This document shows, in pieces, positions 1 to 64,000 of a DNA stretch of 64,000 nucleotides. The DNA is from Paenarthrobacter ureafaciens (GTDB lineage Bacteria; Actinomycetota; Actinomycetes; Actinomycetales; Micrococcaceae). The first letter of the stretch is position 1. Each line of letters opens with the position of its first letter. The notes beneath the pieces are model-generated. The model ran no database searches, was not told where the DNA came from, and worked only from the letters and a program-made list of their open reading frames with translations. Made by a program: the position numbers and the translations under genes. The DNA is taken from the NCBI RefSeq assembly GCF_004028095.1, contig NZ_SBHM01000006.1:186001-250000 (forward strand). The letters are read 5' to 3'.

Positions 1-335
1 AGTCATTCCCGGCGGGCGGGTACGCAACCATGATCGCCATCAACGACAACTACGCGGACGGCAGGGATATGTCGTGGCTGTGGGACGTTGAATTCGAATC
101 GCTGCGCGAAGACGGCGTGGAAGTCCTCACGGGCGTCCGCGCCTACGACATGGCGCTTCGCCTCCAGTACGACGAGGTGCCCTTCGGCGCCGTCGAAACT
201 GACATCACGGCTGCGCTGCGCAAGTTCATTGACGGATCCCGCGGCAAACCCAAGAGGATCTTCTGCACCTACACGGCCATGCTCGCCATCCGCCGCGAAC
301 TGGCCAAAATCACCATTGTTGAGGTGGTCTCATGA
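1..335 (+). CDS. murT: MurT C-terminal part (lipid II isoglutaminyl synthase, Mur-ligase-like subunit), cut by the left edge
   Basis: About 110 C-terminal residues are present; the frame is open to the left edge (first full codon at base 3), so the start and the ATP-binding Mur-ligase core lie outside. In the MurT-GatD complex this subunit activates the D-Glu of lipid II at the membrane face of the cytoplasm and receives ammonia from GatD to give D-isoglutamine. Visible are 'DGRDMSWLWDVEF' and 'GVRAYDMALRLQYDEV', typical of the DUF1727 C-terminal domain that contacts GatD. The stop overlaps the next start in an ATGA arrangement, so the two subunits are translationally coupled. Family call is from motif recognition plus the gatD neighbour. 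Confidence 0.9.
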   Translation, partial: SFPAGGYATMIAINDNYADGRDMSWLWDVEFESLREDGVEVLTGVRAYDMALRLQYDEVPFGAVETDITAALRKFIDGSRGKPKRIFCTYTAMLAIRRELAKITIVEVVS

Positions 336-1063
336 CATCGGAATCAAAAGGAACCCTTCGGGTCCTCCAGCTCTATCCGAAGGACATGAACATCTACGGG
401 GACTGGGGCAACGCACTGGTTCTCCAACAAAGAATCAAGTGGCACGGCTATACCCCGGAACTCCTTGAATACAACGTCGGCGACGAGTTCCCCGACGACG
501 TGGACCTTATTGTGGGCGGAGGCGGCCAGGACAGCGGCCAGGTAGTCATCCAGGAGGATCTTCAGGCCCGGGCCGCACAATTGCGCGCCGTGGCCGAGGA
601 CGGCGCGCCCATGCTGGTTATCTGCGGCCTGTACCAGTTGTTCGGCAAATTCTTCAAGACCAGCGCCGGTCCCGTCATTCCGGGAATCGGCATCCTTGAC
701 GTCGAGACCCAGGGCACCGATGAACGCCTGATCGGCAACGTGACCCTGAAGTCCCCCGAATTCGGCGAAATCCTTGGGTACGAGAACCACAGCGGGCAGA
801 CCACCCTGGGACCCGGCGTCGAACCTCTTGGCACGGTGACCAAAGGCGCCGGCAACAACAGCAAGGACGGCCACGAGGGGGCGCGCTACCGGAACGTGGT
901 GGCCAGCTACCTCCACGGCTCGCTGCTGCCCAAGAACCCTGCCATCGCCGACTTCCTGATCAAGACCGCCGCGGAACGCAAGTTCGGTGAGTTTGTTCCG
1001 GGAAAGCCCGACGACGGATACGCCCGCCTCGCCCGCGAACACGCTGCCCGCCGCCCGCGGTAA
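332..1063 (+). CDS. gatD: GatD, glutamine amidotransferase subunit of lipid II isoglutaminyl synthase
   Basis: A 243-residue class I glutamine amidotransferase (CobB/CobQ-like) that hydrolyses glutamine and passes ammonia to MurT for amidation of peptidoglycan precursors. The nucleophile is Cys98 in 'MLVICGLYQLFG' and the catalytic His is His195 in 'VVASYLHGSLLPKNP'. 'VGGGGQDSGQ' near residue 61 precedes them. Length matches the family (about 240). It starts on the ATG at 332, overlapping the murT stop by 4 bases. It ends 4 bases from the convergent CapA-like gene. Both catalytic residues are present, so activity is expected; the third triad residue comes from MurT. Confidence 0.93.
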   Translation: MTSESKGTLRVLQLYPKDMNIYGDWGNALVLQQRIKWHGYTPELLEYNVGDEFPDDVDLIVGGGGQDSGQVVIQEDLQARAAQLRAVAEDGAPMLVICGLYQLFGKFFKTSAGPVIPGIGILDVETQGTDERLIGNVTLKSPEFGEILGYENHSGQTTLGPGVEPLGTVTKGAGNNSKDGHEGARYRNVVASYLHGSLLPKNPAIADFLIKTAAERKFGEFVPGKPDDGYARLAREHAARRPR

Positions 1064-1067
1064 GGCG

Positions 1068-2315
1068 CTACTTCTCCTGGGTGACCAGCAGCTCGCGGGC
1101 TCCCGCGGCCGCTGCACCCATGGACTCGACTACCGTCCGGGTACGTAGGCGGGTTTCGGCGTCGGCAGCCGGCGACGCACAGACACCTTGGGGCGCGTCA
1201 CTGGCCACGGAGCACCAGCGGTAGGGGTCGCGGACGATCACCGAGGGCGCCCAGGCAAGATCGGATGCGGTCCACTGACCGGCCTCGTTCTGGCTGAACT
1301 GGGCGCGTACCAGCAGTCCTTCATTGTTGACCACGTACCACGGTGACAACTCGGTGACGCCGTTGCCCAGGCCATAGACAATCCAGGTGCCCTTGTAATT
1401 CTCGATCGGCAGCACGGAATGGGTGTGGTGGCCGTAGATCATGGTGAACTGCCCGCTGTCCACCAGCGCATGGGCAGTCTCCTGCTGCTGCGCGTTCGGC
1501 TCATTGGCGTATTCGTCTCCTGCGTGCATGACGCCCAGCACAATATCCGCTCCCGAGGCGCGCGCCTGTTTGGCCTTGGCAATCATCACGGCCGGGTCAA
1601 GCTCGTCGACCAGCCACGGATACTCGGGGATCTGGCCGTTGTGGCCATAGGTGCCTTCGATGACGGCCACGGTGGCTGCAGGGGTCTTGAGCAGCAGGAT
1701 TTCTTTTGAGGCCGCCTCGGTACGGTAGGAGCCTGTGTGCTTCAGGCCGGCCGCATCCAGGGCATCCAAGGTCCGCAAGAGACCTTCGGTTCCGCGGTCG
1801 ATGGTGTGGTTGCTTGCTGTTGTGCAGGCTTGGTATCCCACGTCTTTCGAGGCCGCGATGATCTGCGGCGGCACGTTGAACGACGGGTAAGCGGAGAACG
1901 GACCCTCAGAGGTGGCCACCGGAGTTTCCTGATGGCAGATCGCAAGGTCGCTGGCACTGATGTAGCGGCGCTGGCCCTCCAGGAGCGGGACGAAGTTGTA
2001 GCCGGGCTGTCCTGCCGCGGCCGCATCAGCGCGCGCCTGTTGCCAGAGCTGGGTGTGAACCAGCATGTCTCCGGTGACCGTGACGGACGTGCAGCGAAGC
2101 GTTGGGCACGCCGGCCCTTTGCCGGGGGTCGGGGTCGGGGTGGGCGTCGGAGTGGGCGTGACCGTCTCCGGCGCTGCCGCAGTACTGCTTGATTGATCGG
2201 GCTCTTCGGCGAGCACGCCGCAGGAGTTCAGCGACAGCAACAAGGCGGCGGCAATCGCCAGCACGGCCGCCGGCTTCGCCAGTGAGCGGACCCGGAAAAA
2301 GGTGATGTTCCCCAT
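1068..2315 (-). CDS. CapA-family lipoprotein (poly-gamma-glutamate/capsule-type metallophosphatase fold)
   Basis: 415 residues. The N-terminus is basic, then hydrophobic, with a lipobox ending at Cys32 ('LLLSLNSCG'), so it is probably an exported lipoprotein. A Thr-Pro repeat linker (about residues 49-63) follows, then a CapA-like domain with 'VTGDMLVHTQLW', 'ASDLAICHQETPVA', 'TASNHTIDRGTEGL', 'VMHAGDEYANEPN' and 'YGHHTHSVLPIE', the metal-binding His/Asp/Asn pattern of that fold. CapA proteins are associated with poly-gamma-glutamate capsule formation, but no capB or capC lies nearby, so a capsule role is not shown here. It may act on the cell envelope. Convergent with gatD. Confidence 0.85.
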   Translation of the reverse strand: MGNITFFRVRSLAKPAAVLAIAAALLLSLNSCGVLAEEPDQSSSTAAAPETVTPTPTPTPTPTPGKGPACPTLRCTSVTVTGDMLVHTQLWQQARADAAAAGQPGYNFVPLLEGQRRYISASDLAICHQETPVATSEGPFSAYPSFNVPPQIIAASKDVGYQACTTASNHTIDRGTEGLLRTLDALDAAGLKHTGSYRTEAASKEILLLKTPAATVAVIEGTYGHNGQIPEYPWLVDELDPAVMIAKAKQARASGADIVLGVMHAGDEYANEPNAQQQETAHALVDSGQFTMIYGHHTHSVLPIENYKGTWIVYGLGNGVTELSPWYVVNNEGLLVRAQFSQNEAGQWTASDLAWAPSVIVRDPYRWCSVASDAPQGVCASPAADAETRLRTRTVVESMGAAAAGARELLVTQEK

Positions 2316-2398
2316 AGGGCCAATCCTATGGGCGCGCCCCGCGAAGAAGGGTGCGTGCCACCCTTGAGGACGTGCTTGTTAAGTGAAAGAGTCACTTC

Positions 2399-4417
2399 AT
2401 GACCAATCCCCTGCTGTCTCCCAGCGAGCTGCCCTTCGGGCTTCCACCCTTCGCGGACATCTCCCCCGAACACTATGCAGAAGCGATCGACGCCGGGCTC
2501 GCTGCGCAGCTGCAGGAAATCACGGCGATTACGGGCAACTCCGAACCCCCGACCTTCGAAAACACTGCCGCTGCCATGGAACGCTCAGGACAGCTCCTGG
2601 CACGCGCTGCCGCGGCCTTCTTTACGCTGGTCTCGGCCGATGCCTCCGAGAAAATCCGGGAGATCGAGACTGATGTGTCCCCCAAGCTGGCTGAACACCA
2701 GGATGCCATCTACTTGAACAGCGGCCTCTACGAACGGTTCCTCGCTATCGACACTTCTTCGCTGGATGCCGCCTCCGCGCGCTTGGTGGAGGAGTACCTG
2801 AAAGAGTTCAGGCAGTCCGGCATCCAGCTGGACCAATCCAGCCAGGACCGGCTCCGTGCCATCAACGCCGAACTCTCCAGGCTGGGCACTGACTATGGGC
2901 AGCGCGTCAAAGAAGGAATGAAAGCGGCCGCCGTCCTGGTCGAGGACCCTGCCGGTTTGGCGGGCCTTTCCACCGAAGACATCGCAACTGCCGCCGAGGC
3001 CGCGAGGGAGGCAGGAGCGGACGGCAAGTACCTGCTCGGCCTCATCCAGCCCAGCAACCAACCTGTGCTGGCTTCGCTTGAGGATCGTGAGGTCCGGCGC
3101 CGGCTTTACGAGGCTTCCGTTTCCCGTGGAATCGAAGCCGGGCCCCTGGATGTGCGGGACCTCATTGCGCGCACCGTCCGCCTCAGGGCAGAGAAAGCAA
3201 GCCTCCTGGGATTCCCCAACTTCGCGGAGTTGATGGTGGACCGGCAGACCGCCCCGGACTTGGCAGCAGTACAAGGCATGCTCACCAAGCTCGCCCCTGC
3301 GGCGATGCGGAACGCACACGCCGAAGCCCGGGCCTTGGCCGAAGAAGCCGGGCACAGCCTGGAACCTTGGGATTGGGCCTACTATTCGGCCCGGGTACGC
3401 AAGGAAAAGTTCCAGGTGGACGAGCAAGCCCTGCGCCCCTACTTCGCCCTGGAATCGGTACTTGTGAACGGGGTTTTTCATGCCGCCACGCAGCTCTACG
3501 GGGTTACGTTCCACGAACGGTCCGACCTTCAGGGCTACCACCCCGACGTCCGGGTGTGGGAAGTCCGGGACGGGGACGGCAGCAGCCTCGGTCTCTTCCT
3601 GGGCGACTATTTCAGCAGGGAGACCAAGCGTGGCGGAGCGTGGATGAACTCCCTCGTGGACCAGTCCCACCTTTTGGGAACCCGGGCGGTAGTCATCAAT
3701 AACCTCAACGTCAGCAAACCGGCGCCCGGCGAACCTGCGCTGCTGACCCTGGACGAGGTCCGCACAGTGTTCCACGAGTTCGGGCACGCGCTGCACGGCT
3801 TGTTCTCCGACGTGGCCTTCCCACGGTTCTCCGGGACATCAGTACCGCGGGACTTCGTCGAGTACCCTTCCCAGGTCAATGAGATGTGGCTCACGTGGCC
3901 GGAAGTGCTGGCAAACTATGCCCGGCATCATGTCACGGACCAGCCACTGCCCGGGGAAACAGTGGAGAAACTCGAGGCATCGCTCCTCTGGGGTGAGGGT
4001 TTTGCGACCACGGAATACCTCGGCGCCGCGCTGTTGGACATGGCGTGGCACGCTTTGGGGGCAGAAGAAATCCCCGAAGACATCATGGATTTCGAAAGCC
4101 GGTCCCTCGTGGACTCCGGGATCGCCCATCCGCTGATCCCGCCCCGCTACCGCAGCGGCTACTTCCAGCACATTTTCGCGGGCGCAGGATATGCAGCGGG
4201 GTACTACTCCTACATCTGGAGTGAAGTCCTGGACGCGGACACCGTCGAATGGTTCAAGGACAACGGCGGGCTGACACGGGCAAACGGTGACCACTTCCGT
4301 CAGAAACTGCTCTCCCGAGGCAACAGCCGCGACCCCCTCGAGTCCTTCCGGATTTTCCGTGGACGCGACGCGCACCTGGAACCGCTGCTGAAACGCCGCG
4401 GCCTGGAGGAGGCTTAA
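2399..4417 (+). CDS. M3-family zinc metallopeptidase (oligopeptidase A / dipeptidyl carboxypeptidase type)
   Basis: 672 residues, the usual length for cytosolic M3 peptidases (Dcp/PrlC). The zinc site HEXXH is 'HEFGH' at about residues 459-463, and the third ligand region follows in 'YPSQVNEMWLTWPEVL'. The N-terminal half is the helical lid seen in the family. No signal peptide is visible, so it should degrade short peptides in the cytosol. The ATG at 2399 gives a natural N-terminus, though its ribosome site ('gaaagag') is weak. Assignment between Dcp and PrlC subtype is not resolved from sequence alone. Confidence 0.9.
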   Translation: MTNPLLSPSELPFGLPPFADISPEHYAEAIDAGLAAQLQEITAITGNSEPPTFENTAAAMERSGQLLARAAAAFFTLVSADASEKIREIETDVSPKLAEHQDAIYLNSGLYERFLAIDTSSLDAASARLVEEYLKEFRQSGIQLDQSSQDRLRAINAELSRLGTDYGQRVKEGMKAAAVLVEDPAGLAGLSTEDIATAAEAAREAGADGKYLLGLIQPSNQPVLASLEDREVRRRLYEASVSRGIEAGPLDVRDLIARTVRLRAEKASLLGFPNFAELMVDRQTAPDLAAVQGMLTKLAPAAMRNAHAEARALAEEAGHSLEPWDWAYYSARVRKEKFQVDEQALRPYFALESVLVNGVFHAATQLYGVTFHERSDLQGYHPDVRVWEVRDGDGSSLGLFLGDYFSRETKRGGAWMNSLVDQSHLLGTRAVVINNLNVSKPAPGEPALLTLDEVRTVFHEFGHALHGLFSDVAFPRFSGTSVPRDFVEYPSQVNEMWLTWPEVLANYARHHVTDQPLPGETVEKLEASLLWGEGFATTEYLGAALLDMAWHALGAEEIPEDIMDFESRSLVDSGIAHPLIPPRYRSGYFQHIFAGAGYAAGYYSYIWSEVLDADTVEWFKDNGGLTRANGDHFRQKLLSRGNSRDPLESFRIFRGRDAHLEPLLKRRGLEEA

Positions 4418-4421
4418 AACA

Positions 4422-4464
4422 ACGACGTCGGCTGGTCACCGTTAAGGTGGCCAGCCGGCGTCGT
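4422..4464. terminator. Inverted repeat between convergent genes, likely bidirectional terminator
   Basis: Nearly perfect GC-rich inverted repeat with arms starting 'acgacgtcggctgg' and ending 'ccagccggcgtcgt' around a GTTAA loop. It lies between the M3 peptidase stop and the pdxS stop. There is no good U-tract, so this is inferred from position and stability of the hairpin. Confidence 0.55.
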
Positions 4465-4473
4465 CGGGGTGCT

Positions 4474-5400
4474 TTACCAGCCGCGTTCGGCCAGGCGGTG
4501 GGGTTCGGGGATTTCGTCGACGTTGATGCCGACCATCGCCTCGCCGAGGCCGCGGGAGACCTTCGCGATCACGTCCGGGTCATCGTGGAACGTGGTTGCC
4601 TTGACGACGGCGGCGGCGCGCTGGGCCGGGTTGCCGGACTTGAAGATACCGGAACCGACGAACACGCCGTCAGCGCCGAGCTGCATCATCATCGCAGCAT
4701 CAGCCGGGGTCGCGATGCCACCGGCGGTGAACAGCACCACCGGGAGCTTGCCCGTGGCAGCAACTTCCTTGACCAGCTCGTACGGGGCCTGCAGTTCCTT
4801 CGCCGCAACGTACAGTTCATCCTCGGGCAGGGAAGAGAGCTTCGCGATCTCGGCACGGATCTTGCGCATGTGACCGGTGGCGTTGGAAACATCGCCGGTG
4901 CCGGCCTCGCCCTTGGAACGGATCATCGCCGCACCCTCGTTGATCCGGCGCAGCGCCTCACCCAGGTTGGTGGCACCGCACACGAACGGGACGGTGAAGT
5001 TCCACTTATCGATGTGGTTGATGTAATCGGCCGGGGTCAGGACCTCGGACTCGTCAATGTAATCCACGCCCAACGACTGCAGGACCTGCGCTTCGACGAA
5101 GTGGCCGATGCGGGCCTTGGCCATCACGGGGATGGACACCGCGGCAATGATTTGATCGATCATGTCCGGATCGGACATACGGGACACGCCGCCCTGGGCG
5201 CGGATATCGGCAGGAACACGCTCAAGGGCCATCACGGCGACGGCGCCGGCGTCCTCGGCAATACGGGCCTGCTCGACGTTAACGACATCCATGATGACGC
5301 CGCCCTTGAGCATCTCAGCCATACCCCGCTTAACGCGGTTGCTGCCCGTGACGCTGTTCGCGGACGAACCGGCTTCGTTGCTTACATCTGGTGTAGACAC
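4474..5400 (-). CDS. pdxS: PdxS, pyridoxal 5'-phosphate synthase lyase/synthase subunit
   Basis: 308 residues, very typical of PdxS (SNZ family). It builds PLP from ribose 5-phosphate, glyceraldehyde 3-phosphate and ammonia as a dodecamer with PdxT. Conserved blocks: '[12 protein letters not shown]', '[13 protein letters not shown]' (catalytic Lys region), '[20 protein letters not shown]' (second Lys), 'NATGHMRKI' and '[15 protein letters not shown]'. I take the GTG at 5400 as start: AGGGG lies 5 bases upstream and the protein starts STPDVSN; the longer ATG start at 5472 would add a non-conserved leader. No pdxT is adjacent: the next gene downstream is convergent, the upstream one is pgsA. 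Confidence 0.95.
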
Positions 5401-5496
5401 AAAAACCCCTATGGGTAGATAAACGACCTTCTGACCGGCAGCACACAGCAGAGGACCGCAATCAGCGCACACCGGGTTTTCAGGTCAAGGTGACCA

Positions 5497-5546
5497 AGTA
5501 CTAGTAATACTAGTCGCACCACGCAGGCGCGCAGTACTTGTATTAC
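5497..5546. promoter_or_regulatory. Two direct 14-bp repeats plus palindrome upstream of pdxS, candidate operator
   Basis: AGTACTAGTAATAC at 5497-5510 and AGTACTTGTATTAC at 5533-5546 match at 12 of 14 bases, 36 bp apart (about 3.5 helical turns). The first copy overlaps a perfect palindrome, ACTAGTA-A-TACTAGT, at 5500-5514. They lie about 100-146 bp upstream of the pdxS GTG in an otherwise GC-rich intergenic region. I infer a regulator-binding site for pdxS. In other actinobacteria a MocR/PdxR regulator is often divergent from pdxS, but none is here. Confidence 0.5.
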
Positions 5547-5611
5547 CCGGCAGGATCGCCTTAATGGGGCTTCAACAGGACAGCTGCACAAAAGCCGCAG
5601 GCAAGGTCTGG

Positions 5612-6238
5612 TCAGATGCCAGTTCCCTTGGTGTCGGCCAGCGCTTGCCTGTGAACCGCGGCCATCCTCTGGACGATGGTGATGACGCTCGCAATGGCAA
5701 GCAGGACCAAGGTGGCGAAGAGAACCACCTGCGGCAAACCCAGTCCCGTCAAACCGGTGACCAGGAGGACCGAAGCCAACCTTTCAGCCCGCTCGGCGAT
5801 GCCCACGCTGGCGCTGTACCCAAGCGACTCGGCCTTGGCCCTGACGTAGGAAACCACCATTCCCAGCACAAGGCAGATGACCGCGGCGAATCCGATGGCG
5901 GGATCGCCGCCACCAGTGAAGAACCAGATAGTGATGCCGGCGAAGATCGCGCCGTCGGCCAGCCGGTCGAGGCTGGAATCCAGGAAGTTGCCCCATCCAC
6001 CGCTCCTGCCGTGAAGCCGCGCCATGATCCCGTCCACGACGTCGGAGAAGGCAAAGATTGCGATCATCAGCGACCCCCACCACAGATGCCCCAGGGGATA
6101 GAGGACCAGGCCGCCGAAAATGACGCCTGCGGTGCCGACAATCGTCACGGCGTCGGGCGATACGCCCATCTTGAGGAGCCAACGGGCGAAGGGGGTGAAG
6201 AGTGATGTGAAGAAACCGCGCGCATGCCTATTGAGCAT
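5612..6238 (-). CDS. pgsA: CDP-alcohol phosphotransferase, phosphatidylinositol-phosphate synthase type (PgsA1)
   Basis: 208-residue integral membrane enzyme joining a CDP-diacylglycerol to an alcohol. The full CDP-OH motif D-x2-DG-x2-AR-x8-G-x3-D-x3-D is present, starting 'DVVDGIMARLHG' and ending 'FLDSSLDRLAD'. Several hydrophobic helices follow. By position after thrS and a HIT gene it matches actinobacterial PgsA1, which makes phosphatidylinositol phosphate for PI lipids. The ATG at 6238 leaves a 4-base gap from the HIT stop; longer starts would overlap that gene. In many actinobacteria acyltransferase and mannosyltransferase (PimA) genes follow; here the next gene is pdxS. Confidence 0.88.
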   Translation of the reverse strand: MLNRHARGFFTSLFTPFARWLLKMGVSPDAVTIVGTAGVIFGGLVLYPLGHLWWGSLMIAIFAFSDVVDGIMARLHGRSGGWGNFLDSSLDRLADGAIFAGITIWFFTGGGDPAIGFAAVICLVLGMVVSYVRAKAESLGYSASVGIAERAERLASVLLVTGLTGLGLPQVVLFATLVLLAIASVITIVQRMAAVHRQALADTKGTGI

Positions 6239-6242
6239 TCGA

Positions 6243-6821
6243 CTACCCTGGCCAGGCTTCGGCCACGAGCTTGCGGACCTCATCGAGAGTCTGCGTGATG
6301 GCCTTGGTTTGGGCAATGATCGGGAAGAAGTTCCCGTCGCCGCCCCATCGTGGAACCACGTGCTGGTGCAAGTGCGCGGCAATGCCGGCCCCGCCGGTCA
6401 CGCCCTGGTTCATGCCCAGGTTGAATCCGCTCGGGTTGGAAACCTTCCGCAGCACACGCATTGCCGTCTGGGTAAGCTCTGCGAACTCCGCTGTTTCTTC
6501 AACAGTGATGTCCGTGTAGTCAGGCACGTGACGATAGGGGCAGACCAGCAAGTGCCCCGGATTATAGGGAAAAAGGTTGAGCACGACGTAGCACGTCCTG
6601 CCCCTGTAGACGATGAGCGATTCCTCATCCGAACGCGTTGGACCAACACAGAAGGGGCAGTCGTCCTTGTTCTTGAACTGGTCCTGCCCACCCTTGATGT
6701 AGGCCATGCGGTGCGGAGTCCACAGGCGCTGGAAAGCGTCCGGGACGCCGGCGAGCCCAAACTCGTCGGTTACGTTTGAGTCGCCGGGGTACCCGGCTTC
6801 CGCGCCTGTGTTCTCCTGCAC
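6243..6821 (-). CDS. HIT-family nucleotide hydrolase/phosphorylase
   Basis: 192-residue histidine-triad protein acting on nucleoside 5'-phosphoryl linkages such as AppppA. The active-site triad reads 'HLHQHVVPRW' and an upstream block 'NLFPYNPGHLLVCPYRHV' is typical of the actinobacterial AP4A-phosphorylase-like branch. A Cys pair, 'CPFC' near residue 57, could bind zinc, as in related proteins. The track-length start is a GTG at 6821. It sits between thrS and pgsA on the same strand with gaps of 19 and 4 bases, so the three are probably one operon. Confidence 0.9.
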   Translation of the reverse strand: MQENTGAEAGYPGDSNVTDEFGLAGVPDAFQRLWTPHRMAYIKGGQDQFKNKDDCPFCVGPTRSDEESLIVYRGRTCYVVLNLFPYNPGHLLVCPYRHVPDYTDITVEETAEFAELTQTAMRVLRKVSNPSGFNLGMNQGVTGGAGIAAHLHQHVVPRWGGDGNFFPIIAQTKAITQTLDEVRKLVAEAWPG

Positions 6822-6840
6822 CGTATCTACATCCGTTCCG

Positions 6841-8850
6841 TTAGCTCTCGCGGTTCTTCACGGCGTCGACAATCCTGCGGACGGCCTCAGCCACCGGCAC
6901 GCCGTTGTCCTGGCTGCCGTCGCGGAAGCGGAAGGACACGGCGCCAGCCTCGGCGTCCTCGCCACCTGCGATGAGGACAAAGGGAATTTTGTCCTTGCTG
7001 GCCGTACGGATTTTCTTCGGGAAGCGATCCGACGAGATATCAACCTCTGCCCGGATGCCGGCAGCCTTCAACTGGTCAACGACGTCGAACATGTAGTCGT
7101 TGAAAGCTTCGGCCACGGGAATACCTACTACCTGGACCGGAGCCAGCCACGCCGGGAAAGCGCCGGCGTAGTGTTCCGTGAGCACGCCCATGAAGCGTTC
7201 AACCGAGCCGAACAGTGCCCGGTGGATCATCACGGGACGCTGGCGGGTACCGTCGGCGGCCTGGTACTCGAGTTCGAACCGCTCGGGGAGGTTGAAGTCC
7301 AACTGGATGGTGGACATCTGCCAGGTACGTCCCAAGGCGTCCTTGGCCTGGACGGAGATCTTGGGGCCGTAGAAAGCTGCTCCCCCGGGATCCGGCACCA
7401 GTTCCAGACCTGAGGCTTCGGCAACCTCTGCAAGGGTCCGGGTTGCTTCTTCCCAGGTGGCGTCGTCTCCAACGAACTTTTCCTCGTTCTTGGTGGAAAG
7501 TTCCAGGTAGAAGTCGTCAAGGCCGTAGTCCTTGAGGAGGCCCAGGACGAAGTTCAGGGTGGTGGTGAGTTCGTCCTTCATCTGCTCGCGGGTGCAGTAG
7601 ATGTGGGCGTCGTCCTGTGTCATGCCACGGACGCGGGTCAAGCCGTGCACGACACCGGATTTCTCGTACCGGTACACGGAGCCGAACTCGAACAGCCGCA
7701 GCGGCAGTTCGCGGTAGGACCGGCCGCGGGAACGGAAGATCAGGTTGTGCATGGGGCAGTTCATCGGCTTCAGGTAGTAGTCCTGGGCCGGTTTGCGGAC
7801 TGTTCCATCCTCATTGAGTTCGGCATCCACCTGCATGGCCGGGAACATGCCGTCCTTGTACCAGTCCAGGTGACCGGATACTTCGTAGAGGTGTCCCTTG
7901 GTGATGTGCGGGGTGTAGACGAACTCATAGCCGGACTCCACGTGCCGCTGGCGCGAGTAATCCTCCATGGCCTTGCGGATAATTCCGCCCTTCGGGTGGA
8001 AAACGGGCAGGCCGGAGCCGAGTTCGTCCGGGAAGGAGAAAAGATCCAGTTCCACGCCAAGCTTGCGGTGGTCGCGGCGCTCGGCCTCGGCAATACGTTC
8101 CTGGTATGCCTTCAGCGCATCCTTGGTGGGCCAGGCCGTTCCGTAAATACGCTGGAGCTGCTGGTTGTTCTGGTTTCCCAGCCAGTAAGCGGAAGAGGAA
8201 CGGGTCAGCGCGAAAGCGTTCGAGATCAGCTTGGTGTTGGGAAGGTGCGGACCACGGCAGAGATCGCACCAGACGGTATCGCCGCTTTTGCGGTCCACGT
8301 TGTCGTAAATGGTGATGTCGCCTGCGCCGACCTCGACGTTGACGCCTTCGGCGGAGTCGCCGGCGTCGTTCTTTTTTCCGAGCAGTTCAAGCTTGTAGGG
8401 CTCGTTGGCCATGGCCTGGCGGGCTTCTTCTTCGGTGACCACGCGGCGGACGAACTTCTGGTTCTGGTTGATGATCTTTTGCATCATCTTTTCCAGCTGG
8501 CGCAGGTCTTCCGGAGTGAACGGTTCAGCGACGTCGAAGTCGAAGTAGAAACCGTCGGTGATGTAGGGGCCGATGCCGAGCTTGGCATCGGGGCGCAACT
8601 GCTGCACAGCCTGGGCCATGACGTGGGCGGTGGAGTGGCGGAGGACATTGAGGCCATCAGGGGACTCGATGGTGACGCCCTCGACGCTGGCGCCGTCCGC
8701 GAGGGGCTGGTCAAGGTCCTTGAGCACACCGTCAACACGGGCTACAACAACATCGCGGCGCTCGAAGAAGAGTTCCGCGCCTGTAGTCCCCTCCGTCACC
8801 TTGGTCTCTTCGCCATCGACGATGAGGGTGATCTGCTGGGCATCTGACAC
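6841..8850 (-). CDS. thrS: Threonyl-tRNA synthetase
   Basis: 669 residues, full length. Order: TGS domain (about residues 5-65, '[16 protein letters not shown]'), editing domain with '[10 protein letters not shown]' and '[13 protein letters not shown]', class II catalytic core with motif 2 '[14 protein letters not shown]' and motif 3 '[15 protein letters not shown]', then the anticodon-binding domain. It charges tRNA-Thr with threonine and clears serine. Start is GTG at 8850 with GGAGA about 5 bases upstream. First gene of the thrS-HIT-pgsA unit. Confidence 0.97.
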
Positions 8851-8981
8851 GGGTGTCTCCTATTCATAGTGAAGGCTTCATAGCTTGTGGCGTACGGGGA
8901 CCACAGCCAGCCATCGTCAATCGTATCGGTTCCCGTCGAGGGCGGCCAAAGCAGCACGCCGGTCCCGGAACCAACTGCCGC

Positions 8982-11900
8982 TCAGCTTCCAAGACCCGTG
9001 ATGGCAAGGTTTCGACTGATGCCGTCAAGCGGCCCGGGAAGGAATCTTTCCCGTGGATCCACGACGCCGGAACCTGGCTTTTCGTGGAACGGCAGGGTTT
9101 CGGGGCGGCTCAGGTCCCAGGCTTTGGTGGCACTGAGGCTGATCCCCTTGGGTCCGGTCCTTCGTGTTGTTCCGCGGATCAGCAACAACCTGGTACCGAA
9201 CAGGAGGGGCCCTGACTCTTCCTGGGCCTCATGGAAGAAGACGCTGTCAATGCAACCTGTGCCGTCATCAATACTGATGAACACCACACGCCTTCCTCCC
9301 CGCATGGGTGGCGTTTGGGTCGCGACCCGGACCCCGGCTACCAGGACTTCCGTACCGTTCCGCAGCCCCAGCAGCTTGTCCGCCGTGGTTACTCCCAGTT
9401 TGTCCAGCAATGGCCTGTGGCTCTCCATCAAGTGCTCGCTGACGTCCACTGCCATCAGGTCCAATTCAGCGCGGACATTGTCCACCATTGTTGGTGCAGG
9501 CAATGCCGCCGGCAGGTTCCGGAGCTCCACATCACCCAGGGGAAGAGCCAACTGCCCGTCGATGACCTCGGGCTTTTTGGCGGGGGAACTTTGCAGGGCC
9601 TGCAGATGCTGCACCAGATCGGCCCGGTTGGCCCGGCTCCCCGAATCTTTATGGAGATGGTCGAAGGCACCCAATTGGGCCAGCCTCTTGATGTTGGGCT
9701 TGCTGATCCTGGCCCGCGTCCGGAGATCCGCTAACGAATCGAAGGGCTGGCCCACCACGATCCGCTTCAGCTCAGCACCGGACAAGCCGTAGATCCCGGT
9801 CAGGCTCAAGCGGATCCCCAGCTTGCCGTCCTGGGGACCTTCCTGGATTCTTTCAACGCGGTACTCGGCCTGGCTCCTGTTGATGTCCAAGGGAAGGATG
9901 GGAATGCCGAGTCTCCTGGCCTCAGAAACCAACAGCCGCTTCGGATACATCCCGGGATCGTGCTCCCAGAGGCCGGCAAGGAAAGCTTCCGGATGGTGGG
10001 CTTTCAGCCACGCTGATTGGTAGGTGGGTACCGCAAAAGCGGCTCCATGCGCCTTGCAGAACCCAAAACTTCCGAAGGCTTTCAGCGTCCCCCAGACTTT
10101 GTCCACTACGTCCGGGGAATACTTTTTGATGGCTTCCTTCCGGAAATAGGCTTCAACTCCGGGTTCCCGGGCCTCATCCCCCAACGCCCGGCGGAACTCG
10201 TCAGCCATGGCCAGTCCGCATCCCGTCATGACGTCGAAGGTCTTCAGGATTTGCTCATGGAAGACCGTCACGCCGTGGGTTTCCTCAAGAACCGGCTTCA
10301 AATCAGGATGCGGGTAGGACTCGGGGGCAAAGCCGTGCCGGTGTTCAAGGAAGGGCCGGACCATATCCGATTTCATGGGCCCGGGCCTGAACAATGAGAT
10401 ATCGATGATGAGGTCGTTGAATTCCCGGGGCGCCATCTTTCCGATGAGTTCACGTTGCCCCGGAGACTCGATCTGGAAGCAGCCCAGAGTATGGGTGCTC
10501 CGGATCAATTCGAAGGTTGCCTCATCATCGAAAGGTACGGCGTTGAGGTCGATTCTGCCGTCGCTGGAAATGTAGTCCGGACCTTCACCCCCAGGTCCGG
10601 TTTGATGGCCGCCGGCGGCAACGACTTCCGCCTTTCCGGGATGGATCCTGATGACTTCGCGCACTGCAAACGCCATGGCGCTTTGCATCCGGACACCCAG
10701 GACATCCAGCTTCAGCATGCCCATGGGGTCCATGTCGTGTTTATCGAACTGGCTCATCGGCAGACCGAGTCCGCTCGGCTGAACGGGTGTCCTGTCCAGG
10801 AGTCCGGCGTCTCCCAGGATCACGCCGCAGGGATGCATGGAGATGTGCCGGGGCAAGCGGTCCAAACGCTCGGTGAGGTCCACCAGCAAGTCCAGCTGTT
10901 GGTTCGTGTCCAAGGAGCCGTGGTCCCTGCCGGCCTCGATCCGTTGTGCAAACTGGCGCAATTCCGGCTTTTCCACCAATGCTTCCCTGAATTTTCGGGC
11001 CGAAAATCTCCACAGCTGTTTGGCGATTTCCCCGACTTCGCCTTCATCCATCCCCAAGGCCATCCCTGCATCCCGGACGGCTCCACGGGCACGGTATCCG
11101 TTCTGCATGCTCATCAGGGTCACCCGTTCGGCACCAAAACGGTCGAAGATCTTGCGGTAGACGTTATGGCGTTCAGCGCTTTCCACGTCTATGTCAATGT
11201 CCGGCAGGGTGGACCGGTGGCCTGAGAGGAAGCGCTCGAAAATGAGGTCGTGACGGAGCGGATCCACCTGGCTGATGTCAATGAGGTAGTTAACCAGGCT
11301 TGATGCTCCTGAACCGCGAGCTGCCACGCGAACTCCCATATCGAGGATCATCTTTGAAACTTCGGCGACAGTGAGGAAGTAGGAGGCAAAACCCAACGTG
11401 GCGATGATTCTGAGCTCGTGCTCCAACCGCGAGCGCATCTTTTCATGGGCCTTGCCGGTGATTCCCGGGTAGCGTCGGCCGATTCCTGCTTCACAGCGTC
11501 TGGCCAGTTCGATCATGGGGTCCTGGTCTATGCCAATGATGGAGGCTTCGGGCACCACCGGTTTCTTCCAGCCCATGTCCTGCACCGGATCTATCCTGCA
11601 TTTGTCTGCGAGCGCCTCGGTGTTGGCAAGGAGCTTGGCCAGTTCTGCGCTTCCTTGCCCTGCGGAGGACATGATTTCCTTGCCGAGTTTCATCATGTCC
11701 CCGGCGGGTTTGAGCCATCCCTGCCCTGTTGGTTGAAGCTGGGGTGCCGGTTGAAGCCGGGGTGCGTCGAATAGTTCGGGAAGTGATTTCAGGGTTCGGG
11801 CGGAGTCCAGGACATCTGCCGTGGCTGCGCCGTCCAGTGCGCAGTAGCGGACGGCGTTGGTGAGGATGGCGGGGATGTTGTATTCGAGGGCGAGTTTGAG

Positions 11901-12509
11901 CATGCGGACGGCGTGGGAGGTGCTGAGGGGTTCTCCCGGGGGGCTGAGGTGGGAGACGGTTTCGGCGACGATGGTGCCTTGGGGCATGGCATCTATCCAT
12001 TGTTTGAAGAGTGTCCGGGGGCGCAGGTATTTCCTGCCGCCCATGGCTTTGCCAACGTCCGAGTCGGGGCCTATCAGGACTGTGAGGACAGGCTTGAGTG
12101 TCTGAGGGTCCAGGGTCCTTGAGGCGAGTTCTGCCCTGGTGACTGCCACGGGGACTGTTCCCCCGGCTTTTCCGGAGGTCCGGGAATGGGCATCGGAGAT
12201 GAGGCGGCAGAGGGCACGGTAGCCGGCGCCTTGGTTGTGGCCGTGGGCAAGTACTACCACCCTGCCGGCTGTTTGGGTTCGGTGGTCGCCGTCGTCATCG
12301 AGGATGGTGAGGTCGACGCCGACTATGGGGTCGATGCCTGCATCCATGCATGCTTTGAGGTGTTTGATGGTTCCGTAGAGGCCGTCGCGGTCAGTGCAGG
12401 CGAGGGCGGTGGCGCCGTAGGCAGCTGCTGCTTGGGCAAGTTCCTCGGGCCAGGAGACGCCGTAGTGGGCGCTGAAGGCTGTTGAGACGTGGAGGTGGGT
12501 GAAGCTCAA
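8982..12509 (-). CDS. dnaE2: Error-prone DNA polymerase III alpha subunit DnaE2
   Basis: 1175 residues, slightly longer than common DnaE2 (about 1050-1100). The PHP domain starts at once ('FTHLHVSTAFSAHYG'). The C-family palm carries 'PDIDIDVESAERH' with its catalytic aspartates, 'GSGASSLVNYLIDIS' and 'RPGPMKSDMVRPF' follow family order, and an OB-fold domain is near the C-terminus. It is the damage-tolerant replicase of the actinobacterial mutasome. Start is a TTG at 12509, only 3 bases after the DUF6504 stop. It is therefore probably co-transcribed with that gene from the LexA-box promoter. The usual Y-family partner ImuB and ImuA are not in this window. Confidence 0.93.
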   Translation of the reverse strand: MSFTHLHVSTAFSAHYGVSWPEELAQAAAAYGATALACTDRDGLYGTIKHLKACMDAGIDPIVGVDLTILDDDGDHRTQTAGRVVVLAHGHNQGAGYRALCRLISDAHSRTSGKAGGTVPVAVTRAELASRTLDPQTLKPVLTVLIGPDSDVGKAMGGRKYLRPRTLFKQWIDAMPQGTIVAETVSHLSPPGEPLSTSHAVRMLKLALEYNIPAILTNAVRYCALDGAATADVLDSARTLKSLPELFDAPRLQPAPQLQPTGQGWLKPAGDMMKLGKEIMSSAGQGSAELAKLLANTEALADKCRIDPVQDMGWKKPVVPEASIIGIDQDPMIELARRCEAGIGRRYPGITGKAHEKMRSRLEHELRIIATLGFASYFLTVAEVSKMILDMGVRVAARGSGASSLVNYLIDISQVDPLRHDLIFERFLSGHRSTLPDIDIDVESAERHNVYRKIFDRFGAERVTLMSMQNGYRARGAVRDAGMALGMDEGEVGEIAKQLWRFSARKFREALVEKPELRQFAQRIEAGRDHGSLDTNQQLDLLVDLTERLDRLPRHISMHPCGVILGDAGLLDRTPVQPSGLGLPMSQFDKHDMDPMGMLKLDVLGVRMQSAMAFAVREVIRIHPGKAEVVAAGGHQTGPGGEGPDYISSDGRIDLNAVPFDDEATFELIRSTHTLGCFQIESPGQRELIGKMAPREFNDLIIDISLFRPGPMKSDMVRPFLEHRHGFAPESYPHPDLKPVLEETHGVTVFHEQILKTFDVMTGCGLAMADEFRRALGDEAREPGVEAYFRKEAIKKYSPDVVDKVWGTLKAFGSFGFCKAHGAAFAVPTYQSAWLKAHHPEAFLAGLWEHDPGMYPKRLLVSEARRLGIPILPLDINRSQAEYRVERIQEGPQDGKLGIRLSLTGIYGLSGAELKRIVVGQPFDSLADLRTRARISKPNIKRLAQLGAFDHLHKDSGSRANRADLVQHLQALQSSPAKKPEVIDGQLALPLGDVELRNLPAALPAPTMVDNVRAELDLMAVDVSEHLMESHRPLLDKLGVTTADKLLGLRNGTEVLVAGVRVATQTPPMRGGRRVVFISIDDGTGCIDSVFFHEAQEESGPLLFGTRLLLIRGTTRRTGPKGISLSATKAWDLSRPETLPFHEKPGSGVVDPRERFLPGPLDGISRNLAITGLGS

Positions 12510-12512
12510 GGG

Positions 12513-12881
12513 TCAGGCCGCTTCCTCGGGTTCCGCTGCACTGCTTGGTGCGGCGTCGTGGATGCGGATGACCCGCCATCGGCCGCTTCCGAGGTGGCGG
12601 ACGAGGTCAAGGGTGATGTTTTTTCCGGTGTCTTCGGTTTGCCTGCCGGGGTGGGTCCCCGAGTGTGGGGCCGGCACCAGTTGGACGCGCCAGATTTCGT
12701 GGTCCACGAGCCCGGCTCCTGTGCCTAGTGGCGCCCGGGTCTCTTCGAGCCACCATTGGCGTCTTTCATACCAGCGGGAGGGTTCTGCACAGACCTGGTA
12801 GTCGCGGCCTTGCCATCTGACGTCCTGTGGTTGGCCATCCTCAGTGCAGATGACGTTTACGGACTCGCTGAACAGTCCCAT
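12513..12881 (-). CDS. DUF6504-like small protein, first gene of SOS unit with dnaE2
   Basis: 122 residues, no signal peptide or membrane segment. Conserved Trp/Arg-rich stretch 'RDYQVCAEPSRWYERRQWW' and 'HEIWRVQLVPAP' fit the DUF6504 proteins that accompany dinP/imuB and dnaE2 in actinobacteria. ATG at 12881 is preferred over GTG at 12887 because AAGGAG is 7 bases upstream of the ATG. A LexA-type box lies 39 bp upstream. Function unknown; the arrangement suggests a role in damage-induced DNA synthesis. Confidence 0.78.
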   Translation of the reverse strand: MGLFSESVNVICTEDGQPQDVRWQGRDYQVCAEPSRWYERRQWWLEETRAPLGTGAGLVDHEIWRVQLVPAPHSGTHPGRQTEDTGKNITLDLVRHLGSGRWRVIRIHDAAPSSAAEPEEAA

Positions 12882-12919
12882 GTGCACGCTCCTTACACCG
12901 CAAGACAGATAACCGTTAT

Positions 12920-12935
12920 TCGAAAGTATGTTCGA
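12920..12935 (-). promoter_or_regulatory. LexA/SOS box upstream of DUF6504-dnaE2
   Basis: TCGAAAGTATGTTCGA matches the Gram-positive/actinobacterial LexA consensus TCGAAC-N4-GTTCGA at 11 of 12 fixed bases. It sits in a longer perfect 9-bp inverted repeat (TTATTCGAA-N6-TTCGAATAA, 12916-12939). Position 39 bp before the ATG is right for repression of the dnaE2 unit. Confidence 0.85.
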
Positions 12936-12970
12936 ATAATAGCTAGTTTACGACGCCGGAACGGCAAAAC

Positions 12971-14026
12971 CTACTCAGGGGTTGGCACCTTCTTCCGCCT
13001 TGTGGCGACTCGTCGTCCTGCGCTTTTGAGCAAGAGGTCCCGCAGCGGATGCATGGTTTCTGCGAGCGCCACCCTCCCCATCAGCGATGATGCGATCCGA
13101 AGTTGCTGGGTGGGCAGTACTCGTTGCTTGTTGTAGGCCGCAAGCGCTTGTTTGCGGGGCAGTTCGTTGAGGAGCCTTCCCAGGGTGACTGCGTCGACCA
13201 GGGCTTCGCAGGCTCCCCTGCCAAGGTTCGGCGTCATGGCGTGGGCGGCATCCCCCAGCAGCACGATGCCTTCCTTGGCGTAGCGGGCCATCGGCGGGGT
13301 TGTCCAGATTCTTTGGGCGAGGGATGTTTCGGGGGTTGCCTCCCCAAGGACGTGCTGCACCGCCGGCGAATGGTGTTGGAAGATGTGCCTGGTCAATGCC
13401 AGGGCTTCTTCCACGTCAACTTGGTCAGGCCCGAGGCCGGACCGGAAGGAGGCGTACCAGTTGGTCCCCGATCCCGTGGGGGCGAGCCCGAAGAGCGTGG
13501 CGCTCCCCCAGTATTCTCCGACGTCGGACGGTGACGGCTGGGAGGGGATGACACCCCTGACGGCCAGGAATGGCGTGGGACGTGCTTGGGTGCGGCTTCC
13601 CCAAGCTGTCCGGCGAACGATGCTGTGGACTCCGTCGGCGCCCACCAGCAGCGCGCCATTGTTCGGCAGCTCTGCCACTTTTCCGGTGATTCGGGTGACC
13701 GACGGCGGAACAGCGGAGTCAAGCATGCGGAGCAGGCCGGGCCGTGAGATGCCCATGAGCACGTTGCCTTGCATGGCGAGCATGGGATGGCCCGAGGGGT
13801 CGCGGAGGGCGCCTGAAGCCAGCCGGGCTCCTGCCGCCTTCAGCGTTTCCAGCAACCCGAGTTCCGCCAAAGCCGCTTGGGCGCCGGACCACATGGCCAA
13901 GGTTGTTCCCACGCCGGGCAGTTCGGGCCGTTGCTCGTGGATGGTGACGTCGAACCGTCCGGGATCAAGCCGGGCCGCGAGTGCCAAACCGGCAATTCCA
14001 CCCCCAATGATGTCCACTTTTTCCAT
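12971..14026 (-). CDS. FAD-dependent aromatic-type monooxygenase
   Basis: About 351 residues of the PHBH-like flavoprotein monooxygenase family. N-terminal dinucleotide-binding motif 'DIIGGGIAGLALAARLD' and the second FAD motif 'GDAAHAMTPNLGRGACEALVDA' are complete; the DG motif region reads 'VGADGVHSIVRR'. Such enzymes hydroxylate or epoxidise aromatic or polyketide-like substrates with NAD(P)H; the substrate here is unknown. ATG at 14026 is chosen; a GTG two codons earlier is possible. It is divergent from a TetR gene with a clean palindrome between, so it is probably the TetR target. Confidence 0.87.
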   Translation of the reverse strand: MEKVDIIGGGIAGLALAARLDPGRFDVTIHEQRPELPGVGTTLAMWSGAQAALAELGLLETLKAAGARLASGALRDPSGHPMLAMQGNVLMGISRPGLLRMLDSAVPPSVTRITGKVAELPNNGALLVGADGVHSIVRRTAWGSRTQARPTPFLAVRGVIPSQPSPSDVGEYWGSATLFGLAPTGSGTNWYASFRSGLGPDQVDVEEALALTRHIFQHHSPAVQHVLGEATPETSLAQRIWTTPPMARYAKEGIVLLGDAAHAMTPNLGRGACEALVDAVTLGRLLNELPRKQALAAYNKQRVLPTQQLRIASSLMGRVALAETMHPLRDLLLKSAGRRVATRRKKVPTPE

Positions 14027-14039
14027 GGCCACACTCTAC

Positions 14040-14055
14040 TACTACATTTGTAGTA
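14040..14055. promoter_or_regulatory. Palindromic operator between monooxygenase and TetR genes
   Basis: TACTACATTTGTAGTA has perfect 7-bp arms with a 2-base centre. It lies 14 bp from the monooxygenase start and 30 bp from the tetR start, where a TetR dimer would control both genes. Binding is inferred from position. Confidence 0.7.
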
Positions 14056-14084
14056 ACACCATGGTTCAAGGCTAGACTTCGACC

Positions 14085-14624
14085 ATGCCGGACCGACGCA
14101 CCGAAATAGCCGACGCCGCCGTGGCAATCGTCGCGGCCAAGGGCCTCAAAGGCCTCACCCACAGGGCAGTTGACGCCCAAGCGGGCCTCGCCGTCGGAAC
14201 CACGTCCAACTATTTCCGCAGCCGCGCCGCTTTGGTGGCTGCCGCCGTCGATCATGTGGAAGCGCGCGACGCCCGGCTCCTGCGGGGTCAAGGAATGGAA
14301 GGGCTCCCGACGACGGTGCCGGAGTTGGCAGACCAACTCGCCGGCGCGGTCCTTGCGCTTGCCGGTGAACACGCCGACCTGACCCGGGCCAGGTTCGCTT
14401 TTGCCCTGGACCGTCCCGAGGTGGTCTCCGCCGGTCACGAACGCATGGTTTCCGGCCTGGAGCACCTGCTCCAGGCGATGGGACTGCACGATGCCAGATC
14501 CCGTGCAGAAGCTGTTGCCGATTACAGTGACGGCTTGGCATTGCATCTGCTGACTGCCCGGCACGGACAGGAAATGGAGCATTCAACCGTGGCGGACAAC
14601 GTCCGGCGCCTTCTGGAAGGATGA
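14085..14624 (+). CDS. TetR-family transcriptional regulator
   Basis: 179 residues. N-terminal helix-turn-helix of TetR type: 'GLKGLTHRAVDAQAGLAVGTT' continuing into 'SNYFRSRAALVAAAVDHV'. The C-terminal ligand domain is all-helical and not assignable to a ligand. Divergent from the FAD monooxygenase with a palindrome at 14040-14055 between them, so it likely represses the monooxygenase and itself until a substrate-like effector binds. Confidence 0.88.
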   Translation: MPDRRTEIADAAVAIVAAKGLKGLTHRAVDAQAGLAVGTTSNYFRSRAALVAAAVDHVEARDARLLRGQGMEGLPTTVPELADQLAGAVLALAGEHADLTRARFAFALDRPEVVSAGHERMVSGLEHLLQAMGLHDARSRAEAVADYSDGLALHLLTARHGQEMEHSTVADNVRRLLEG

Positions 14625-14670
14625 CCTGCAAGGGGTGGACGCAAGCCGGTCCGCAGAGCAACATGGTGGC

Positions 14671-15069
14671 ATGAGCACCCAAGACGCACTCCTGAAGCAG
14701 GTCAGCATCACCGCCACGGACCAAAACCTGGTGGCGCGTTTCGAACTGGACGGCAACGTCCCTGATTCCGGCGCCTACGTCGTGGGACTGGTAGCCGCCA
14801 ACGAAGACTACTCCAATCAGCGAAGACTGGGCATCGAATTCATGAATGGTGAGGCGATCTCGTTCTTCTCCTTCAACCACGCCCTGAGCGCGGAGGAAAA
14901 CTACGACATAAAAGGTGTGGAACATTCGGGAAACGTGATTACCGGAAGCTTTCCGGCCTCCGCCATCCAAGGCCTTCCCAAAGGGCATGTAATGACTGCC
15001 TTCAGTGAAGCCGACGGGCGTGACTTCCAGTCCGGCGTACCCGTCAAGGAAGAGTTCCACGAATCCTAA
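14671..15069 (+). CDS. Hypothetical protein, soluble, beta-rich
   Basis: 132 residues from the ATG at 14671; a start at 14635 would add 12 residues of low quality. No signal peptide, no membrane segment, no family recognised. The alternating hydrophobic pattern ('LVARFELDGNVPDSGAYVVGLV', quoted in part: 'SGAYVVGLVAANEDYSNQ') suggests a beta-sandwich. It follows tetR by about 47 bases on the same strand and could be in its transcript. The stop lies 29 bases from the convergent YedK gene. Confidence 0.6.
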   Translation: MSTQDALLKQVSITATDQNLVARFELDGNVPDSGAYVVGLVAANEDYSNQRRLGIEFMNGEAISFFSFNHALSAEENYDIKGVEHSGNVITGSFPASAIQGLPKGHVMTAFSEADGRDFQSGVPVKEEFHES

Positions 15070-15097
15070 GGGCGCAGTACTCAGAAGAGGGCAGTAC

Positions 15098-15862
15098 TTA
15101 GAAAAGAGCCTGGACCGGTTCGATAAGTTCCGGTGAGTTGTTACGGACATTTCCGACGGCGGCGCCCACCGCATCCAGCGTCCAGTCCGCTGCGGCATCA
15201 TGGGCGCGGGAGCGGACCATCCGGACGAGTTCTTCGGCGTCTTTTTCCTTGGGATCCAACCAGGCTTCCATTGTGTCTTTGCTCATGGGCAACGGGACCC
15301 GGTCATGAAGTGCCGTCAATTCATCGAAAACGGAAGCACTGCGCCGCGTTCGCGCTGATTCCGCCGTCGGGGTGTCTGCGGTGATGATCGACATCGACAG
15401 CAGCCACCGTGCGGGATCGTCTTCGGGCAGCGACTGATCCCGCCACCACTCATACAGGCCGGCGAAGACCACGCCCCCACCGTTTCCGGGGTGGACATAG
15501 TAGGGCTGCTTGTTCTTGGCCTCGCCCTTTTTCCATTCGTAGTAGCCATCGGCAGGCACTGCGCAACGCCTGGCAACCGCAGCCTTGCGGAATGACGGTT
15601 TCTCAAGGAGCGTCTCGCTGCGGGCGTTGATCAGGCGGGCGCCGCCCTTGGCATCCTTCGCCCACGACGGTACCAAGCCCCACTTCGCCACATGCAGCTG
15701 ACGCTTGACGGACTCTTCCACCACGCGTTCCAGAACAATCGGGACCGTGTCCGTCGGAGCAACATTCCATGACTTTTCGAGTGCGACTTCCTTCTCCAGT
15801 TCGGCGTCGAACTCGGCCAGAAGGTCACCCACGGCACGGGCCATGACATAGCGTCCACACAT
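15098..15862 (-). CDS. SOS-response-associated peptidase, YedK/HMCES family
   Basis: 254 residues starting MCGRY at the ATG 15862; a longer start would add a non-conserved leader and hide the catalytic Cys2 that must be exposed after Met removal. HMCES proteins use Cys2 to form a thiazolidine crosslink to abasic sites in single-stranded DNA. Other conserved elements are 'NVAPTD', 'ADGYYEWKKG' (active-site Glu) and 'LHDRVPLPM' (active-site His). All key residues are present. No LexA box was found in the upstream 160 bases. Confidence 0.92.
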   Translation of the reverse strand: MCGRYVMARAVGDLLAEFDAELEKEVALEKSWNVAPTDTVPIVLERVVEESVKRQLHVAKWGLVPSWAKDAKGGARLINARSETLLEKPSFRKAAVARRCAVPADGYYEWKKGEAKNKQPYYVHPGNGGGVVFAGLYEWWRDQSLPEDDPARWLLSMSIITADTPTAESARTRRSASVFDELTALHDRVPLPMSKDTMEAWLDPKEKDAEELVRMVRSRAHDAAADWTLDAVGAAVGNVRNNSPELIEPVQALF

Positions 15863-16025
15863 GCCACTCAGTCTGCCTTGTCCACGCCCCGCACACCAGC
15901 ACCGCGGCCGGAGCTGCCCGTCCGTAACCGGCGTTCGCACGGAGCAGGGAATTATTCGCCGTCACGTTACCGTTGATACCAACGAACCAGCCAGCGTGAA
16001 AACGAACAATACTTAGGAGAGCTCT

Positions 16026-16283
16026 GTGGATTTCACCCCCGACTCCGGCACCATCACCATGTTCTCGACCACTTGGTGCGGATACTGCAACCGCCTGAAG
16101 AAGCAGCTTGACGCCAAGGGCATCGGCTACACCGAGATCAACGTCGAGGAAGTCGAAGGCACCGCCGAACTCGTTGAGCAGCTCAACGGAGGCAACCGCA
16201 CCGTCCCCACCGTTCTCTTCCCTGACGGCACTGCAGCCACCAACCCATCCGCTGCCGAAGTGGAAAACCGCCTCGCGGCCTAA
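16026..16283 (+). CDS. mrx1: Mycoredoxin (glutaredoxin-like, CxxC)
   Basis: 85-residue thioredoxin-fold protein with active site 'WCGYC' at about residues 16-20, and 'TVPTVLFPDG' with the cis-Pro. This active site is typical of mycoredoxin-1, which reduces mycothiol mixed disulfides. Start is GTG at 16026 with AGGAGA about 5 bases upstream. It precedes the mycothiol-dependent formaldehyde genes by about 170 bases on the same strand. Confidence 0.88.
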   Translation: MDFTPDSGTITMFSTTWCGYCNRLKKQLDAKGIGYTEINVEEVEGTAELVEQLNGGNRTVPTVLFPDGTAATNPSAAEVENRLAA

Positions 16284-16451
16284 AGCCCGCCAGTCGTTGA
16301 CCGCGTAGGACCACGCAACAGGCCCGCCACGGAACAATCCCTTCCCTGTCTGCCACGTGTGATAGACAGAATGGGAATCCGTAGCGGGCCTTGCTGCATT
16401 AACATGCCGCATGGGACAGGCCCGCGCTCCGCCAGTCCGAAGGGAATGTTC

Positions 16452-17537
16452 ATGGTTCACGCAGTCAAAGGCGTCGTCGTACGCTCAAAAGGGGCGCCCG
16501 CAACCCTCGAAACCGTCCTGGTCCCCGAACCCGGGCCTGGAGAAGCCCTGGTGGACATCCTGACCAGCGGCGTCTGCCACACAGACCTGCACTACAAGCT
16601 CGGCGGCATTAGCGATGATTTCCCGTTCCTGCTCGGCCACGAAGCAACCGGCGTGGTCAGCGCCGTCGGCCCCGACGTCACTGATGTGGCACCCGGTGAC
16701 CGGGTCGTCCTGAACTGGCGTGCCGTCTGCGGCAACTGCCGGGCCTGCAAGCGCGGCGAGGCCCAGTACTGCTTCAACACGCACAATGCCACCCAGAAGA
16801 TGACCCTCGAGGACGGCACGGAACTCTCCCCCGCCCTGGGCATCGGCGCCTTCATCGAAAAGACCCTCGTGGCCGCAGGCCAGTGCACCAAAGTAGACCC
16901 CGACGCCGATCCCGCCGCCGTCGGACTGCTCGGCTGCGGCGTCATGGCCGGTTTGGGCGCGGCACTGAACACCGGCGGCGTCAAGCGCGGCGACTCGGTG
17001 GCCGTCATCGGGTGCGGTGGTGTTGGCGTTGCCGCCATCGCCGGTGCCGCGCTTGCCGGGGCCACAACAATCATCGCCGTGGACATCGACCCCAAGAAGC
17101 TCGAACGCGCCAAGGACCTCGGCGCAACCCACACCGTGGACTCATCGGCAGGGGACCCCGTGGAAGAAATCCGGGCCTTGACCGGTGGCTTCGGCGCGGA
17201 CGTCGTCATCGACGCCGTCGGACGCCCCGAAACCTACAAGCAAGCCTTCTACGCCCGCGACCTCGCCGGAACAGTCGTCCTGGTAGGCGTGCCCACCCCG
17301 GAGATGAAGCTCGAACTTCCGTTGCTGGACGTCTTCGGCAGGGGCGGCTCCCTCAAGTCCTCCTGGTACGGGGACTGCCTGCCCTCCCGCGACTTCCCCA
17401 TGCTGGTGGACCTCTACAAGCAAGGCAAGCTCGACCTCGACGCCTTCGTCACCGAACGCATCACCATCAACCAGGTGGAAGAGGCCTTCGACAAGATGCA
17501 TGAGGGCGCCGTCCTGCGATCGGTGGTGGAACTGTGA
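16452..17537 (+). CDS. S-(hydroxymethyl)mycothiol dehydrogenase (zinc-dependent)
   Basis: 361 residues of the medium-chain zinc alcohol dehydrogenase family, oxidising the formaldehyde-mycothiol adduct with NAD+. Catalytic zinc ligands are in '[10 protein letters not shown]' and '[12 protein letters not shown]'; the structural-zinc loop is '[15 protein letters not shown]' with four Cys; the Rossmann motif is '[15 protein letters not shown]'. The ATG at 16452 with AAGGGA just upstream gives the family N-terminus (MVHAVKGVV); the open frame extends to 16359 without conservation. The stop overlaps the start of a metallo-hydrolase gene by 4 bases, the usual partner of this enzyme. Confidence 0.93.
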
Positions 17538-18205
17538 CTACCGGAAGCAACGTCAGGATCGACCGCGTCGTCACCTCAGGAACTTTCTCCCTGGACGGGG
17601 GAACCTGGGAGGTGGATAACAACGTCTGGATCATCGGCAACGACACCGAATGCCTCGTCATCGATCCGGCCCACAACCCGGCAGAAATCGCAGAGGCCGT
17701 TCATGGCCGGAACGTCACCGCGATCCTCCTGACCCACGGCCACGACGACCACATCCGCTACGCCGGAGAATTCCGCGACCTGGTCAAGGCACCCGTCCAC
17801 CTGCACCGGGACGACTGGATGCTGTGGCACGCGGTCTTCCCTGACACCGACCCTGACAAGGCGATCGAGGACGGTGAGGAGTTCACTGTTGCCGGTGCCA
17901 CCCTGAAGGCTCTCCACACTCCGGGCCATTCCCCCGGATCGGTGTCGTTCCTCCTCCCGGGCCACGGAAAACCCACTGAAGCAGGAGCCAGCGTCAACAC
18001 CGTTTTCAGCGGAGACACCCTCTTCCAAGGTGGTCCCGGCGCTACCGGACGGTCCTACAGCGACTTCCCCACCATCATCGAATCCATCCGCACACGGCTC
18101 CTCTCCCTTCCTGAGGACACCGTGGTTCTGACCGGCCACGGCGAGTCCACCAGCATCGGCGCCGAAAAGCCGCACCTGGACGAATGGATCGCACGGGGTC
18201 ACTAG
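17534..18205 (+). CDS. MBL-fold metallo-hydrolase paired with mycothiol-dependent formaldehyde dehydrogenase
   Basis: 223 residues. The metal motif is '[12 protein letters not shown]' (HxHxDH) followed by '[10 protein letters not shown]', '[10 protein letters not shown]' and 'LTGHGESTS', all in order. The GTG start overlaps the dehydrogenase stop (GTGA). This pairing is common in actinobacteria; a role in hydrolysing the formyl-mycothiol product or a related thioester is inferred from the pairing and the glyoxalase-II-like fold. Confidence 0.88.
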
Positions 18206-18211
18206 CCCCCA

Positions 18212-20539
18212 TCACGGCCGGAGGCCGGCTGCCGCTCCAAACACCGGGGCGGCAGCCGGCTCCAGCCGGATAATCACCGACTTGGAAGCCGGGGTGTTGC
18301 TGCCCTCGGCCGTCGACTCCAAGGGCACAAGCACGTTGGCCTCGGGGTAGTAGGCCGTCGCGCAACCCCTGGCACTGGGGTACGCCACCAAACGCAACCC
18401 GCGCAGCACACGGTCAACGCCGTCGTCGGCTTCGCTGTGAACGTCAACGTACGCGCCATCCGCGAAACCCAACTCCGCCAAATCACCGGGATTGACCATC
18501 AACACCATGCGCCCCTTCTTGATGCCCCGGTACCGGTCATTCATGGTGTAGGTGGTGGTGTTGAACTGGTCATGGGCACGGACCGTTTGCAGCATCAGCC
18601 GCCCCTGGGGCACCGTGATGGTTTCCAAGGCGTTCACCGTGAACATCGCCTTGCCTGTGGCGGTGGGAAAGGTCCGGCTGTCCCGCGGCCCATGCGGAAG
18701 GACAAACCCGTCCACCGCGCGGATCCTCGTGTTGAAGTTTTCGAAGCCGGGCACAACGTGGGAAATGTGTTCCCTGACGGAGTCGTAGTCCCGCCGCATG
18801 CCGGCCCAATCCACCGGCACTTTGTCGCCCAAAACCGCCTCGGCCATCCTGGTGACGATCGCAACTTCGGACAGGACCTGTTCCCCGATCGGCGCCAGCC
18901 GGCCCGCGGAACGATGGACTGCGCACACCGTGTCCTCGACCGTGACGAACTGCTCCACTCCGCCCTGTACATCGATCTCCGTACGCCCCAAGGCCGGGAG
19001 AATCAGGGCCCGCTCCCCCGTCACCGCGTGGGAACGGTTCAGCTTGGTGGAGATCTGCACTGACAGCCGCGTCTTCCGCACAGCGTCCTCGGCTACCTCA
19101 GTGTCCGAGATCGCATGGACCAGGTTCCCGCCCAAAGCCACCAGCACCCTGATGCTGCCATCCCGCATTCCTTTGATGCTGTCCACCGAATCCACCCCGG
19201 GTTTCCGTGGCGGTTCGAATCCGAATTCCTCCCCCAGCGCGTCCAGGAACCAGGCAGGCATTTTCTCCCAAATGCCCATGGTCCTGTCACCCTGGACGTT
19301 GCTGTGACCGCGGATGGGTGAAGGACCGGCTCCGGGCTTACCGATGTTTCCGCGGAGCAGCAGGAGGTTGATGATTTCCTTAATGGTCGCAACGGCCTTC
19401 TTGTGCTGCGTCAATCCCATGGCCCACGTGATGATCACCCGCTCAGCCCGGATGTATCTCTGTGCCAACTCGTCAATCTCTGCGCTCGTCAGCCCTGTGG
19501 CAACAAGGACGTCCTCTTCCCGCAATGCAGCCAACTGGGCGGCGAAACCCACAAAACCGCTGCAGTGACGGTCAATGAAAGCGCGGTCGAGCACCGTTCC
19601 GGGTGCCGCTCGTTCAGCATCCAGGACGCGCTTGGAAACGGCCTGCAACAACGCCATGTCACCGGCAAGCCGTATTTGCAGGAACTGGTCGGCCAAATCC
19701 GTCCCCCTGCCCATGAGCCCCCGGGGCTTCTGCGGGTTCCGGAAGTTGATCAAACCTGCTTCGGGCAAAGGATTGACCGCAACAATCGAGGCACCCGCAT
19801 GCTTTGCCTCCTCCAGCGCGGTCAACATGCGCGGATGGCATGTCCCCGGATTCTGGCCCATGATGATGATCAGGTCCGATTTCGCGAAGTCCGTGTAGGT
19901 GATGGCTGACTTGCCCACGCCGATGGTCTCCCCCATGGCCACGCCGGTGGATTCGTGGCACATATTGGAACAGTCCGGAAGGTTATTCGTCCCAAAAGCG
20001 CGGACAAAGAGCTGGTACAAGAAAGCAGCTTCGTTGCTGGTCCTGCCACTCGTATAAAAGGTGGCTTGGTCCGGATGATCCAGGCCGTTGAGCTCCTGGG
20101 CAATGACCTTGAAAGCTTCGTCCCAGGAGACTGGAACATAATGGTCCGAGCCGGCCGCCTTGAAAACCGGCTCCATCAGCCGGCCCTGCTGGCCCAGCCA
20201 ATACTCAGACCGTGAATCCAAGGAAGCCAAGGAATTCTCTGCCCAGAACGAAGAAGGAATCCTCAGGGGTTCGGCTTCCCAGCCGATGGCTTTGGCTCCG
20301 TTTTCGCAAAACTCGGCGGCTTTCCGTTCCGGCGGATCGGGCCAGGCGCAGCTCATGCAATCAAAGCCGTCCTTCTGGTTCACCGCGGTCAAGGTCTTCC
20401 AGGCCCGGGCAGGTCCCATCCCGGCCAGAGCATGGGGCAACGTTTCGCTGAGGCTGGGCAATCCTGCCGCCGAGCGTTTGGGCCGGCCGACCGTCAGTTC
20501 AGCGTCGGTGTCCTGAAGTGGGTGCTTCTTCCGTGCCAT
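18212..20539 (-). CDS. FdhF/YdeP-type molybdopterin oxidoreductase
   Basis: 775 residues of the molybdopterin-dependent formate-dehydrogenase-like YdeP family. Recognised blocks: 'DGFDCMSCAWPDP' near residue 58, 'FYTSGRTSNEAAFLYQLF', 'DCSNMCHESTGVAMGE', 'LIIIMGQNPGTCHPRML' and 'GNIGKPGAGPSPIRGHSN'. The classic N-terminal CxxCxxxC 4Fe-4S cluster of true FdhF is not obvious. It faces the formaldehyde genes tail to tail (6-base gap), so it could finish oxidation of formate, but YdeP-type enzymes have uncertain substrates. No fdhD is in the window. Confidence 0.85.
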   Translation of the reverse strand: MARKKHPLQDTDAELTVGRPKRSAAGLPSLSETLPHALAGMGPARAWKTLTAVNQKDGFDCMSCAWPDPPERKAAEFCENGAKAIGWEAEPLRIPSSFWAENSLASLDSRSEYWLGQQGRLMEPVFKAAGSDHYVPVSWDEAFKVIAQELNGLDHPDQATFYTSGRTSNEAAFLYQLFVRAFGTNNLPDCSNMCHESTGVAMGETIGVGKSAITYTDFAKSDLIIIMGQNPGTCHPRMLTALEEAKHAGASIVAVNPLPEAGLINFRNPQKPRGLMGRGTDLADQFLQIRLAGDMALLQAVSKRVLDAERAAPGTVLDRAFIDRHCSGFVGFAAQLAALREEDVLVATGLTSAEIDELAQRYIRAERVIITWAMGLTQHKKAVATIKEIINLLLLRGNIGKPGAGPSPIRGHSNVQGDRTMGIWEKMPAWFLDALGEEFGFEPPRKPGVDSVDSIKGMRDGSIRVLVALGGNLVHAISDTEVAEDAVRKTRLSVQISTKLNRSHAVTGERALILPALGRTEIDVQGGVEQFVTVEDTVCAVHRSAGRLAPIGEQVLSEVAIVTRMAEAVLGDKVPVDWAGMRRDYDSVREHISHVVPGFENFNTRIRAVDGFVLPHGPRDSRTFPTATGKAMFTVNALETITVPQGRLMLQTVRAHDQFNTTTYTMNDRYRGIKKGRMVLMVNPGDLAELGFADGAYVDVHSEADDGVDRVLRGLRLVAYPSARGCATAYYPEANVLVPLESTAEGSNTPASKSVIIRLEPAAAPVFGAAAGLRP

Positions 20540-20600
20540 CGTTCCACCGGAGTTTCAGTCTTGGCGATGTTACGTTTTCAATCTATGCCTGTGCCGTCGT

Positions 20601-21359
20601 TCAGGCGAGCAGTGTGCGGAAGTCGCCGTCGACGATGTGCCCGTAACTTTGGTAAGCCTCGACCACCGCGTCTTCAACTGTCTTTACGTCAAGACCGAGC
20701 AGGAGATCGTTCGCAGCTCCCGCCGTCGCCGGGTCCCACTCAAGGCCCAAGGCCGCATAGCTGGCCGTAAGGACCTCACGGATGGGCGCGGAATCCTCCA
20801 CAACGATCACGGAACTGAACAACCATCCGCCTGAGACCACGCGCTGTGCCGTGCCGATGAGCTTGATGCGGTGCTCCGGCGAATCCGGTGATTGTCCATG
20901 GACGCTGAACTCACCGGGACAGTACTCGCCCGCGATTTCGCCGACGGCGGCATGGACGCCAACACTGCGCAACGCGCCGGCCAACAGCTCACCGAACTGC
21001 GAGAACCGCGCCTTCGCGTGAACGATCGCGTCCGGGTGCGGCTCAATATGGTCAATGACGAGCGTGCCTTGATGATAGGCGGCCGCCCGCCCGCCGGCCT
21101 TCCGGACCAGAGGCTCGAAGCCCAACCGCCGGCAGGCATCTGCTGCCGCTTCGAATTCCGGGAGGTTCGCATCCCGCTGGCCGAACGCCACCGTGGGAAG
21201 TGGCCGGTAGAGCCTCAGCGACGGCCCCAGGCGGCCGCTCCGCGCGCGCTGCAGGAGTTCAAGCGCGAAGTCGAGGTCCTCCGCTGCACCCAGCGATTCC
21301 GGCTGCCGGTAGACAGTAAGACGAGGCAGCTGCGGCGTTGAGAGCTCCTGCTCAGTCAT
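20601..21359 (-). CDS. Lipoate-protein ligase-like (LplA/BirA fold) protein
   Basis: 252 residues of the biotin/lipoate ligase fold. Conserved 'LVRKAGGRAAAYHQGTLVID' aligns with the RRxSGGGAVYHD..G loop of LplA, and 'KLIGTAQRVVSGG' carries the expected lysine. The substitutions in the Gly-rich loop are seen in lipoyl/octanoyl transferase relatives, so substrate is open. The ATG at 21359 overlaps the stop of the upstream thioesterase gene (TGATG), and the FdhF-like gene follows after 61 bases. Confidence 0.8.
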   Translation of the reverse strand: MTEQELSTPQLPRLTVYRQPESLGAAEDLDFALELLQRARSGRLGPSLRLYRPLPTVAFGQRDANLPEFEAAADACRRLGFEPLVRKAGGRAAAYHQGTLVIDHIEPHPDAIVHAKARFSQFGELLAGALRSVGVHAAVGEIAGEYCPGEFSVHGQSPDSPEHRIKLIGTAQRVVSGGWLFSSVIVVEDSAPIREVLTASYAALGLEWDPATAGAANDLLLGLDVKTVEDAVVEAYQSYGHIVDGDFRTLLA

Positions 21360-22255
21360 CAGCTCTTCCTCAGCGTCAGGATCTGCTCTGCCCTGCCAAA
21401 CGGGCCCGAGTGGTCGTGCAGCACCGAGGAAGTCAGGCCGATTCCGTCAGAACCGAAGGACACCCTGTTATCCAAGCCAAGCCATTCACCGGCCGGTTCC
21501 CGGTACATATGGATCTGAAGGTCCACGTTGGGGAAAATGTAGCTGTCCTTGCCCGGAGGCACGCGTGCGGCGATGCCGTTGGCTGTGTCCACCAGGCCCA
21601 TCAGGCGGGCAACGTCGGAGCTGTCCTCCCTGTCCGTCAGCGGATGGGCCGTCCGGATCCAGACCCTGCCCGAACCCGGCCGGTGTCCTTCAGCAATGCG
21701 CATTTCCAGGGAGCTGATGTACCCGCCGGGCCAGACGCTGGCTCCGTCCCAGGGCTTGCATTCATCCGGCGCAGGCATCGGTTCGTCTTCGACGGCGGCT
21801 ATGGCGCTGGTGTCGCTGGTGATGATCCGCCATGCTGTGGCCCTGATAGCCACCCGGCCGGCAGCCGTGAGCTCTGCCTGGATCAACTCGATGGTCCGCC
21901 CAGGGCGCAGGGTTGAGGTAGTGACTTCGAAAGTACCTCCGGGGATCAGGCCCAGGATTTCGTAGCTGATGCGGGCCATTCGGACGTCGTCGCGCGGTTC
22001 GTGCTTCAGGAGGGCATCGGCCATGATACCGGACGCGGGTGCCATGTGCTGTTCGTGCGGGTTCCAGGCGCCCTGCGCGTGGATCGTTGAACGATACAGG
22101 CCGTTGCCCAGCGATTCGTAGTAGAAATTCCCCTGCGCCAGTTCCGGTAATGCAGTAGACAAGCCGAGCCTTTCGCCAATATCGCATGTGAACTCAGACC
22201 ACTGTATCCGCTGATTGGCCCTGTATCTGCCGCTTGGAGTCCGCACTCGGGTCAT
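21359..22255 (-). CDS. Acyl-CoA thioesterase-like protein (double hotdog, TesB type)
   Basis: 298 residues from the ATG at 22255; the open frame continues upstream to 22603 but overlaps the divergent gene and lacks family character. N-terminal hotdog: 'FYYESLGNGLYRSTIHAQGAWN' (first part 'FYYESLGNGLYRST'), then 'GIMADALLKHE'. C-terminal hotdog: 'FPNVDLQIHMYREPAGEWLG' and 'SSVLHDHSGPFGRAEQ'. Such proteins cleave acyl-CoA esters in the cytosol. Overlaps the start of the ligase-like gene by one base, so they are coupled. Confidence 0.82.
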   Translation of the reverse strand: MTRVRTPSGRYRANQRIQWSEFTCDIGERLGLSTALPELAQGNFYYESLGNGLYRSTIHAQGAWNPHEQHMAPASGIMADALLKHEPRDDVRMARISYEILGLIPGGTFEVTTSTLRPGRTIELIQAELTAAGRVAIRATAWRIITSDTSAIAAVEDEPMPAPDECKPWDGASVWPGGYISSLEMRIAEGHRPGSGRVWIRTAHPLTDREDSSDVARLMGLVDTANGIAARVPPGKDSYIFPNVDLQIHMYREPAGEWLGLDNRVSFGSDGIGLTSSVLHDHSGPFGRAEQILTLRKS

Positions 22256-22294
22256 AACCGCGGTGCGGGAGTTCGGGGCTCCTAGGATGAAGGC

Positions 22295-23281
22295 ATGGAC
22301 CTTCGTGATGCCGCCCAGGAGCTGTACGCCGTGTTGCCCCGCGACTTCACCGCCCGCCGTTCGGAACTGGTCCGCGAAGCCAAGGACGCAGGCGACAAGG
22401 AGCTTGCCAAGGACATCGGAAAGCTGGGCAAACCGGCCGCCGGCGCGTGGGCGATCAACGCCTTGGCCGTTCACAAGCCCGAGGTGATTGACGGCGTCGT
22501 GCGCTTTGGAGCTTCCCTGCGGGCCGCGCAGGAGGACGGCGACGCGGACGCTTTCCGGCAACTGGGCCTGCAGCGTCAGGGCGAGCTGACGGGCGCCGTG
22601 CACGATGCCAAAGACCTGGCAGCGGAGCTGGGTTTCCCGCTGAGTGCGGCGGCAGCTGCCGACGTCGAACGGACGTTCCGGGCAGCGATGGCCGACGCCG
22701 GTGCTGCCGCCGCCGTTGCCACAGGGCGGCTGGTCCGGGGGCTAAGCGGCAGTGGATTCGAAGAAGTTGACCTGGACGGTGCCGTGGCAGGCGGGGAGTT
22801 CGAACCCGAGCCGACGTCCCCACCCAAGAGCCAGGCCAAACCCAAGAGCCAGGCCAAACCCAAGGGCCAGTCCAAACCCGAGGACCCGTCCAAACCCGGG
22901 GCCCAGCGCGAGCCCAAAACGAAAGAGAAGAAACCCGGGGACGAAGCCACCTCCTTGGCTGAGCGTCGTGCTGCCAAGAAGAAGGCCGCCCTCGAGGAAG
23001 CCCAGGCGGAATTCGACGCCGCAGAGTCCGAAGCCAAGGAAGCTGACGAGGCGGCGACACAAGCGTGGAACGCGGTCAAGGAGATCGAGCGCAGGCGCAA
23101 GGCCGTGCAAGCGGACATCGAGGAGTGCAAGAAGCGCCTTGCTTCCCTGGAGGCCGAACTCATTGGGATCACGAGGGACGCCGAAGCGGCCGAGTCCGAC
23201 AAGAAGCGCGCGGTACGGGCCGCTACCCAACAGCGACGCGCCGCGGACCAGGCCCGGCGGCGCGTCGAACGGTTGGGTTAG
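22295..23281 (+). CDS. Hypothetical protein with repetitive linker and C-terminal coiled coil
   Basis: 328 residues, no signal peptide. An N-terminal helical domain (about 1-160, 'LPRDFTARRSELVREAKDAG') is followed by a low-complexity Lys/Pro/Gln linker (about 175-215) with tandem KPKSQA repeats, then a charged Ala/Glu/Arg/Lys coiled coil to the end. This architecture is common among uncharacterised actinobacterial proteins; I recognise no function. Divergent from the thioesterase gene (39 bases apart) and overlapping the convergent Rieske gene by 4 bases. Confidence 0.75.
   Translation: MDLRDAAQELYAVLPRDFTARRSELVREAKDAGDKELAKDIGKLGKPAAGAWAINALAVHKPEVIDGVVRFGASLRAAQEDGDADAFRQLGLQRQGELTGAVHDAKDLAAELGFPLSAAAAADVERTFRAAMADAGAAAAVATGRLVRGLSGSGFEEVDLDGAVAGGEFEPEPTSPPKSQAKPKSQAKPKGQSKPEDPSKPGAQREPKTKEKKPGDEATSLAERRAAKKKAALEEAQAEFDAAESEAKEADEAATQAWNAVKEIERRRKAVQADIEECKKRLASLEAELIGITRDAEAAESDKKRAVRAATQQRRAADQARRRVERLG
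22822..22900 (+). repeat. Tandem 18-bp repeats within a coding linker
   Basis: About four imperfect copies of a unit like AAACCCAAGAGCCAGGCC encode the KPKSQA-type linker of the surrounding gene. The first two copies are identical, later ones diverge (KGQS, EDPS). In frame, so copy number can vary without breaking the gene. Confidence 0.8.
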
Positions 23282-24789
23282 CTCTGCTCCTTGCCCACTG
23301 TTTTCTGCAGGTTGTGGGTGGCCGGACCTTCAAGGTAGGTCCCGTCCGGCGTGAACCTTGAGCCGTGCAGGGGGCAGTCCCAGGACTTCTCGGCGTCGTT
23401 CCACGTCAGCAGGCCGCCCAAGTGGGCGCAACTGGCAGAAACCCTGCACACCTTGCCGTCTACTGTGGAGACCGCTGCAGGCTCACCTTTGTACAGGCCG
23501 ACGACGCCGCTCCCCTCCGGCGGCCGGGTTTCGTCCGTGATCTCCGGGTTGCTCCGCACCTTTGCCTTGTCTTCCACCATGCGTTTGGCTATCCCGGCGT
23601 TGAGCCGGACCGCCTGGGCCGCACCCTGCGGGGACGTCACGCGGTGGTGGATGACAGTGGCCCAATCCGACTGGCCGCCCAGGATGTCCTGGGTGATGGA
23701 CAACGCTGCGGCCACCCCGTTGCTCATGCCCCACTTGTTGTAGCCCGTGCCGAAGAAGATCCGGCCATGGCCCCTGGGCAGCTTGCCGAAGAAGGGCATC
23801 AGGTTGGTGGCCTGGTAGTCCTGCGCAGACCAGGTGTGCGTTACCTCGGCTCCCGGGTAGTTTTCCCTGGCCCAGCCCAGCAACGCATCCAGGTGTGCTT
23901 GGGGAGACTTCGCCCGCCCTGCCGGATGTCCGTACCCGCCAACCAGCAGCAACTCATCGTCCTCGGGTGTTGGGTAGGTTCGCTGGGAGCGGGTGGGCGG
24001 ATCCATGGAGAGGTACATCCCGGTGGGAATCGTCGCGTCTCCCGGCAAGCGCAGGGCCGCCGCGTAGGAGCGGTTGGGCTCAAGTTTGGCGAAGTACAGG
24101 CCGCGGTCCAGGACCGGAGTTCCCGTGGCCACCACCACCGTGTCCGCTGTGAAAGTGCCTTTCCGGGTGGTCACGTCCATGGGCTGGCCGGAACCAACGT
24201 TCTGGACCTGGACGCCTTCGACAATCAGGCCCCCGTGCTCGCGGATGTCCTTGGCCAGCGTCTCGAGGACGTCCATGGGATTGATTTGGGCCTGGTCTTC
24301 GAGTTCCAGTGCCTCCACCACGGGGAACGGCAGGCCGGCATCCTTGCTGAAATGGACATCCAAACCCGCGTCCCGCGAAACCGCAGCCTCCTTCCGGAGC
24401 CGCTGGCCGCCGTCGTCGCTGGTTGAGAAAGTCACCGCCGTCCGGGTCTGGAAGGGGATGCTTTGCTGCTCCATATATTGTGTCAGCCAGGCCTGGCCGG
24501 TCCGGTTTGCTTCGACGTAGGCCTGGACCACCTTCAGTGAGTACTGGTTTCTCAGGGCAGACAGGGCACCGCCTTGGAGGAGGCTCAGTTTTCCGGTCGT
24601 ATTGCCGGTGGTGACGGCACCCAGCGTCCGGGCTTCGAAGACCACCACCTTCTGCCCGGCCCTGGAGAGCAAGAGCGCGGCCACCAGACCGGTGAGGCCG
24701 GCTCCCGCCACTATCGTGTCGAAGTGCTTGTCCTCGGGAAGATCATCAGAACGGAATGCGGATACACGGTCCAACCAGAGTGACTTCAT
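23278..24789 (-). CDS. FAD-dependent oxidoreductase with C-terminal Rieske domain
   Basis: 503 residues. N-terminal FAD-binding motif 'IVAGAGLTGLVAALLLSRAG' and a DAO-like domain with 'GNTTGKLSLLQGG' to about residue 400. A Rieske [2Fe-2S] domain follows with 'CAHLGG' and 'CPLHGSRF' supplying the two Cys and two His. Proteins of this architecture are common in soil bacteria, with unknown electron acceptors. ATG at 24789 has GAAGGGG upstream. Confidence 0.88.
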   Translation of the reverse strand: MKSLWLDRVSAFRSDDLPEDKHFDTIVAGAGLTGLVAALLLSRAGQKVVVFEARTLGAVTTGNTTGKLSLLQGGALSALRNQYSLKVVQAYVEANRTGQAWLTQYMEQQSIPFQTRTAVTFSTSDDGGQRLRKEAAVSRDAGLDVHFSKDAGLPFPVVEALELEDQAQINPMDVLETLAKDIREHGGLIVEGVQVQNVGSGQPMDVTTRKGTFTADTVVVATGTPVLDRGLYFAKLEPNRSYAAALRLPGDATIPTGMYLSMDPPTRSQRTYPTPEDDELLLVGGYGHPAGRAKSPQAHLDALLGWARENYPGAEVTHTWSAQDYQATNLMPFFGKLPRGHGRIFFGTGYNKWGMSNGVAAALSITQDILGGQSDWATVIHHRVTSPQGAAQAVRLNAGIAKRMVEDKAKVRSNPEITDETRPPEGSGVVGLYKGEPAAVSTVDGKVCRVSASCAHLGGLLTWNDAEKSWDCPLHGSRFTPDGTYLEGPATHNLQKTVGKEQS

Positions 24790-24891
24790 CGAACAACCTG
24801 CCCCTTCAATTCACAAAAAATTGCCTTTGGCATGCGTTGTTGGAAACGCTAGGCGTGTCCTCATCGCTTATCAAGGGGGCGGGGTCGTTCA

Positions 24892-25383
24892 TCAGGGAGT
24901 GCGGCAGTCCGCCACCAGGGCGGCCGCCCTCCTCAGTGCCGGGTCCGGATCGGCAGCCCATCGGGCGAGGACCCGCTCGGCACGGAGGCGGTTCTGTCCA
25001 GCAAGGCGCTGAATCAGGGGCAGCACGACGTCCCGGGCTAACGGTTCCGTCAATTCCTGGCTGCCGGCGTTCCGAAAGAAGCCTTCCAGGCGGGTCAGGT
25101 CCGTGTTGTCCAGCAGCGGTGCCTTCGACTGCAGCAGAACCACCGCCGCAAGCCTCCGCTCAAACACGGGCTCAGCCCAGAGTTCCGAGCTCAGCGCCGT
25201 GATCTGGTCGTGGTCCAGGCTTTTGTAGCGTTTGAGTGCGTCCCGCACGGTTCCGCGGACAGCACCCACGGAGGCACCGTAGACGTTTAGGCCCGGACCT
25301 ACCCGCTCGCGGATCGCGAAGGCCTTTTCCCACGAGGACTCGCGCTGCAGGGTGTAGTCGATGAATTCACCGGCATCACTCAC
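24892..25383 (-). CDS. Short AlkD-like (HEAT-repeat) protein, possibly truncated DNA alkylation repair enzyme
   Basis: 163 residues, all helical. 'NVYGASVGAVRGTVRDALKRY' and 'ALSSELWAEPVFERRLAAVVLL' resemble the first HEAT repeats of AlkD-type glycosylases, which bind alkylated DNA through stacked helices. AlkD proteins are usually about 230 residues, so the C-terminal third that completes the DNA cleft is missing; it ends '...AAALVADCRTP' without a frameshift that I can see. Start GTG at 25383. Activity is doubtful. Confidence 0.6.
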   Translation of the reverse strand: MSDAGEFIDYTLQRESSWEKAFAIRERVGPGLNVYGASVGAVRGTVRDALKRYKSLDHDQITALSSELWAEPVFERRLAAVVLLQSKAPLLDNTDLTRLEGFFRNAGSQELTEPLARDVVLPLIQRLAGQNRLRAERVLARWAADPDPALRRAAALVADCRTP

Positions 25384-25443
25384 ACGCCTATTCTGTCAGT
25401 GCCTCCGCCTAGCGTGGTTCCACCAGCCACCGACAGGAGAATC

Positions 25444-26535
25444 ATGCCCTCGCAGGAGCTTGCCGAAACCGAAGCATCCTTCCCGGGAGTACCCCCGGCC
25501 TCATCCATGCCCAGCTGGTACCCGGCTCTGCTGCAGACCGTTGCCAAGGAGGTGCACGTTGGGCGGACGCGCGCGGCAGCGGCGGCTAACAGTGAACTAC
25601 TGCGCTCCTACTGGAGTATCGGGCGGCACCTTGCCGAGCGGGAAACGGAGCAAGGTTGGGGCGCCAAGGTCGTTACGAGGTTGTCGGCGGATATCCGCAC
25701 CCGCTTTCCCGAGGCCAAAGGCTTCTCCCCCAGGAACCTCCGATACATGAAGAGCTTCGCCCAGGCCTGGCCGGACTTCCCGATGTTGCAAGCGCCGCTT
25801 GCAACATTGCCCTGGTACCACCAGATCGCCCTGCTGGAAAAGCTCGACGACGGCGCCACGCGGCTTTGGTACGCGGCGGCAGCTGCCCAACACGGTTGGT
25901 CGCGCAACGTCCTGGTCCACCAGATCCAAACGCGCTTGCACGAGCGGTCGGGCCAAGCCATCACCAACTTCGCTGCCACCATGGTTCCTGCTGATTCGGA
26001 CCTCGCACAGCAGGCCACAAAAGATCCGTACGTCTTTGACTTCCTGGCCATGACGGACAGGCATTCGGAGCGGGAGCTGGAGCTGCAATTGGTGAAGCAC
26101 GTTGAGAAGTTCCTGCTGGAGCTGGGGCAGGGTTTCGCGTTTGTGGGCGAACAGGTCAGGTTGGAGATCAACGGGGATGAGTTCTTTGCCGACTTGCTTT
26201 TCTACCATCTCAAGCTGCGTTGCTACATGGTCATTGAGCTCAAAGCCGTGAAGTTTGAGCCTGGTTTCCTTGGGCAATTGGGCATGTACATGGCAGCCGT
26301 TGATGACCTGATGGCACACCCGGACGACAAACCCACCATTGGCCTGTTGCTGTGCAAGGAAAAGAACAGCGTGGTGGCCGAGTACGCGTTACGGGGATTC
26401 AACACCCCCATTGGCATTGCTGAATGGCGCACCTCGCTGGCCGATTCTTTGCCGGATGAGATCGTCTCAAGCCTGCCCAGCATCGAAACCCTGGAGGCTG
26501 AGCTGGCCAGCGAAGCCGAGCGGCTGGGTGGCTAG
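25444..26535 (+). CDS. DUF1016/YhcG-family PD-(D/E)XK nuclease
   Basis: 363 residues from the ATG at 25444, which has AGGAG 6 bases upstream. N-terminal DUF1016 helical domain (about 20-190, 'RSYWSIGRHLAERE', 'FSPRNLRYMKSFAQAWP', 'LPWYHQIALLEKL') and C-terminal nuclease domain with 'EFFADLLFYHLKLRCYMVIELKAVKFEPG', read here as D...ExK in 'ADLLFYH' and 'VIELKAVKF'. Such nucleases are frequent in defence islands and beside type I restriction systems. It marks the left side of the accessory stretch. Confidence 0.88.
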   Translation: MPSQELAETEASFPGVPPASSMPSWYPALLQTVAKEVHVGRTRAAAAANSELLRSYWSIGRHLAERETEQGWGAKVVTRLSADIRTRFPEAKGFSPRNLRYMKSFAQAWPDFPMLQAPLATLPWYHQIALLEKLDDGATRLWYAAAAAQHGWSRNVLVHQIQTRLHERSGQAITNFAATMVPADSDLAQQATKDPYVFDFLAMTDRHSERELELQLVKHVEKFLLELGQGFAFVGEQVRLEINGDEFFADLLFYHLKLRCYMVIELKAVKFEPGFLGQLGMYMAAVDDLMAHPDDKPTIGLLLCKEKNSVVAEYALRGFNTPIGIAEWRTSLADSLPDEIVSSLPSIETLEAELASEAERLGG

Positions 26536-26560
26536 GGGGCTGGCGCCCGGGCTCAGACGA

Positions 26561-26872
26561 TCAGCCGCCCGGAGGCTGGCTCACCTGGCTGAAGTCCGGT
26601 GGTGCGACCAGCCACAGACTGCCCTTGATGCAGTCCTTCTCCGTCCAATTGTCACGTGGCGCATTGACGTGCCCGCCGCCGAGCTCAAACTCGGATCCGG
26701 ACCGGACCACAGGATGCTTGTCCGCGTCGACGACTTCGAAGGCCTTGCCGTCTCCCTTAGCGGAATAGCCTTGGGGCCATACAAGCGTGTAGACCTCGGA
26801 CCCATCGCCGGGATGTGCGTAGACGCAGCCATTCGCATCCACGCTCAATGTGCCCGTGAAGGCCGCGTCCAT
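26561..26872 (-). CDS. Small hypothetical protein, likely lipoprotein-domain fragment
   Basis: 103 residues. 'FTGTLSVDANGCVYAHPGDGS' and 'TLVWPQGYSAKGDGKAFEV' match a small beta domain seen in exported actinobacterial lipoproteins. Here it starts directly at the domain with no signal peptide or lipobox, and no in-frame signal is evident upstream. It may be a degraded gene that lost its 5' end. Tail-to-tail with the DUF1016 gene and divergent from the HNH gene. Confidence 0.55.
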   Translation of the reverse strand: MDAAFTGTLSVDANGCVYAHPGDGSEVYTLVWPQGYSAKGDGKAFEVVDADKHPVVRSGSEFELGGGHVNAPRDNWTEKDCIKGSLWLVAPPDFSQVSQPPGG

Positions 26873-26958
26873 GGCGCTGTCATGGTGGGACTCTACCCGC
26901 CCCTCCGCCTCTCAGCCATCAATCCAAAAATGTCAGTGCCTCGTGTCATCGTAAAGAT

Positions 26959-28296
26959 ATGAGCGACGGCCGGGAGTTGGTAACCACACCACCGGCCCTT
27001 GTGCTGTCCGATTTTCAGGACTCTCTCAGCACCGGCGTCATCAGCAAGGACCTGATAGATCAGCTTCGTGTTTTGGAGGATATGAAGTCGGCGATCTCGG
27101 CGTTGCAGGCCAGAATCGCGGTGGCTTTCGATCTTGCCCAGCGGCAGGAACAAGCCGACGCCGGAGTCCCGGCCAACGAACAAGGCCGCAGCACCGCTGC
27201 CCAGGTGGCCCTCGCCCGCCGTGAATCACCCAACAAAGGCTCCCGGCTCCTCGGCCTGGCCAAAGCCCTCGTCACTGAAATGCCACGCACGCTGGCCGCC
27301 CTCCATACCGGGAAACTCAACGAATGGCGCGCTACGCTCCTCGTCAAGGAAACTGCCTGTCTCTCCGCCGAGGACCGCTGCGCCGTGGACGGAGAACTCG
27401 CCGCGGACACCGGCACGTTCGACGGCGCCGGGGACAAAACCATCATCAGCACCGCCAGGGCAGCTGCCTACCGCCGCGACCCCCGCTCCATCACCCAACG
27501 CGCAGCCCACGCCGCCACCGAACGCCATGTCAGCCTCCGGCCAGCACCGGACACCATGACCTACCTCACCGCGTTGCTGCCAGTCGCCCAAGGAGTTGCC
27601 GCCTACAAGGCCCTGACCCAAGCCGCCGCCACTGCCCGCAGCAACGGAGACACCCGCACCAAAGGGCAAGTCATGGCTGACACCCTCACCGAACAACTCA
27701 CCGGCACACGGCACGGATACACCGGCATCGACCTGCATCTGATCATGACGGACCGCACCCTGTTCCAAGGCGACTCCACACCTGCACGCCTCACCGGCTA
27801 CGGCACTGTCCCCGCCGAATGGGCCAGGAACCTGCTCACCACCGAAAGAAGACCCACCGACCAAACCTCCGGCGGAGGGACAAGCAACCCGGATCCCGAA
27901 TTCAACATCTGGCTCCGGCGTCTCTACACCGCACCCGCGACCGGCGAACTCCTCGCCATGGACTCACGGGCCAGATTCTTTCCCGCAGGCATGCGACGCT
28001 TTATCGACACCCGGGACCACCTCTGCGCCACCCCCTACTGCGACGCGCCTATCCGCCACTACGACCACATCATCCCGTGGGCTTTAGGCGGCAAAACAAC
28101 CCTTGCCAACGCCGCAGGGCTCTGCGAGAACTGCAACCACACCAAACAAAACCCCGGCTGGGCCACCGCACCTGTCCCGGGGGCCAGACACAGCTTTCAC
28201 ATCACCACCCCGACCGGCCACACCTACCATTCCACCGCTCCGCCGCCACCGGGACACGAGGGCGTCAGCTCGCGGGATCGTACTGGAATTCCCTGA
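26959..28296 (+). CDS. DUF222 and HNH endonuclease domain protein
   Basis: 445 residues. DUF222 helical region (about 30-330) then an HNH motif near the C-terminus with 'CATPYCDAPIRHYDHIIPW', 'ALGGKTTLANAAGLCENCNH' and two zinc Cys pairs. This is a multi-copy family in actinobacteria, often dispersed like a mobile element; function not established. The 3' end overlaps the convergent YciI-like gene by 32 bases. Confidence 0.9.
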   Translation: MSDGRELVTTPPALVLSDFQDSLSTGVISKDLIDQLRVLEDMKSAISALQARIAVAFDLAQRQEQADAGVPANEQGRSTAAQVALARRESPNKGSRLLGLAKALVTEMPRTLAALHTGKLNEWRATLLVKETACLSAEDRCAVDGELAADTGTFDGAGDKTIISTARAAAYRRDPRSITQRAAHAATERHVSLRPAPDTMTYLTALLPVAQGVAAYKALTQAAATARSNGDTRTKGQVMADTLTEQLTGTRHGYTGIDLHLIMTDRTLFQGDSTPARLTGYGTVPAEWARNLLTTERRPTDQTSGGGTSNPDPEFNIWLRRLYTAPATGELLAMDSRARFFPAGMRRFIDTRDHLCATPYCDAPIRHYDHIIPWALGGKTTLANAAGLCENCNHTKQNPGWATAPVPGARHSFHITTPTGHTYHSTAPPPPGHEGVSSRDRTGIP

Positions 28297-28606
28297 GCTC
28301 TTGCGGACAGCGGCATGCCACAGCGATCTTTGCCGCCCACTCGATCGCATCTTCGCGGGACGGCAATTCCAGGACGGTGTACCCACCGTTGGGAACCGTG
28401 TGCCCAGGATACGTACCGGGCTCCACCATGCCATCGCCCGAGATCCGCACGGGTTCAATGTCTTCATTGATGCCGCCACCGAAGACGTAGACTCCTGCTG
28501 CTTTGGCTTCCTCGATGACGGCGTGGGCAGCATCAGCGACGGCTTGGAACTCCCCTTCCGGAATCATCATGGCTTCGCCGGGGAATGAGATCAGGTACTT
28601 GGTCAT
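28265..28606 (-). CDS. YciI/DGPF-like small protein
   Basis: 113 residues of the dimeric alpha-beta-barrel YCII-related type: 'TKYLISFPGEAMMIPEGEF', 'VYVFGGGINEDIEPVRISGDG' (first part 'VYVFGGGINEDIEPV') and 'GGYTVLELPSREDAIEWAAKI'. Related proteins are linked with ECF sigma factors, but none is nearby. ATG at 28606. Its 3' end overlaps the HNH gene on the other strand. Confidence 0.8.
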   Translation of the reverse strand: MTKYLISFPGEAMMIPEGEFQAVADAAHAVIEEAKAAGVYVFGGGINEDIEPVRISGDGMVEPGTYPGHTVPNGGYTVLELPSREDAIEWAAKIAVACRCPQELREFQYDPAS

Positions 28607-28661
28607 GGGGATCGCCTCCGTTCAACGTGCTCGGCAGCAGCTAGACGTCACTATCGAGCTT

Positions 28662-30008
28662 CTAGTCTTCTTCTTCGTCGCCTTGGTTCCGACGGCGCAG
28701 AACCCGACCCGAAAGGCCGTCGGTCAGCTTGTCTGAAATCGACTTTGTGCGTTCAAGAGTTTCATAGCCCACACGCCGAGCAGCTCCGACGCCTCCTGCT
28801 CCAGCTTCCAGAGCTCTATCCGTCACTAACCTGGCCCGACCAGCGGTTTCGACGCCCATACGCTGTACGGCGCTCGCCCCCTCGGCGCCAGTTTCGAGGG
28901 CTCTGTCCCGAAGCTCAGTTGCCGCCTCCGTCCATGTTTTGGCTTCCAATTCTTTGCGTACCTCTTGTAAACCGAGAGTCCCGTTGAAGTCAGTAACACC
29001 CACCGCAATCTGATTGCTGGAGAGAACAACGGCTCGACTGGTGGCAGGGTGCAACAACACTTTGGAATTTGCCGTCTGAGCCGATGTCTCCATTCTCGCC
29101 AGCAGGCGCTCTGAGCACTGCGATATCACCTTCAGGCGTTGGTCACGGGCAGCTTTCAAGCCGAGTCGATGCTCGTCGAGTTCCTCTGGCGAAGCGTCCA
29201 GCACCCGGTCGAGCTCAAGCACTGCGAGGGCATCTTGAAGTTGGAAGCACCGTGCCAGAACGGCCAGCCATTCCCTCACTTTGGGCTCAATTTCACTCAG
29301 TGTTTCGGCCAGGTCCCCTAGCTTGGTCTTGACCTCGATTTTTTCTGCGAGCGCATCGAGCTGACGAAGTGCATAACCTTGAGTGCTCTTAAGAGTTGCT
29401 GAAGTGGCTTGGACTTTTGACCAAGTGGTCTCTGAGACCCGACCCACGTGTTCCCGTATGGTCAGCGCCTCTTCGATCTCCATGTCTACTCCGATCATGG
29501 CAGCGAACACAGCGTCTTTCTGGGCCCGAAGCAGATCGTCGACTTTCCCCTCGATAGAGGCGAGGTAATCGGTGATTTCATCCATAGCCTGTTGCATAGC
29601 GATCTGGGACATGATGCCTGCAGCGCCAGAAAGTACTGCCGGATTGGTGATTATTGATCCAGGCACTTTCGCGAACTGGACTATCCCCTTGATTTGGCCG
29701 CCCTTTGCCTGCACGACCCCTAGACCGAGGCCCGTCGTCTTGCTTTGCATCAGCCCGTACCTATTTACGAGCTCGGCTGATTCCTTGGTCATCTTGACCC
29801 AACGGCCCGAACTAGCCGCGACTTCCGAGCCGGACTGAAGCACTCCAGCCGCAGTTCCCAAAGCTGTACTGAGGCGTTGAAGTCCGAGTTCCTTTGACTC
29901 AAGGCCTTCGGAGCTGAGGAACTTCTCGACGGCAGCCGGTTCGCCCAGCACAGCCAAACCGTCTCCATCACTGATCAGTTGAATCTCGCCATCCATGGGT
30001 ATCTCCAA
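28662..30008 (-). CDS. Unknown helical protein with hydrophobic hairpin and C-terminal repeats
   Basis: 448 residues, family not recognised. A short N-terminal module ('LISDGDGLAVLGEPAAVEKF') precedes a long helical body. A hydrophobic stretch at about 110-145 ('IITNPAVLSGAAGIMSQIAM') could insert into a membrane. A coiled region follows (about 150-320). The C-terminus (about 370-435) holds two or more imperfect ~28-residue repeats around 'DRALETGAEGASAVQRMGVET' split as 'DRALETGAEGA' and 'DRALEAGAGGV'. It ends in an acidic tail. Base composition is lower in GC than the housekeeping genes, consistent with transfer. Same strand as two following membrane/secreted proteins. Confidence 0.65.
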   Translation of the reverse strand: MEIPMDGEIQLISDGDGLAVLGEPAAVEKFLSSEGLESKELGLQRLSTALGTAAGVLQSGSEVAASSGRWVKMTKESAELVNRYGLMQSKTTGLGLGVVQAKGGQIKGIVQFAKVPGSIITNPAVLSGAAGIMSQIAMQQAMDEITDYLASIEGKVDDLLRAQKDAVFAAMIGVDMEIEEALTIREHVGRVSETTWSKVQATSATLKSTQGYALRQLDALAEKIEVKTKLGDLAETLSEIEPKVREWLAVLARCFQLQDALAVLELDRVLDASPEELDEHRLGLKAARDQRLKVISQCSERLLARMETSAQTANSKVLLHPATSRAVVLSSNQIAVGVTDFNGTLGLQEVRKELEAKTWTEAATELRDRALETGAEGASAVQRMGVETAGRARLVTDRALEAGAGGVGAARRVGYETLERTKSISDKLTDGLSGRVLRRRNQGDEEED

Positions 30009-30150
30009 GGCTTGTGTAGGTCTGCTGAGTGCCGCGAGAGCCGGCGGCTCCCCCTGCTTGCTGTGCCGTCATCAGTGTCCCGCATGATGATGCAAGGCAA
30101 TGCCCGCCACGCTGCAGCAAGCCGGTGCAACGTGGCGAGGGGAATGTGCC

Positions 30151-30759
30151 TTAGCCGGGGATCTGGATCCGTGCGGCCTCCCTCAGCAACGGATCGGAGA
30201 TCATCACCGTTGCAAGGCCCGGGGCAATATCGAAGGCGATGTTGCCCCGGGCCTTATCGCCGGGCAGAACCTCACCGGAGCCCAGTTGATTGTCGGCGAA
30301 GAGACTCATGTCTGCCTTCCTTCCTTCAGCATCCTTGGCCGAGAAGTAGAGGGGGTTGGAGTTCGTCTTGCCCGATTCAGTTTCCCAAAGCACATCCAAG
30401 AGCAGATAAGAGCCGTTCTTCGGCGCGGTCGCAAATGCCCCGGCGGTCACGGTGTCTGTGCGGACAGCGGAAACGATAGTGATTCTGGCGACATTGTCGT
30501 TGCCCAGCTTCACGGAGAAGGGAACGCCGACTGTCGGCGCAGCAGGGGCAGACGACGGCGGTGCTGGCGCGGCTGACGCCGCCGTGGAAGGGACGGAGCT
30601 GGAATCCGCTGCCTGCTTGCCGGTGCCGGAACAGGCGCCTAGGAGAATCCCCGCAACCAGAAGCCCCGCTGGGACAACGTAGCGCTTTTGCTTATGGAAC
30701 GGCCGAACAGCTGTTGCCTGGACGGCGGGCGAGACCGGTGCAAAGTTCTGGTTAGTCAT
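30151..30759 (-). CDS. DUF4352-like lipoprotein
   Basis: 202 residues from the ATG at 30759 (MTNQNFAP); a longer start would overlap the upstream gene. A hydrophobic segment ends in 'LLVAGILLGACSG', a lipobox with Cys at about residue 43. The N-region before it is long for a lipoprotein, so it may instead be membrane-anchored. An Ala/Pro/Ser linker leads to a beta domain with 'GSYLLLDVLWETESGK' and 'GEVLPGDKARGNIAFDI', typical of DUF4352 surface proteins. Follows the coiled-coil membrane protein in probable operon. Confidence 0.72.
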   Translation of the reverse strand: MTNQNFAPVSPAVQATAVRPFHKQKRYVVPAGLLVAGILLGACSGTGKQAADSSSVPSTAASAAPAPPSSAPAAPTVGVPFSVKLGNDNVARITIVSAVRTDTVTAGAFATAPKNGSYLLLDVLWETESGKTNSNPLYFSAKDAEGRKADMSLFADNQLGSGEVLPGDKARGNIAFDIAPGLATVMISDPLLREAARIQIPG

Positions 30760-30812
30760 GATGATGATGCCTTTCAGTGATGTGGTTTGGATGATGCTGC
30801 GTAATATTCCGG

Positions 30813-31472
30813 CTACTGTTTTTCCCACTTACCGCAGCGAGTCGAGTTGAAGTCCTGCCCTGTGGAGAGTGTGACTACTGGACGTCCGCCACCGGGGATA
30901 TCGTTCTCGATGATGTCGCTGCCGTTGCTGCCGCTGCGGTAGATCCCCCAGTAGCAGGTGGACCCCACCTCCGCCGCAGCCCGGTAGGTGCCGGCTTCGA
31001 TGTCGGTCCCCACAGTCCAGGTGCCGTCGCCTACAGTGCGTGCTGCCTTCGCCTTTTCGGCCCCGGTCACGGCGTCCTCACGGGCTTTGACCGCCGCCTC
31101 GGCCGTCTTCACGGCTCCATCGGCCTTGCCGACCTCGGTCTCCCTGGCTGCGACCTTGGACTCACGGGACGCGATGCCGTTCTCGAGAGTGTCGTACTTG
31201 CCCTTCACGGAGGCGTAACTGGAGAGTGCTGCGTCACGCTGAATCTCTACTGTGGCCTTATCGTCGGCCAGCGACTTATATGCCGTACTGTCTTTAGGCT
31301 CCGGCAACGTCGTTCCGAGCGCTGTTCCTCCGGCAAATACCACACCTGCGGCCACAAGCTGAACGGTAAGCTTCCAGCCTCGCTTGCTTGTCCGGGTAGG
31401 AGCATCGTCCCCGATTTGGGACACGTGCTCGTCATCGGGGATCACTGCCGGTGGACCTTCGACGTTCGACAT
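30813..31472 (-). CDS. Single-pass membrane protein with coiled coil and C-terminal beta domain
   Basis: 219 residues. Cytoplasmic N-terminus of about 30 residues, one membrane helix ('LTVQLVAAGVVFAGGTALG'), then a coiled coil (about 70-145, repeated 'AVKTAEAAVKAREDAVTGAE') and an external domain 'GDGTWTVGTDIEAGTYRAAA' with two Cys that may form a disulfide. This terminal domain is widespread in actinobacterial exported proteins. Divergent from the restriction-modification operon, sharing a 229-base intergenic region. Confidence 0.72.
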   Translation of the reverse strand: MSNVEGPPAVIPDDEHVSQIGDDAPTRTSKRGWKLTVQLVAAGVVFAGGTALGTTLPEPKDSTAYKSLADDKATVEIQRDAALSSYASVKGKYDTLENGIASRESKVAARETEVGKADGAVKTAEAAVKAREDAVTGAEKAKAARTVGDGTWTVGTDIEAGTYRAAAEVGSTCYWGIYRSGSNGSDIIENDIPGGGRPVVTLSTGQDFNSTRCGKWEKQ

Positions 31473-31701
31473 AGTTGCTCCTCATTCCTCAGCTCATGGG
31501 AGGTGGCGGGATACCTCCCCCAATGTGTGGTTTCCCACCACCACCACAGCCTCGGAATGCTGCTTTCGTGGCTGCATGGCAAAGCTACGGCGAATTACTC
31601 GTCAACTAGCTGGAGCTTCTGATATGGGGGGTTATCAATGGATCGAAGTGGCATGCGCCCGTTAGCAACTAGGCTGTGAACACCCGTCGGAAGGACTAGC
31701 A

Positions 31702-33759
31702 ATGGAAGCAACAGCGCGACCCCTACGCATGACGCTGTCGGATGTGGCAGCCCTTTCCCACGTTCAACGCCCCGTTGTCTCCATGTGGCGGAAGCGAAGC
31801 AGCGAAGGACCCTTGCCCTTCCCGGCGCCGGCGGAAGTTGCGAACGGCGTCGAACTCTTTGACGCAGACGACGTCACCTCGTGGCTGCAGGCCACCGGCC
31901 GAGGTAAGAATCCCGAGGCGATAAATGACGTGGCTGCCTATGCAAAACCAGTGCCCCTCACCGGCGAGTCAAAGGACAACCGCAAGATCTTCGAAGGCCT
32001 GACCGCACTACTCGCGTTGAAGGTCATTACCGGCCAAGTGTTGGGTAACAGAAATGCAACCGCTCTACTGGACGACGCCGACGAGGCTGACCCGGACGAT
32101 CTGTTCCTTTATTCCGAACTGGAGTCCTTGGGCGCCGCTCTTCAGGGGTTGGCCAGCTTCGCAGACAGATTGGCGGACAGCGCCTACAGCGCCCCAGCGG
32201 CGTTTGAGAAACTCCTGACCAACCGCTTCAAGGAGGGCCTAAGGGAGCATGCGGGCACGGCGCTGACCACTGCCGCCCTCAATCTCGTCGGAGCAACCGC
32301 CGTAGAGCTCGCTGCAACGCTCGACAGTACGCCCGTCTTCGTGGATGCCACTCCGGGCGGGAGCGACGTGATGCTGAGCATTGCCCAGCAGTTCGGCGAG
32401 AAGGGGTCGGTCACCTTCCTGGCAGCTGATCACGACGGCGGTGCCTCACGTTTGGCGCGTCGGCGGCTGGCGGTGCATGGTACGGACAGCGCGCCCGTCA
32501 GGGTTGACGCCAAAGGTGCCTTCGCCGTCACGGGCTCCGCCGTTCATGTGGCGCAATATCCAGCGCCCGGTGAACTTGAACTAGGCACAAAAGGCATCCT
32601 CTCGGGCATTGAGAACATCGTGCTGCAAATGGACGACTACCAGCGAGCCGTGGTGATCGCACCTTCCCGGGTCCTGACAGACCCTCTTGGCGGTGAAGCG
32701 GGCAACGTCCGCGCAGACCTGTTGCGGTCCGGGCGTGTGCGGGCAATTATTCGTCTCACTGTCGGACTCCTCCGGGCGAAACCGCGCGAGCCGCAAGCAT
32801 TGTGGGTGTTGGGGCCATCGTTTGCCGACGTACCCATTGCAGACCGGTGGACCATGGTCGCAGACCTTAGTACTGCCGAGTTGACTCTCGACGTGAGTCA
32901 GGACCTGATCAGTGATGTGGTTGCGTCCATGGGCGACCAGGCAACTATCCGAGCTCATTCCTTCCGTTTTGCCCGGCTCGTTAATACCCGGGCTCTGCTC
33001 GCCGGGGCGGGCGCTCTGGTCAGAGCACCGTCCAAGCGGACGCCGCTGGCTACATCCGGCGCCGAGACGGCTTTGCGCATCGACGACCTTGTCAGGAACC
33101 TTGGGCCAGGGACAGACGACCATGGGCTTCTAAGTGTTCAGCCTGTAGCTCACCGATCCGCCTCGACGCCAGCTTCAGTACAGGAACTCATGCGCTCCGG
33201 CCATGTGAAATACGCCAAAGGCATTCGGATCCAGGAAACGGACCTCAATACGACGGCGGGAAGCAGGATCATAGGCCGGGAGGAACTGCAGGACCAGCAC
33301 AACGCCAAGCCGCGCTTCGTCACCCTGATGGACTTCGCAGCCAACTACCCTGCTGGCCGGCTCACCGAGCCAGGAGACGTTGTCTTCTGCACCAGCCCAC
33401 GGCCCGCAGCGGTCGTTGACGCGGAGGGTGGCGCCGTCGTGGTCTTTCCAGCCCGAATCCTGAGGATTGACCAGGGTGACCCGGGCGGCCTGCTGCCCGC
33501 CGTCGTCGCCCGTGACATCAACAAGCTCCACCCGGCAGACAAGACCTGGCGCAACTGGCAACTGCGCCGCACGGGAGAAGCCCAACGCCAACCACTCAGC
33601 AACGCCCTTCAGCGGCTGCAACACGAGCAGGCCAAGGCCCTCGAACGACTCAAACAGCTTGAAGAACTCGCTACCCTGATTACGGACGGCGTAGCGGGCG
33701 GAAGCCTCACCCTGACAGACCCCATCTCCACCGCCGTACCAGAAGAAGGAACTAAATAA
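31702..33759 (+). CDS. HTH protein with degenerate HsdM-like core and HsdS-like C-terminus, first gene of type I RM operon
   Basis: 685 residues. An N-terminal helix-turn-helix (about 10-60, 'MTLSDVAALSHVQRPVVSMW') is followed by an HsdM-like helical region (95-200). A Rossmann region then replaces the methylase motif I by 'VDATPGGSDVM' (about 214) and has no NPPF motif IV. 'IIRLTVGLLRAKPREPQALWVLGP' (second half 'REPQALWVLGP') parallels the HsdM segment after motif IV. The C-terminal ~190 residues look like half an HsdS: a TRD-like domain ('YPAGRLTEPGDVVFCTSP') and a final coiled coil. So it is probably catalytically inactive and may bind DNA or regulate. Its stop overlaps hsdM by one base (TAATG). 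Confidence 0.8.
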   Translation: MEATARPLRMTLSDVAALSHVQRPVVSMWRKRSSEGPLPFPAPAEVANGVELFDADDVTSWLQATGRGKNPEAINDVAAYAKPVPLTGESKDNRKIFEGLTALLALKVITGQVLGNRNATALLDDADEADPDDLFLYSELESLGAALQGLASFADRLADSAYSAPAAFEKLLTNRFKEGLREHAGTALTTAALNLVGATAVELAATLDSTPVFVDATPGGSDVMLSIAQQFGEKGSVTFLAADHDGGASRLARRRLAVHGTDSAPVRVDAKGAFAVTGSAVHVAQYPAPGELELGTKGILSGIENIVLQMDDYQRAVVIAPSRVLTDPLGGEAGNVRADLLRSGRVRAIIRLTVGLLRAKPREPQALWVLGPSFADVPIADRWTMVADLSTAELTLDVSQDLISDVVASMGDQATIRAHSFRFARLVNTRALLAGAGALVRAPSKRTPLATSGAETALRIDDLVRNLGPGTDDHGLLSVQPVAHRSASTPASVQELMRSGHVKYAKGIRIQETDLNTTAGSRIIGREELQDQHNAKPRFVTLMDFAANYPAGRLTEPGDVVFCTSPRPAAVVDAEGGAVVVFPARILRIDQGDPGGLLPAVVARDINKLHPADKTWRNWQLRRTGEAQRQPLSNALQRLQHEQAKALERLKQLEELATLITDGVAGGSLTLTDPISTAVPEEGTK

Positions 33760-35387
33760 TGCCCCCGAAAGCCAAGGTGGACCTCGCCCCGTCCACTATG
33801 AAGGAACTCAAGGACACACTCTGGAAAGCGGCGGACAAGCTTCGCGGCTCGATGGATGCGTCACAGTACAAGGACGTAATCCTTGGGCTGGTGTTCCTTA
33901 AGTACGTGTCGGACGCGTTCGAGGAACGTCGCGAACAGATTCAGGCTGAGCTGGAAGCCGAAGGACTCAACGAAGAGCAGATCAGCCAGCTCATCGACGA
34001 TGTGGACGAGTACACCGGACGCGGCGTGTTCTGGGTAGCACCACGCGCGCGCTGGACCTACCTTGCAGAGAACGCCAAGGGCCTGCCTGCAGCCATGGGC
34101 GAGCACCCGAAGTCCGTTGGCCAGCTCATCGACGAGGCCATGGACATGATCATGATGGACAACAAGTCCCTGGCCGCGACGCTCCCCAAGATCTACAACA
34201 GGGACAATGTGGACCAGCGCCGCTTGGGCGAGTTGCTGGACCTGTTCAACTCCGCGCGGTTCACGGGTCAGGGTGCCAGCAAGGCACGCGACCTCCTCGG
34301 AGAGGTGTACGAATACTTCCTGGAAAAGTTCGCAAAGGCCGAGGGTAAGCGCGGCGGGGAGTTCTACACGCCGGCCGGCGTAGTCCGCGTACTCGTGGAA
34401 GTACTGGAACCGCACCGTGGGCGCGTGTATGACCCCTGCTGTGGTTCGGGCGGCATGTTCGTCCAAGCCGAGAAGTTCCTCGAGGCCCACAACATGGAGG
34501 GCTCGGACATTTCCGTCTACGGCCAGGAGCTCAACGAGCGCACCTGGCGGATGGCCAAGATGAACCTCGCCATTCACGGCCTCAACGCCAACTTGGCCTC
34601 GCGATGGGGCGACACCTTCGCCCGCGATCAGCACCCGGAGCTGACGGGCAACAACGGCGCGGACTTCATCATGGCCAACCCGCCGTTCAACATCAAGGAC
34701 TGGGCCCGCTCCGAGTCCGATCCGCGCTGGAAGTACGGCGTTCCCCCTGCCGGCAACGCCAACTACGCCTGGATTCAGCACATCATTTCCAAACTGGCAC
34801 CCGGCGGCAGCGCCGGCGTGGTCATGGCCAATGGCTCCATGTCATCCAACTCCGGCGGCGAAGGCGAGATCCGCGCCCAGTTGGTGGAGGCCGACCTCGT
34901 CTCCTGCATGGTTGCCCTGCCCACCCAGCTATTCCGTAGCACCGGCATTCCGGTGTGCACGTGGTTCTTCGCCAGGGACAAGACCGCGGGTCCGCGCGGC
35001 TCGGTGGATCGGACTGGTCACGTACTCTTCATCGACGCGCGGAACCTTGGCCACATGGTGGACCGCGCCGAGCGTGCCCTGTCCGACGAGGACATCGCCA
35101 AGATCGCCAACACCTACCACTCGTGGCGTGGCACCGCCTCCGCCGTTGAGGCTGGGCTGACGTACGACGACGAAGCGGGCTTCTGCTACTCTGCTTCACT
35201 TGCGGAGATCAAGGCCGCGGACTATGCGCTGACGCCCGGACGGTATGTCGGCGCAGCTGAGGTTGAGGACGACGGCGAGCCGATCGAGGAGAAGATCGCA
35301 CGGCTCTCGAAGGAACTGTTTGAGCAGTTTGAAGAAGCCGAGCGGTTGGCTGCTGTTGTGCGCGAGCAGTTGGGGAGGGTCTCGTGA
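33759..35387 (+). CDS. hsdM: HsdM, type I restriction-modification methyltransferase subunit
   Basis: 542 residues. Helical N-terminal domain 'LKDTLWKAADKLRGSMDASQ' (about 14-33) contacts DNA and HsdS; SAM motif I is 'YDPCCGSGGMFV' near residue 223; catalytic motif IV is 'NPPFN' near 307. This gives N6-adenine methylation with HsdS specificity. All catalytic motifs are intact. The stop overlaps the hsdS GTG start by 4 bases (GTGA), indicating coupled translation. Confidence 0.95.
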   Translation: MPPKAKVDLAPSTMKELKDTLWKAADKLRGSMDASQYKDVILGLVFLKYVSDAFEERREQIQAELEAEGLNEEQISQLIDDVDEYTGRGVFWVAPRARWTYLAENAKGLPAAMGEHPKSVGQLIDEAMDMIMMDNKSLAATLPKIYNRDNVDQRRLGELLDLFNSARFTGQGASKARDLLGEVYEYFLEKFAKAEGKRGGEFYTPAGVVRVLVEVLEPHRGRVYDPCCGSGGMFVQAEKFLEAHNMEGSDISVYGQELNERTWRMAKMNLAIHGLNANLASRWGDTFARDQHPELTGNNGADFIMANPPFNIKDWARSESDPRWKYGVPPAGNANYAWIQHIISKLAPGGSAGVVMANGSMSSNSGGEGEIRAQLVEADLVSCMVALPTQLFRSTGIPVCTWFFARDKTAGPRGSVDRTGHVLFIDARNLGHMVDRAERALSDEDIAKIANTYHSWRGTASAVEAGLTYDDEAGFCYSASLAEIKAADYALTPGRYVGAAEVEDDGEPIEEKIARLSKELFEQFEEAERLAAVVREQLGRVS

Positions 35388-36535
35388 TCGACTGGTGTCA
35401 GGTGAAACTTGGCGACATCGCGGACGAAGTGACTGTGGGACATGTTGGATCTATGGTCCACGAGTATCGCTCCGAGGGAATCCCATTGTTACGTTCCCAG
35501 AACGTACTCCCTCACGACTTCGACCTTAAGGATGTCAAATACATCGACCGTGACTTCCATGCCCGACTAAAAAAGTCGGCACTCCGACCCGGCGATGTAG
35601 TCACGGTTAGAACGGGCAAGCCCGGGGCAACGGCTGTGGTCCCTATGCACTGGGCGGAGGCAAACTGTTCAGACTTAATCATTACGAGACCAGGTAGCGA
35701 AATCAACGCCTATTGGCTGAGTTACTACATCAACAGCGTTGCAGCGGGTTATATAAACTCACAATTAGTCGGTGCAGTCCAACAGCACTTCAATGTGGGC
35801 GCGGCAAAGAACATTATGCTGAACCTTCCCCCATTGCACGAACAACAGGCCATTGCTGAGGCGCTGGGGGCACTCGACGACAAGATCGCCGCCAACACCA
35901 AACTCGTTTCCTTGGTGGACGATCATATGGGTCTTGAATACTCAGCCGCTGTCCTTGGGTCGGCTTCAGCTTCGCACCTCAACGAGGTTGCAGAATTTCA
36001 CAATCGGAAGCGAGTCCCCCTATCTTCTCGTGAACGCGAGCAACGGCCCGGCGACGTGCCGTACTACGGCGCCAGCGGAGTCTTTGGCACAGTCGACACA
36101 GCAATTTTCGATGAGCCGTTAGTTCTGGTGGGAGAGGACGGCACTGTGATCAACGGCGACGGAACCCCCGTATGCCAGTACATTTGGGGGCCAGCGTGGG
36201 TCAACAACCATGCACATGTATTGACAGGCAAAGGAATTTCGACTGAATTGCTCTTTCTCGCCATAAAGCGAACGCAGGTTATTACTTTGGTCACGGGAGC
36301 AGTCCAGCCAAAGATCAACATGGGTAACCTGAAGCGGCTGACGCTGGAGACTCCATCAGTGGACAGGCTCGGCCGCTTGGAGCAAATCGTGAAGACGGAG
36401 ACTGCAGTAAAGCGCGCCGCAATTGAAGAGAGCCGAACTCTCGCTGCCACTCGCGACGTCCTCCTCCCCCAACTCATGTCCGGCAAGCTTCGAGTCAAAG
36501 AGGCTCAGAAAGTTCTTGAAGACGTCAGGGTGTAG
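35384..36535 (+). CDS. hsdS: HsdS, type I restriction specificity subunit
   Basis: 383 residues with two target-recognition domains and two conserved helices. TRD1 about 5-150 ('GIPLLRSQNVLPHDFDLKD'), central helix with 'LPPLHEQQAIAEALGALDDK', TRD2 about 185-340 ('DVPYYGASGVFGTVDTAIFD'), then a C-terminal helix. It decides the bipartite DNA target of both methylation and cleavage. The TRD-coding stretches are visibly more AT-rich than hsdM and hsdR, as expected for exchanged specificity modules. Start is GTG within the hsdM stop. Confidence 0.93.
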   Translation: MIDWCQVKLGDIADEVTVGHVGSMVHEYRSEGIPLLRSQNVLPHDFDLKDVKYIDRDFHARLKKSALRPGDVVTVRTGKPGATAVVPMHWAEANCSDLIITRPGSEINAYWLSYYINSVAAGYINSQLVGAVQQHFNVGAAKNIMLNLPPLHEQQAIAEALGALDDKIAANTKLVSLVDDHMGLEYSAAVLGSASASHLNEVAEFHNRKRVPLSSREREQRPGDVPYYGASGVFGTVDTAIFDEPLVLVGEDGTVINGDGTPVCQYIWGPAWVNNHAHVLTGKGISTELLFLAIKRTQVITLVTGAVQPKINMGNLKRLTLETPSVDRLGRLEQIVKTETAVKRAAIEESRTLAATRDVLLPQLMSGKLRVKEAQKVLEDVRV

Positions 36536-36617
36536 ATGCCCGGCCCCATGATTGTACGAGCCGGGCATGCACTCCAAAAGAAGACCATTGAAAAGAGATA
36601 AAATTGGGGAAATCAAG

Positions 36618-39600
36618 ATGGCAGCACCCGCAGTAGCCTTTTCGGAAGCCGACTGGGAAGGCGCCGCGAAGGAGCGGCTGGGCGAGTTGGACTGGCGGCC
36701 GATGGACGGCCAGGCGATTGCGCCCGGCAGCGGGGAGCGCGAGTCCTGGTCAGAGCTCTTGATCCGACCCCGCTTGTTTGCCGCGCTTCAGCGGCTCAAT
36801 CCCTATGTCCCTGCACAGTACCTGCAGCAGGCATTGTCGGAAATCGCATCCCCAAAGTCGAACGATGCCATGAGCGAGAACCATCGAATCCATAATTATT
36901 TCGTCGACGGATATCGACTGACCTATATCGATTCGGACGGAAACGAAGCTAATCCGACCATCCGCCTGCTCAGCCAGTCACCGGATGAGAACGATTGGCT
37001 GGCCGTTAATCAGGTCACAGTAGTGCAGGGGGACTACAAGCGGCGCTTCGACATCGTGCTCTATTGCAACGGCATGCCCATCAGCATCATCGAACTAAAG
37101 AAGGCGGGCAGTGCCCACGCCGACCTCCCCGGTGCCCACGCCCAACTCCAGACTTACCTCCGCGAATTTCCATTGGCCTTCCGTTTCTGCGTCTTTACGC
37201 TCGCGAGTGACGGAATCCAGGCCAAATACGGAACTCCGTTTACCCCTTTCAACCACTTCTCACCTTGGAATGTGGATGATGACGGTGTCCCCGTTCCGCA
37301 GGGCCACATGGTTGATGGCGATGCCGTCACCGCATTGGATACTGCCCTGGATGGGCTCTACAACCAGGAACGTTTCCTGCAGCTGATCCGTAACTTCACG
37401 GCGTTCGACCAGGGCTCGGGCGGTCTGGCCAAACTTATTGCCAAGCCGCACCAGTACTACGCAGTGACCAAGGCTGTTGCCAGCACGATCCTGGCCGTCG
37501 AGAGCAACGGCAAAGCCGGCGTCGTCTGGCACACCCAAGGGTCCGGCAAGTCGATGGAAATGGAACTGTACGCCAACATGGTGGCCCGCCAACCAAAGCT
37601 GAAGAACCCGACCGTCGTGGTGATCACCGACCGTAACGAACTGGATGGGCAGTTGTTCGAAAGCTTCGATCGCAGCCTGCTCCTCGCTGAGTCACCCAAG
37701 CGAATCAAGAAGCGCTCCGAGCTGCGGGACGAGCTGAGTAACCGGACAACAGGCGGCATCTATTTCACGACACTGCAGAAGTTCGGCCGCAGCAAATCCG
37801 AGAAGGAAGCAGGCGCGGACCACCCGCTCTTGTCCAACCGGCGCAACATCATTGTCGTCGTTGATGAGGCGCACCGGTCGCACTACGACGACCTGGACGG
37901 ATACGCTCGACACCTGCGGGATGCACTCCCCCACGCCACCCTGATTGCCTTCACTGGAACTCCGATCTCTTTTGACGACCGGAACACCCAGGAAGTCTTC
38001 GGCGACTACATCGACATCTACGATCTGTCCCGTGCAGTAGAAGACGGCGCCACCGTACCCGTGTACTTTGAGCCGCGGCTGATCAAGGTGGGTCTGTCCG
38101 ACGGCGTCACCGAGGAGGACCTGGACAAGTCCGCAGATGAACTGACGCTCGGGCTGGACGATGCTGAACGCGCCCGCATCGAGGCAAGTGTCGCCGTCGT
38201 AAACGCTGTGTACGGTGCCCCGCAACGCGTCGCTGCCTTGGCCGAAGATCTCGTGGCCCACTGGGAGAACCGCCGCGAACGGATGCTCAAATTTATTGAG
38301 GCGCCTGGAAAGGCAATGATCGTGGGTGGCACGCGGGAGATCTGCGCGAACCTCTACTCGGCCATCGTGGCTCTGCGACCGGAGTGGCATTCGGACGACC
38401 TGTCAAAGGGCATGATCAAGGTGGTCTACTCGGGCGATGCGACTGATGTGCCGCCGGTGTCTACTCATGTGCGTCGCGATTCGCTGAATGCCCAGGTGAA
38501 GGAACGGCTAAAGGACGTCGACGACGAGCTTGAACTGGTGATCGTCAAGGACATGATGCTTACCGGCTTCGACTCTCCACCGCTACACACTTTGTATCTG
38601 GACCGACCGCTCAAGGGCGCGCTGTTGATGCAGACACTTGCCCGGGTTAACCGCACGTTCCGGGGCAAAGAAGACGGTCTGCTGGTGGCGTATGCCCCGC
38701 TTGCCGAGAACCTGTCCAAGGCGTTGAGCGAGTACACGCAGTCCGACCAGGCGAACAAGCCCGTGGGCAAAAACATCGACGAGGCCGTCGGGCTGACGAT
38801 TTCCTTGGTAGGGACTTTGCGTTCTTTGTTGGCCGGCCATGACTGGAAATCCGTGCTGATGAAGGGCGGATCCAAGGCCTTCCTCAACGCCGTAACCGGA
38901 GCTGTCAGCTACCTGAGGAATCCGGCTACTCCTGGCAATCAGCCCGCAGACGGGGAAGAGTCACTCGCCGCGAAATACCGCAAATTCTCCGGTCAGCTGT
39001 CCCGTGCGTGGGCGCTTTGCTCCGGATCGGAGACCCTTGCAGAGCTGCGCCCAGAGATCCAGGTCTACGAGGAAATCCGGGTTTGGATGGCGAAGTACGA
39101 CGCCGCCGATCGGCAGGCAAGCGGCCAACCGGTGCCAGAGGAAATCCAGCGCCTGCTGGGAAACCTCATTGCTTACGCCACGTCCTCCGGCGAAGTCCTG
39201 GACATCTACGATGCTGCCGGCATGCCCAAGCCGTCGTTGGATGACCTGACGCCGGAGTTCATCGCCAAGACGCAGAAGGCCCGGAACCCACAACTAGCTA
39301 TCGAGGCTCTGCGGAAACTGATTGCCGATGAATCTGTCTCTTCCACCCGGAACAATGTGATCCGTCAGCGTGCCTTTTCCGAGCGGATCACCGAGCTGAT
39401 GAAGAAGTACACGAACCAGCAGCTGACCTCGGCCGAGGTCATCGCCGAACTCGTGGAGTTGGCCCGTGAAGTGGCCGCGGAGGGCAAGCGTGGTGAGCAG
39501 TTCACTCCCCCGCTCAACTCAGACGAACTCGCCTTCTACGACGCAGTGGCCCAGAACGAGGCAGCCGTTGAGGTTCAGGGCGAAGGCATCTTGGCTGACA

Positions 39601-39806
39601 TCGCCCGTGAACTGGTCGCTGTCATGCGTCGCGACGTCCGCACTGACTGGACCGTTCGCGACGACGTCCGGGCGAAGCTGCGTTCCTCGATCAAACGGCT
39701 CTTGGTTCGGTTCGGCTACCCACCAGATAAACAGCCAGAGGCCATCAAACTGGTCATGGAGCAGATGGAGTCCATGGCGCCTCGGTTTGTGGAGGCACGG
39801 TCATGA
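36618..39806 (+). CDS. hsdR: HsdR, type I restriction endonuclease/translocase subunit
   Basis: 1062 residues from the ATG at 36618 (GGGGA 8 bases upstream); a start at 36552 would add 22 unsupported residues. N-terminal PD-(D/E)XK nuclease with 'RRFDIVLYCNGMPISIIELK' at about 141-160, then SF2 motor motifs: Walker A 'TQGSGKSMEM' (about 304), 'VVVDEAHRSHYDDL' (about 412) and 'AFTGTPISFDD'. A helical C-terminal domain binds the HsdMS core. Motors and nuclease are intact. The stop overlaps the start of the RelA/SpoT-like gene by 4 bases (ATGA). Confidence 0.95.
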   Translation: MAAPAVAFSEADWEGAAKERLGELDWRPMDGQAIAPGSGERESWSELLIRPRLFAALQRLNPYVPAQYLQQALSEIASPKSNDAMSENHRIHNYFVDGYRLTYIDSDGNEANPTIRLLSQSPDENDWLAVNQVTVVQGDYKRRFDIVLYCNGMPISIIELKKAGSAHADLPGAHAQLQTYLREFPLAFRFCVFTLASDGIQAKYGTPFTPFNHFSPWNVDDDGVPVPQGHMVDGDAVTALDTALDGLYNQERFLQLIRNFTAFDQGSGGLAKLIAKPHQYYAVTKAVASTILAVESNGKAGVVWHTQGSGKSMEMELYANMVARQPKLKNPTVVVITDRNELDGQLFESFDRSLLLAESPKRIKKRSELRDELSNRTTGGIYFTTLQKFGRSKSEKEAGADHPLLSNRRNIIVVVDEAHRSHYDDLDGYARHLRDALPHATLIAFTGTPISFDDRNTQEVFGDYIDIYDLSRAVEDGATVPVYFEPRLIKVGLSDGVTEEDLDKSADELTLGLDDAERARIEASVAVVNAVYGAPQRVAALAEDLVAHWENRRERMLKFIEAPGKAMIVGGTREICANLYSAIVALRPEWHSDDLSKGMIKVVYSGDATDVPPVSTHVRRDSLNAQVKERLKDVDDELELVIVKDMMLTGFDSPPLHTLYLDRPLKGALLMQTLARVNRTFRGKEDGLLVAYAPLAENLSKALSEYTQSDQANKPVGKNIDEAVGLTISLVGTLRSLLAGHDWKSVLMKGGSKAFLNAVTGAVSYLRNPATPGNQPADGEESLAAKYRKFSGQLSRAWALCSGSETLAELRPEIQVYEEIRVWMAKYDAADRQASGQPVPEEIQRLLGNLIAYATSSGEVLDIYDAAGMPKPSLDDLTPEFIAKTQKARNPQLAIEALRKLIADESVSSTRNNVIRQRAFSERITELMKKYTNQQLTSAEVIAELVELAREVAAEGKRGEQFTPPLNSDELAFYDAVAQNEAAVEVQGEGILADIARELVAVMRRDVRTDWTVRDDVRAKLRSSIKRLLVRFGYPPDKQPEAIKLVMEQMESMAPRFVEARS

Positions 39807-40627
39807 GTGCACCGCTCGATAGCGCACGATTTGCAGCTGGTGTCGAGTTGCAAGTAACCAGCCTGATAGACCGGCAAGCTCACCTCGCTGCCTCTCTCTC
39901 GGCAATTCAAACGGCGATCGAAGCCCGCCTACGGGACGACGGCCTTAACTACCACCTCGTCAAAAGTCGGGTGAAAAGTGCCGAATCTGTGCGGGGAAAA
40001 TTGAGCAAGCTCGACCACGAAGGCAATCCCAAGTACCAGAATGGTTTGGATGATCTCGACGACATTCTCGGCGTTCGCGTCATCACCTATATTGAGCCTG
40101 ATGTCACTAACGTCGTGTCCGCTCTGACCGGGCAGTTCAAGGTATTGGAGAACACTGACAAAAAGGCACAGCAAGTCAATAAAGGTGTTCTCGGCTACGC
40201 GGCGCATCACCTGGTGTTGGAAGTCCCTGACATTCAAACTCCGGCAGGATGCGCAGGATGCATAGGACAACGCTTCGAGGTTCAGATTAAGACGGTTCTT
40301 CAGCACGCCTGGGCGGAATTTGAGCACGACATTTGCTACAAAGCTCCGGGCACGATACCTCCAGCAATCAACCGCGCGTTCACGTTGGCTTCGGGTCTCA
40401 TTGAGTTAGCGGACAACGAGTTCGTAAAGATACAGAAAGCAGTTGCCAAGGAAGAGGCGAATCTTTCACCCGATCCTGACGGTCATTCTGATGAGCCTAT
40501 AACCTCCGATACGTTGGCGGAGGTGCTTACGGCCGAGCTCCCAGATCATCCTCGGAGCCGTAAAGAGCAGTATGACTGGTTGGTGGATCTGGTTGGGTCC
40601 CCGGAGAGTAGTCCAGTGTTTGTGTGA
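39803..40627 (+). CDS. RelA/SpoT-domain alarmone synthetase, 3' end replaced by IS insertion
   Basis: 274 residues; residues 1-263 are native, the last 11 are read from the IS. A RelA/SpoT nucleotide pyrophosphokinase domain is present: 'SRVKSAESVRGKL' (55-67), 'LDDILGVRVITY' (85-96), 'GYAAHHLVLEV' (131-141) and 'FEVQIKTVLQHAWAEFEHD' (158-176) with the catalytic Glu. There is no HD hydrolase domain, so it would make (p)ppGpp or a related pyrophosphorylated nucleotide, like small alarmone synthetases or toxSAS toxins. ATG overlaps the hsdR stop by 4 bases, making it the fifth gene of the RM operon. The original C-terminus lies at 41851-42116 beyond the element. Whether the shortened protein is active is unknown. 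Confidence 0.85.
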   Translation: MSAPLDSARFAAGVELQVTSLIDRQAHLAASLSAIQTAIEARLRDDGLNYHLVKSRVKSAESVRGKLSKLDHEGNPKYQNGLDDLDDILGVRVITYIEPDVTNVVSALTGQFKVLENTDKKAQQVNKGVLGYAAHHLVLEVPDIQTPAGCAGCIGQRFEVQIKTVLQHAWAEFEHDICYKAPGTIPPAINRAFTLASGLIELADNEFVKIQKAVAKEEANLSPDPDGHSDEPITSDTLAEVLTAELPDHPRSRKEQYDWLVDLVGSPESSPVFV

Positions 40628-40669
40628 GTTTCGTGTCCGAGAATGGACACAGGAGGTAATTCACGAATC

Positions 40670-40948
40670 ATGGCACGCAGACACGCCCCGGAGCAGGTCA
40701 TCGCCAAGGTCCGGCAGGGCCAAAAGATGCTCAACGATGGCCGTCCGATGGTCGAGGTCGTCAAGGAGCTCCAGGTCACCGAGGCGACTTGGTACCGCTG
40801 GCTGAACCAGTACGGGTCTGAGAAGAACGCCGAAGCGTCCAAGCGGACCAAGGAGCTGGAGAAGGAGAACGCCCGGCTCAAGCGGTTGCTGGCGGAGAAG
40901 GAACTGGCGATCGACATCCTGAACGAGGTGGCGAAGGGAAAATTCTGA
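40670..40948 (+). CDS. IS3-family transposase OrfA
   Basis: 92 residues from the ATG at 40670. Helix-turn-helix ('ARRHAPEQVIAKVRQGQKM', 'ELQVTEATWYRWLNQYG') and a leucine-zipper-like tail ('LEKENARLKRLLAEKELAID'). It binds the terminal repeats. The frame ends in TGA right after the GGGAAAA slippery site from which a -1 shift would give the OrfAB transposase. Confidence 0.92.
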   Translation: MARRHAPEQVIAKVRQGQKMLNDGRPMVEVVKELQVTEATWYRWLNQYGSEKNAEASKRTKELEKENARLKRLLAEKELAIDILNEVAKGKF

Positions 40949-41817
40949 GCCCCGAACCACGTCGCCGTGCCGTGCGCATGGCGGTGGAGAAGTTCGGGGC
41001 ATCCGAACGCTTCGCCTGCAAGGTCTTGGGGCAGAACCGGTCCGCGTTCCGCAAAAAGAAACCCGACATGGGCTTCGAAGAGGCGCAGCTCCGCTCGGAG
41101 CTGCGTGCCATCGCAATGAAGCACCCGGCGTGGGGCTGGCGGAAGGCCCGCTGGCACCTGCTGGCCCAGCCGGCGTGGGACGGGGTAGCGCTGAACAGGA
41201 AGCGCATCCGCAGGCTCTGGCGCGACGAAGGCCTGACCTGCAAACCCAGAGCCCGGAAGAAGCGCCGCACCGGGCCCGGCGCCGGGGAACAGAAACGCCT
41301 CACAGCCCAGTATCCGATGCACGTGGTCAGCTTCGACTTCCAATCCGACGTGACCTCCTGCGGCCGGCACATCCGGTTCCTCAACGTCATCGATGAATAC
41401 ACCCGCACGGCGCTGGCCGTCATCCCGCGAAGGTCGTTCAAAGCCACTGACGTGGTCGCGGTGCTGGAGAACATCATCGCCGAAACCGGCACCGCACCGA
41501 CATACCTCAGGTGTGACAACGGCCCCGAATTCACCGCCGCCGCACTGATCGACTGGTGCGATACCGCCGGAGTCGACACCGCCTTCATCGACCCGGGCTC
41601 ACCTTGGCAGAACGGCTTCATCGAATCCTTCAACGCCCAATTCAGAAGGGAACAACTCTCCGGAGAGATCATGGACACCATGGCCGAAGCGAAGTATTTG
41701 GCCGAGGAATGGAAGACTATCTACAATCATGAACGGCCCCACGGATCCCTGGACGGCATGACGCCGAAACGCTACTGGGAAACCTGGACGCAAGAAAACC
41801 AATTAGCTATCGCATAG
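40945..41817 (+). CDS. IS3-family transposase OrfB (DDE catalytic part)
   Basis: About 290 codons in the -1 frame relative to orfA; it is most likely made as an OrfAB fusion by frameshift at 40936-40942, though a GTG at 40972 could start it alone (281 residues). The rve/DDE core shows Asp in 'VVSFDFQSDVTS', Asp in 'RCDNGPEFT' and Glu in 'NGFIESFNAQFR'. 'HERPHGSLDGMTPKRYW' closes the domain. All three catalytic residues are present. Confidence 0.93.
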   Translation: MSPEPRRRAVRMAVEKFGASERFACKVLGQNRSAFRKKKPDMGFEEAQLRSELRAIAMKHPAWGWRKARWHLLAQPAWDGVALNRKRIRRLWRDEGLTCKPRARKKRRTGPGAGEQKRLTAQYPMHVVSFDFQSDVTSCGRHIRFLNVIDEYTRTALAVIPRRSFKATDVVAVLENIIAETGTAPTYLRCDNGPEFTAAALIDWCDTAGVDTAFIDPGSPWQNGFIESFNAQFRREQLSGEIMDTMAEAKYLAEEWKTIYNHERPHGSLDGMTPKRYWETWTQENQLAIA

Positions 41818-41850
41818 ACGCTGGACTGCTAACGGGGGCCCAATCAGATC

Positions 41851-42116
41851 TACTCAAGTCCATGAGCATAACCACAGTAGCCGATGCTCTAAATTTGCTG
41901 GACGTCGCAGATTGGAACTTTGTGCGGGAAAGGATGTCTTATAAGTTCCCAGCCGGGCACGTGCGAATTGTCGACGACTTTCTGCTTAAGGAATTCGGGG
42001 AACGCTACATTGATGAAACGAAGTCATTGGGCGACGATCCTGCTCGCGGTTCGAAACTTCGTTTCCGCCTCAAGAAATTTGAACATCAACCGGAGCCGGG
42101 CCCGGGCTTCGCCTAA
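41851..42116 (+). pseudogene. Severed C-terminal part of the RelA/SpoT-like protein
   Basis: If the IS and one GATC copy are removed, the codon begun at 40589 continues in frame here (L-L-K-S-M-S-I...) to the stop at 42116, giving a 350-codon gene. The piece encodes about 88 residues ('DVADWNFVRERMSYKFPAGH', 'RIVDDFLLKEFGERYIDE') of unknown fold. An internal ATG at 41862 could start an 84-residue peptide, but no ribosome site stands out. In toxSAS-like synthetases the region after the catalytic domain often controls activity; that is only an analogy here. Confidence 0.85.
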
Positions 42117-42169
42117 CATACAATCTTCTGCCGTGGGGCAGTAAGTCATCAATCACAAATGGGGAACTA

Positions 42170-42676
42170 ATGTCAGCACACAATACGTCTACTGGGTACA
42201 ACCCAGCTGTACCGACTGTCCCGCAGTCGGCTCCGCAAGCCAACACCGGCAAGAAGCAAGGACCATTCAGAGCGTTCGCCGCAAATGCTGGGCCGGTCCA
42301 GCTGGCACGAGTTGTTCTGGGCGCAATTCTTGGGTTGCTGTTCATATTGACTTGGCTCGCCACGGGGCCCGTTGTTGTGGACGCTGGCAGTCCTTCGGAC
42401 TGGAAGTCGCAGCTCGCTGCTGCAAGCGTCAAGAACGAGGTTAACAACGGGGAGACTAAGGGAGCTCCCCAGCAATCCGTGGTCAACGGATGGTACGCAA
42501 ACGACATCGCAGCTGTTACAGCCTCGCAGAATACTTATATCGCAGCCAGTTCCGCCCGAAACGGCGCCCTCCTGATGCTGCTCGGCCTAGGAGTTGCCGG
42601 TGAGCTGATTCTCCGAGGCCTTGAACGTGCACGGCTTTCCTCTGCGAAGTCCGACTCGCCGCAGGGAGCCTTTTAA
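42170..42676 (+). CDS. Small membrane protein, two predicted helices
   Basis: 168 residues. Helix 1 'VVLGAILGLLFILTWLATG' (about 47-65) and helix 2 'GALLMLLGLGVAGELILRG' (about 128-147) enclose a polar loop of about 60 residues. No family recognised. The stop overlaps the next ATG by one base (TAATG), so the two proteins are likely co-expressed and may interact. Confidence 0.7.
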   Translation: MSAHNTSTGYNPAVPTVPQSAPQANTGKKQGPFRAFAANAGPVQLARVVLGAILGLLFILTWLATGPVVVDAGSPSDWKSQLAAASVKNEVNNGETKGAPQQSVVNGWYANDIAAVTASQNTYIAASSARNGALLMLLGLGVAGELILRGLERARLSSAKSDSPQGAF

Positions 42677-43278
42677 TGGTCAAGAGCGTGGTCATGGTCC
42701 TGGTTAGCGTCATCATCGGGGCCATAGCCGTAGTCGGCTTATCGAATCTGACCGGAGTCAGTCCATTTGTATCGCAGCGGAACGACCGAAGCCAGCCCGC
42801 TCTCTTGAAGTCGATCAAAGACATCAGCCAGTACCATGCCGCCGTGGGAAACTTTGAAACCGTGGTTGATATCGACGATAACGTCCCAGGCCTTCCTTCC
42901 GCTATTGCAGGACGTCGCACTCTGTTCGTTGCCGCGGGCACGGTAAACGCCTATGTGGATCTATCCAGTTTCGCGGATGACGACCTGAAGTTGTCTGCCG
43001 ATGGGAAGTCGGTCACTGTACGGCTGCCGGAAGCGGTGCTGGACAAACCTAACTTGGACCACGATCGGTCCTACGTGTTCAGCCAAGACCGCGGGCTCAT
43101 CGACCGGATCGCCGACGCCATGGAGACTCCCCCACAGGCGGAGTTCTTCAAACTTGCAGAGACGAAGCTGACTTCTGCTGCGCAGGAATCCAGACTCCGG
43201 GAACAGGCTGTCGAGAACACCAGGACCATGTTGACCGGGATGTTCAGCTCTCTAGGGATCCAAGCCATCTTCCGTTGA
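42676..43278 (+). CDS. DUF4230-domain membrane-anchored protein
   Basis: 200 residues with one N-terminal membrane helix ('VVMVLVSVIIGAIAVVGLSN') and a DUF4230 domain: 'QYHAAVGNFETVVDIDDNVP' and 'VNAYVDLSSFADDDLKLSAD'. The domain probably lies outside the membrane. Function is not known. Coupled to the preceding membrane protein. Confidence 0.8.
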   Translation: MVKSVVMVLVSVIIGAIAVVGLSNLTGVSPFVSQRNDRSQPALLKSIKDISQYHAAVGNFETVVDIDDNVPGLPSAIAGRRTLFVAAGTVNAYVDLSSFADDDLKLSADGKSVTVRLPEAVLDKPNLDHDRSYVFSQDRGLIDRIADAMETPPQAEFFKLAETKLTSAAQESRLREQAVENTRTMLTGMFSSLGIQAIFR

Positions 43279-43378
43279 AAGATATCCCCATCCGTTACGC
43301 CAGCCCGGACCGGGACAATACCCGGTGCACCGTGGGCGTATGGATGCCCAGCAGAAAGCCGCTCCACGTAGGTCCCCA

Positions 43379-43421
43379 GCGGCGATGGACGCGGATCGCG
43401 ATGATCCGCGTCCATCGCCGC
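43379..43421. repeat. Perfect 19-bp inverted repeat with 5-base loop
   Basis: Left arm GCGGCGATGGACGCGGATC (43379-43397), loop GCGAT, right arm its exact complement (43403-43421). No T-tract on either side, so it is not a standard terminator for the DUF4230 gene or the kinase gene. It could be a REP-like element, a recombination end or a protein site. Confidence 0.8.
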
Positions 43422-43688
43422 GTCAGCTCCCGCTGAGGGGAGTTGACCGCCGGCTGGAACGATCCTGTATGCCTGCCCCGCCGTGCTCCCGGCAACGGGC
43501 TGCTAGCGCGCCGCCATCGAGCTCATCGACACACCCTCGGCAAGATGAAACCGCGAAATAAGCGCCAATCCTCCAGTGTGATCACCCACCGAAATCGTTT
43601 GGAACAGGTGGCAGGCCTTCTCTTTTGCCACCTAACCACGCCGAGCGTTCCTGACGTCCGCGAGCAATACACCTAGCCCGCAGTTCTT

Positions 43689-43857
43689 CTATTGGACCAG
43701 GAAGGCCGCCCCCGCGAGCCAGACCAGGTAGCCGCTGATTACAAGAAAGCCCGCACTCAGCGTCGAGCGTGCTGCCCGAACGCCCCTAGATTCTTCGACG
43801 ATTGATCGCGGCTCAAGAGTCGGGACTGTGTTGCTTTGTACTGGTAAAGATCCGGGC
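43689..43857 (-). pseudogene. Possible C-terminal remnant of a membrane protein
   Basis: A frame open for about 55 codons without ATG, GTG or TTG start ends in a strong membrane-helix-like segment, 'FLVISGYLVWLAGAAFLVQ', and TAG at 43691-43689. It has the look of a coding tail but has lost its 5' end; upstream the frame hits a stop. Family unknown. Confidence 0.35.
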
Positions 43858-43939
43858 TACTCGAATCACCAATCCCGCTCAACAGTGAGTACCGCCGCGA
43901 CTCGACCCTAAATATCGAGAACAGTGAGGTAGGGAGCAA

Positions 43940-44965
43940 CTATCCGGATTCCCCAGCTTCAATCATTCGGATGGCCTCCGCTACGGCATACATTGCCTCC
44001 ATGCCGTCATACCTAACACAGGCCTTTTGCACTTTTCGGAATGGGCCGCCTTGGATCGATTTCCTCACCGTCACAACACCGTTCCCGGTTGTTATCCGCC
44101 ATGAACGATTCTCACGGCTACTTTTTGGGCTCCCAAGCCACACAGAGCCCTCGCTGCTGCTGGCTTCCCAGAAATATTTAGGCATCGTCTTTTCGACAGC
44201 CTCACAAAGTGCGAAAGCCGTGGAATACCTTCGGGAAGGGTCAGTATCCAGAGACCGGGAGATAACCCTTTTCAAAGCACTAGACACATATGGCGGCCAT
44301 ACCTTCCGGTCAGGGAACAGTCCTTGTTTGGCTGCCTGACGAATTCCAGACATCGGGTCCGGCCCCTGAGCAACCTGCAGGAGTTGCTCGCTCCAAGCTG
44401 GTTCACCATTGAGCAGACGATAAGCTAGACATCCAAGGGCATAGATATCACCCGATGCTGACTCGACGGCGTCAGATTCAGGGGTAAGCGTGGGAATGTA
44501 GGCAATCTGACCGTGGCTTGGCTGTGTTCCTTTAATAAGAGCAAGGCCAAAGTCACCAATTTTTATGGATCTTAGCTCATCTAGCAGGACGTTTGCAGGC
44601 TTAAGGTCCCGGTGGAGGACTCCCCTACTGTGTAGATGACCCACGCCCCGGCATATATCAGGAAACCAATCATAAAAATCCCGTAGGTTTACGGGTCCCG
44701 AGCTGCAGGCAACCTCCAAGCTTCCGTTTGGCATATACTCTGTCCGTATTACAAAATCCTCACCATCTTTAGCAGCGCTAAAAACCTTTACGGTGTAGCG
44801 GGACTCTGATGCCACCATGAGCTTCGCCTCGTCAAGGTTGTCATTGAACCCTGTTCTTCCAAGAGGGATACGTTTTGTTGCATACACTCGGCCAGTATAA
44901 GAATCGACTTCCTTCCAAACTGATCCGAAGTTCCCACGGCCTAAACACTCAAGCTGCCTGAGCAA
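43940..44965 (-). CDS. Hanks-type serine/threonine protein kinase, soluble
   Basis: 341 residues. Gly loop 'GRGNFGSVW' (9-17), ATP Lys31 in 'YATKRI', catalytic loop 'HRDLKPANVLL' (118-128) and 'DFGLAL' (138-143): all present, so it should be active. The kinase fold ends near 265; the last 70 residues ('SWRITTGNGVVTVRKSIQGG') form a beta-rich tail unlike PASTA repeats. No membrane segment, unlike PknB. TTG start at 44965 within the upstream gene (17-base overlap). Base composition is notably more AT-rich than the flanking nrd genes, a sign of transfer. Confidence 0.88.
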   Translation of the reverse strand: MLRQLECLGRGNFGSVWKEVDSYTGRVYATKRIPLGRTGFNDNLDEAKLMVASESRYTVKVFSAAKDGEDFVIRTEYMPNGSLEVACSSGPVNLRDFYDWFPDICRGVGHLHSRGVLHRDLKPANVLLDELRSIKIGDFGLALIKGTQPSHGQIAYIPTLTPESDAVESASGDIYALGCLAYRLLNGEPAWSEQLLQVAQGPDPMSGIRQAAKQGLFPDRKVWPPYVSSALKRVISRSLDTDPSRRYSTAFALCEAVEKTMPKYFWEASSSEGSVWLGSPKSSRENRSWRITTGNGVVTVRKSIQGGPFRKVQKACVRYDGMEAMYAVAEAIRMIEAGESG

Positions 44966-45437
44966 GCTGCACCTGTCGCCGGGCCACCAAGGCTGCAGAA
45001 ATAGCCTCGTCGAAATACTTGGGCAAGTTCCTCGAAGTCCTCAACGCCGGCAGACCAGGGATATCGGCAACACTGGCGCCCCGTTTGAGTCCGAATTCAG
45101 TTGGCATCGATGCCTTCTTTATCGACGTGACGCTGACTTTTCGGGCTCCTAACGCGGCCAGCACAACACCCTCCACCTGGGCTCGAAAAAGTACGGCGTC
45201 CGTGTTCGTGCGCGCTAGAGCTCCTTGAACGACACTGGCCCCTTCTAGATCAAGGTCGATGAAGGACTCAGTGACGTTCGTGTGCACCCAATCCAGTTCT
45301 CGATCTCGGCTCCCGAAGTCAGGGATCACAGCCTTTTTGCTGTCGTGAATCCGCAAATGCTCGTTGTTAGAGCCATCCAGCAATACCCACAGAAACTCAT
45401 TCTTAGCGGGAACTATACCCAAGTAGAAGGTGCTCAT
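44949..45437 (-). CDS. Unknown protein coupled to kinase, perhaps RNase H/RuvC-like fold
   Basis: 162 residues, no signal or membrane segment. Starts with a beta-hairpin-like 'FYLGIVPAKNEFLWVLLDGS', then 'AVLFRAQVEGVVLAALGARK' and 'VSVTSIKKASM', a layout that recalls RuvC/RNase H-like proteins (helix with Glu, then strand and Lys). This is a pattern impression, not a confirmed family. It starts 7 bases after the nrdF stop and overlaps the kinase gene by 17 bases, so it is probably expressed from the nrd operon together with the kinase. Confidence 0.6.
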   Translation of the reverse strand: MSTFYLGIVPAKNEFLWVLLDGSNNEHLRIHDSKKAVIPDFGSRDRELDWVHTNVTESFIDLDLEGASVVQGALARTNTDAVLFRAQVEGVVLAALGARKVSVTSIKKASMPTEFGLKRGASVADIPGLPALRTSRNLPKYFDEAISAALVARRQVQLAQAA

Positions 45438-45444
45438 GTTGGCC

Positions 45445-47210
<1,766 letters not shown>

Positions 47211-47225
47211 CTCAGAGCACCACCG

Positions 47226-49409
47226 TCATAGCGCACATGAAACACAGCCTTCCACCTCAGTGCCCTCAAGGGCCATCTGGCGGAGACGGATGTAGTAAAG
47301 GGTCTTGATGCCCTTGCGCCATGCGTAGATCTGCGCCTTGTTGATGTCACGCGTGGTGGCGGTGTCCTTGAAGAACAGCGTCAGGGACAGGCCCTGGTCC
47401 ACGTGCTGCGTGGCAGCGGCGTAGGTGTCGATGATCTTCTCGTAGCCGATCTCGTACGCATCCTGGTAGTACTCCAGGTTGTCGTTGGTCAGGTACGGAG
47501 CCGGGTAGTAGACGCGGCCGATCTTGCCTTCCTTGCGGATTTCGATCTTGGCGGCCACCGGGTGGATGGAGGACGTGGAGTTGTTGATGTAGCTGATGGA
47601 ACCGGTAGGCGGAACCGCCTGGAGGTTCTGGTTGTAGATGCCGTGCTCCATGACCGAGGCCTTGAGCTCGCGCCAGTCATCCTGGGTGGGGATGTGGTGG
47701 CCGGCGAAAAGTTCGCGGACGCGCTCGGTAGCCGGAACCCATTCCTGCTCGGTGTACTTGTCGAAGAACTCACCGGAAGCGTACTTGGACTTCTCGAAAC
47801 CGCCGAAAGTCTGGCCGGTCTCGATGGCCAGCTTGTTGGAAGCACGGAGGGCGTGGAACAGCACCGTGTAGAAGTAGATGTTGGTGAAGTCCAGGCCCTC
47901 TTCGGAGCCGTAGTGGACCCGCTCGCGGGCAAGGTAACCGTGCAGGTTCATCTGGCCGAGGCCGATCGCGTGGCTCTGCGCATTGCCCTGTGCGATGGAC
48001 GGCACGGAGTTGATGTAGGACATGTCGGACACGGCGCTCAGTGCACGGATGGAGGTCTCGATGGAGAGGCCGAAGTCCGGGGAATCCATGGTCTTGGCGA
48101 TGTTCATGGAACCGAGGTTGCAGGAGATGTCCTTGCCAACGGTCTCGTAGCTGAGGTCCTCGCCGTAGATGGACGGGGTGGAAACCTGCAGGATCTCGGA
48201 GCAGAGGTTGCTCATGGTGATCCTGCCGTCGATCGGGTTGGCCCGGTTCACGGTGTCTTCGAACATGATGTACGGGTAGCCGGACTCGAACTGGATCTCC
48301 GCGAGGGTCTGGAAGAACTCGCGGGCGTTGATCTTGGACTTCTTGATCCGGGAATCGTCCACCATCTCGTAGTACTTCTCCGTGACGGAGATGTCGGAGA
48401 AGGGCACGCCGTAAACGCGCTCGACGTCGTACGGGGAGAAGAGGTACATGTCCTCGTTCTTCTTGGCGAGCTCGAACGTGATGTCCGGAATCACGACACC
48501 CAGGGACAGGGTCTTGATACGGATCTTCTCATCCGCGTTCTCGCGCTTGGTGTCCAGGAAGCGGTAGATATCCGGGTGGTGCGCGTGCAGGTACACAGCA
48601 CCGGCACCCTGGCGGGCACCGAGCTGGTTGGCGTAGGAGAAGCTGTCTTCGAGAAGCTTCATCACGGGGATGACGCCGGAGGACTGGTTCTCGATCTGCT
48701 TGATCGGGGCACCGTGTTCACGGATGTTGGTCAGGGACAGCGCAACACCGCCGCCACGCTTGGAAAGCTGCAATGCGGAGTTGATGCCACGGGCAATCGA
48801 CTCCATGTTGTCCTCGATGCGCAGGAGGAAGCAGGAGACGAGCTCGCCGCGCTGGGCCTTGCCGGCGTTGAGGAATGTGGGGGTGGCCGGCTGGAAGCGG
48901 CCGTCGATGATCTCGTCCACCAGGCGGGTGGCGAGCTCTTCGTTGCCCCGGCCGAGGTGCAGGGCAACCATGCAGACGCGGTCTTCATACCGCTCAAGGA
49001 AGCGCTTGCCGTCGAAAGTCTTCAACGTGTAGGACGTGTAGAACTTGAAGGCGCCAAGGAAGGTCTCGAAGCGGAACTTCTTCTTGTAGGCGCGGTTGAA
49101 GAGGTCACGGATGAAATTCATCGTGTACTGGTCGAGGGTTTCACGCTCGTAGTACTGGTTCTTCACCAGGTAATCGAGCTTCTCTTCCAGGTCGTGGAAG
49201 AACACGGTGTTGTTGTTCACGTGCTGCAGGAAGTACTGGTGCGCGGCTTCGCGGTCGGCTTCGAACTGGATCTCTCCGTTCGGGCCGTACAGGTTCAACA
49301 TGGCGTTGAGCTCGTGGTAGCCCAAGCCCTTATAAGCCTCGGGCAGTGGCTTCTTGGCCGATTCCACGGCGCTTCCGGCTACATCTGTTTCTGCGACAGT
49401 CGTGTCCAA
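47226..49409 (-). CDS. nrdE: NrdE, class Ib ribonucleotide reductase alpha subunit
   Basis: 727 residues, full length. It reduces ribonucleoside diphosphates with NrdF radical and NrdH electrons. Active-site regions include '[19 protein letters not shown]', '[13 protein letters not shown]' and the C-terminal redox pair in 'VEGCVSCAL'. It lacks a long ATP-cone, as expected for class Ib. The TTG at 49409 would overlap nrdI by 31 bases; a later start is possible. No intron or intein is present in the coding sequence. Confidence 0.97.
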
Positions 49410-49858
49410 AACTTTTCCAATCCGTCGTTGACACGGATGACGTCTTCCGGCGTCCCCATGAGTTCAAACCTGTATAGATGCGGCACCTTGCATTTGGCGG
49501 CGACGATGTCCCCGGCTGCGCAATAGTTGTCCGCGAAGTTGGTGTTCCCCGCACCGATAACACCGCGGATCAGTTCCCTGTTCCGCGGGTTGTTCAAAAA
49601 CCTGATGACCTGCTTGGGCACAGACCCCTCGCCGTTGGTACCGCCATACGTGGGCAGTACCAGGACGAAAGGTTCAAGGGCTTCGAGCGGGGCGTCCTGG
49701 GCGTAGAGGGGAATGCGCGCCGCATCCCTGCCCAGCTTTTGAACAAAGCGTTTGGTGTTTTCCGAAGTGGAGGAGAAGTAGATGAGGTGACTCCTCGTGG
49801 TGACAGCTTCCGTCGCTTTGCGTACGGTTGCCGCTGCCAGCGGTGCCATGGGAGTCAC
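49379..49858 (-). CDS. nrdI: NrdI flavodoxin-like protein
   Basis: 159 residues. FMN-binding flavodoxin fold: '[17 protein letters not shown]' (phosphate loop), '[19 protein letters not shown]' and '[18 protein letters not shown]'. It supplies the oxidant for assembling the NrdF manganese-tyrosyl cofactor. Lies between nrdH and nrdE in the normal order. Confidence 0.95.
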
Positions 49859-49910
49859 CTCGACTACATAGGAATTCTTAGTGTGTTGCAGTGGTGTAGG
49901 TCAAAGACCT

Positions 49911-50156
49911 TTAGGCCACGGAAGAGGACACGGACTGGGCCAGTTCCTCGATCTTGTCCGGGCGGAATCCGGACCAGTGGTCCTGCTCGGTGACCACGAC
50001 CGGAGCCTGCATGTAACCCAGTGCCTTCAGGCGTTCCAGGGCCTCTGCATCCTGTGAGATATCGACGCTTTGGTAGGCGATACCCTTCTTGTCGAGCGCA
50101 CGGTACGTCGCGTTGCACTGAACACAGGCCGGCTTCGTGTAAACCGTAACGGTCAT
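49911..50156 (-). CDS. nrdH: NrdH redoxin
   Basis: 81 residues, thioredoxin-like, with active site 'CVQC' at about residues 11-14 and 'APVVVTEQDHWSGFRPDKI' typical of NrdH. It donates electrons to NrdE from thioredoxin reductase. The ATG at 50156 (MTVTVYTKP) has AAGGGG about 9 bases upstream and is preferred over the codon two positions earlier. First gene of nrdHIE-(homing endonuclease)-F. Confidence 0.95.
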   Translation of the reverse strand: MTVTVYTKPACVQCNATYRALDKKGIAYQSVDISQDAEALERLKALGYMQAPVVVTEQDHWSGFRPDKIEELAQSVSSSVA

Positions 50157-50219
50157 GATCACTGTCCCCTTAGTTAAAGTCTGTTGCTTGGGCTGGCTTC
50201 CTGCTCAATCCGTAAATCG

Positions 50220-50235
50220 ATACTACATGTAGTGC
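50220..50235 (-). promoter_or_regulatory. Candidate NrdR box upstream of nrdH
   Basis: ATACTACATGTAGTGC contains the palindrome ACTACATGTAGT and fits the NrdR consensus core CTA-N4-TAG. It lies about 64-79 bp before the nrdH start within the 393-base divergent region 50157-50549. A weaker relative, TTACAAGTAT, is at 50267-50276. NrdR boxes usually come as a pair about 30 bp apart; the spacing here does not fit well, so only the first is supported. Nothing else clear was seen in this intergenic stretch. Confidence 0.6.
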
Positions 50236-50549
50236 ATGCGCCCCACCGGGACCCCAAGATGATGTATTACAAGTATGTCATTCAATCCACCGGTAGTCCA
50301 CAGGCAGAGGCCCTCAAAATGTCCGGGATTCCGCCGAAGTGAGAGATGAAATCCACAAGCTGTGGAGTACTTAGCCACATTTAATCTCCAGCGTGTCGCC
50401 GCCACACGGCGTGTCGTGACACTTTGAAAACTGTGGTCCGGGCAACAGCAAGCTTTGCTGTCGGTAGACATCGGGAGTACGGTGTCCGAGGTGCCCGCAG
50501 GCGTGCACTCCCCAGCAAAGCCGGGGCAGAACGAGCAAAAGGACAGCTG

Positions 50550-51515
50550 ATGGTCAACCTTCTCCATCTCCGAACGCTTTTGGAGGTCACCCGGCTGGGT
50601 TCGTTCGCGGCAGCAGCAGCACAGCTCGGCTACACAGCCTCCGCCGTGTCACAGCAGATGGCGGCGCTGGAACGGGACACGGGAGTTGAGCTCTTTCAGC
50701 GGTCAGCCCGCAGCGTAGTGCCGACGGAAGCCGCCCTGACCATGACCCGCCATGCTTCCAAGGTCCTGACCGACGTCGAAGCCTTGATGGCTGCCGCATC
50801 CCGGACCAACGACTCCCCCGCCCAGGAACTGCGGCTCGGCATTTTTCCCAGCCTGGCCACCTACGTCCTGCCCGACATCCTCCGCAACGAACGCTGGAAC
50901 GGCCTGGGCATCGAACTCAAAGTCTCAGTAGCCGAACCCGCCCAAACCATTCAGGGTCTCAGGAGCGGTGGCGAGCTGGACGTGGCTTTGGTCTATCAAG
51001 TGGGCCAGTCCGGCCTGGCCTGGCCGCATTCGCTGGAACGCCAGTGGATCGGCGACGACGACTTCCGCGTAGTCCTTCCGGCCTCGTGGAAAATCCGCGA
51101 GGACGCCGACATCGAGGCCGCGCACCTTTCCGATATGCCGTGGATCGTGCACCACCCCGGAACAAGTGACGCGTTGGTGATTGAGCGCCTGTTCGCAAGC
51201 TGCAACCTGCACCCGCGCGTGGTGGCCTACAGTGACGACTTCCACGCCAGCCTCGAAATGACCGCTGCCGGTCTTGGCGCGTCGCTGGTTCCGGAACTGG
51301 CGCTGCGCAACCGGCCGTCCGGCGTCGTGGTCCTCGACGTCCCGGACATCCGGCTGGCCCGTAACGTTTTCGCTTTGCTGATCAATGAAAAGCGGACGGC
51401 GCAAGTGCAACTCTTCACCCAGCTCCTGGCCGATACTCTTCGCGGGACCACCGGCAGGAGCGGGTTGGCGCCGTTGAAATCCGTACCGGCCAAGGCTTCC
51501 CCGCGTCGACGGTGA
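50550..51515 (+). CDS. LysR-family transcriptional regulator
   Basis: 321 residues from ATG 50550 (AAGGA 8 bases upstream); the open frame to 50424 is not conserved. N-terminal winged HTH: 'LLEVTRLGSFAAAAAQLGYT' and 'ASAVSQQMAALERDTGVELF'. The C-terminal two-lobed effector domain has no recognised ligand. It is divergent from nrdHIEF but about 390 bases apart, so its target is open. Confidence 0.9.
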   Translation: MVNLLHLRTLLEVTRLGSFAAAAAQLGYTASAVSQQMAALERDTGVELFQRSARSVVPTEAALTMTRHASKVLTDVEALMAAASRTNDSPAQELRLGIFPSLATYVLPDILRNERWNGLGIELKVSVAEPAQTIQGLRSGGELDVALVYQVGQSGLAWPHSLERQWIGDDDFRVVLPASWKIREDADIEAAHLSDMPWIVHHPGTSDALVIERLFASCNLHPRVVAYSDDFHASLEMTAAGLGASLVPELALRNRPSGVVVLDVPDIRLARNVFALLINEKRTAQVQLFTQLLADTLRGTTGRSGLAPLKSVPAKASPRRR

Positions 51516-51567
51516 AATATCCACAAGTTGCTGGAACCCTCTGCTTGATCGGGGTTAGATTGATCAC

Positions 51568-52071
51568 ATGGGCAAGGTAGCGAGCAAATATTTTGGGGAG
51601 ATAGAGCTCAACCACGGGCGGGACCACTGCTTTGAGGCCAAACATGACCTGAGTGGCGCTCCGCTTCGGCTGGACTTGAATGTCACGGCGCACGACCATT
51701 TCGACGAGGCCGCGCTGCGCAAAATGGACTACCGACTGAGGTTCCTGCCGGAACTGGTGGACCAGGTCCGGGAAATGATCGCCGAGGAACTCGACCAGGA
51801 CGGAACCAACCCCCAGCAGTTCCTCCACTTCCACTGCTCCCAGCTCAAGGAAGAGCAGTTGGAGTCCGTCTTCGGCGTGCGCGACAAGTCCCAGCTCACC
51901 AACGACGTTTTCCTCAAAGCCCTGAAACTGGGCCACGTGGCCATCTATCCGGGTCAACCCGAGCGCTATTTCGTGCTTGATTTCACGCTGGGCTCGCACT
52001 TCACGGATGAAGTGCTGGTAGTGGCCGCGGATGAGGACGGCGTGGTGGATGACGAGATTCTTTGGGAATAA
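51568..52071 (+). CDS. DUF2004-like protein
   Basis: 167 residues. 'SKYFGEIELNHGRDHCFEAK' and 'DLNVTAHDHFDEAALRKMDY' begin an alpha/beta protein resembling DUF2004; acidic throughout, no signal peptide. Function unknown. It stands alone between lysR and the convergent metF. Confidence 0.75.
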   Translation: MGKVASKYFGEIELNHGRDHCFEAKHDLSGAPLRLDLNVTAHDHFDEAALRKMDYRLRFLPELVDQVREMIAEELDQDGTNPQQFLHFHCSQLKEEQLESVFGVRDKSQLTNDVFLKALKLGHVAIYPGQPERYFVLDFTLGSHFTDEVLVVAADEDGVVDDEILWE

Positions 52072-52093
52072 ACTGCTCACCGCGAAGGGTGTG

Positions 52094-53083
52094 TCAGATA
52101 GCGAATTCCTCGTGGCGGACCGGCTCAGGGGTAGGTGACACGGGCTGCGCACGGAACGTCGGCCTCGCTGGGCGTGGCAAGGCGAGCTTGTCCAGGACGT
52201 CCAGCGCGTGGGCGTGCTCGTTGAAGGTGTACAGATGAATGCCGGGCGCACCAGCGTCCAGTGCCGCATTGGCAAGGTCCACCGTGGCGGCCACACCAAT
52301 CCGGCGCTGCTCAGCTTCGGTGTCCGCCGCGGCCAGGCGCTCCATCAGGTGCGCTGAAGGGTCGACGCCGGCCAGCTCACCAAGGCGCTTCAGGCGCCTG
52401 AGGCTCGTGAAGGGCATGACCCCGGGAATGATGGGAATGGTTACCCCGGCCCGCCGTGCCCTGCTCACCAGGTTCGAGTACTCGTGCGCTTGGAAAAACA
52501 CTTGCGTGATGGCAAAGTCCGCGCCGGAACGCTGCTTGGCCAAGAGTACTTCAACATCATGTTCAACGCTGGGCGACTCGGGATGTTTGGCGGGGTACGC
52601 AGCAACCCCCACGGCGATCTTTCCCGCACAGAGCAACGCGGTGCGGCGTTGCTCTACGTGGCGGACGAGCTCAATGAGATCTTGCGCGTACCTCAGCGAA
52701 CCGCTGGGCGGAAGCGTGCCGTCCTGGGGCAGGTCCCCCCGCAGCGCGAGGATTCCGCGAACGCCGTGGTCAAGAAGTTCGGCAATGATGTCGGCCAGCT
52801 CGGCCGGGGTGTTGCCCACGCAGGTCAAGTGCGCCAAGGGCCGTAGCGTGGTTTCAAGCAGCAGCCGGTTGATCAGGTCAACGGCGGTGTCCCGGTTGGA
52901 ACCGCTGGCACCATAGGTCACCGAAACGTAGTCGGGATCGGTGGCTTCCAGTTCGCGGATGGTGGTCCACAGGGTTTCTGCGGCTTTCGGGGAACGCGGC
53001 GGGAACAGCTCGTAGGACAGTGCGACGGGAGCGGTTGCGGCGGAAAGGTTTGAATGAGTGTCGGTAAGGGTTGGTGGCGACAT
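52094..53083 (-). CDS. metF: MetF, 5,10-methylenetetrahydrofolate reductase
   Basis: 329 residues from ATG 53083 with GAGGA 6-7 bases upstream. A GTG at 53107 lies inside a hairpin and is less likely. FAD TIM-barrel motifs: 'SYELFPPRSPKAAETLW', 'VSVTYGASGSNRDT', 'LTCVGNTPAELADII', 'ILALRGDLPQDG' and 'GADFAITQVFFQAHEY'. It makes 5-methyl-THF for methionine synthesis. Preceded by a long, structured leader. Confidence 0.94.
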   Translation of the reverse strand: MSPPTLTDTHSNLSAATAPVALSYELFPPRSPKAAETLWTTIRELEATDPDYVSVTYGASGSNRDTAVDLINRLLLETTLRPLAHLTCVGNTPAELADIIAELLDHGVRGILALRGDLPQDGTLPPSGSLRYAQDLIELVRHVEQRRTALLCAGKIAVGVAAYPAKHPESPSVEHDVEVLLAKQRSGADFAITQVFFQAHEYSNLVSRARRAGVTIPIIPGVMPFTSLRRLKRLGELAGVDPSAHLMERLAAADTEAEQRRIGVAATVDLANAALDAGAPGIHLYTFNEHAHALDVLDKLALPRPARPTFRAQPVSPTPEPVRHEEFAI

Positions 53084-53106
53084 TTGCGTCCTCGGCTGTT
53101 CGTCCA

Positions 53107-53326
53107 CGAACGTCTACCCCCGGGCCAAGGGGCCGTCGGTAGATGTTCGGTGAATTGAGTTTGGGATACACGAAAAGGGCCCCAGCAGGCCGCAGCCGCG
53201 ACTGTTACGCCTGGAGTGAAGCTTTCCGTGTGCAAATGTCAGGCCCACATGGGGGCACCCACACCCTCCTCACCACCCTTGCGGGGCGGATCCAACGGAG
53301 GATCGCTGACACGTTACCGCGGTAAC
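53107..53326 (-). promoter_or_regulatory. Structured leader/promoter region of metF
   Basis: The 330-base gap before metF (53108-53437) holds ordered inverted repeats. Next to the start is a 12-bp arm hairpin, CGAACRTCTACC with GGTAGAYGTTCG (53107-53149, one mismatch). Farther up is GATCC-N6-GGATC (53289-53304) and a perfect palindrome GTTACCGCGGTAAC (53313-53326). I could not match SAM-I, SAM-II, SAM-IV, SAH or cobalamin riboswitch cores. It may be an attenuator plus an operator. Confidence 0.5.
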
Positions 53327-53437
53327 TTGATGACGACTCTAGGACGGCAGCCCGGGACTCTTCAACTCGGGCTCCGAATTAAGACGCACTTTTACGCCTT
53401 ACCCTTGATACTTCGTGAACTTTATTCGCCGAAATGG

Positions 53438-54175
53438 TCACCAAGGCCTGTCCACTCCCGGATTGTCGGGACCGTTGAGGTACCTGTCCCGGTCCTGGCC
53501 CTCCTGTCGCTCACGCTGTGCCTGCTCAGCGGACTCCTGCAGCTTCCGAAGCTGTTCCTGTTGCGGAGGAGCCGGCGACTGCCCGGGTGGAGGAGACGCA
53601 GCCGCCTCCGATGCGCCGCTGCCCGCTTTCTTGCGCACCAGTCGCGCTTCGGCCGAATCCAAGGCATCGCCCTCACCGTCGGCGTTGGCCGGTCCCTCGT
53701 GGCGGCACGCCGGCGGAGACTCCTGCACTACCGCCAGCGCTTCAGCGAAAAGCGTCCCGGCATCCGGCGTCTGCGCTTCGACTGCCGCATCTCCCAACTT
53801 CTCAATGCTCAAGGCAAGGTTCACCCGGACCTTGCACTCATCAAATCCGGGATTCGCGGACAGCGCGGACGCAAAGTCCTTCCTCGCCGCAGCAAAGTCA
53901 CCGGCCAAGGCATGGGCGTCACCGGATGCGACATACGCCTTATGCGGTTCGAGCACGTTGGCGTAAAGCAACCACCCGGAAGCCCTGCCCAGGCTCTCCT
54001 CCTGTCGGGCGGCAAATGCTTCGGATGCGCTTCCGCCCAGCACACCCACGCTCAGAAGCTTGGCGGCCACGGCGAGCCCCGCCAGGGCAGGGACCGCGGA
54101 CCACAGCGCGAGCCGCCTCTTCCGCCGTCGGGCATTGTGGCGGCTCCCTTCACGGGTGCCGGCGTCACGGGTCAT
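53438..54175 (-). CDS. TPR-like membrane protein at the end of the moxR operon
   Basis: 245 residues. Basic N-terminus and one membrane helix ('LALWSAVPALAGLAVAAKLL'), then a short TPR-like part ('AYVASGDAHALAGDFAAARK', 'DFASALSANPGFDECKV') and a Pro/Gln/Glu-rich tail. ATG overlaps the upstream VWA stop by 4 bases. Such BatE-like proteins close MoxR/VWA operons and may serve as adaptors at the membrane. Confidence 0.78.
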   Translation of the reverse strand: MTRDAGTREGSRHNARRRKRRLALWSAVPALAGLAVAAKLLSVGVLGGSASEAFAARQEESLGRASGWLLYANVLEPHKAYVASGDAHALAGDFAAARKDFASALSANPGFDECKVRVNLALSIEKLGDAAVEAQTPDAGTLFAEALAVVQESPPACRHEGPANADGEGDALDSAEARLVRKKAGSGASEAAASPPPGQSPAPPQQEQLRKLQESAEQAQRERQEGQDRDRYLNGPDNPGVDRPW

Positions 54176-55110
54176 TGTGTCCTCCCCGGGCGTAGGCTCC
54201 GCAGGGCGGCGGCGTGCCGCATGGGCTCGTGAAGGAGGAGCAGGAATGCCCCGAAGGCCACCAGCCAGTACAGCTCCGCCCTGCCCGGGCCGCCTACCGT
54301 TGTGCCTGCGAGCGCTCCCGGCTCTGCTTTGGTGAGCAATTCGGCGGTACCTTCGTCCCCGCTGCGGTGCGCATAGGGCAGGTTGAGCTGCGCGGCGATG
54401 TTCCTGAGGGCGCCTTCGTCGAGCCGGGAGACGCCGTCGACGTCTTTCATGCGCCCGCCCTGGGCGGTGCCGTAACCGAGTACCGCTCCCCCGTTGATGC
54501 CGGTAGCGTCAACGGGCAGCCGTTCGGGGGGCGTGGCGGACGTGTTTTCACCGTCGCCGGCGTAGAAGACCAGGGCGGGCCTTCCCGGTTGTTGCATCTG
54601 TGCGGCGGCCAGCCTGTCCTTGAGCAGCCTGCCAGCGCTGGTGATGCTGCTGCCCGCAGCAAATCGGGGCGCTTGGGGTTGCAGGGTGGCCATGGCGGTT
54701 TGGAGTGCGGTGGTATCCCTGCTGAGTGGCATTCGGACGGTTGCCTGGTTGTCGAAGGTGATGAGGCAGAACCTGGCTCCGGCCAGTTCCTTGGCCATGC
54801 TTGCCACGTCCTGTTTGGCACCGGCCAGCCGGGTTTCGCTGCCGTGGTAGTCCTCGGCGGCCATGCTGGTGCTTGTGTCCACCAGGATGAACACGTCCAG
54901 GTCGGCGGCCGCCGTGGTGCCTCCTGCCCCGGCCCACCCCGGGCGGAGAGCAGCCAGGAGCAGGAGTACGACGGCGGCGGTGCGGGTGATGGTGGAGGGT
55001 ACCTGTTGCTTGGGTTGCTTGCCGTACAGAGTTAGCCAGGTACCGAATGCAAGGACGAGGAGCACCGCGGCTGCGAGGTAGGGCCACGGAACGATGGGGG
55101 CAAAGGTCAT
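54172..55110 (-). CDS. VWA-domain membrane protein (BatB-like)
   Basis: 312 residues from ATG 55110, which overlaps the upstream stop as ATGA. Two N-terminal membrane helices ('YLAAAVLLVLAFGTWLTLY', 'AAVVLLLLAALRPGWAG'), a VWA domain with MIDAS 'VDTSTSMAAEDYHGSETR' and 'ITFDNQATVRMP', and a C-terminal helix 'AELYWLVAFGAFLLLLHEP'. The MIDAS DxSxS is intact, so it can bind metal and ligands outside the membrane. Confidence 0.88.
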   Translation of the reverse strand: MTFAPIVPWPYLAAAVLLVLAFGTWLTLYGKQPKQQVPSTITRTAAVVLLLLAALRPGWAGAGGTTAAADLDVFILVDTSTSMAAEDYHGSETRLAGAKQDVASMAKELAGARFCLITFDNQATVRMPLSRDTTALQTAMATLQPQAPRFAAGSSITSAGRLLKDRLAAAQMQQPGRPALVFYAGDGENTSATPPERLPVDATGINGGAVLGYGTAQGGRMKDVDGVSRLDEGALRNIAAQLNLPYAHRSGDEGTAELLTKAEPGALAGTTVGGPGRAELYWLVAFGAFLLLLHEPMRHAAALRSLRPGRTQ

Positions 55111-56108
55111 AGCCCGTGCCTCCATCCCAGTACCAGCAGCCCCATGCCGGCGAGCGCTGCGATACCGAGGGGCCAGGCGGGGTTGTCCGTAATGATGGAT
55201 ACGGGCGCCGCGCGGTAGCTCGTGGCTTCGGTTTCCTGGACCTTGGTGACGATGCCGGGCACGGCCTCCGGGCTGTCCAGCGTGTAGTAGCCGCCGCCGG
55301 TGGACTGGGCTGTTGCCCTGAGCCGGGCACCGGGTTGCTCGGCGTCATCACCGTAATCGAAATCACCGGGGTTGATGGCGTGGACTTTGATGTTTTTCTG
55401 CTGCGCGAGGGCGCCTGCCTCCTCGAGGGTGAAGATGGGGTTCCCGGAGAGGAAGTTATCGGTCGCCAGGACCACTGACCGGGAACGCTGTGCTTCGCCT
55501 GTACGGGAGCTTGCGCTGGGGTCGGCTTCAGCGTCGGGGAAGCTTTGGACGCACGAGGCCAGCCCGTCACCGATCAATGATGAGCCGCCCCTGTTCCACG
55601 TGCCGTCAAAGAAGGCTCCGGCTCCGCTGTCCAAGGCTTTGCGGGCTTCGCCCAGTTGTTCAACGGCGTAGTCGTAGTCGTCGGTCAATGGAAAGAGCTG
55701 GACGCTGCTGCTGTCGAAAATGACCATCCCGATGCGCTCGCCGTCGAACTCTTCCGCGAGCCGCTGGAAGACCCCAACCAAGGCTGCGTCCGTGCTGGTC
55801 ATGGATCCGGAGACATCGAGGCACAGCACAATGTCGCGGTTCCGTACTTCGGGTTGGTCGGTGGTGCGGTGTGTCGGTCTGGCGGCGGCGGTCACTGCGC
55901 CGGCAAGGACTATGGCGCTGAGTACCAGCGCACTGGTGAGTCCGCGTCGGTGGTGGCGCAGCGCCCGCTGGTATTCGGGCAGGGCGGTGAGCCGGTCCGC
56001 GTGCGCAACGGGCCGGTCCTTTCCGGGGCGCCGGCGCCGGTGCAGCAGCCAGGCAATGGCCGCGGCAACTGCGGCGAGCGGCACCATCCACCAGAATGTC
56101 AGTTCCAT
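55107..56108 (-). CDS. VWA-domain membrane protein (BatA-like)
   Basis: 333 residues. N-terminal helix 'WWMVPLAAVAAAIAWLLHR', second helix 'LTSALVLSAIVLAGAVTAA', VWA domain with MIDAS 'LCLDVSGSMTSTDAALVGVF' and 'GMVIFDSSSVQLFPL', and C-terminal helix. Pairs with the next VWA gene; the two starts and stops overlap. Its start lies 10 bases inside the preceding gene. Confidence 0.88.
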   Translation of the reverse strand: MELTFWWMVPLAAVAAAIAWLLHRRRRPGKDRPVAHADRLTALPEYQRALRHHRRGLTSALVLSAIVLAGAVTAAARPTHRTTDQPEVRNRDIVLCLDVSGSMTSTDAALVGVFQRLAEEFDGERIGMVIFDSSSVQLFPLTDDYDYAVEQLGEARKALDSGAGAFFDGTWNRGGSSLIGDGLASCVQSFPDAEADPSASSRTGEAQRSRSVVLATDNFLSGNPIFTLEEAGALAQQKNIKVHAINPGDFDYGDDAEQPGARLRATAQSTGGGYYTLDSPEAVPGIVTKVQETEATSYRAAPVSIITDNPAWPLGIAALAGMGLLVLGWRHGL

Positions 56109-56554
56109 TCCAGCACCGCCCGGCGCGCTGCGTCCGCGGATTCACGGATGGACGCACTGGTTGTTGGCGCGAACTCTGCCGGGTAGATGCCTGCAACCGC
56201 CCTGGTGAAGGGCGCGAGGCCGCCGCCTTCCAGTTCGGCAAGCGTCATGTGCGTGGCCGGTTGCTTCGTGACCGCTGATGCGAAGTCGCGCACAAGGAAG
56301 CTCAGCCTCTGGTGGGCGTCGCGCTCACCGAGGGTTCCGGCGTCGACGTCGGCTGCCACGGCGTCTATGGCCGCAAGGCACGATGCACGCAGCCCCTCCA
56401 CATCGGGAAGCGCCGCTGCGGTTGCGGTCCTGCGTCGGGAGGGCAGGAACAGCCAGGCGTACCACGCGGCCACCACCACCAGCAGCACCACACCCAGCCA
56501 CAACCAGACGTCCTGGTAGAGGAGCGGCCCGTAGAAACCGGAGTCATCCTGCAT
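56099..56554 (-). CDS. DUF4381-like membrane protein of the moxR operon
   Basis: 151 residues from ATG 56554; a longer frame exists but overlaps the DUF58 gene deeply. One membrane helix ('LWLGVVLLVVVAAWYAWLFL') then a cytoplasmic helical domain ('VEGLRASCLAAIDAVAADVD', 'LSFLVRDFASAVTKQPATHM'). Similar proteins sit between DUF58 and VWA genes in MoxR operons. Function unknown. Confidence 0.75.
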   Translation of the reverse strand: MQDDSGFYGPLLYQDVWLWLGVVLLVVVAAWYAWLFLPSRRRTATAAALPDVEGLRASCLAAIDAVAADVDAGTLGERDAHQRLSFLVRDFASAVTKQPATHMTLAELEGGGLAPFTRAVAGIYPAEFAPTTSASIRESADAARRAVLEWN

Positions 56555-57440
56555 GTCTCCCCCTTCCGGCCTTGTGGCGTTCCAACAGCGAGAAGACAGC
56601 AGCAAGGACTTCCCCGCTGCTGCCCGCTTGCTCCTCGGCAATTCCAAGACGTCGGAAGACCTCCCGGCGCTCCTCCTCGCGCCGGAGCATGGCAGCGGCG
56701 TAGGCGGCCCTGACCTCCGGTTTTGCGGCGAGGCCGGCGGGGATGGTGGACCCCTCCTCCACGTCCCTGCTCGTGGCGGCGGGCCCCTCGAAGGCAAGCA
56801 CAGCGTCCTTGACGGTGAACCACAGAACCTCATGCCGGCCCGCCAGCCGTCGGAGGAGGTCCTGGGCACGGGCATCGGGCATGAACTCATCAGCCACCCC
56901 CACAATGAGCAGGCGCCCTTTCAAGTACCTCAGTGCGTAGTCGAGGTGTTTTGCCATGGCGCTCGCAGGGGCGTCCGGGGTCACGGCATCGTACACCCGG
57001 CGGAGGAGTCGTTCCAGCTGGTCTTCGCCCCTCTTGGGCGGCACGTAGTGCGTGCCTTCCGCTGAGCCGTGCAGCAGGCCGACGTCGTCACCGTGGCGCA
57101 CCGCGAGGTATCCCAGCACGCCGGCCGCATCCACCGCGATGTCCCGTTTGGTTTCGCCCGAGGCGGCCTCGGCTGCCATGGCCCGGCCTGTGTCCACCAG
57201 CAGCAGGACTGAATGCCGGCGCACGGCCGTGTACCGCTTAACCAGCGGTGATCCGTGCCGGGCAGTTGCCTTCCAGTCGATATCCCGGATTTCGTCTCCC
57301 GGGACGTAGGATCGCAGGTCATCGAAGTCGAGGCTTCGGCCCTTGAACACGGAGCCGTATTCTCCGTCCAGGAGGGTCATGGTCTTGCGGTGGGCGAAGA
57401 TGAACATCTTCGACTTCACGCGTTGAAGCAGGCTCGGCAC
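56544..57440 (-). CDS. DUF58-domain protein
   Basis: 298 residues. The DUF58 signature is 'GRSLDFDDLRSYVPGDEIRD' with 'IDWKATARHGSPLVKRY', followed by a VWA-like half ('LLLVDTGRAMAAEAASGE'). Usually paired with MoxR ATPases. Start GTG at 57440, 11 bases after moxR. Confidence 0.9.
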   Translation of the reverse strand: MPSLLQRVKSKMFIFAHRKTMTLLDGEYGSVFKGRSLDFDDLRSYVPGDEIRDIDWKATARHGSPLVKRYTAVRRHSVLLLVDTGRAMAAEAASGETKRDIAVDAAGVLGYLAVRHGDDVGLLHGSAEGTHYVPPKRGEDQLERLLRRVYDAVTPDAPASAMAKHLDYALRYLKGRLLIVGVADEFMPDARAQDLLRRLAGRHEVLWFTVKDAVLAFEGPAATSRDVEEGSTIPAGLAAKPEVRAAYAAAMLRREEERREVFRRLGIAEEQAGSSGEVLAAVFSLLERHKAGRGRHAG

Positions 57441-57451
57441 CTTGTTGCCCG

Positions 57452-58480
57452 CTAAGGGGTCTGCACAGCAGCGAGGACGGCGTCGATGACCGTCTCAACG
57501 GAGACTGCCTCCACAACCGCGTCGAAGCCCAACACAATGCGGTGGCGAAGGATCCGGTGCGCCAATTGCTTGACGTCCTCGGGTAGGACGTGGTCACGTC
57601 CGTTGAGGAGGGCCAGCGCCCTTGCGGCCTGACTGAACGCAATGCTTGCCCGGGGGCTCGCGCCGAACTCAACCAGCCGAGCCAGCCTGGGTTCAAGATA
57701 TTGGGAAGCGTTGCGTGTGACGTACGCCAACCCGACGATGTAGCGGACGATCGCGGGGTCGATGTAGACGCGTCCCACCAGCGTCTGGAGCTGAACCACC
57801 GAGTCAAGGGACGCAGCGGCCGGAGGTTTGCCTGCGGGGTCGAACACGCCGGCGTCTATCCGCCGGATAATTTCGGCTTCTTCAGCCGGAGAGGGATAGT
57901 CCAGGACATCCTTGAGCATGAAGCGGTCCATCTGGGCTTCGGGCAGCCTGTAGGTCCCCTCCTGTTCAATCGGGTTCTGGGTGGCCAGTACCAGGAAGGG
58001 CTGCGGAAGGGGGTAGGACTGGCCGCCGATGGACGTCTGCCGTTCCTGCATGGCCTCCAACATTGCACTCTGGGTTTTGGCGCTTGAGCGGTTGATCTCG
58101 TCGAGCAACACAATATTGGCGTGCACCGGACCGAGCTGCGTGATGAAGGTTCCCTTGGCGGCATCAAAGATCTGGGTCCCGGCGATGTCGCTCGGCAGGA
58201 GGTCGGGGGTGCACTGGATCCTTCGAAAATCGGCGCTGACGGCGTCCGCCAAGGCCTGGGCTGCGGTGGTCTTGGCCAGTCCCGGGACACTTTCCAGGAG
58301 TACGTGGCCGCCCGTCATGAGTCCGATCAGGAGGGTCTCACGGAGCCGTTCCTGGCCCACCACCTTGGCGTCGAAGCTGCGGCTTATGCTGCCCGCGAGT
58401 TGCTGTGCCCGGGCCATTTCCGGTGCTTCGATTCCGGCCGTGGCTGTGTTCTGAAGCACGTGTGGTCCCCTCATTGGCAT
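57452..58480 (-). CDS. moxR: MoxR-family AAA+ ATPase
   Basis: 342 residues. Walker A-like 'LESVPGLAKTTAAQALADA', Walker B 'ANIVLLDEINRSSAKTQSAM', sensor 1 'LVLATQNPIEQEGTYRLPEA' and the C-terminal lid. A chaperone-type ATPase thought to help mature or insert metal into VWA partners. First gene of a six-gene operon moxR-DUF58-DUF4381-like-VWA-VWA-TPR. Two ATG codons (58480, 58474) could start it. Confidence 0.93.
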   Translation of the reverse strand: MPMRGPHVLQNTATAGIEAPEMARAQQLAGSISRSFDAKVVGQERLRETLLIGLMTGGHVLLESVPGLAKTTAAQALADAVSADFRRIQCTPDLLPSDIAGTQIFDAAKGTFITQLGPVHANIVLLDEINRSSAKTQSAMLEAMQERQTSIGGQSYPLPQPFLVLATQNPIEQEGTYRLPEAQMDRFMLKDVLDYPSPAEEAEIIRRIDAGVFDPAGKPPAAASLDSVVQLQTLVGRVYIDPAIVRYIVGLAYVTRNASQYLEPRLARLVEFGASPRASIAFSQAARALALLNGRDHVLPEDVKQLAHRILRHRIVLGFDAVVEAVSVETVIDAVLAAVQTP

Positions 58481-58611
58481 TCAATGTCCGTACCGGGTCC
58501 CGGCGTAACGCCACGGGTCCCGATATTTGGCCACTCTATCCAAGCCGCCGCCTTGAATGCTTGCAATGGGGACCCCTCCCCATGCGGACGCCGGAGGTCT
58601 ATCCTTTTGCC

Positions 58612-58815
58612 ATGCATCAGCTACCAGCCGCTTACCAGAGGTACCTCGACAGCCAGAACCAGCACGTCATTGATGCCGTGCGTCCCGTGTTGCTGCAGTC
58701 AGCCGCCGACCAAAGGCATGGGGTCCGCATCACGTACAATCACGGCCCAACCGGGCACCAGGCCCATTTGGACGAGTCCATCCCCTACGGCGAAATCGTC
58801 GAGGACATCGACTAG
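58612..58815 (+). CDS. Small hypothetical protein
   Basis: 67 residues (MHQLPAAYQRYLDSQN...), acidic C-terminus, no membrane segment. 'ITYNHGPTGHQAHLDESIPY' looks conserved-like rather than random, and codon third positions are GC-rich in this frame. An upstream in-frame ATG at 58582 is possible; GGAGG lies 14 bases before 58612, a long spacing. Divergent from moxR, convergent with the ROK gene. Function unknown. Confidence 0.5.
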   Translation: MHQLPAAYQRYLDSQNQHVIDAVRPVLLQSAADQRHGVRITYNHGPTGHQAHLDESIPYGEIVEDID

Positions 58816-58837
58816 TTTCCTGACGCTGCGGTGGGCA

Positions 58838-60088
58838 TCAGCCTTCCAGCAACAGCCTCTGCGCCCTCGGGGCCAGCGTGTGCTCGAGGACCAGGCACGC
58901 CGCTCCAATGGCGCCCACGTCCTCACCCACGCCCGAGCCCACCACGTCAATGCCATGGATCATCCGGGCAGCGCTGTTCTCGGTAATAAGGGCAGGGACA
59001 CGGTCCAGGAAGTACTTGGACATCCTCCCCCAGAAAGGTCCGCCGAAAACCACACGCTCGACATCGAGGGTATTGGTCACCACGGAAACGGCCCTGGCCA
59101 CCAGCACCGCCGACTTCTCCAGGATGGCCACAGCCCGCTCATCGCCGGCATCGGCTTTGTCGCACAACATTGCATAGCGTTCCTGCACGGCCGGAGCGTC
59201 CGCGCCCTCAGCGTGCCCATCCAGCACACCCTGCGCTTCAGCCTCCGCCACCAGCACCTGCGGGATGCAGGAGGACTTCACGCAACCACGGAGTCCGCAG
59301 TCACACTCAGGACCATCGGGATCCACGATGATGTGGCCTATTTCGCCGGCGTTTCCGGACGTGCCGCGGACAACTTCGTCGTTGAGCACCAGCCCGCAAC
59401 CGATGCCGGTTCCCATGTACATGAACACGAAACTGCCGGCGCCACTGACCCCGCCCGCCCAGGTCTCCGCCACCGCGGCACTGGTGACATCCTTGTCCAC
59501 GAGGGTTTCCAGGCCTGTGGCTTCAGCGAGGGCTTCGCGGATGCTTACCCTGTCCCAGCGGGTCAACAACGGCGGCTCCACCACCGAGCCTTCATTGAGA
59601 TCGATCGGGCCAGGAACGGCTACGCCCAGGCCGGCGATCTTGGACTCATCCACCCCGGACTCGTCGATGAGGCCCCTGATCTGCTCCGCGATCCCGGTGA
59701 TCACCAGGGCCGGGTCGCCGCCGGGGGTGGCCATCCGGGAATGCCGGACAACATCACCCAAGAGATCCAGCACAACGAACGTGATGACTGCGGGATCCAA
59801 GTGGACTCCCACGGCATACATGCCGGAAGGATTCAGCCGCAGGATGGTCCTGGGCTTGCCCGGACCGGAGCCTTCCTTGCCGGCTTCGACAATGAGTTCC
59901 TGGTCCAGCAGGCGCCGCGAAATGTTGGAGATCGTCTGCGGGGAAAGGCCCACGACCTTGGCCAGTTCCACACGGCTAAGCCCGCCCGGGGAGCGTCGGA
60001 TTGCTTCAAGGATGACCGTCAGGTTGAAGTCACCCATGCGGGGTAGGTTCGTTCCGCGCCTCGGTGCCGGCGTCCGGGTCTCAGTCAC
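58838..60088 (-). CDS. ROK-family transcriptional regulator
   Basis: 416 residues from GTG 60088 (AAGGGG 6 bases upstream). N-terminal winged HTH ('LSRVELAKVVGLSPQTISNI'), then the ROK sugar-kinase-like domain with 'GLGVAVPGPIDLNEG', 'GTGIGCGLVLNDEVVRGTSG', 'AGEIGHIIVDPDGPECDCG' and the zinc Cys cluster 'CDCGLRGCVKSSC'. XylR/NagC-like; effector probably a sugar. No sugar genes adjoin it. Confidence 0.92.
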   Translation of the reverse strand: MTETRTPAPRRGTNLPRMGDFNLTVILEAIRRSPGGLSRVELAKVVGLSPQTISNISRRLLDQELIVEAGKEGSGPGKPRTILRLNPSGMYAVGVHLDPAVITFVVLDLLGDVVRHSRMATPGGDPALVITGIAEQIRGLIDESGVDESKIAGLGVAVPGPIDLNEGSVVEPPLLTRWDRVSIREALAEATGLETLVDKDVTSAAVAETWAGGVSGAGSFVFMYMGTGIGCGLVLNDEVVRGTSGNAGEIGHIIVDPDGPECDCGLRGCVKSSCIPQVLVAEAEAQGVLDGHAEGADAPAVQERYAMLCDKADAGDERAVAILEKSAVLVARAVSVVTNTLDVERVVFGGPFWGRMSKYFLDRVPALITENSAARMIHGIDVVGSGVGEDVGAIGAACLVLEHTLAPRAQRLLLEG

Positions 60089-60267
60089 GGATTCCCCTTG
60101 TCTAGAGAAACAACTCATTGATGTTGACGTTTGTCAGAATCGTACGTCAGCCCCCTTCAGAGGGATATGCACGCCTTGAACTGAATGGGAAACGGGTACG
60201 ACGACATTGAATTCTATGTGACGTCCCCCGCACTCCTGTGTTTCATGACACCGCCGGGCGCGGCGTA

Positions 60268-61446
60268 CTACCCCCTCACGCTGCGGGTCACCGTGAACTT
60301 GGGATTGCGGCCCACCACCACCGTGTCCCCGATCAACCGCTCCAAGGCAGCGCGGTACTGCAGATGGGAGTTATAGACGGTCCAGAGCTCTCCACCGCGG
60401 GCGAGAACCCGTGCGGCGGCCTCGAACATCTTCAACGCTGCACCGGCGTGGACGCTCGTTCCAAGGTGGAAAGGCGGATTAAGGAGGATGAGGTCGGCAC
60501 TGGCCGGTTCGAAGGTGGACATGGCATCGTCATGGATGACCGTAACCTGGCCGCCGACGGCGTTCGCCTCAACGGTTCCCCGCGCCGAGGCCACTGCTGC
60601 GGCCGACTGGTCCGTAGCCCGCACGCGGGCCACCGGGTGCTTCCGGGCGTACATCGTGGCAAGGATCCCGGTTCCGCAGCCCAGGTCCACCACTCTCGCC
60701 GCTTCCGGCATTTTGTCCAGGAACGTCAGGAGGTACCGCGTTCCGCTGTCCAGCCGCGCTCCGGAGAACGCAGCACCATGGGCGCAAACGTCTATGCCAA
60801 GTTCGGGGAGGTGCTGCGTCACGGGATACGGCGCAGGTCCTGCCGGGGGTTTGGGGTCCGTAGCCAAGAGCACCCGCGACTTCCGGCGCGCCAATTGGGG
60901 CTGGACACTGGAGAAGTACTTCTCCAGCACAGCGTTCATCGACAGGGACATGTGTTTGACCCTTCCGCCTGCAAGCAAGACCGCATCTTTGGCTGCATGG
61001 CGCGCAACGGCGTCGACGATTTCCTCCAGCTCAGCCAGCGACTTCGGCAACTGCAGAAGTACCAGCCCGACCCCGGCGAACAGTTCGGGAACGAGCTCGA
61101 AGGTCTCGTAGCGGCCTTCCAGGCCGGCCGCAGCGGCGTTGCGTTCCAGGGCCACCCTGCCCGTGTACAGGTCCTGATGGACACTGACGTGCCCGACGCC
61201 GGGTCCCGCCACTGTGCCGAGAGTCGCCACTGCATCAAGAGTCTCCACTGCACCCAGGGCCAGGGCCCCGTAGCGGTCGCCAATGACGGCAACGTCAATC
61301 CCCTCGCCCACGAACTCAGCAGCGTGATCCAACAACAGCCTGTCAGTAGCGTCATACGCCAAGAGGTTGGGCGCTTCCACATCCGGAAACCTGCCAAGGC
61401 TGCTGAACAGTGCCTCGAGGTCGGCCACGGCCACGTCCTTACCCAC
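60268..61446 (-). CDS. rlmG: RlmG/RsmC-like rRNA guanine-N2 methyltransferase
   Basis: 392 residues with tandem methyltransferase domains. The C-terminal half is catalytic: SAM motif 'VVDLGCGTGILATMYARKHP' and 'DLILLNPPFHLGTSVHAGAA' with NPPF. The N-terminal half is a degenerate copy, as in RlmG/RsmC, so the target is probably 23S or 16S rRNA guanine. RlmG is favoured by the ending 'VVVGRNPKFTVTRSVRG'. Confidence 0.82.
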   Translation of the reverse strand: MGKDVAVADLEALFSSLGRFPDVEAPNLLAYDATDRLLLDHAAEFVGEGIDVAVIGDRYGALALGAVETLDAVATLGTVAGPGVGHVSVHQDLYTGRVALERNAAAAGLEGRYETFELVPELFAGVGLVLLQLPKSLAELEEIVDAVARHAAKDAVLLAGGRVKHMSLSMNAVLEKYFSSVQPQLARRKSRVLLATDPKPPAGPAPYPVTQHLPELGIDVCAHGAAFSGARLDSGTRYLLTFLDKMPEAARVVDLGCGTGILATMYARKHPVARVRATDQSAAAVASARGTVEANAVGGQVTVIHDDAMSTFEPASADLILLNPPFHLGTSVHAGAALKMFEAAARVLARGGELWTVYNSHLQYRAALERLIGDTVVVGRNPKFTVTRSVRG

Positions 61447-61639
61447 TTTCCTTCATGATTGGTCCTGCAGTTGTTGAACAGGAAATTCCTGTGCCATGCC
61501 CCTCGACTTCGACGCCGGGCGGGAGGATGGTTGGTTCTGCAACCGACTATCGCCCATCCTTGGGCACTGGTCCCGGCCAGCCCGAGAGCCCGGCACCGGG
61601 TCCATCACCAAAACGGCTCCCCTCCCCTGCGAGCAAGCC

Positions 61640-62017
61640 ATGAGTGTCAATGTTGTCACGCAACTCCAAGTGAAATCCCACAACTCGCCCGACGAATCAC
61701 GCCGGCCTGACAAGACTACGGTGGACGTCGTTACTGTTGGCGACTACACAGTCGGAAGATACACGTTCGAGCCGGGGTGGACCTGGGCCGAATGCATCAA
61801 ACCCGTGGTGGGGACGGACACCTGCCAAATGAGCCACGTTGGGTATTGCGTCTCCGGGGCGCTGGACGTCGAAACTACCGACGGCGGGAAAATCAGTATC
61901 TCCGCCGGTGATTCCTACACCATTCCCCCAGGCCACAACGCCCGGGTGGTAGGCGACCAGCCGTTCCAAGGCATCGAGTTCCTCAGCGCAGCCGACTTCG
62001 CCCGCCCCTCGGAGTGA
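61640..62017 (+). CDS. Cupin-domain protein
   Basis: 125 residues from ATG 61640; the longer frame from 61496 is not conserved. Single cupin: 'CQMSHVGYCVSGALDVETTD' and 'AGDSYTIPPGHNARVVGDQP' (second motif with His). Metal binding is reduced to a few His/Glu residues. Function unknown; small cupins of this type often bind ligands rather than catalyse. Confidence 0.78.
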   Translation: MSVNVVTQLQVKSHNSPDESRRPDKTTVDVVTVGDYTVGRYTFEPGWTWAECIKPVVGTDTCQMSHVGYCVSGALDVETTDGGKISISAGDSYTIPPGHNARVVGDQPFQGIEFLSAADFARPSE

Positions 62018-62046
62018 CGAACCGTCCTGTGTATCCGGCACGAACG

Positions 62047-62078
62047 AAAAAGGCTCCGCTCAAATGAGCGAAGCCTTT
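62047..62078 (-). terminator. Rho-independent terminator after tRNA-Ala copy
   Basis: On the minus strand, AAAGGCTTCGCTC-ATTT-GAGCGGAGCC is followed by TTTTT. It lies about 9 bases downstream of the tRNA 3' end. Confidence 0.9.
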
Positions 62079-62086
62079 GTCCGAAG

Positions 62087-62159
62087 TGGAGCTGAGGGGA
62101 CTCGAACCCCTGACCCCCTGCATGCCATGCAGGTGCGCTACCAGCTGCGCCACAGCCCC
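62087..62159 (-). tRNA. tRNA-Ala (anticodon GGC)
   Basis: 73 bases read on the minus strand: acceptor GGGGCTG pairs with CAGCTCC, anticodon arm CCTGC-ATGGCAT-GCAGG gives GGC, and T-arm 'GGGGTTCGAGTCCCC' is standard. Discriminator is A; CCA is not encoded. Identical to the copy at 62335-62407. Confidence 0.96.
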
Positions 62160-62284
62160 GGACTGATTGCCTCTTGGAAGTTCCCTTCCTGCCGAAGCAA
62201 CTCGTCAATACTACATACAAGTTTCCCAGATGCGAAATCAGGGAAGTTGATGTGGATCACACAGGCAGATTGATCCTGATACAG

Positions 62285-62329
62285 AAAAATCCTCCCTGCC
62301 CCGGACTCAGTCCGCGGTAGGGAGGATTT
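62285..62329 (-). terminator. Rho-independent terminator after second tRNA-Ala copy
   Basis: On the minus strand, AAATCCTCCCTACCGCGGAC and its near-complement form a long stem followed by TTTTT, just 3' of the upstream tRNA-Ala gene. It separates the two tRNA transcripts. Confidence 0.9.
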
Positions 62330-62334
62330 GTTTG

Positions 62335-62407
62335 TGGAGCTGAGGGGACTCGAACCCCTGACCCCCTGCATGCCATGCAGGTGCGCTACCAGCTGCGCCA
62401 CAGCCCC
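62335..62407 (-). tRNA. tRNA-Ala (anticodon GGC), second identical copy
   Basis: Same 73-base sequence as 62087-62159, 248 bp away in the same direction. It lies downstream of rsfS. Duplication of the unit including different terminators suggests an old tandem copy kept identical in the tRNA part only. Confidence 0.96.
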
Positions 62408-62520
62408 ATATTCGCGTTGTTCGGTTTCAGGCCTTTCAGCTCTTCCGGCCGAAGCAACTCAAATATCTTAGAACAGCGTTTTCGGTAATTCCAAATCGGG
62501 CATATTCCGAGGTGAAAGCG

Positions 62521-62928
62521 TTAGCTGAGCTCGGACTCGTCACCCGATGCAGCCTTAGCCGATGCGTCGTCGCCGAGTTCAAGGTCAACCACAGGGCAGT
62601 CCTTCCAGAGGCGCTCCAAAGCATAGAACACGCGGTCTTCGGCATGCTGGACGTGGATGACGATGTCCGCGTAGTCGAGCAGCACCCAACGGCCTTCGGA
62701 ACGGCCCTCGCGGCGCACCGGGCGGAGATCCTGCTTCAGCAGTTCCTCTTCGATCCCGTCAACGATTGCATTGACCTGGCGTTCCGTGGGCGCGGAAGCG
62801 ATCAGGAAGATATCGGTCAGCGCCAGGCGCTCACTGACGTCCAGGGCAACGATGTCCTCGGCCAGCTTCTCGGCCGCGGCGCGCGCAGCGTGGCGGGCGA
62901 GGGTAATGGATTGTTCGTGTGCAGACAA
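62521..62928 (-). CDS. rsfS: RsfS ribosomal silencing factor
   Basis: 135 residues from a TTG at 62928 with AAGGAG 5 bases upstream; the open frame farther up lacks conservation. RsfS/Iojap core: 'DIVALDVSERLALTDIFLIA', 'SAPTERQVNAIVDGIEEELL' and 'GRWVLLDYADIVIHVQHAED'. It binds ribosomal protein uL14 and blocks subunit joining in starvation. Follows the membrane-protein gene on the same strand. Confidence 0.95.
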   Translation of the reverse strand: MSAHEQSITLARHAARAAAEKLAEDIVALDVSERLALTDIFLIASAPTERQVNAIVDGIEEELLKQDLRPVRREGRSEGRWVLLDYADIVIHVQHAEDRVFYALERLWKDCPVVDLELGDDASAKAASGDESELS

Positions 62929-62988
62929 AGGTACTCCTTGTTGTGGCCGAACGGCCGCTATTTGTGGCAAACGCCGTTGTCAGCGGGT

Positions 62989-64000
62989 CTAGCCGCTGGT
63001 GATCATGATGATGCCGACGATCAGGGCGATAAGCCCAGCCGCCAGGACGCCGTACTGCAACAACCTGTTGCGCTGCGCACGGGCCAAACCTGCGGTGCCG
63101 GCATCGAGGGGGTCGAGCCCATAGGCTGTGCTCGCGGACACCGGCGCCCGCTCGGCGTCCTGCCCGGATTCGACGACGGAAGTGCGCTTGCGGGCGTTCC
63201 GCGCCACAGCCTCCGCGCGGGCCAGTACACCTGCACGGCCCCGGGGATTCCGGGCGGGCCCCTGCTTGGTTTCGGTCGTCGGGTTGGGAGAGGTAACGAG
63301 CGGCACGAAAGTGGTGTTCGGCCGCTTCATCACCGGACGTTCCACTCCCGGAACCTTCACGAATTCCAAAGGGGTGACCATGGCCAGGTTGTTCGCCGTC
63401 GACGGCCCGGAATCGAGGGTCGGAGACTTTGCCGCAGATTGCTTAGCTGCGGCAGGTTTGCCCTGGTCCCCGGATTTCTCCTGCCGTGCCTGTTCAGCCA
63501 GCTTCTGCTTGGCGGCGGCACGCTTATTGAGGACGGCAGCCCGCTCCGCCAGAGCGATCTGCTGCGCCAGAACCTCAGGATCCACGGCAAGGGGGTCCTG
63601 CTCGGCGATGTGCTCCAGTTTGGACGTCTGGTTCTGCACCTGCGCGGCAATCAACTCGCGGACGGCGAGGGCCTGTTCGACCGACATATCCGCCTCGGCC
63701 GGCGCGGATCCGGGCGTTTCAGGCGCTGGTTTTCCAACCCCTGGCTTTTCCTCGGCCGGCGTCGCAGTTCCCGACGTCGCAGCGCCCGGCTTGGCAGCGC
63801 CCGGCTTGGCCGGGGCGCCAGGGGCCGATATGCCCTTCACGTCTTCCTTGGCTACGCCTGCGGACGTAGAACCCGCTGGCGGAACAATGGGGTTGGCCGA
63901 CGTCGCCATCTCGGCCTGCAACTGTTGCAGGCGAAGCTGCCTACGCGTGGGCGGACCACCGCCGGAAAGCTGCTCTTCCTTGTCAGCCAGTTCCTTGATG
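62989..64000 (-). CDS. Hypothetical membrane protein, cut by the right edge
   Basis: About 336 codons visible. A TTG at 63921 and ATG at 63909 occur, but the frame stays open to the edge and reads like coding sequence ('IKELADKEEQLSGGGPPTRR'), so the true start is outside. Ala/Pro/Lys-rich N-terminal part, coiled-coil centre ('LAQQIALAERAAVLNKRAAA'), and a single C-terminal membrane helix ('LLQYGVLAAGLIALIVGIIM'). Upstream of rsfS. Function unknown. Confidence 0.72.
   Translation of the reverse strand, partial: IKELADKEEQLSGGGPPTRRQLRLQQLQAEMATSANPIVPPAGSTSAGVAKEDVKGISAPGAPAKPGAAKPGAATSGTATPAEEKPGVGKPAPETPGSAPAEADMSVEQALAVRELIAAQVQNQTSKLEHIAEQDPLAVDPEVLAQQIALAERAAVLNKRAAAKQKLAEQARQEKSGDQGKPAAAKQSAAKSPTLDSGPSTANNLAMVTPLEFVKVPGVERPVMKRPNTTFVPLVTSPNPTTETKQGPARNPRGRAGVLARAEAVARNARKRTSVVESGQDAERAPVSASTAYGLDPLDAGTAGLARAQRNRLLQYGVLAAGLIALIVGIIMITSG

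Follow-up and report, generated by a model that had tools for sequence, protein, structure and literature searches.

Restriction-modification (RM) loci have long been suspected of carrying back-up suicide genes; for type I systems, the one well-tested example that we met is PrrC. The pairing of the type IC RM system EcoprrI with a translation-blocking effector, PrrC, is an experimentally tested precedent (PMC2610378, PMC12707154). In the parts of these papers drawn on here, the effector genes prrC and rloC lie within or beside the hsd operon, and their products are intended to come into play once restriction has been inhibited. In G. kaustophilus, according to the relevant section, rloC sits after a C-terminal hsdR relic and the full hsd locus is elsewhere (PMC2610378). 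A hypothesis of immunity-suicide coupling, with repeated displacement of toxins in type I and type III RM loci, was put forward by Makarova et al. (2012; PMC3506569). Under this hypothesis the toxin genes of RM loci should be exchangeable, but a fixed slot behind hsdR does not appear in the passages drawn on here, and RelA, SpoT, alarmone, ppGpp, stringent and pyrophosphokinase are absent as whole words from its main text (figures aside). Anchor genes that flank a variable block of restriction genes are described, in the excerpt used, for the E. coli immigration control region (PMC12707154). A search of the open PMC literature found no paper in which a type I RM operon includes a gene with a RelA/SpoT domain.

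The locus described here lies in a stretch of 64,000 nucleotides (the window) from Paenarthrobacter ureafaciens, a soil bacterium. In the ORF list, five genes follow one another on the forward strand in the order g1-hsdM-hsdS-hsdR-synthetase, the last encoding a small alarmone synthetase (SAS; Table 1). Overlaps of 1 base (g1/hsdM) and 4 bases (hsdM/hsdS and hsdR/SAS) join them, with a gap of 82 bases between hsdS and hsdR. The ORF list and Pfam agree with the original prediction on this order, the strand and the spacing, and also on the SAS start codon overlapping the hsdR stop. The 82-base gap depends on placing the hsdR start at ATG 36618, which is residue 23 of the longest frame (from TTG 36552); alignments to HsdR relatives start mostly at residues 15-23 of that frame, with a range of 6-28. 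HsdM has both the N6-methylase domain and the NPP[FYW] motif, HsdS has its specificity domains, and HsdR has its nuclease and SWI2/SNF2 motor domains. Judged by domain content, the hsd genes make up a type I RM operon, of which g1 is the first gene. A scan for promoters and terminators gave no excess over shuffled sequences (3 versus 2.5 and 12 versus 10.2) and is uninformative.

Table 1. Features of the locus and of its surroundings, in window coordinates.
Feature	Position	Strand	Remarks
Lipoyl-ligase-like gene	20601..21359	-	Left-hand anchor; also adjoins free-standing SAS in G167, G257, G430
g1	31702..33759	+	ORF; predicted N-terminal HTH (by eye) and HsdM-like fold without NPP[FYW]
hsdM	33759..35387	+	Pfam N6_Mtase 371.7 bits, HsdM_N 95.9
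hsdS	35384..36535	+	Pfam Methylase_S 71.7 bits
hsdR	36618..39806	+	Pfam T1RH-like_C 341.8, SWI2_SNF2 243.5, HSDR_N 102.5 bits; NCBIfam hsdR
ATGA, SAS start overlapping hsdR stop	39803..39806	+	Same junction type in A. echini
SAS, 5' piece	39803..40589	+	Complete RelA_SpoT domain, residues 55-181, Pfam 62.6 bits (cut-off 27)
IS3-family element, 1257 bp	40590..41846	+	NCBIfam transpos_IS3; GATC repeat on each side
SAS, 3' piece	41847..42116	+	Severed C-terminal helical region; 85% identity to P0002 residues 262-339
168-aa gene and 200-aa (DUF4230) gene	42170..43278	+	Relatives of the 168-aa gene directly behind hsdR in 9/50 slot loci
nrdF	45445..46419	-	Right-hand anchor; Pfam Ribonuc_red_sm
nrdE	47226..49409	-	Right-hand anchor; Pfam Ribonuc_red_lgC

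No Pfam domain matches g1. Its model, of low confidence (pLDDT 60.9), resembles the M subunits of type I methylases (best match 3lkd, Foldseek E 4e-11), and profile comparisons of g1 with the window hsdM (E 0.057) and with hsdS are not significant. The original label of this gene as a degenerate methylase is reasonable, since the fold in this low-confidence model is HsdM-like and the NPP[FYW] motif is missing. The two genes g1 and hsdM are jointly detected in 61 of 83 hsdR loci, no more than 60 nt apart in 60 of these 61; g1 is undetected in the remaining 22 loci, 8 of which have hsdM.

The 5' piece of the SAS gene has RelA_SpoT (PF04607) as its sole Pfam domain, with no hydrolase or regulatory domains, and is 90% identical to the homologue P0002. 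Positions R56, K58, S62, K66, D87, Y132, H136, E159, Q161, T164, E174 and H175 (P0002 numbering) are invariant in alignment A1, and we take them to be the conserved synthetase residues. A GGAGG lies 7 bases upstream of the ATG, within hsdR. Among solved structures, the core fold is nearest to RelQ and RelP; on fold and domain, the protein is a RelQ/RelP-type SAS and a predicted nucleotide pyrophosphokinase. Unlike RelQ/SAS1 and RelP/SAS2, proteins of the window type have about 110 further residues, a conserved stretch C-terminal to the synthetase core, and the window gene has an RM operon setting. CapRel was considered as the nearest relative and rejected only as best match, RelQ and RelP aligning better. 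The gene had been presented as the last of the operon; its synthetase domain is complete, but the gene itself is split by an IS3-family element that severs the last ~90 codons. The 5' open frame continues to 40627, ending within the element, and the ORF in the 3' piece (41862-42116) has no Pfam match.

hsdR lies immediately upstream of SAS in 3 of the 30 SAS loci examined in a family survey (the window, Arthrobacter echini and Arthrobacter sp. H5), and beside it in 1 of 80 loci in a scan of named genomes. Thus the pair is rare, yet more than one strain has it, and linkage to hsdR is not conserved among SAS homologues. Of the two outcomes named beforehand as speaking against the original proposal, one is observed, since the homologues lie mostly away from hsdR, and the other, confinement of the pair to this strain, is not. 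hsdR was sought with the window HsdR, HsdM, HsdS and g1 and with five divergent HsdR/HsdM sets, many loci being covered by flanks of 1.5 kb, and RM systems of other types beside SAS would therefore escape detection; a weak match in L147 (35% over 101 aa, 9 kb from SAS) was excluded from the count. In A. echini (L004) the order recurs with an identical ATGA junction, and codon 5 of the SAS, numbering from the start in ATGA, is an in-frame TAG. The pair in Arthrobacter sp. H5 (L240) involves a different SAS clade, and a 2-base gap separates the SAS from what is left of hsdR, a C-terminal relic that itself contains a stop codon. Every one of the three pairs therefore has a lesion. ATGA is found at 8 of 87 hsdR-frame ends, A. 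echini being one of the 8 and the window uncounted. Within the genus, close SAS genes are present in 6 of 206 genomes, and hsdR occurs in 2 of these 6 versus 44 of the 200 without SAS (Fisher p = 0.40); in G187, one of the two co-occurring genomes, SAS and hsdR are ~1.1 Mb apart. The original proposal of a restriction-coupled SAS is partly supported, by the A. echini junction, the H5 relic junction, the defence-type genes behind hsdR described below and the PrrC precedent, but not by a general association, and coupling to restriction is unproven. Two further ideas were rejected: that free-standing SAS genes are remnants of lost RM operons (no hsdR relic was found within 1500 nt upstream at 7 loci; best chance match E 0.07), and that the H5 site is a native SAS site (the other SAS loci compared have scattered weak paralogue matches of 29-43% and do not share its gene order). 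Beyond chromosomes, tblastn of plasmids with P0002 returned 48 records, all below 60% identity (among the 20 matches listed, top identity 35.6%, widest cover 94%), and a search of viral contigs for SAS gave a single weak match of 45 residues. In a viral fold library, phage RelA/SpoT proteins cover part of the SAS model, over ~160-240 columns.

A same-strand ORF lies within 150 bases behind hsdR in 50 of 83 relatives, and these ORFs fall into 32 clusters. Annotated slot genes include AAA_13, OLD/GajA, AAA_21, GmrSD and Fic, and the slot varies in other genera too. The position behind hsdR is therefore a variable slot, newly described here, and several relatives carry genes of defence type in it. 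The 83 hsdR loci omit at least G219, G296, G299, G341 and G271, and the relatives' genes were picked by a greedy longest-ORF script by which real genes are missed and shadow ORFs admitted, so the slot-gene counts carry error; cluster c0 mixes antisense ORFs with real genes. One unannotated family of 155-191 aa fills 9 of the 50 slots. In a PADLOC comparison of slot genes with control ORFs, the slot sample was hand-picked, 8 of its 18 genes had no match, and the control was small (9 ORFs out of 10 drawn at random from 38, the tenth having given way to slot gene L278, and some of the 9 maybe shadow ORFs). This family and the limits of the PADLOC comparison speak against an effector reading of the slot.

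A tentative model, the preferred one, to which we give a little less than an even chance, can be proposed by comparison with PrrC. A conserved type I RM operon of Micrococcaceae has an exchangeable gene position directly behind hsdR. In the window and in A. echini, this position is occupied by a RelQ/RelP-type SAS whose translation starts within the hsdR end, so that it is probably co-made with the restriction subunit; in Arthrobacter sp. H5 a similar junction remains, with a SAS from another clade. Most likely the SAS belongs to a set of interchangeable effectors that block growth or translation, would be expressed together with the RM enzyme and would act once a phage evades or disables restriction. 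Like a PrrC-type guard, the SAS gene lies in an hsd operon, through its 4-base overlap with hsdR, and the hsdR relic-SAS of H5 resembles the hsdR relic-rloC of G. kaustophilus. PrrC differs in being an anticodon nuclease whose gene lies inside hsd and is conserved together with it; the SAS gene, rarely linked to hsd, is placed at the 3' end of the operon, and its product is a predicted pyrophosphokinase. Silencing by the RM complex, or sensing of it, and a part in phage defence would complete the model. Most of the examined SAS relatives are away from hsdR, co-occurrence is not enriched, seven free-standing relatives lack an hsdR relic, and none of the three pairs is plainly intact, all of which weighs against the effector reading.

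The surroundings of the operon bring in a serious rival, which could well be right even if it stays somewhat short of even: SAS would be an old resident beside nrdEF and the RM operon another frequent one, their adjacency a by-product and SAS simply read through from hsd. Eight of the nine close SAS genes examined (the window, A. echini, G187, G144, G090, G167, Psychromicrobium (G257) and Edens01 (G430), the ninth being G129) lie in an interval with nrdF downstream, seen from the nrd side only in A. echini, G187, G144 and G090, and the RM operon often sits in this same interval, where the free-standing relatives are found without RM. Among 142 stretches with hsdR at >=65%, a count that takes in duplicates as well as stretches ending before nrd could be reached, 31 have nrdF/nrdE, always downstream and convergent; they represent 28 distinct genomes besides the window, and only A. 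echini among them has SAS. The co-occurrence test agrees with mere neighbourhood. Anchors around a variable restriction block recall the E. coli immigration control region, although here they are nrdEF and a lipoyl-ligase-like gene. Neighbourhood accounts less readily for an identical ATGA junction in two distant pairs when so few hsdR genes end in this way, for the H5 pair, which has a different SAS clade, a 2-base gap and a different site, beside tRNA-Met, or for a slot that is variable in other genera as well.

An ordinary role for the SAS, as an accessory (p)ppGpp synthetase tuning growth and nucleotide pools, is improbable; its proximity to nrdEF would then reflect nucleotide metabolism and not defence. 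The RelQ/RelP-like core, the ribonucleotide reductase genes nearby and free-standing copies among seemingly metabolic genes (by eye, from ORF starts) are what such an enzyme would lead one to expect. But the genome already has a RelA_SpoT frame of 808 aa (presumably Rel) as well as a SAS of 371 aa, the distribution of close SAS in the genus is that of an accessory gene, and PADLOC returns a partial PDC-S33 match (55.2 bits, model positions 41-175 of 349 only, with the broken window piece as query). A self-contained toxSAS/CapRel-like defence gene, with C-terminal helices that silence the enzyme and sense phage independently of the adjoining RM, is very improbable. The conserved region after the core would suit it, CapRel being such a fusion in the portion of its description used here (PMC9712102), but the alignment with CapRel is confined to the core, and the SAS extension finds no match there in a structure comparison that spanned residues 7-214 and so barely probed it.

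If the effector model holds, alarmone synthetases would join the RM-linked effectors, and the slot genes of a ~500-aa family (L165, L174, L182, L197) and a 637-aa gene (L300) become defence candidates. An RM family that takes many candidate effectors at a single fixed position is also a natural experiment, in which the same Hsd complex meets several slot genes, and hints that restriction systems may be fitted with swappable back-up weapons. In a broader and unlikely version, the HsdR end would be a general effector socket, into which unrelated toxic enzymes (alarmone synthetase, AAA_13/PrrC-like, GajA/OLD, Fic, 5'-nucleotidase and GmrSD as candidates) are swapped, to be silenced by Hsd and released when a phage blocks restriction. 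A single RM enzyme would then serve many abortive-infection effectors as antitoxin and sensor, and a (p)ppGpp-type enzyme would be a new class among them.

Loss of the C-terminal helices to the insertion has probably left the SAS of the window strain inactive or deregulated. The element has imperfect terminal inverted repeats, read by eye like its GATC flanks. A second copy of the 1257 bp lies at G000:C7:1054892-1056148, printed as 100% identical, and the scores of 2259 versus 2268 bits suggest perhaps one mismatch.

The type I restriction-modification (RM) operon stands as originally predicted: ORFs, Pfam matches and the sequence give the claimed overlaps and the + strand order g1 (the first gene), hsdM, hsdS, hsdR and a RelA/SpoT-domain gene, here called SAS (small alarmone synthetase). 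An IS3-family element interrupts the SAS, leaving the RelA_SpoT domain whole and, as judged from a model of the intact relative P0002, removing most C-terminal helices. The insertion is probably recent, since the one other copy in the 4.4 Mb genome, of which the window occupies part of contig C6, is printed as 100% identical. A truncated protein identical to the window's (P0001) is listed for 4 contigs.

The proposed coupling of SAS to hsdR was only partly borne out: the five-gene order recurs in Arthrobacter echini, but this was the only locus with RM genes beside SAS among the 80 kept from a named genome scan (572 confirmed SAS matches). Across the family, SAS was found at E 1e-75 in 52/395 genomes, and hsdR lies directly upstream in 3 of the 30 with fetched loci (the window, A. 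echini and Arthrobacter sp. H5). Within the genus, a close SAS (≥64% identity) occurs in 6/206 genomes, one match (G129) being partial, and hsdR (≥83%) in 46, two of them partial. Two genomes have both, with the genes 1.1 Mb apart in one (Fisher p = 0.40).

In the window, the hsdR stop overlaps the SAS start as ATGA. A. echini shares this ATGA; the frame then meets a TAG at codon 5, and the called protein begins at a later ATG. Because only 8/87 hsdR-frame ends read ATGA (A. echini included, the window not counted), this common junction is suggestive. The H5 SAS begins 2 bases past the stop of a C-terminal hsdR relic, which covers residues 888-1084 at 80% identity and has a further stop inside it. 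A full-length hsdR is on a different contig, next to an hsdM split in the comparison. A like arrangement is reported for Geobacillus kaustophilus rloC, with an hsdR relic ahead of the gene and a complete hsd elsewhere (PMC2610378). In none of the three pairs are both partners plainly intact; decay of an unneeded gene and the cost of a toxic one fit the sequence equally well. The three hsdR-linked genes form no single clade (3 label changes needed, 3 forced by starred branches) in a tree with only three labelled rows, two having identical unlabelled copies, and with nearest rows (P0002, P0009) lacking a neighbour label. This would imply two or more joinings, or a single old joining and many losses.

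Of 95 surveyed stretches, 83, the window not counted, carry hsdR at full length with ≥70% identity. In 50/83 loci the nearest ORF (≥100 aa) behind hsdR is on the same strand and no more than 150 nt away, and these genes fall into 32 clusters. The largest has 9 members (155-191 aa); the window's member, which follows the SAS, has no Pfam match, and L278, the sole member tested in PADLOC (a defence-gene model set), has none there. At 1e-4, PADLOC matched 10/18 first slot genes tested, leaving 8/18 without a match, and 0/9 upstream controls; as the 18 were a visual selection and PADLOC gives broad matches to AAA families, the defence content of the slot is a lead and not a measured enrichment. 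Two slot genes (L300, L304) overlap hsdR by 4 bases (GTGA). The 637-aa product of the former has neither Pfam nor PADLOC matches. A family of ~500 aa sits directly behind hsdR in four genomes (L165, L174, L182, L197), and L165, the one member tested, matched neither set. The 5'-nucleotidases of L180 and L273 give this type of operon a second enzyme that acts on nucleotides. In L184 and L185, genes of the DUF1016/YhcG PDDEXK Pfam families, also seen in the window, are placed between hsdS and hsdR.

Features of the window and of the slot behind hsdR in related loci
Feature	Location	Remarks
Lipoyl-ligase-like gene	20601-21359	left edge of interval
DUF1016/YhcG PDDEXK nuclease gene	25399-26535	
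g1	31702-33759	
IS3-family element	40590-41846	interrupts SAS
Ser/Thr kinase and partner gene	43940-45437	PADLOC mad6, 158.6 bits, PD-T4-6-like; partner 162 aa
nrdF/nrdE	45445-49409	right edge of interval
NUMOD3-containing ORF	46416-47210	between nrdF and nrdE
Slot, OLD-like AAA_15		cluster of 3
Slot, AAA_21		two cases
Slot, GmrSD		two cases
Slot, Ppl-like 932-aa protein		cluster of 2
Slot, GIY-YIG		
Slot, AAA_13		two cases
Slot, GajA		738 bits
Slot, SoFic		
Slot, PDC-S02		
Slot, partial 5'-nucleotidase		H5, near contig end; model positions 4-137 of 302
~500-aa family	L165:13014-14522	
637-aa gene	L300:4618-6531	
5'-nucleotidase	L180:9964-11187	PF06189; PADLOC PDC-S08; between hsdS and hsdR
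Partial 5'-nucleotidase	L273:11309-11779	PF06189; directly behind hsdR

At the other end of the operon, g1 and hsdM are both present in 61/83 loci, g1 ending within 60 nt of hsdM in 60 of them. It was not found in 22/83, 8 of which have hsdM; one of these is L241, an incomplete A. echini stretch, and g1 is present in L004, which comes from that genome. Compared with the window's genes, g1 has a median identity of 61% and hsdM of 93%, so g1 evolves faster than hsdM and in this resembles a specificity or arms-race component. Its predicted fold is HsdM-like, and the NPP[FYW] motif is absent from the window's g1.

The anatomy is that of an RM operon with an exchangeable last position, filled in the window by SAS, which would be a growth-arrest effector linked to restriction. 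We tentatively favour this reading, as a possibility short of a probable one, because of that exchangeable position and of the literature: PrrC is described as silenced by its own RM enzyme and freed once restriction is inhibited (PMC2610378, PMC12707154), and RM loci are proposed to swap toxins (PMC3506569). An almost equal rival, only slightly less plausible to us, is that SAS and the operon are adjacent through residence in one chromosomal interval. Of the 9 close SAS genes examined, 8 (all but G129) lie between the lipoyl-ligase-like gene and nrdF/nrdE, as these flanking genes are named from Pfam, with or without RM, which counts against functional coupling; in A. echini, G187, G144 and G090 the fetched stretch shows the nrd flank alone, and in G167 the SAS is ~19 kb from nrdF. 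The operon lies upstream of nrdF, in convergent orientation, in a further 28 genomes; 27 of these have no SAS, and many other stretches are too short to include nrd. No hsdR relic was found in the 1500 nt before seven free-standing SAS copies.

Homologues of the Ser/Thr kinase and its partner lie behind the RM operon in L176, as does a kinase homologue in L195. The NUMOD3-containing ORF, which has relatives in two other loci (L182, L189), resembles a homing-endonuclease gene lodged within the nrd operon.
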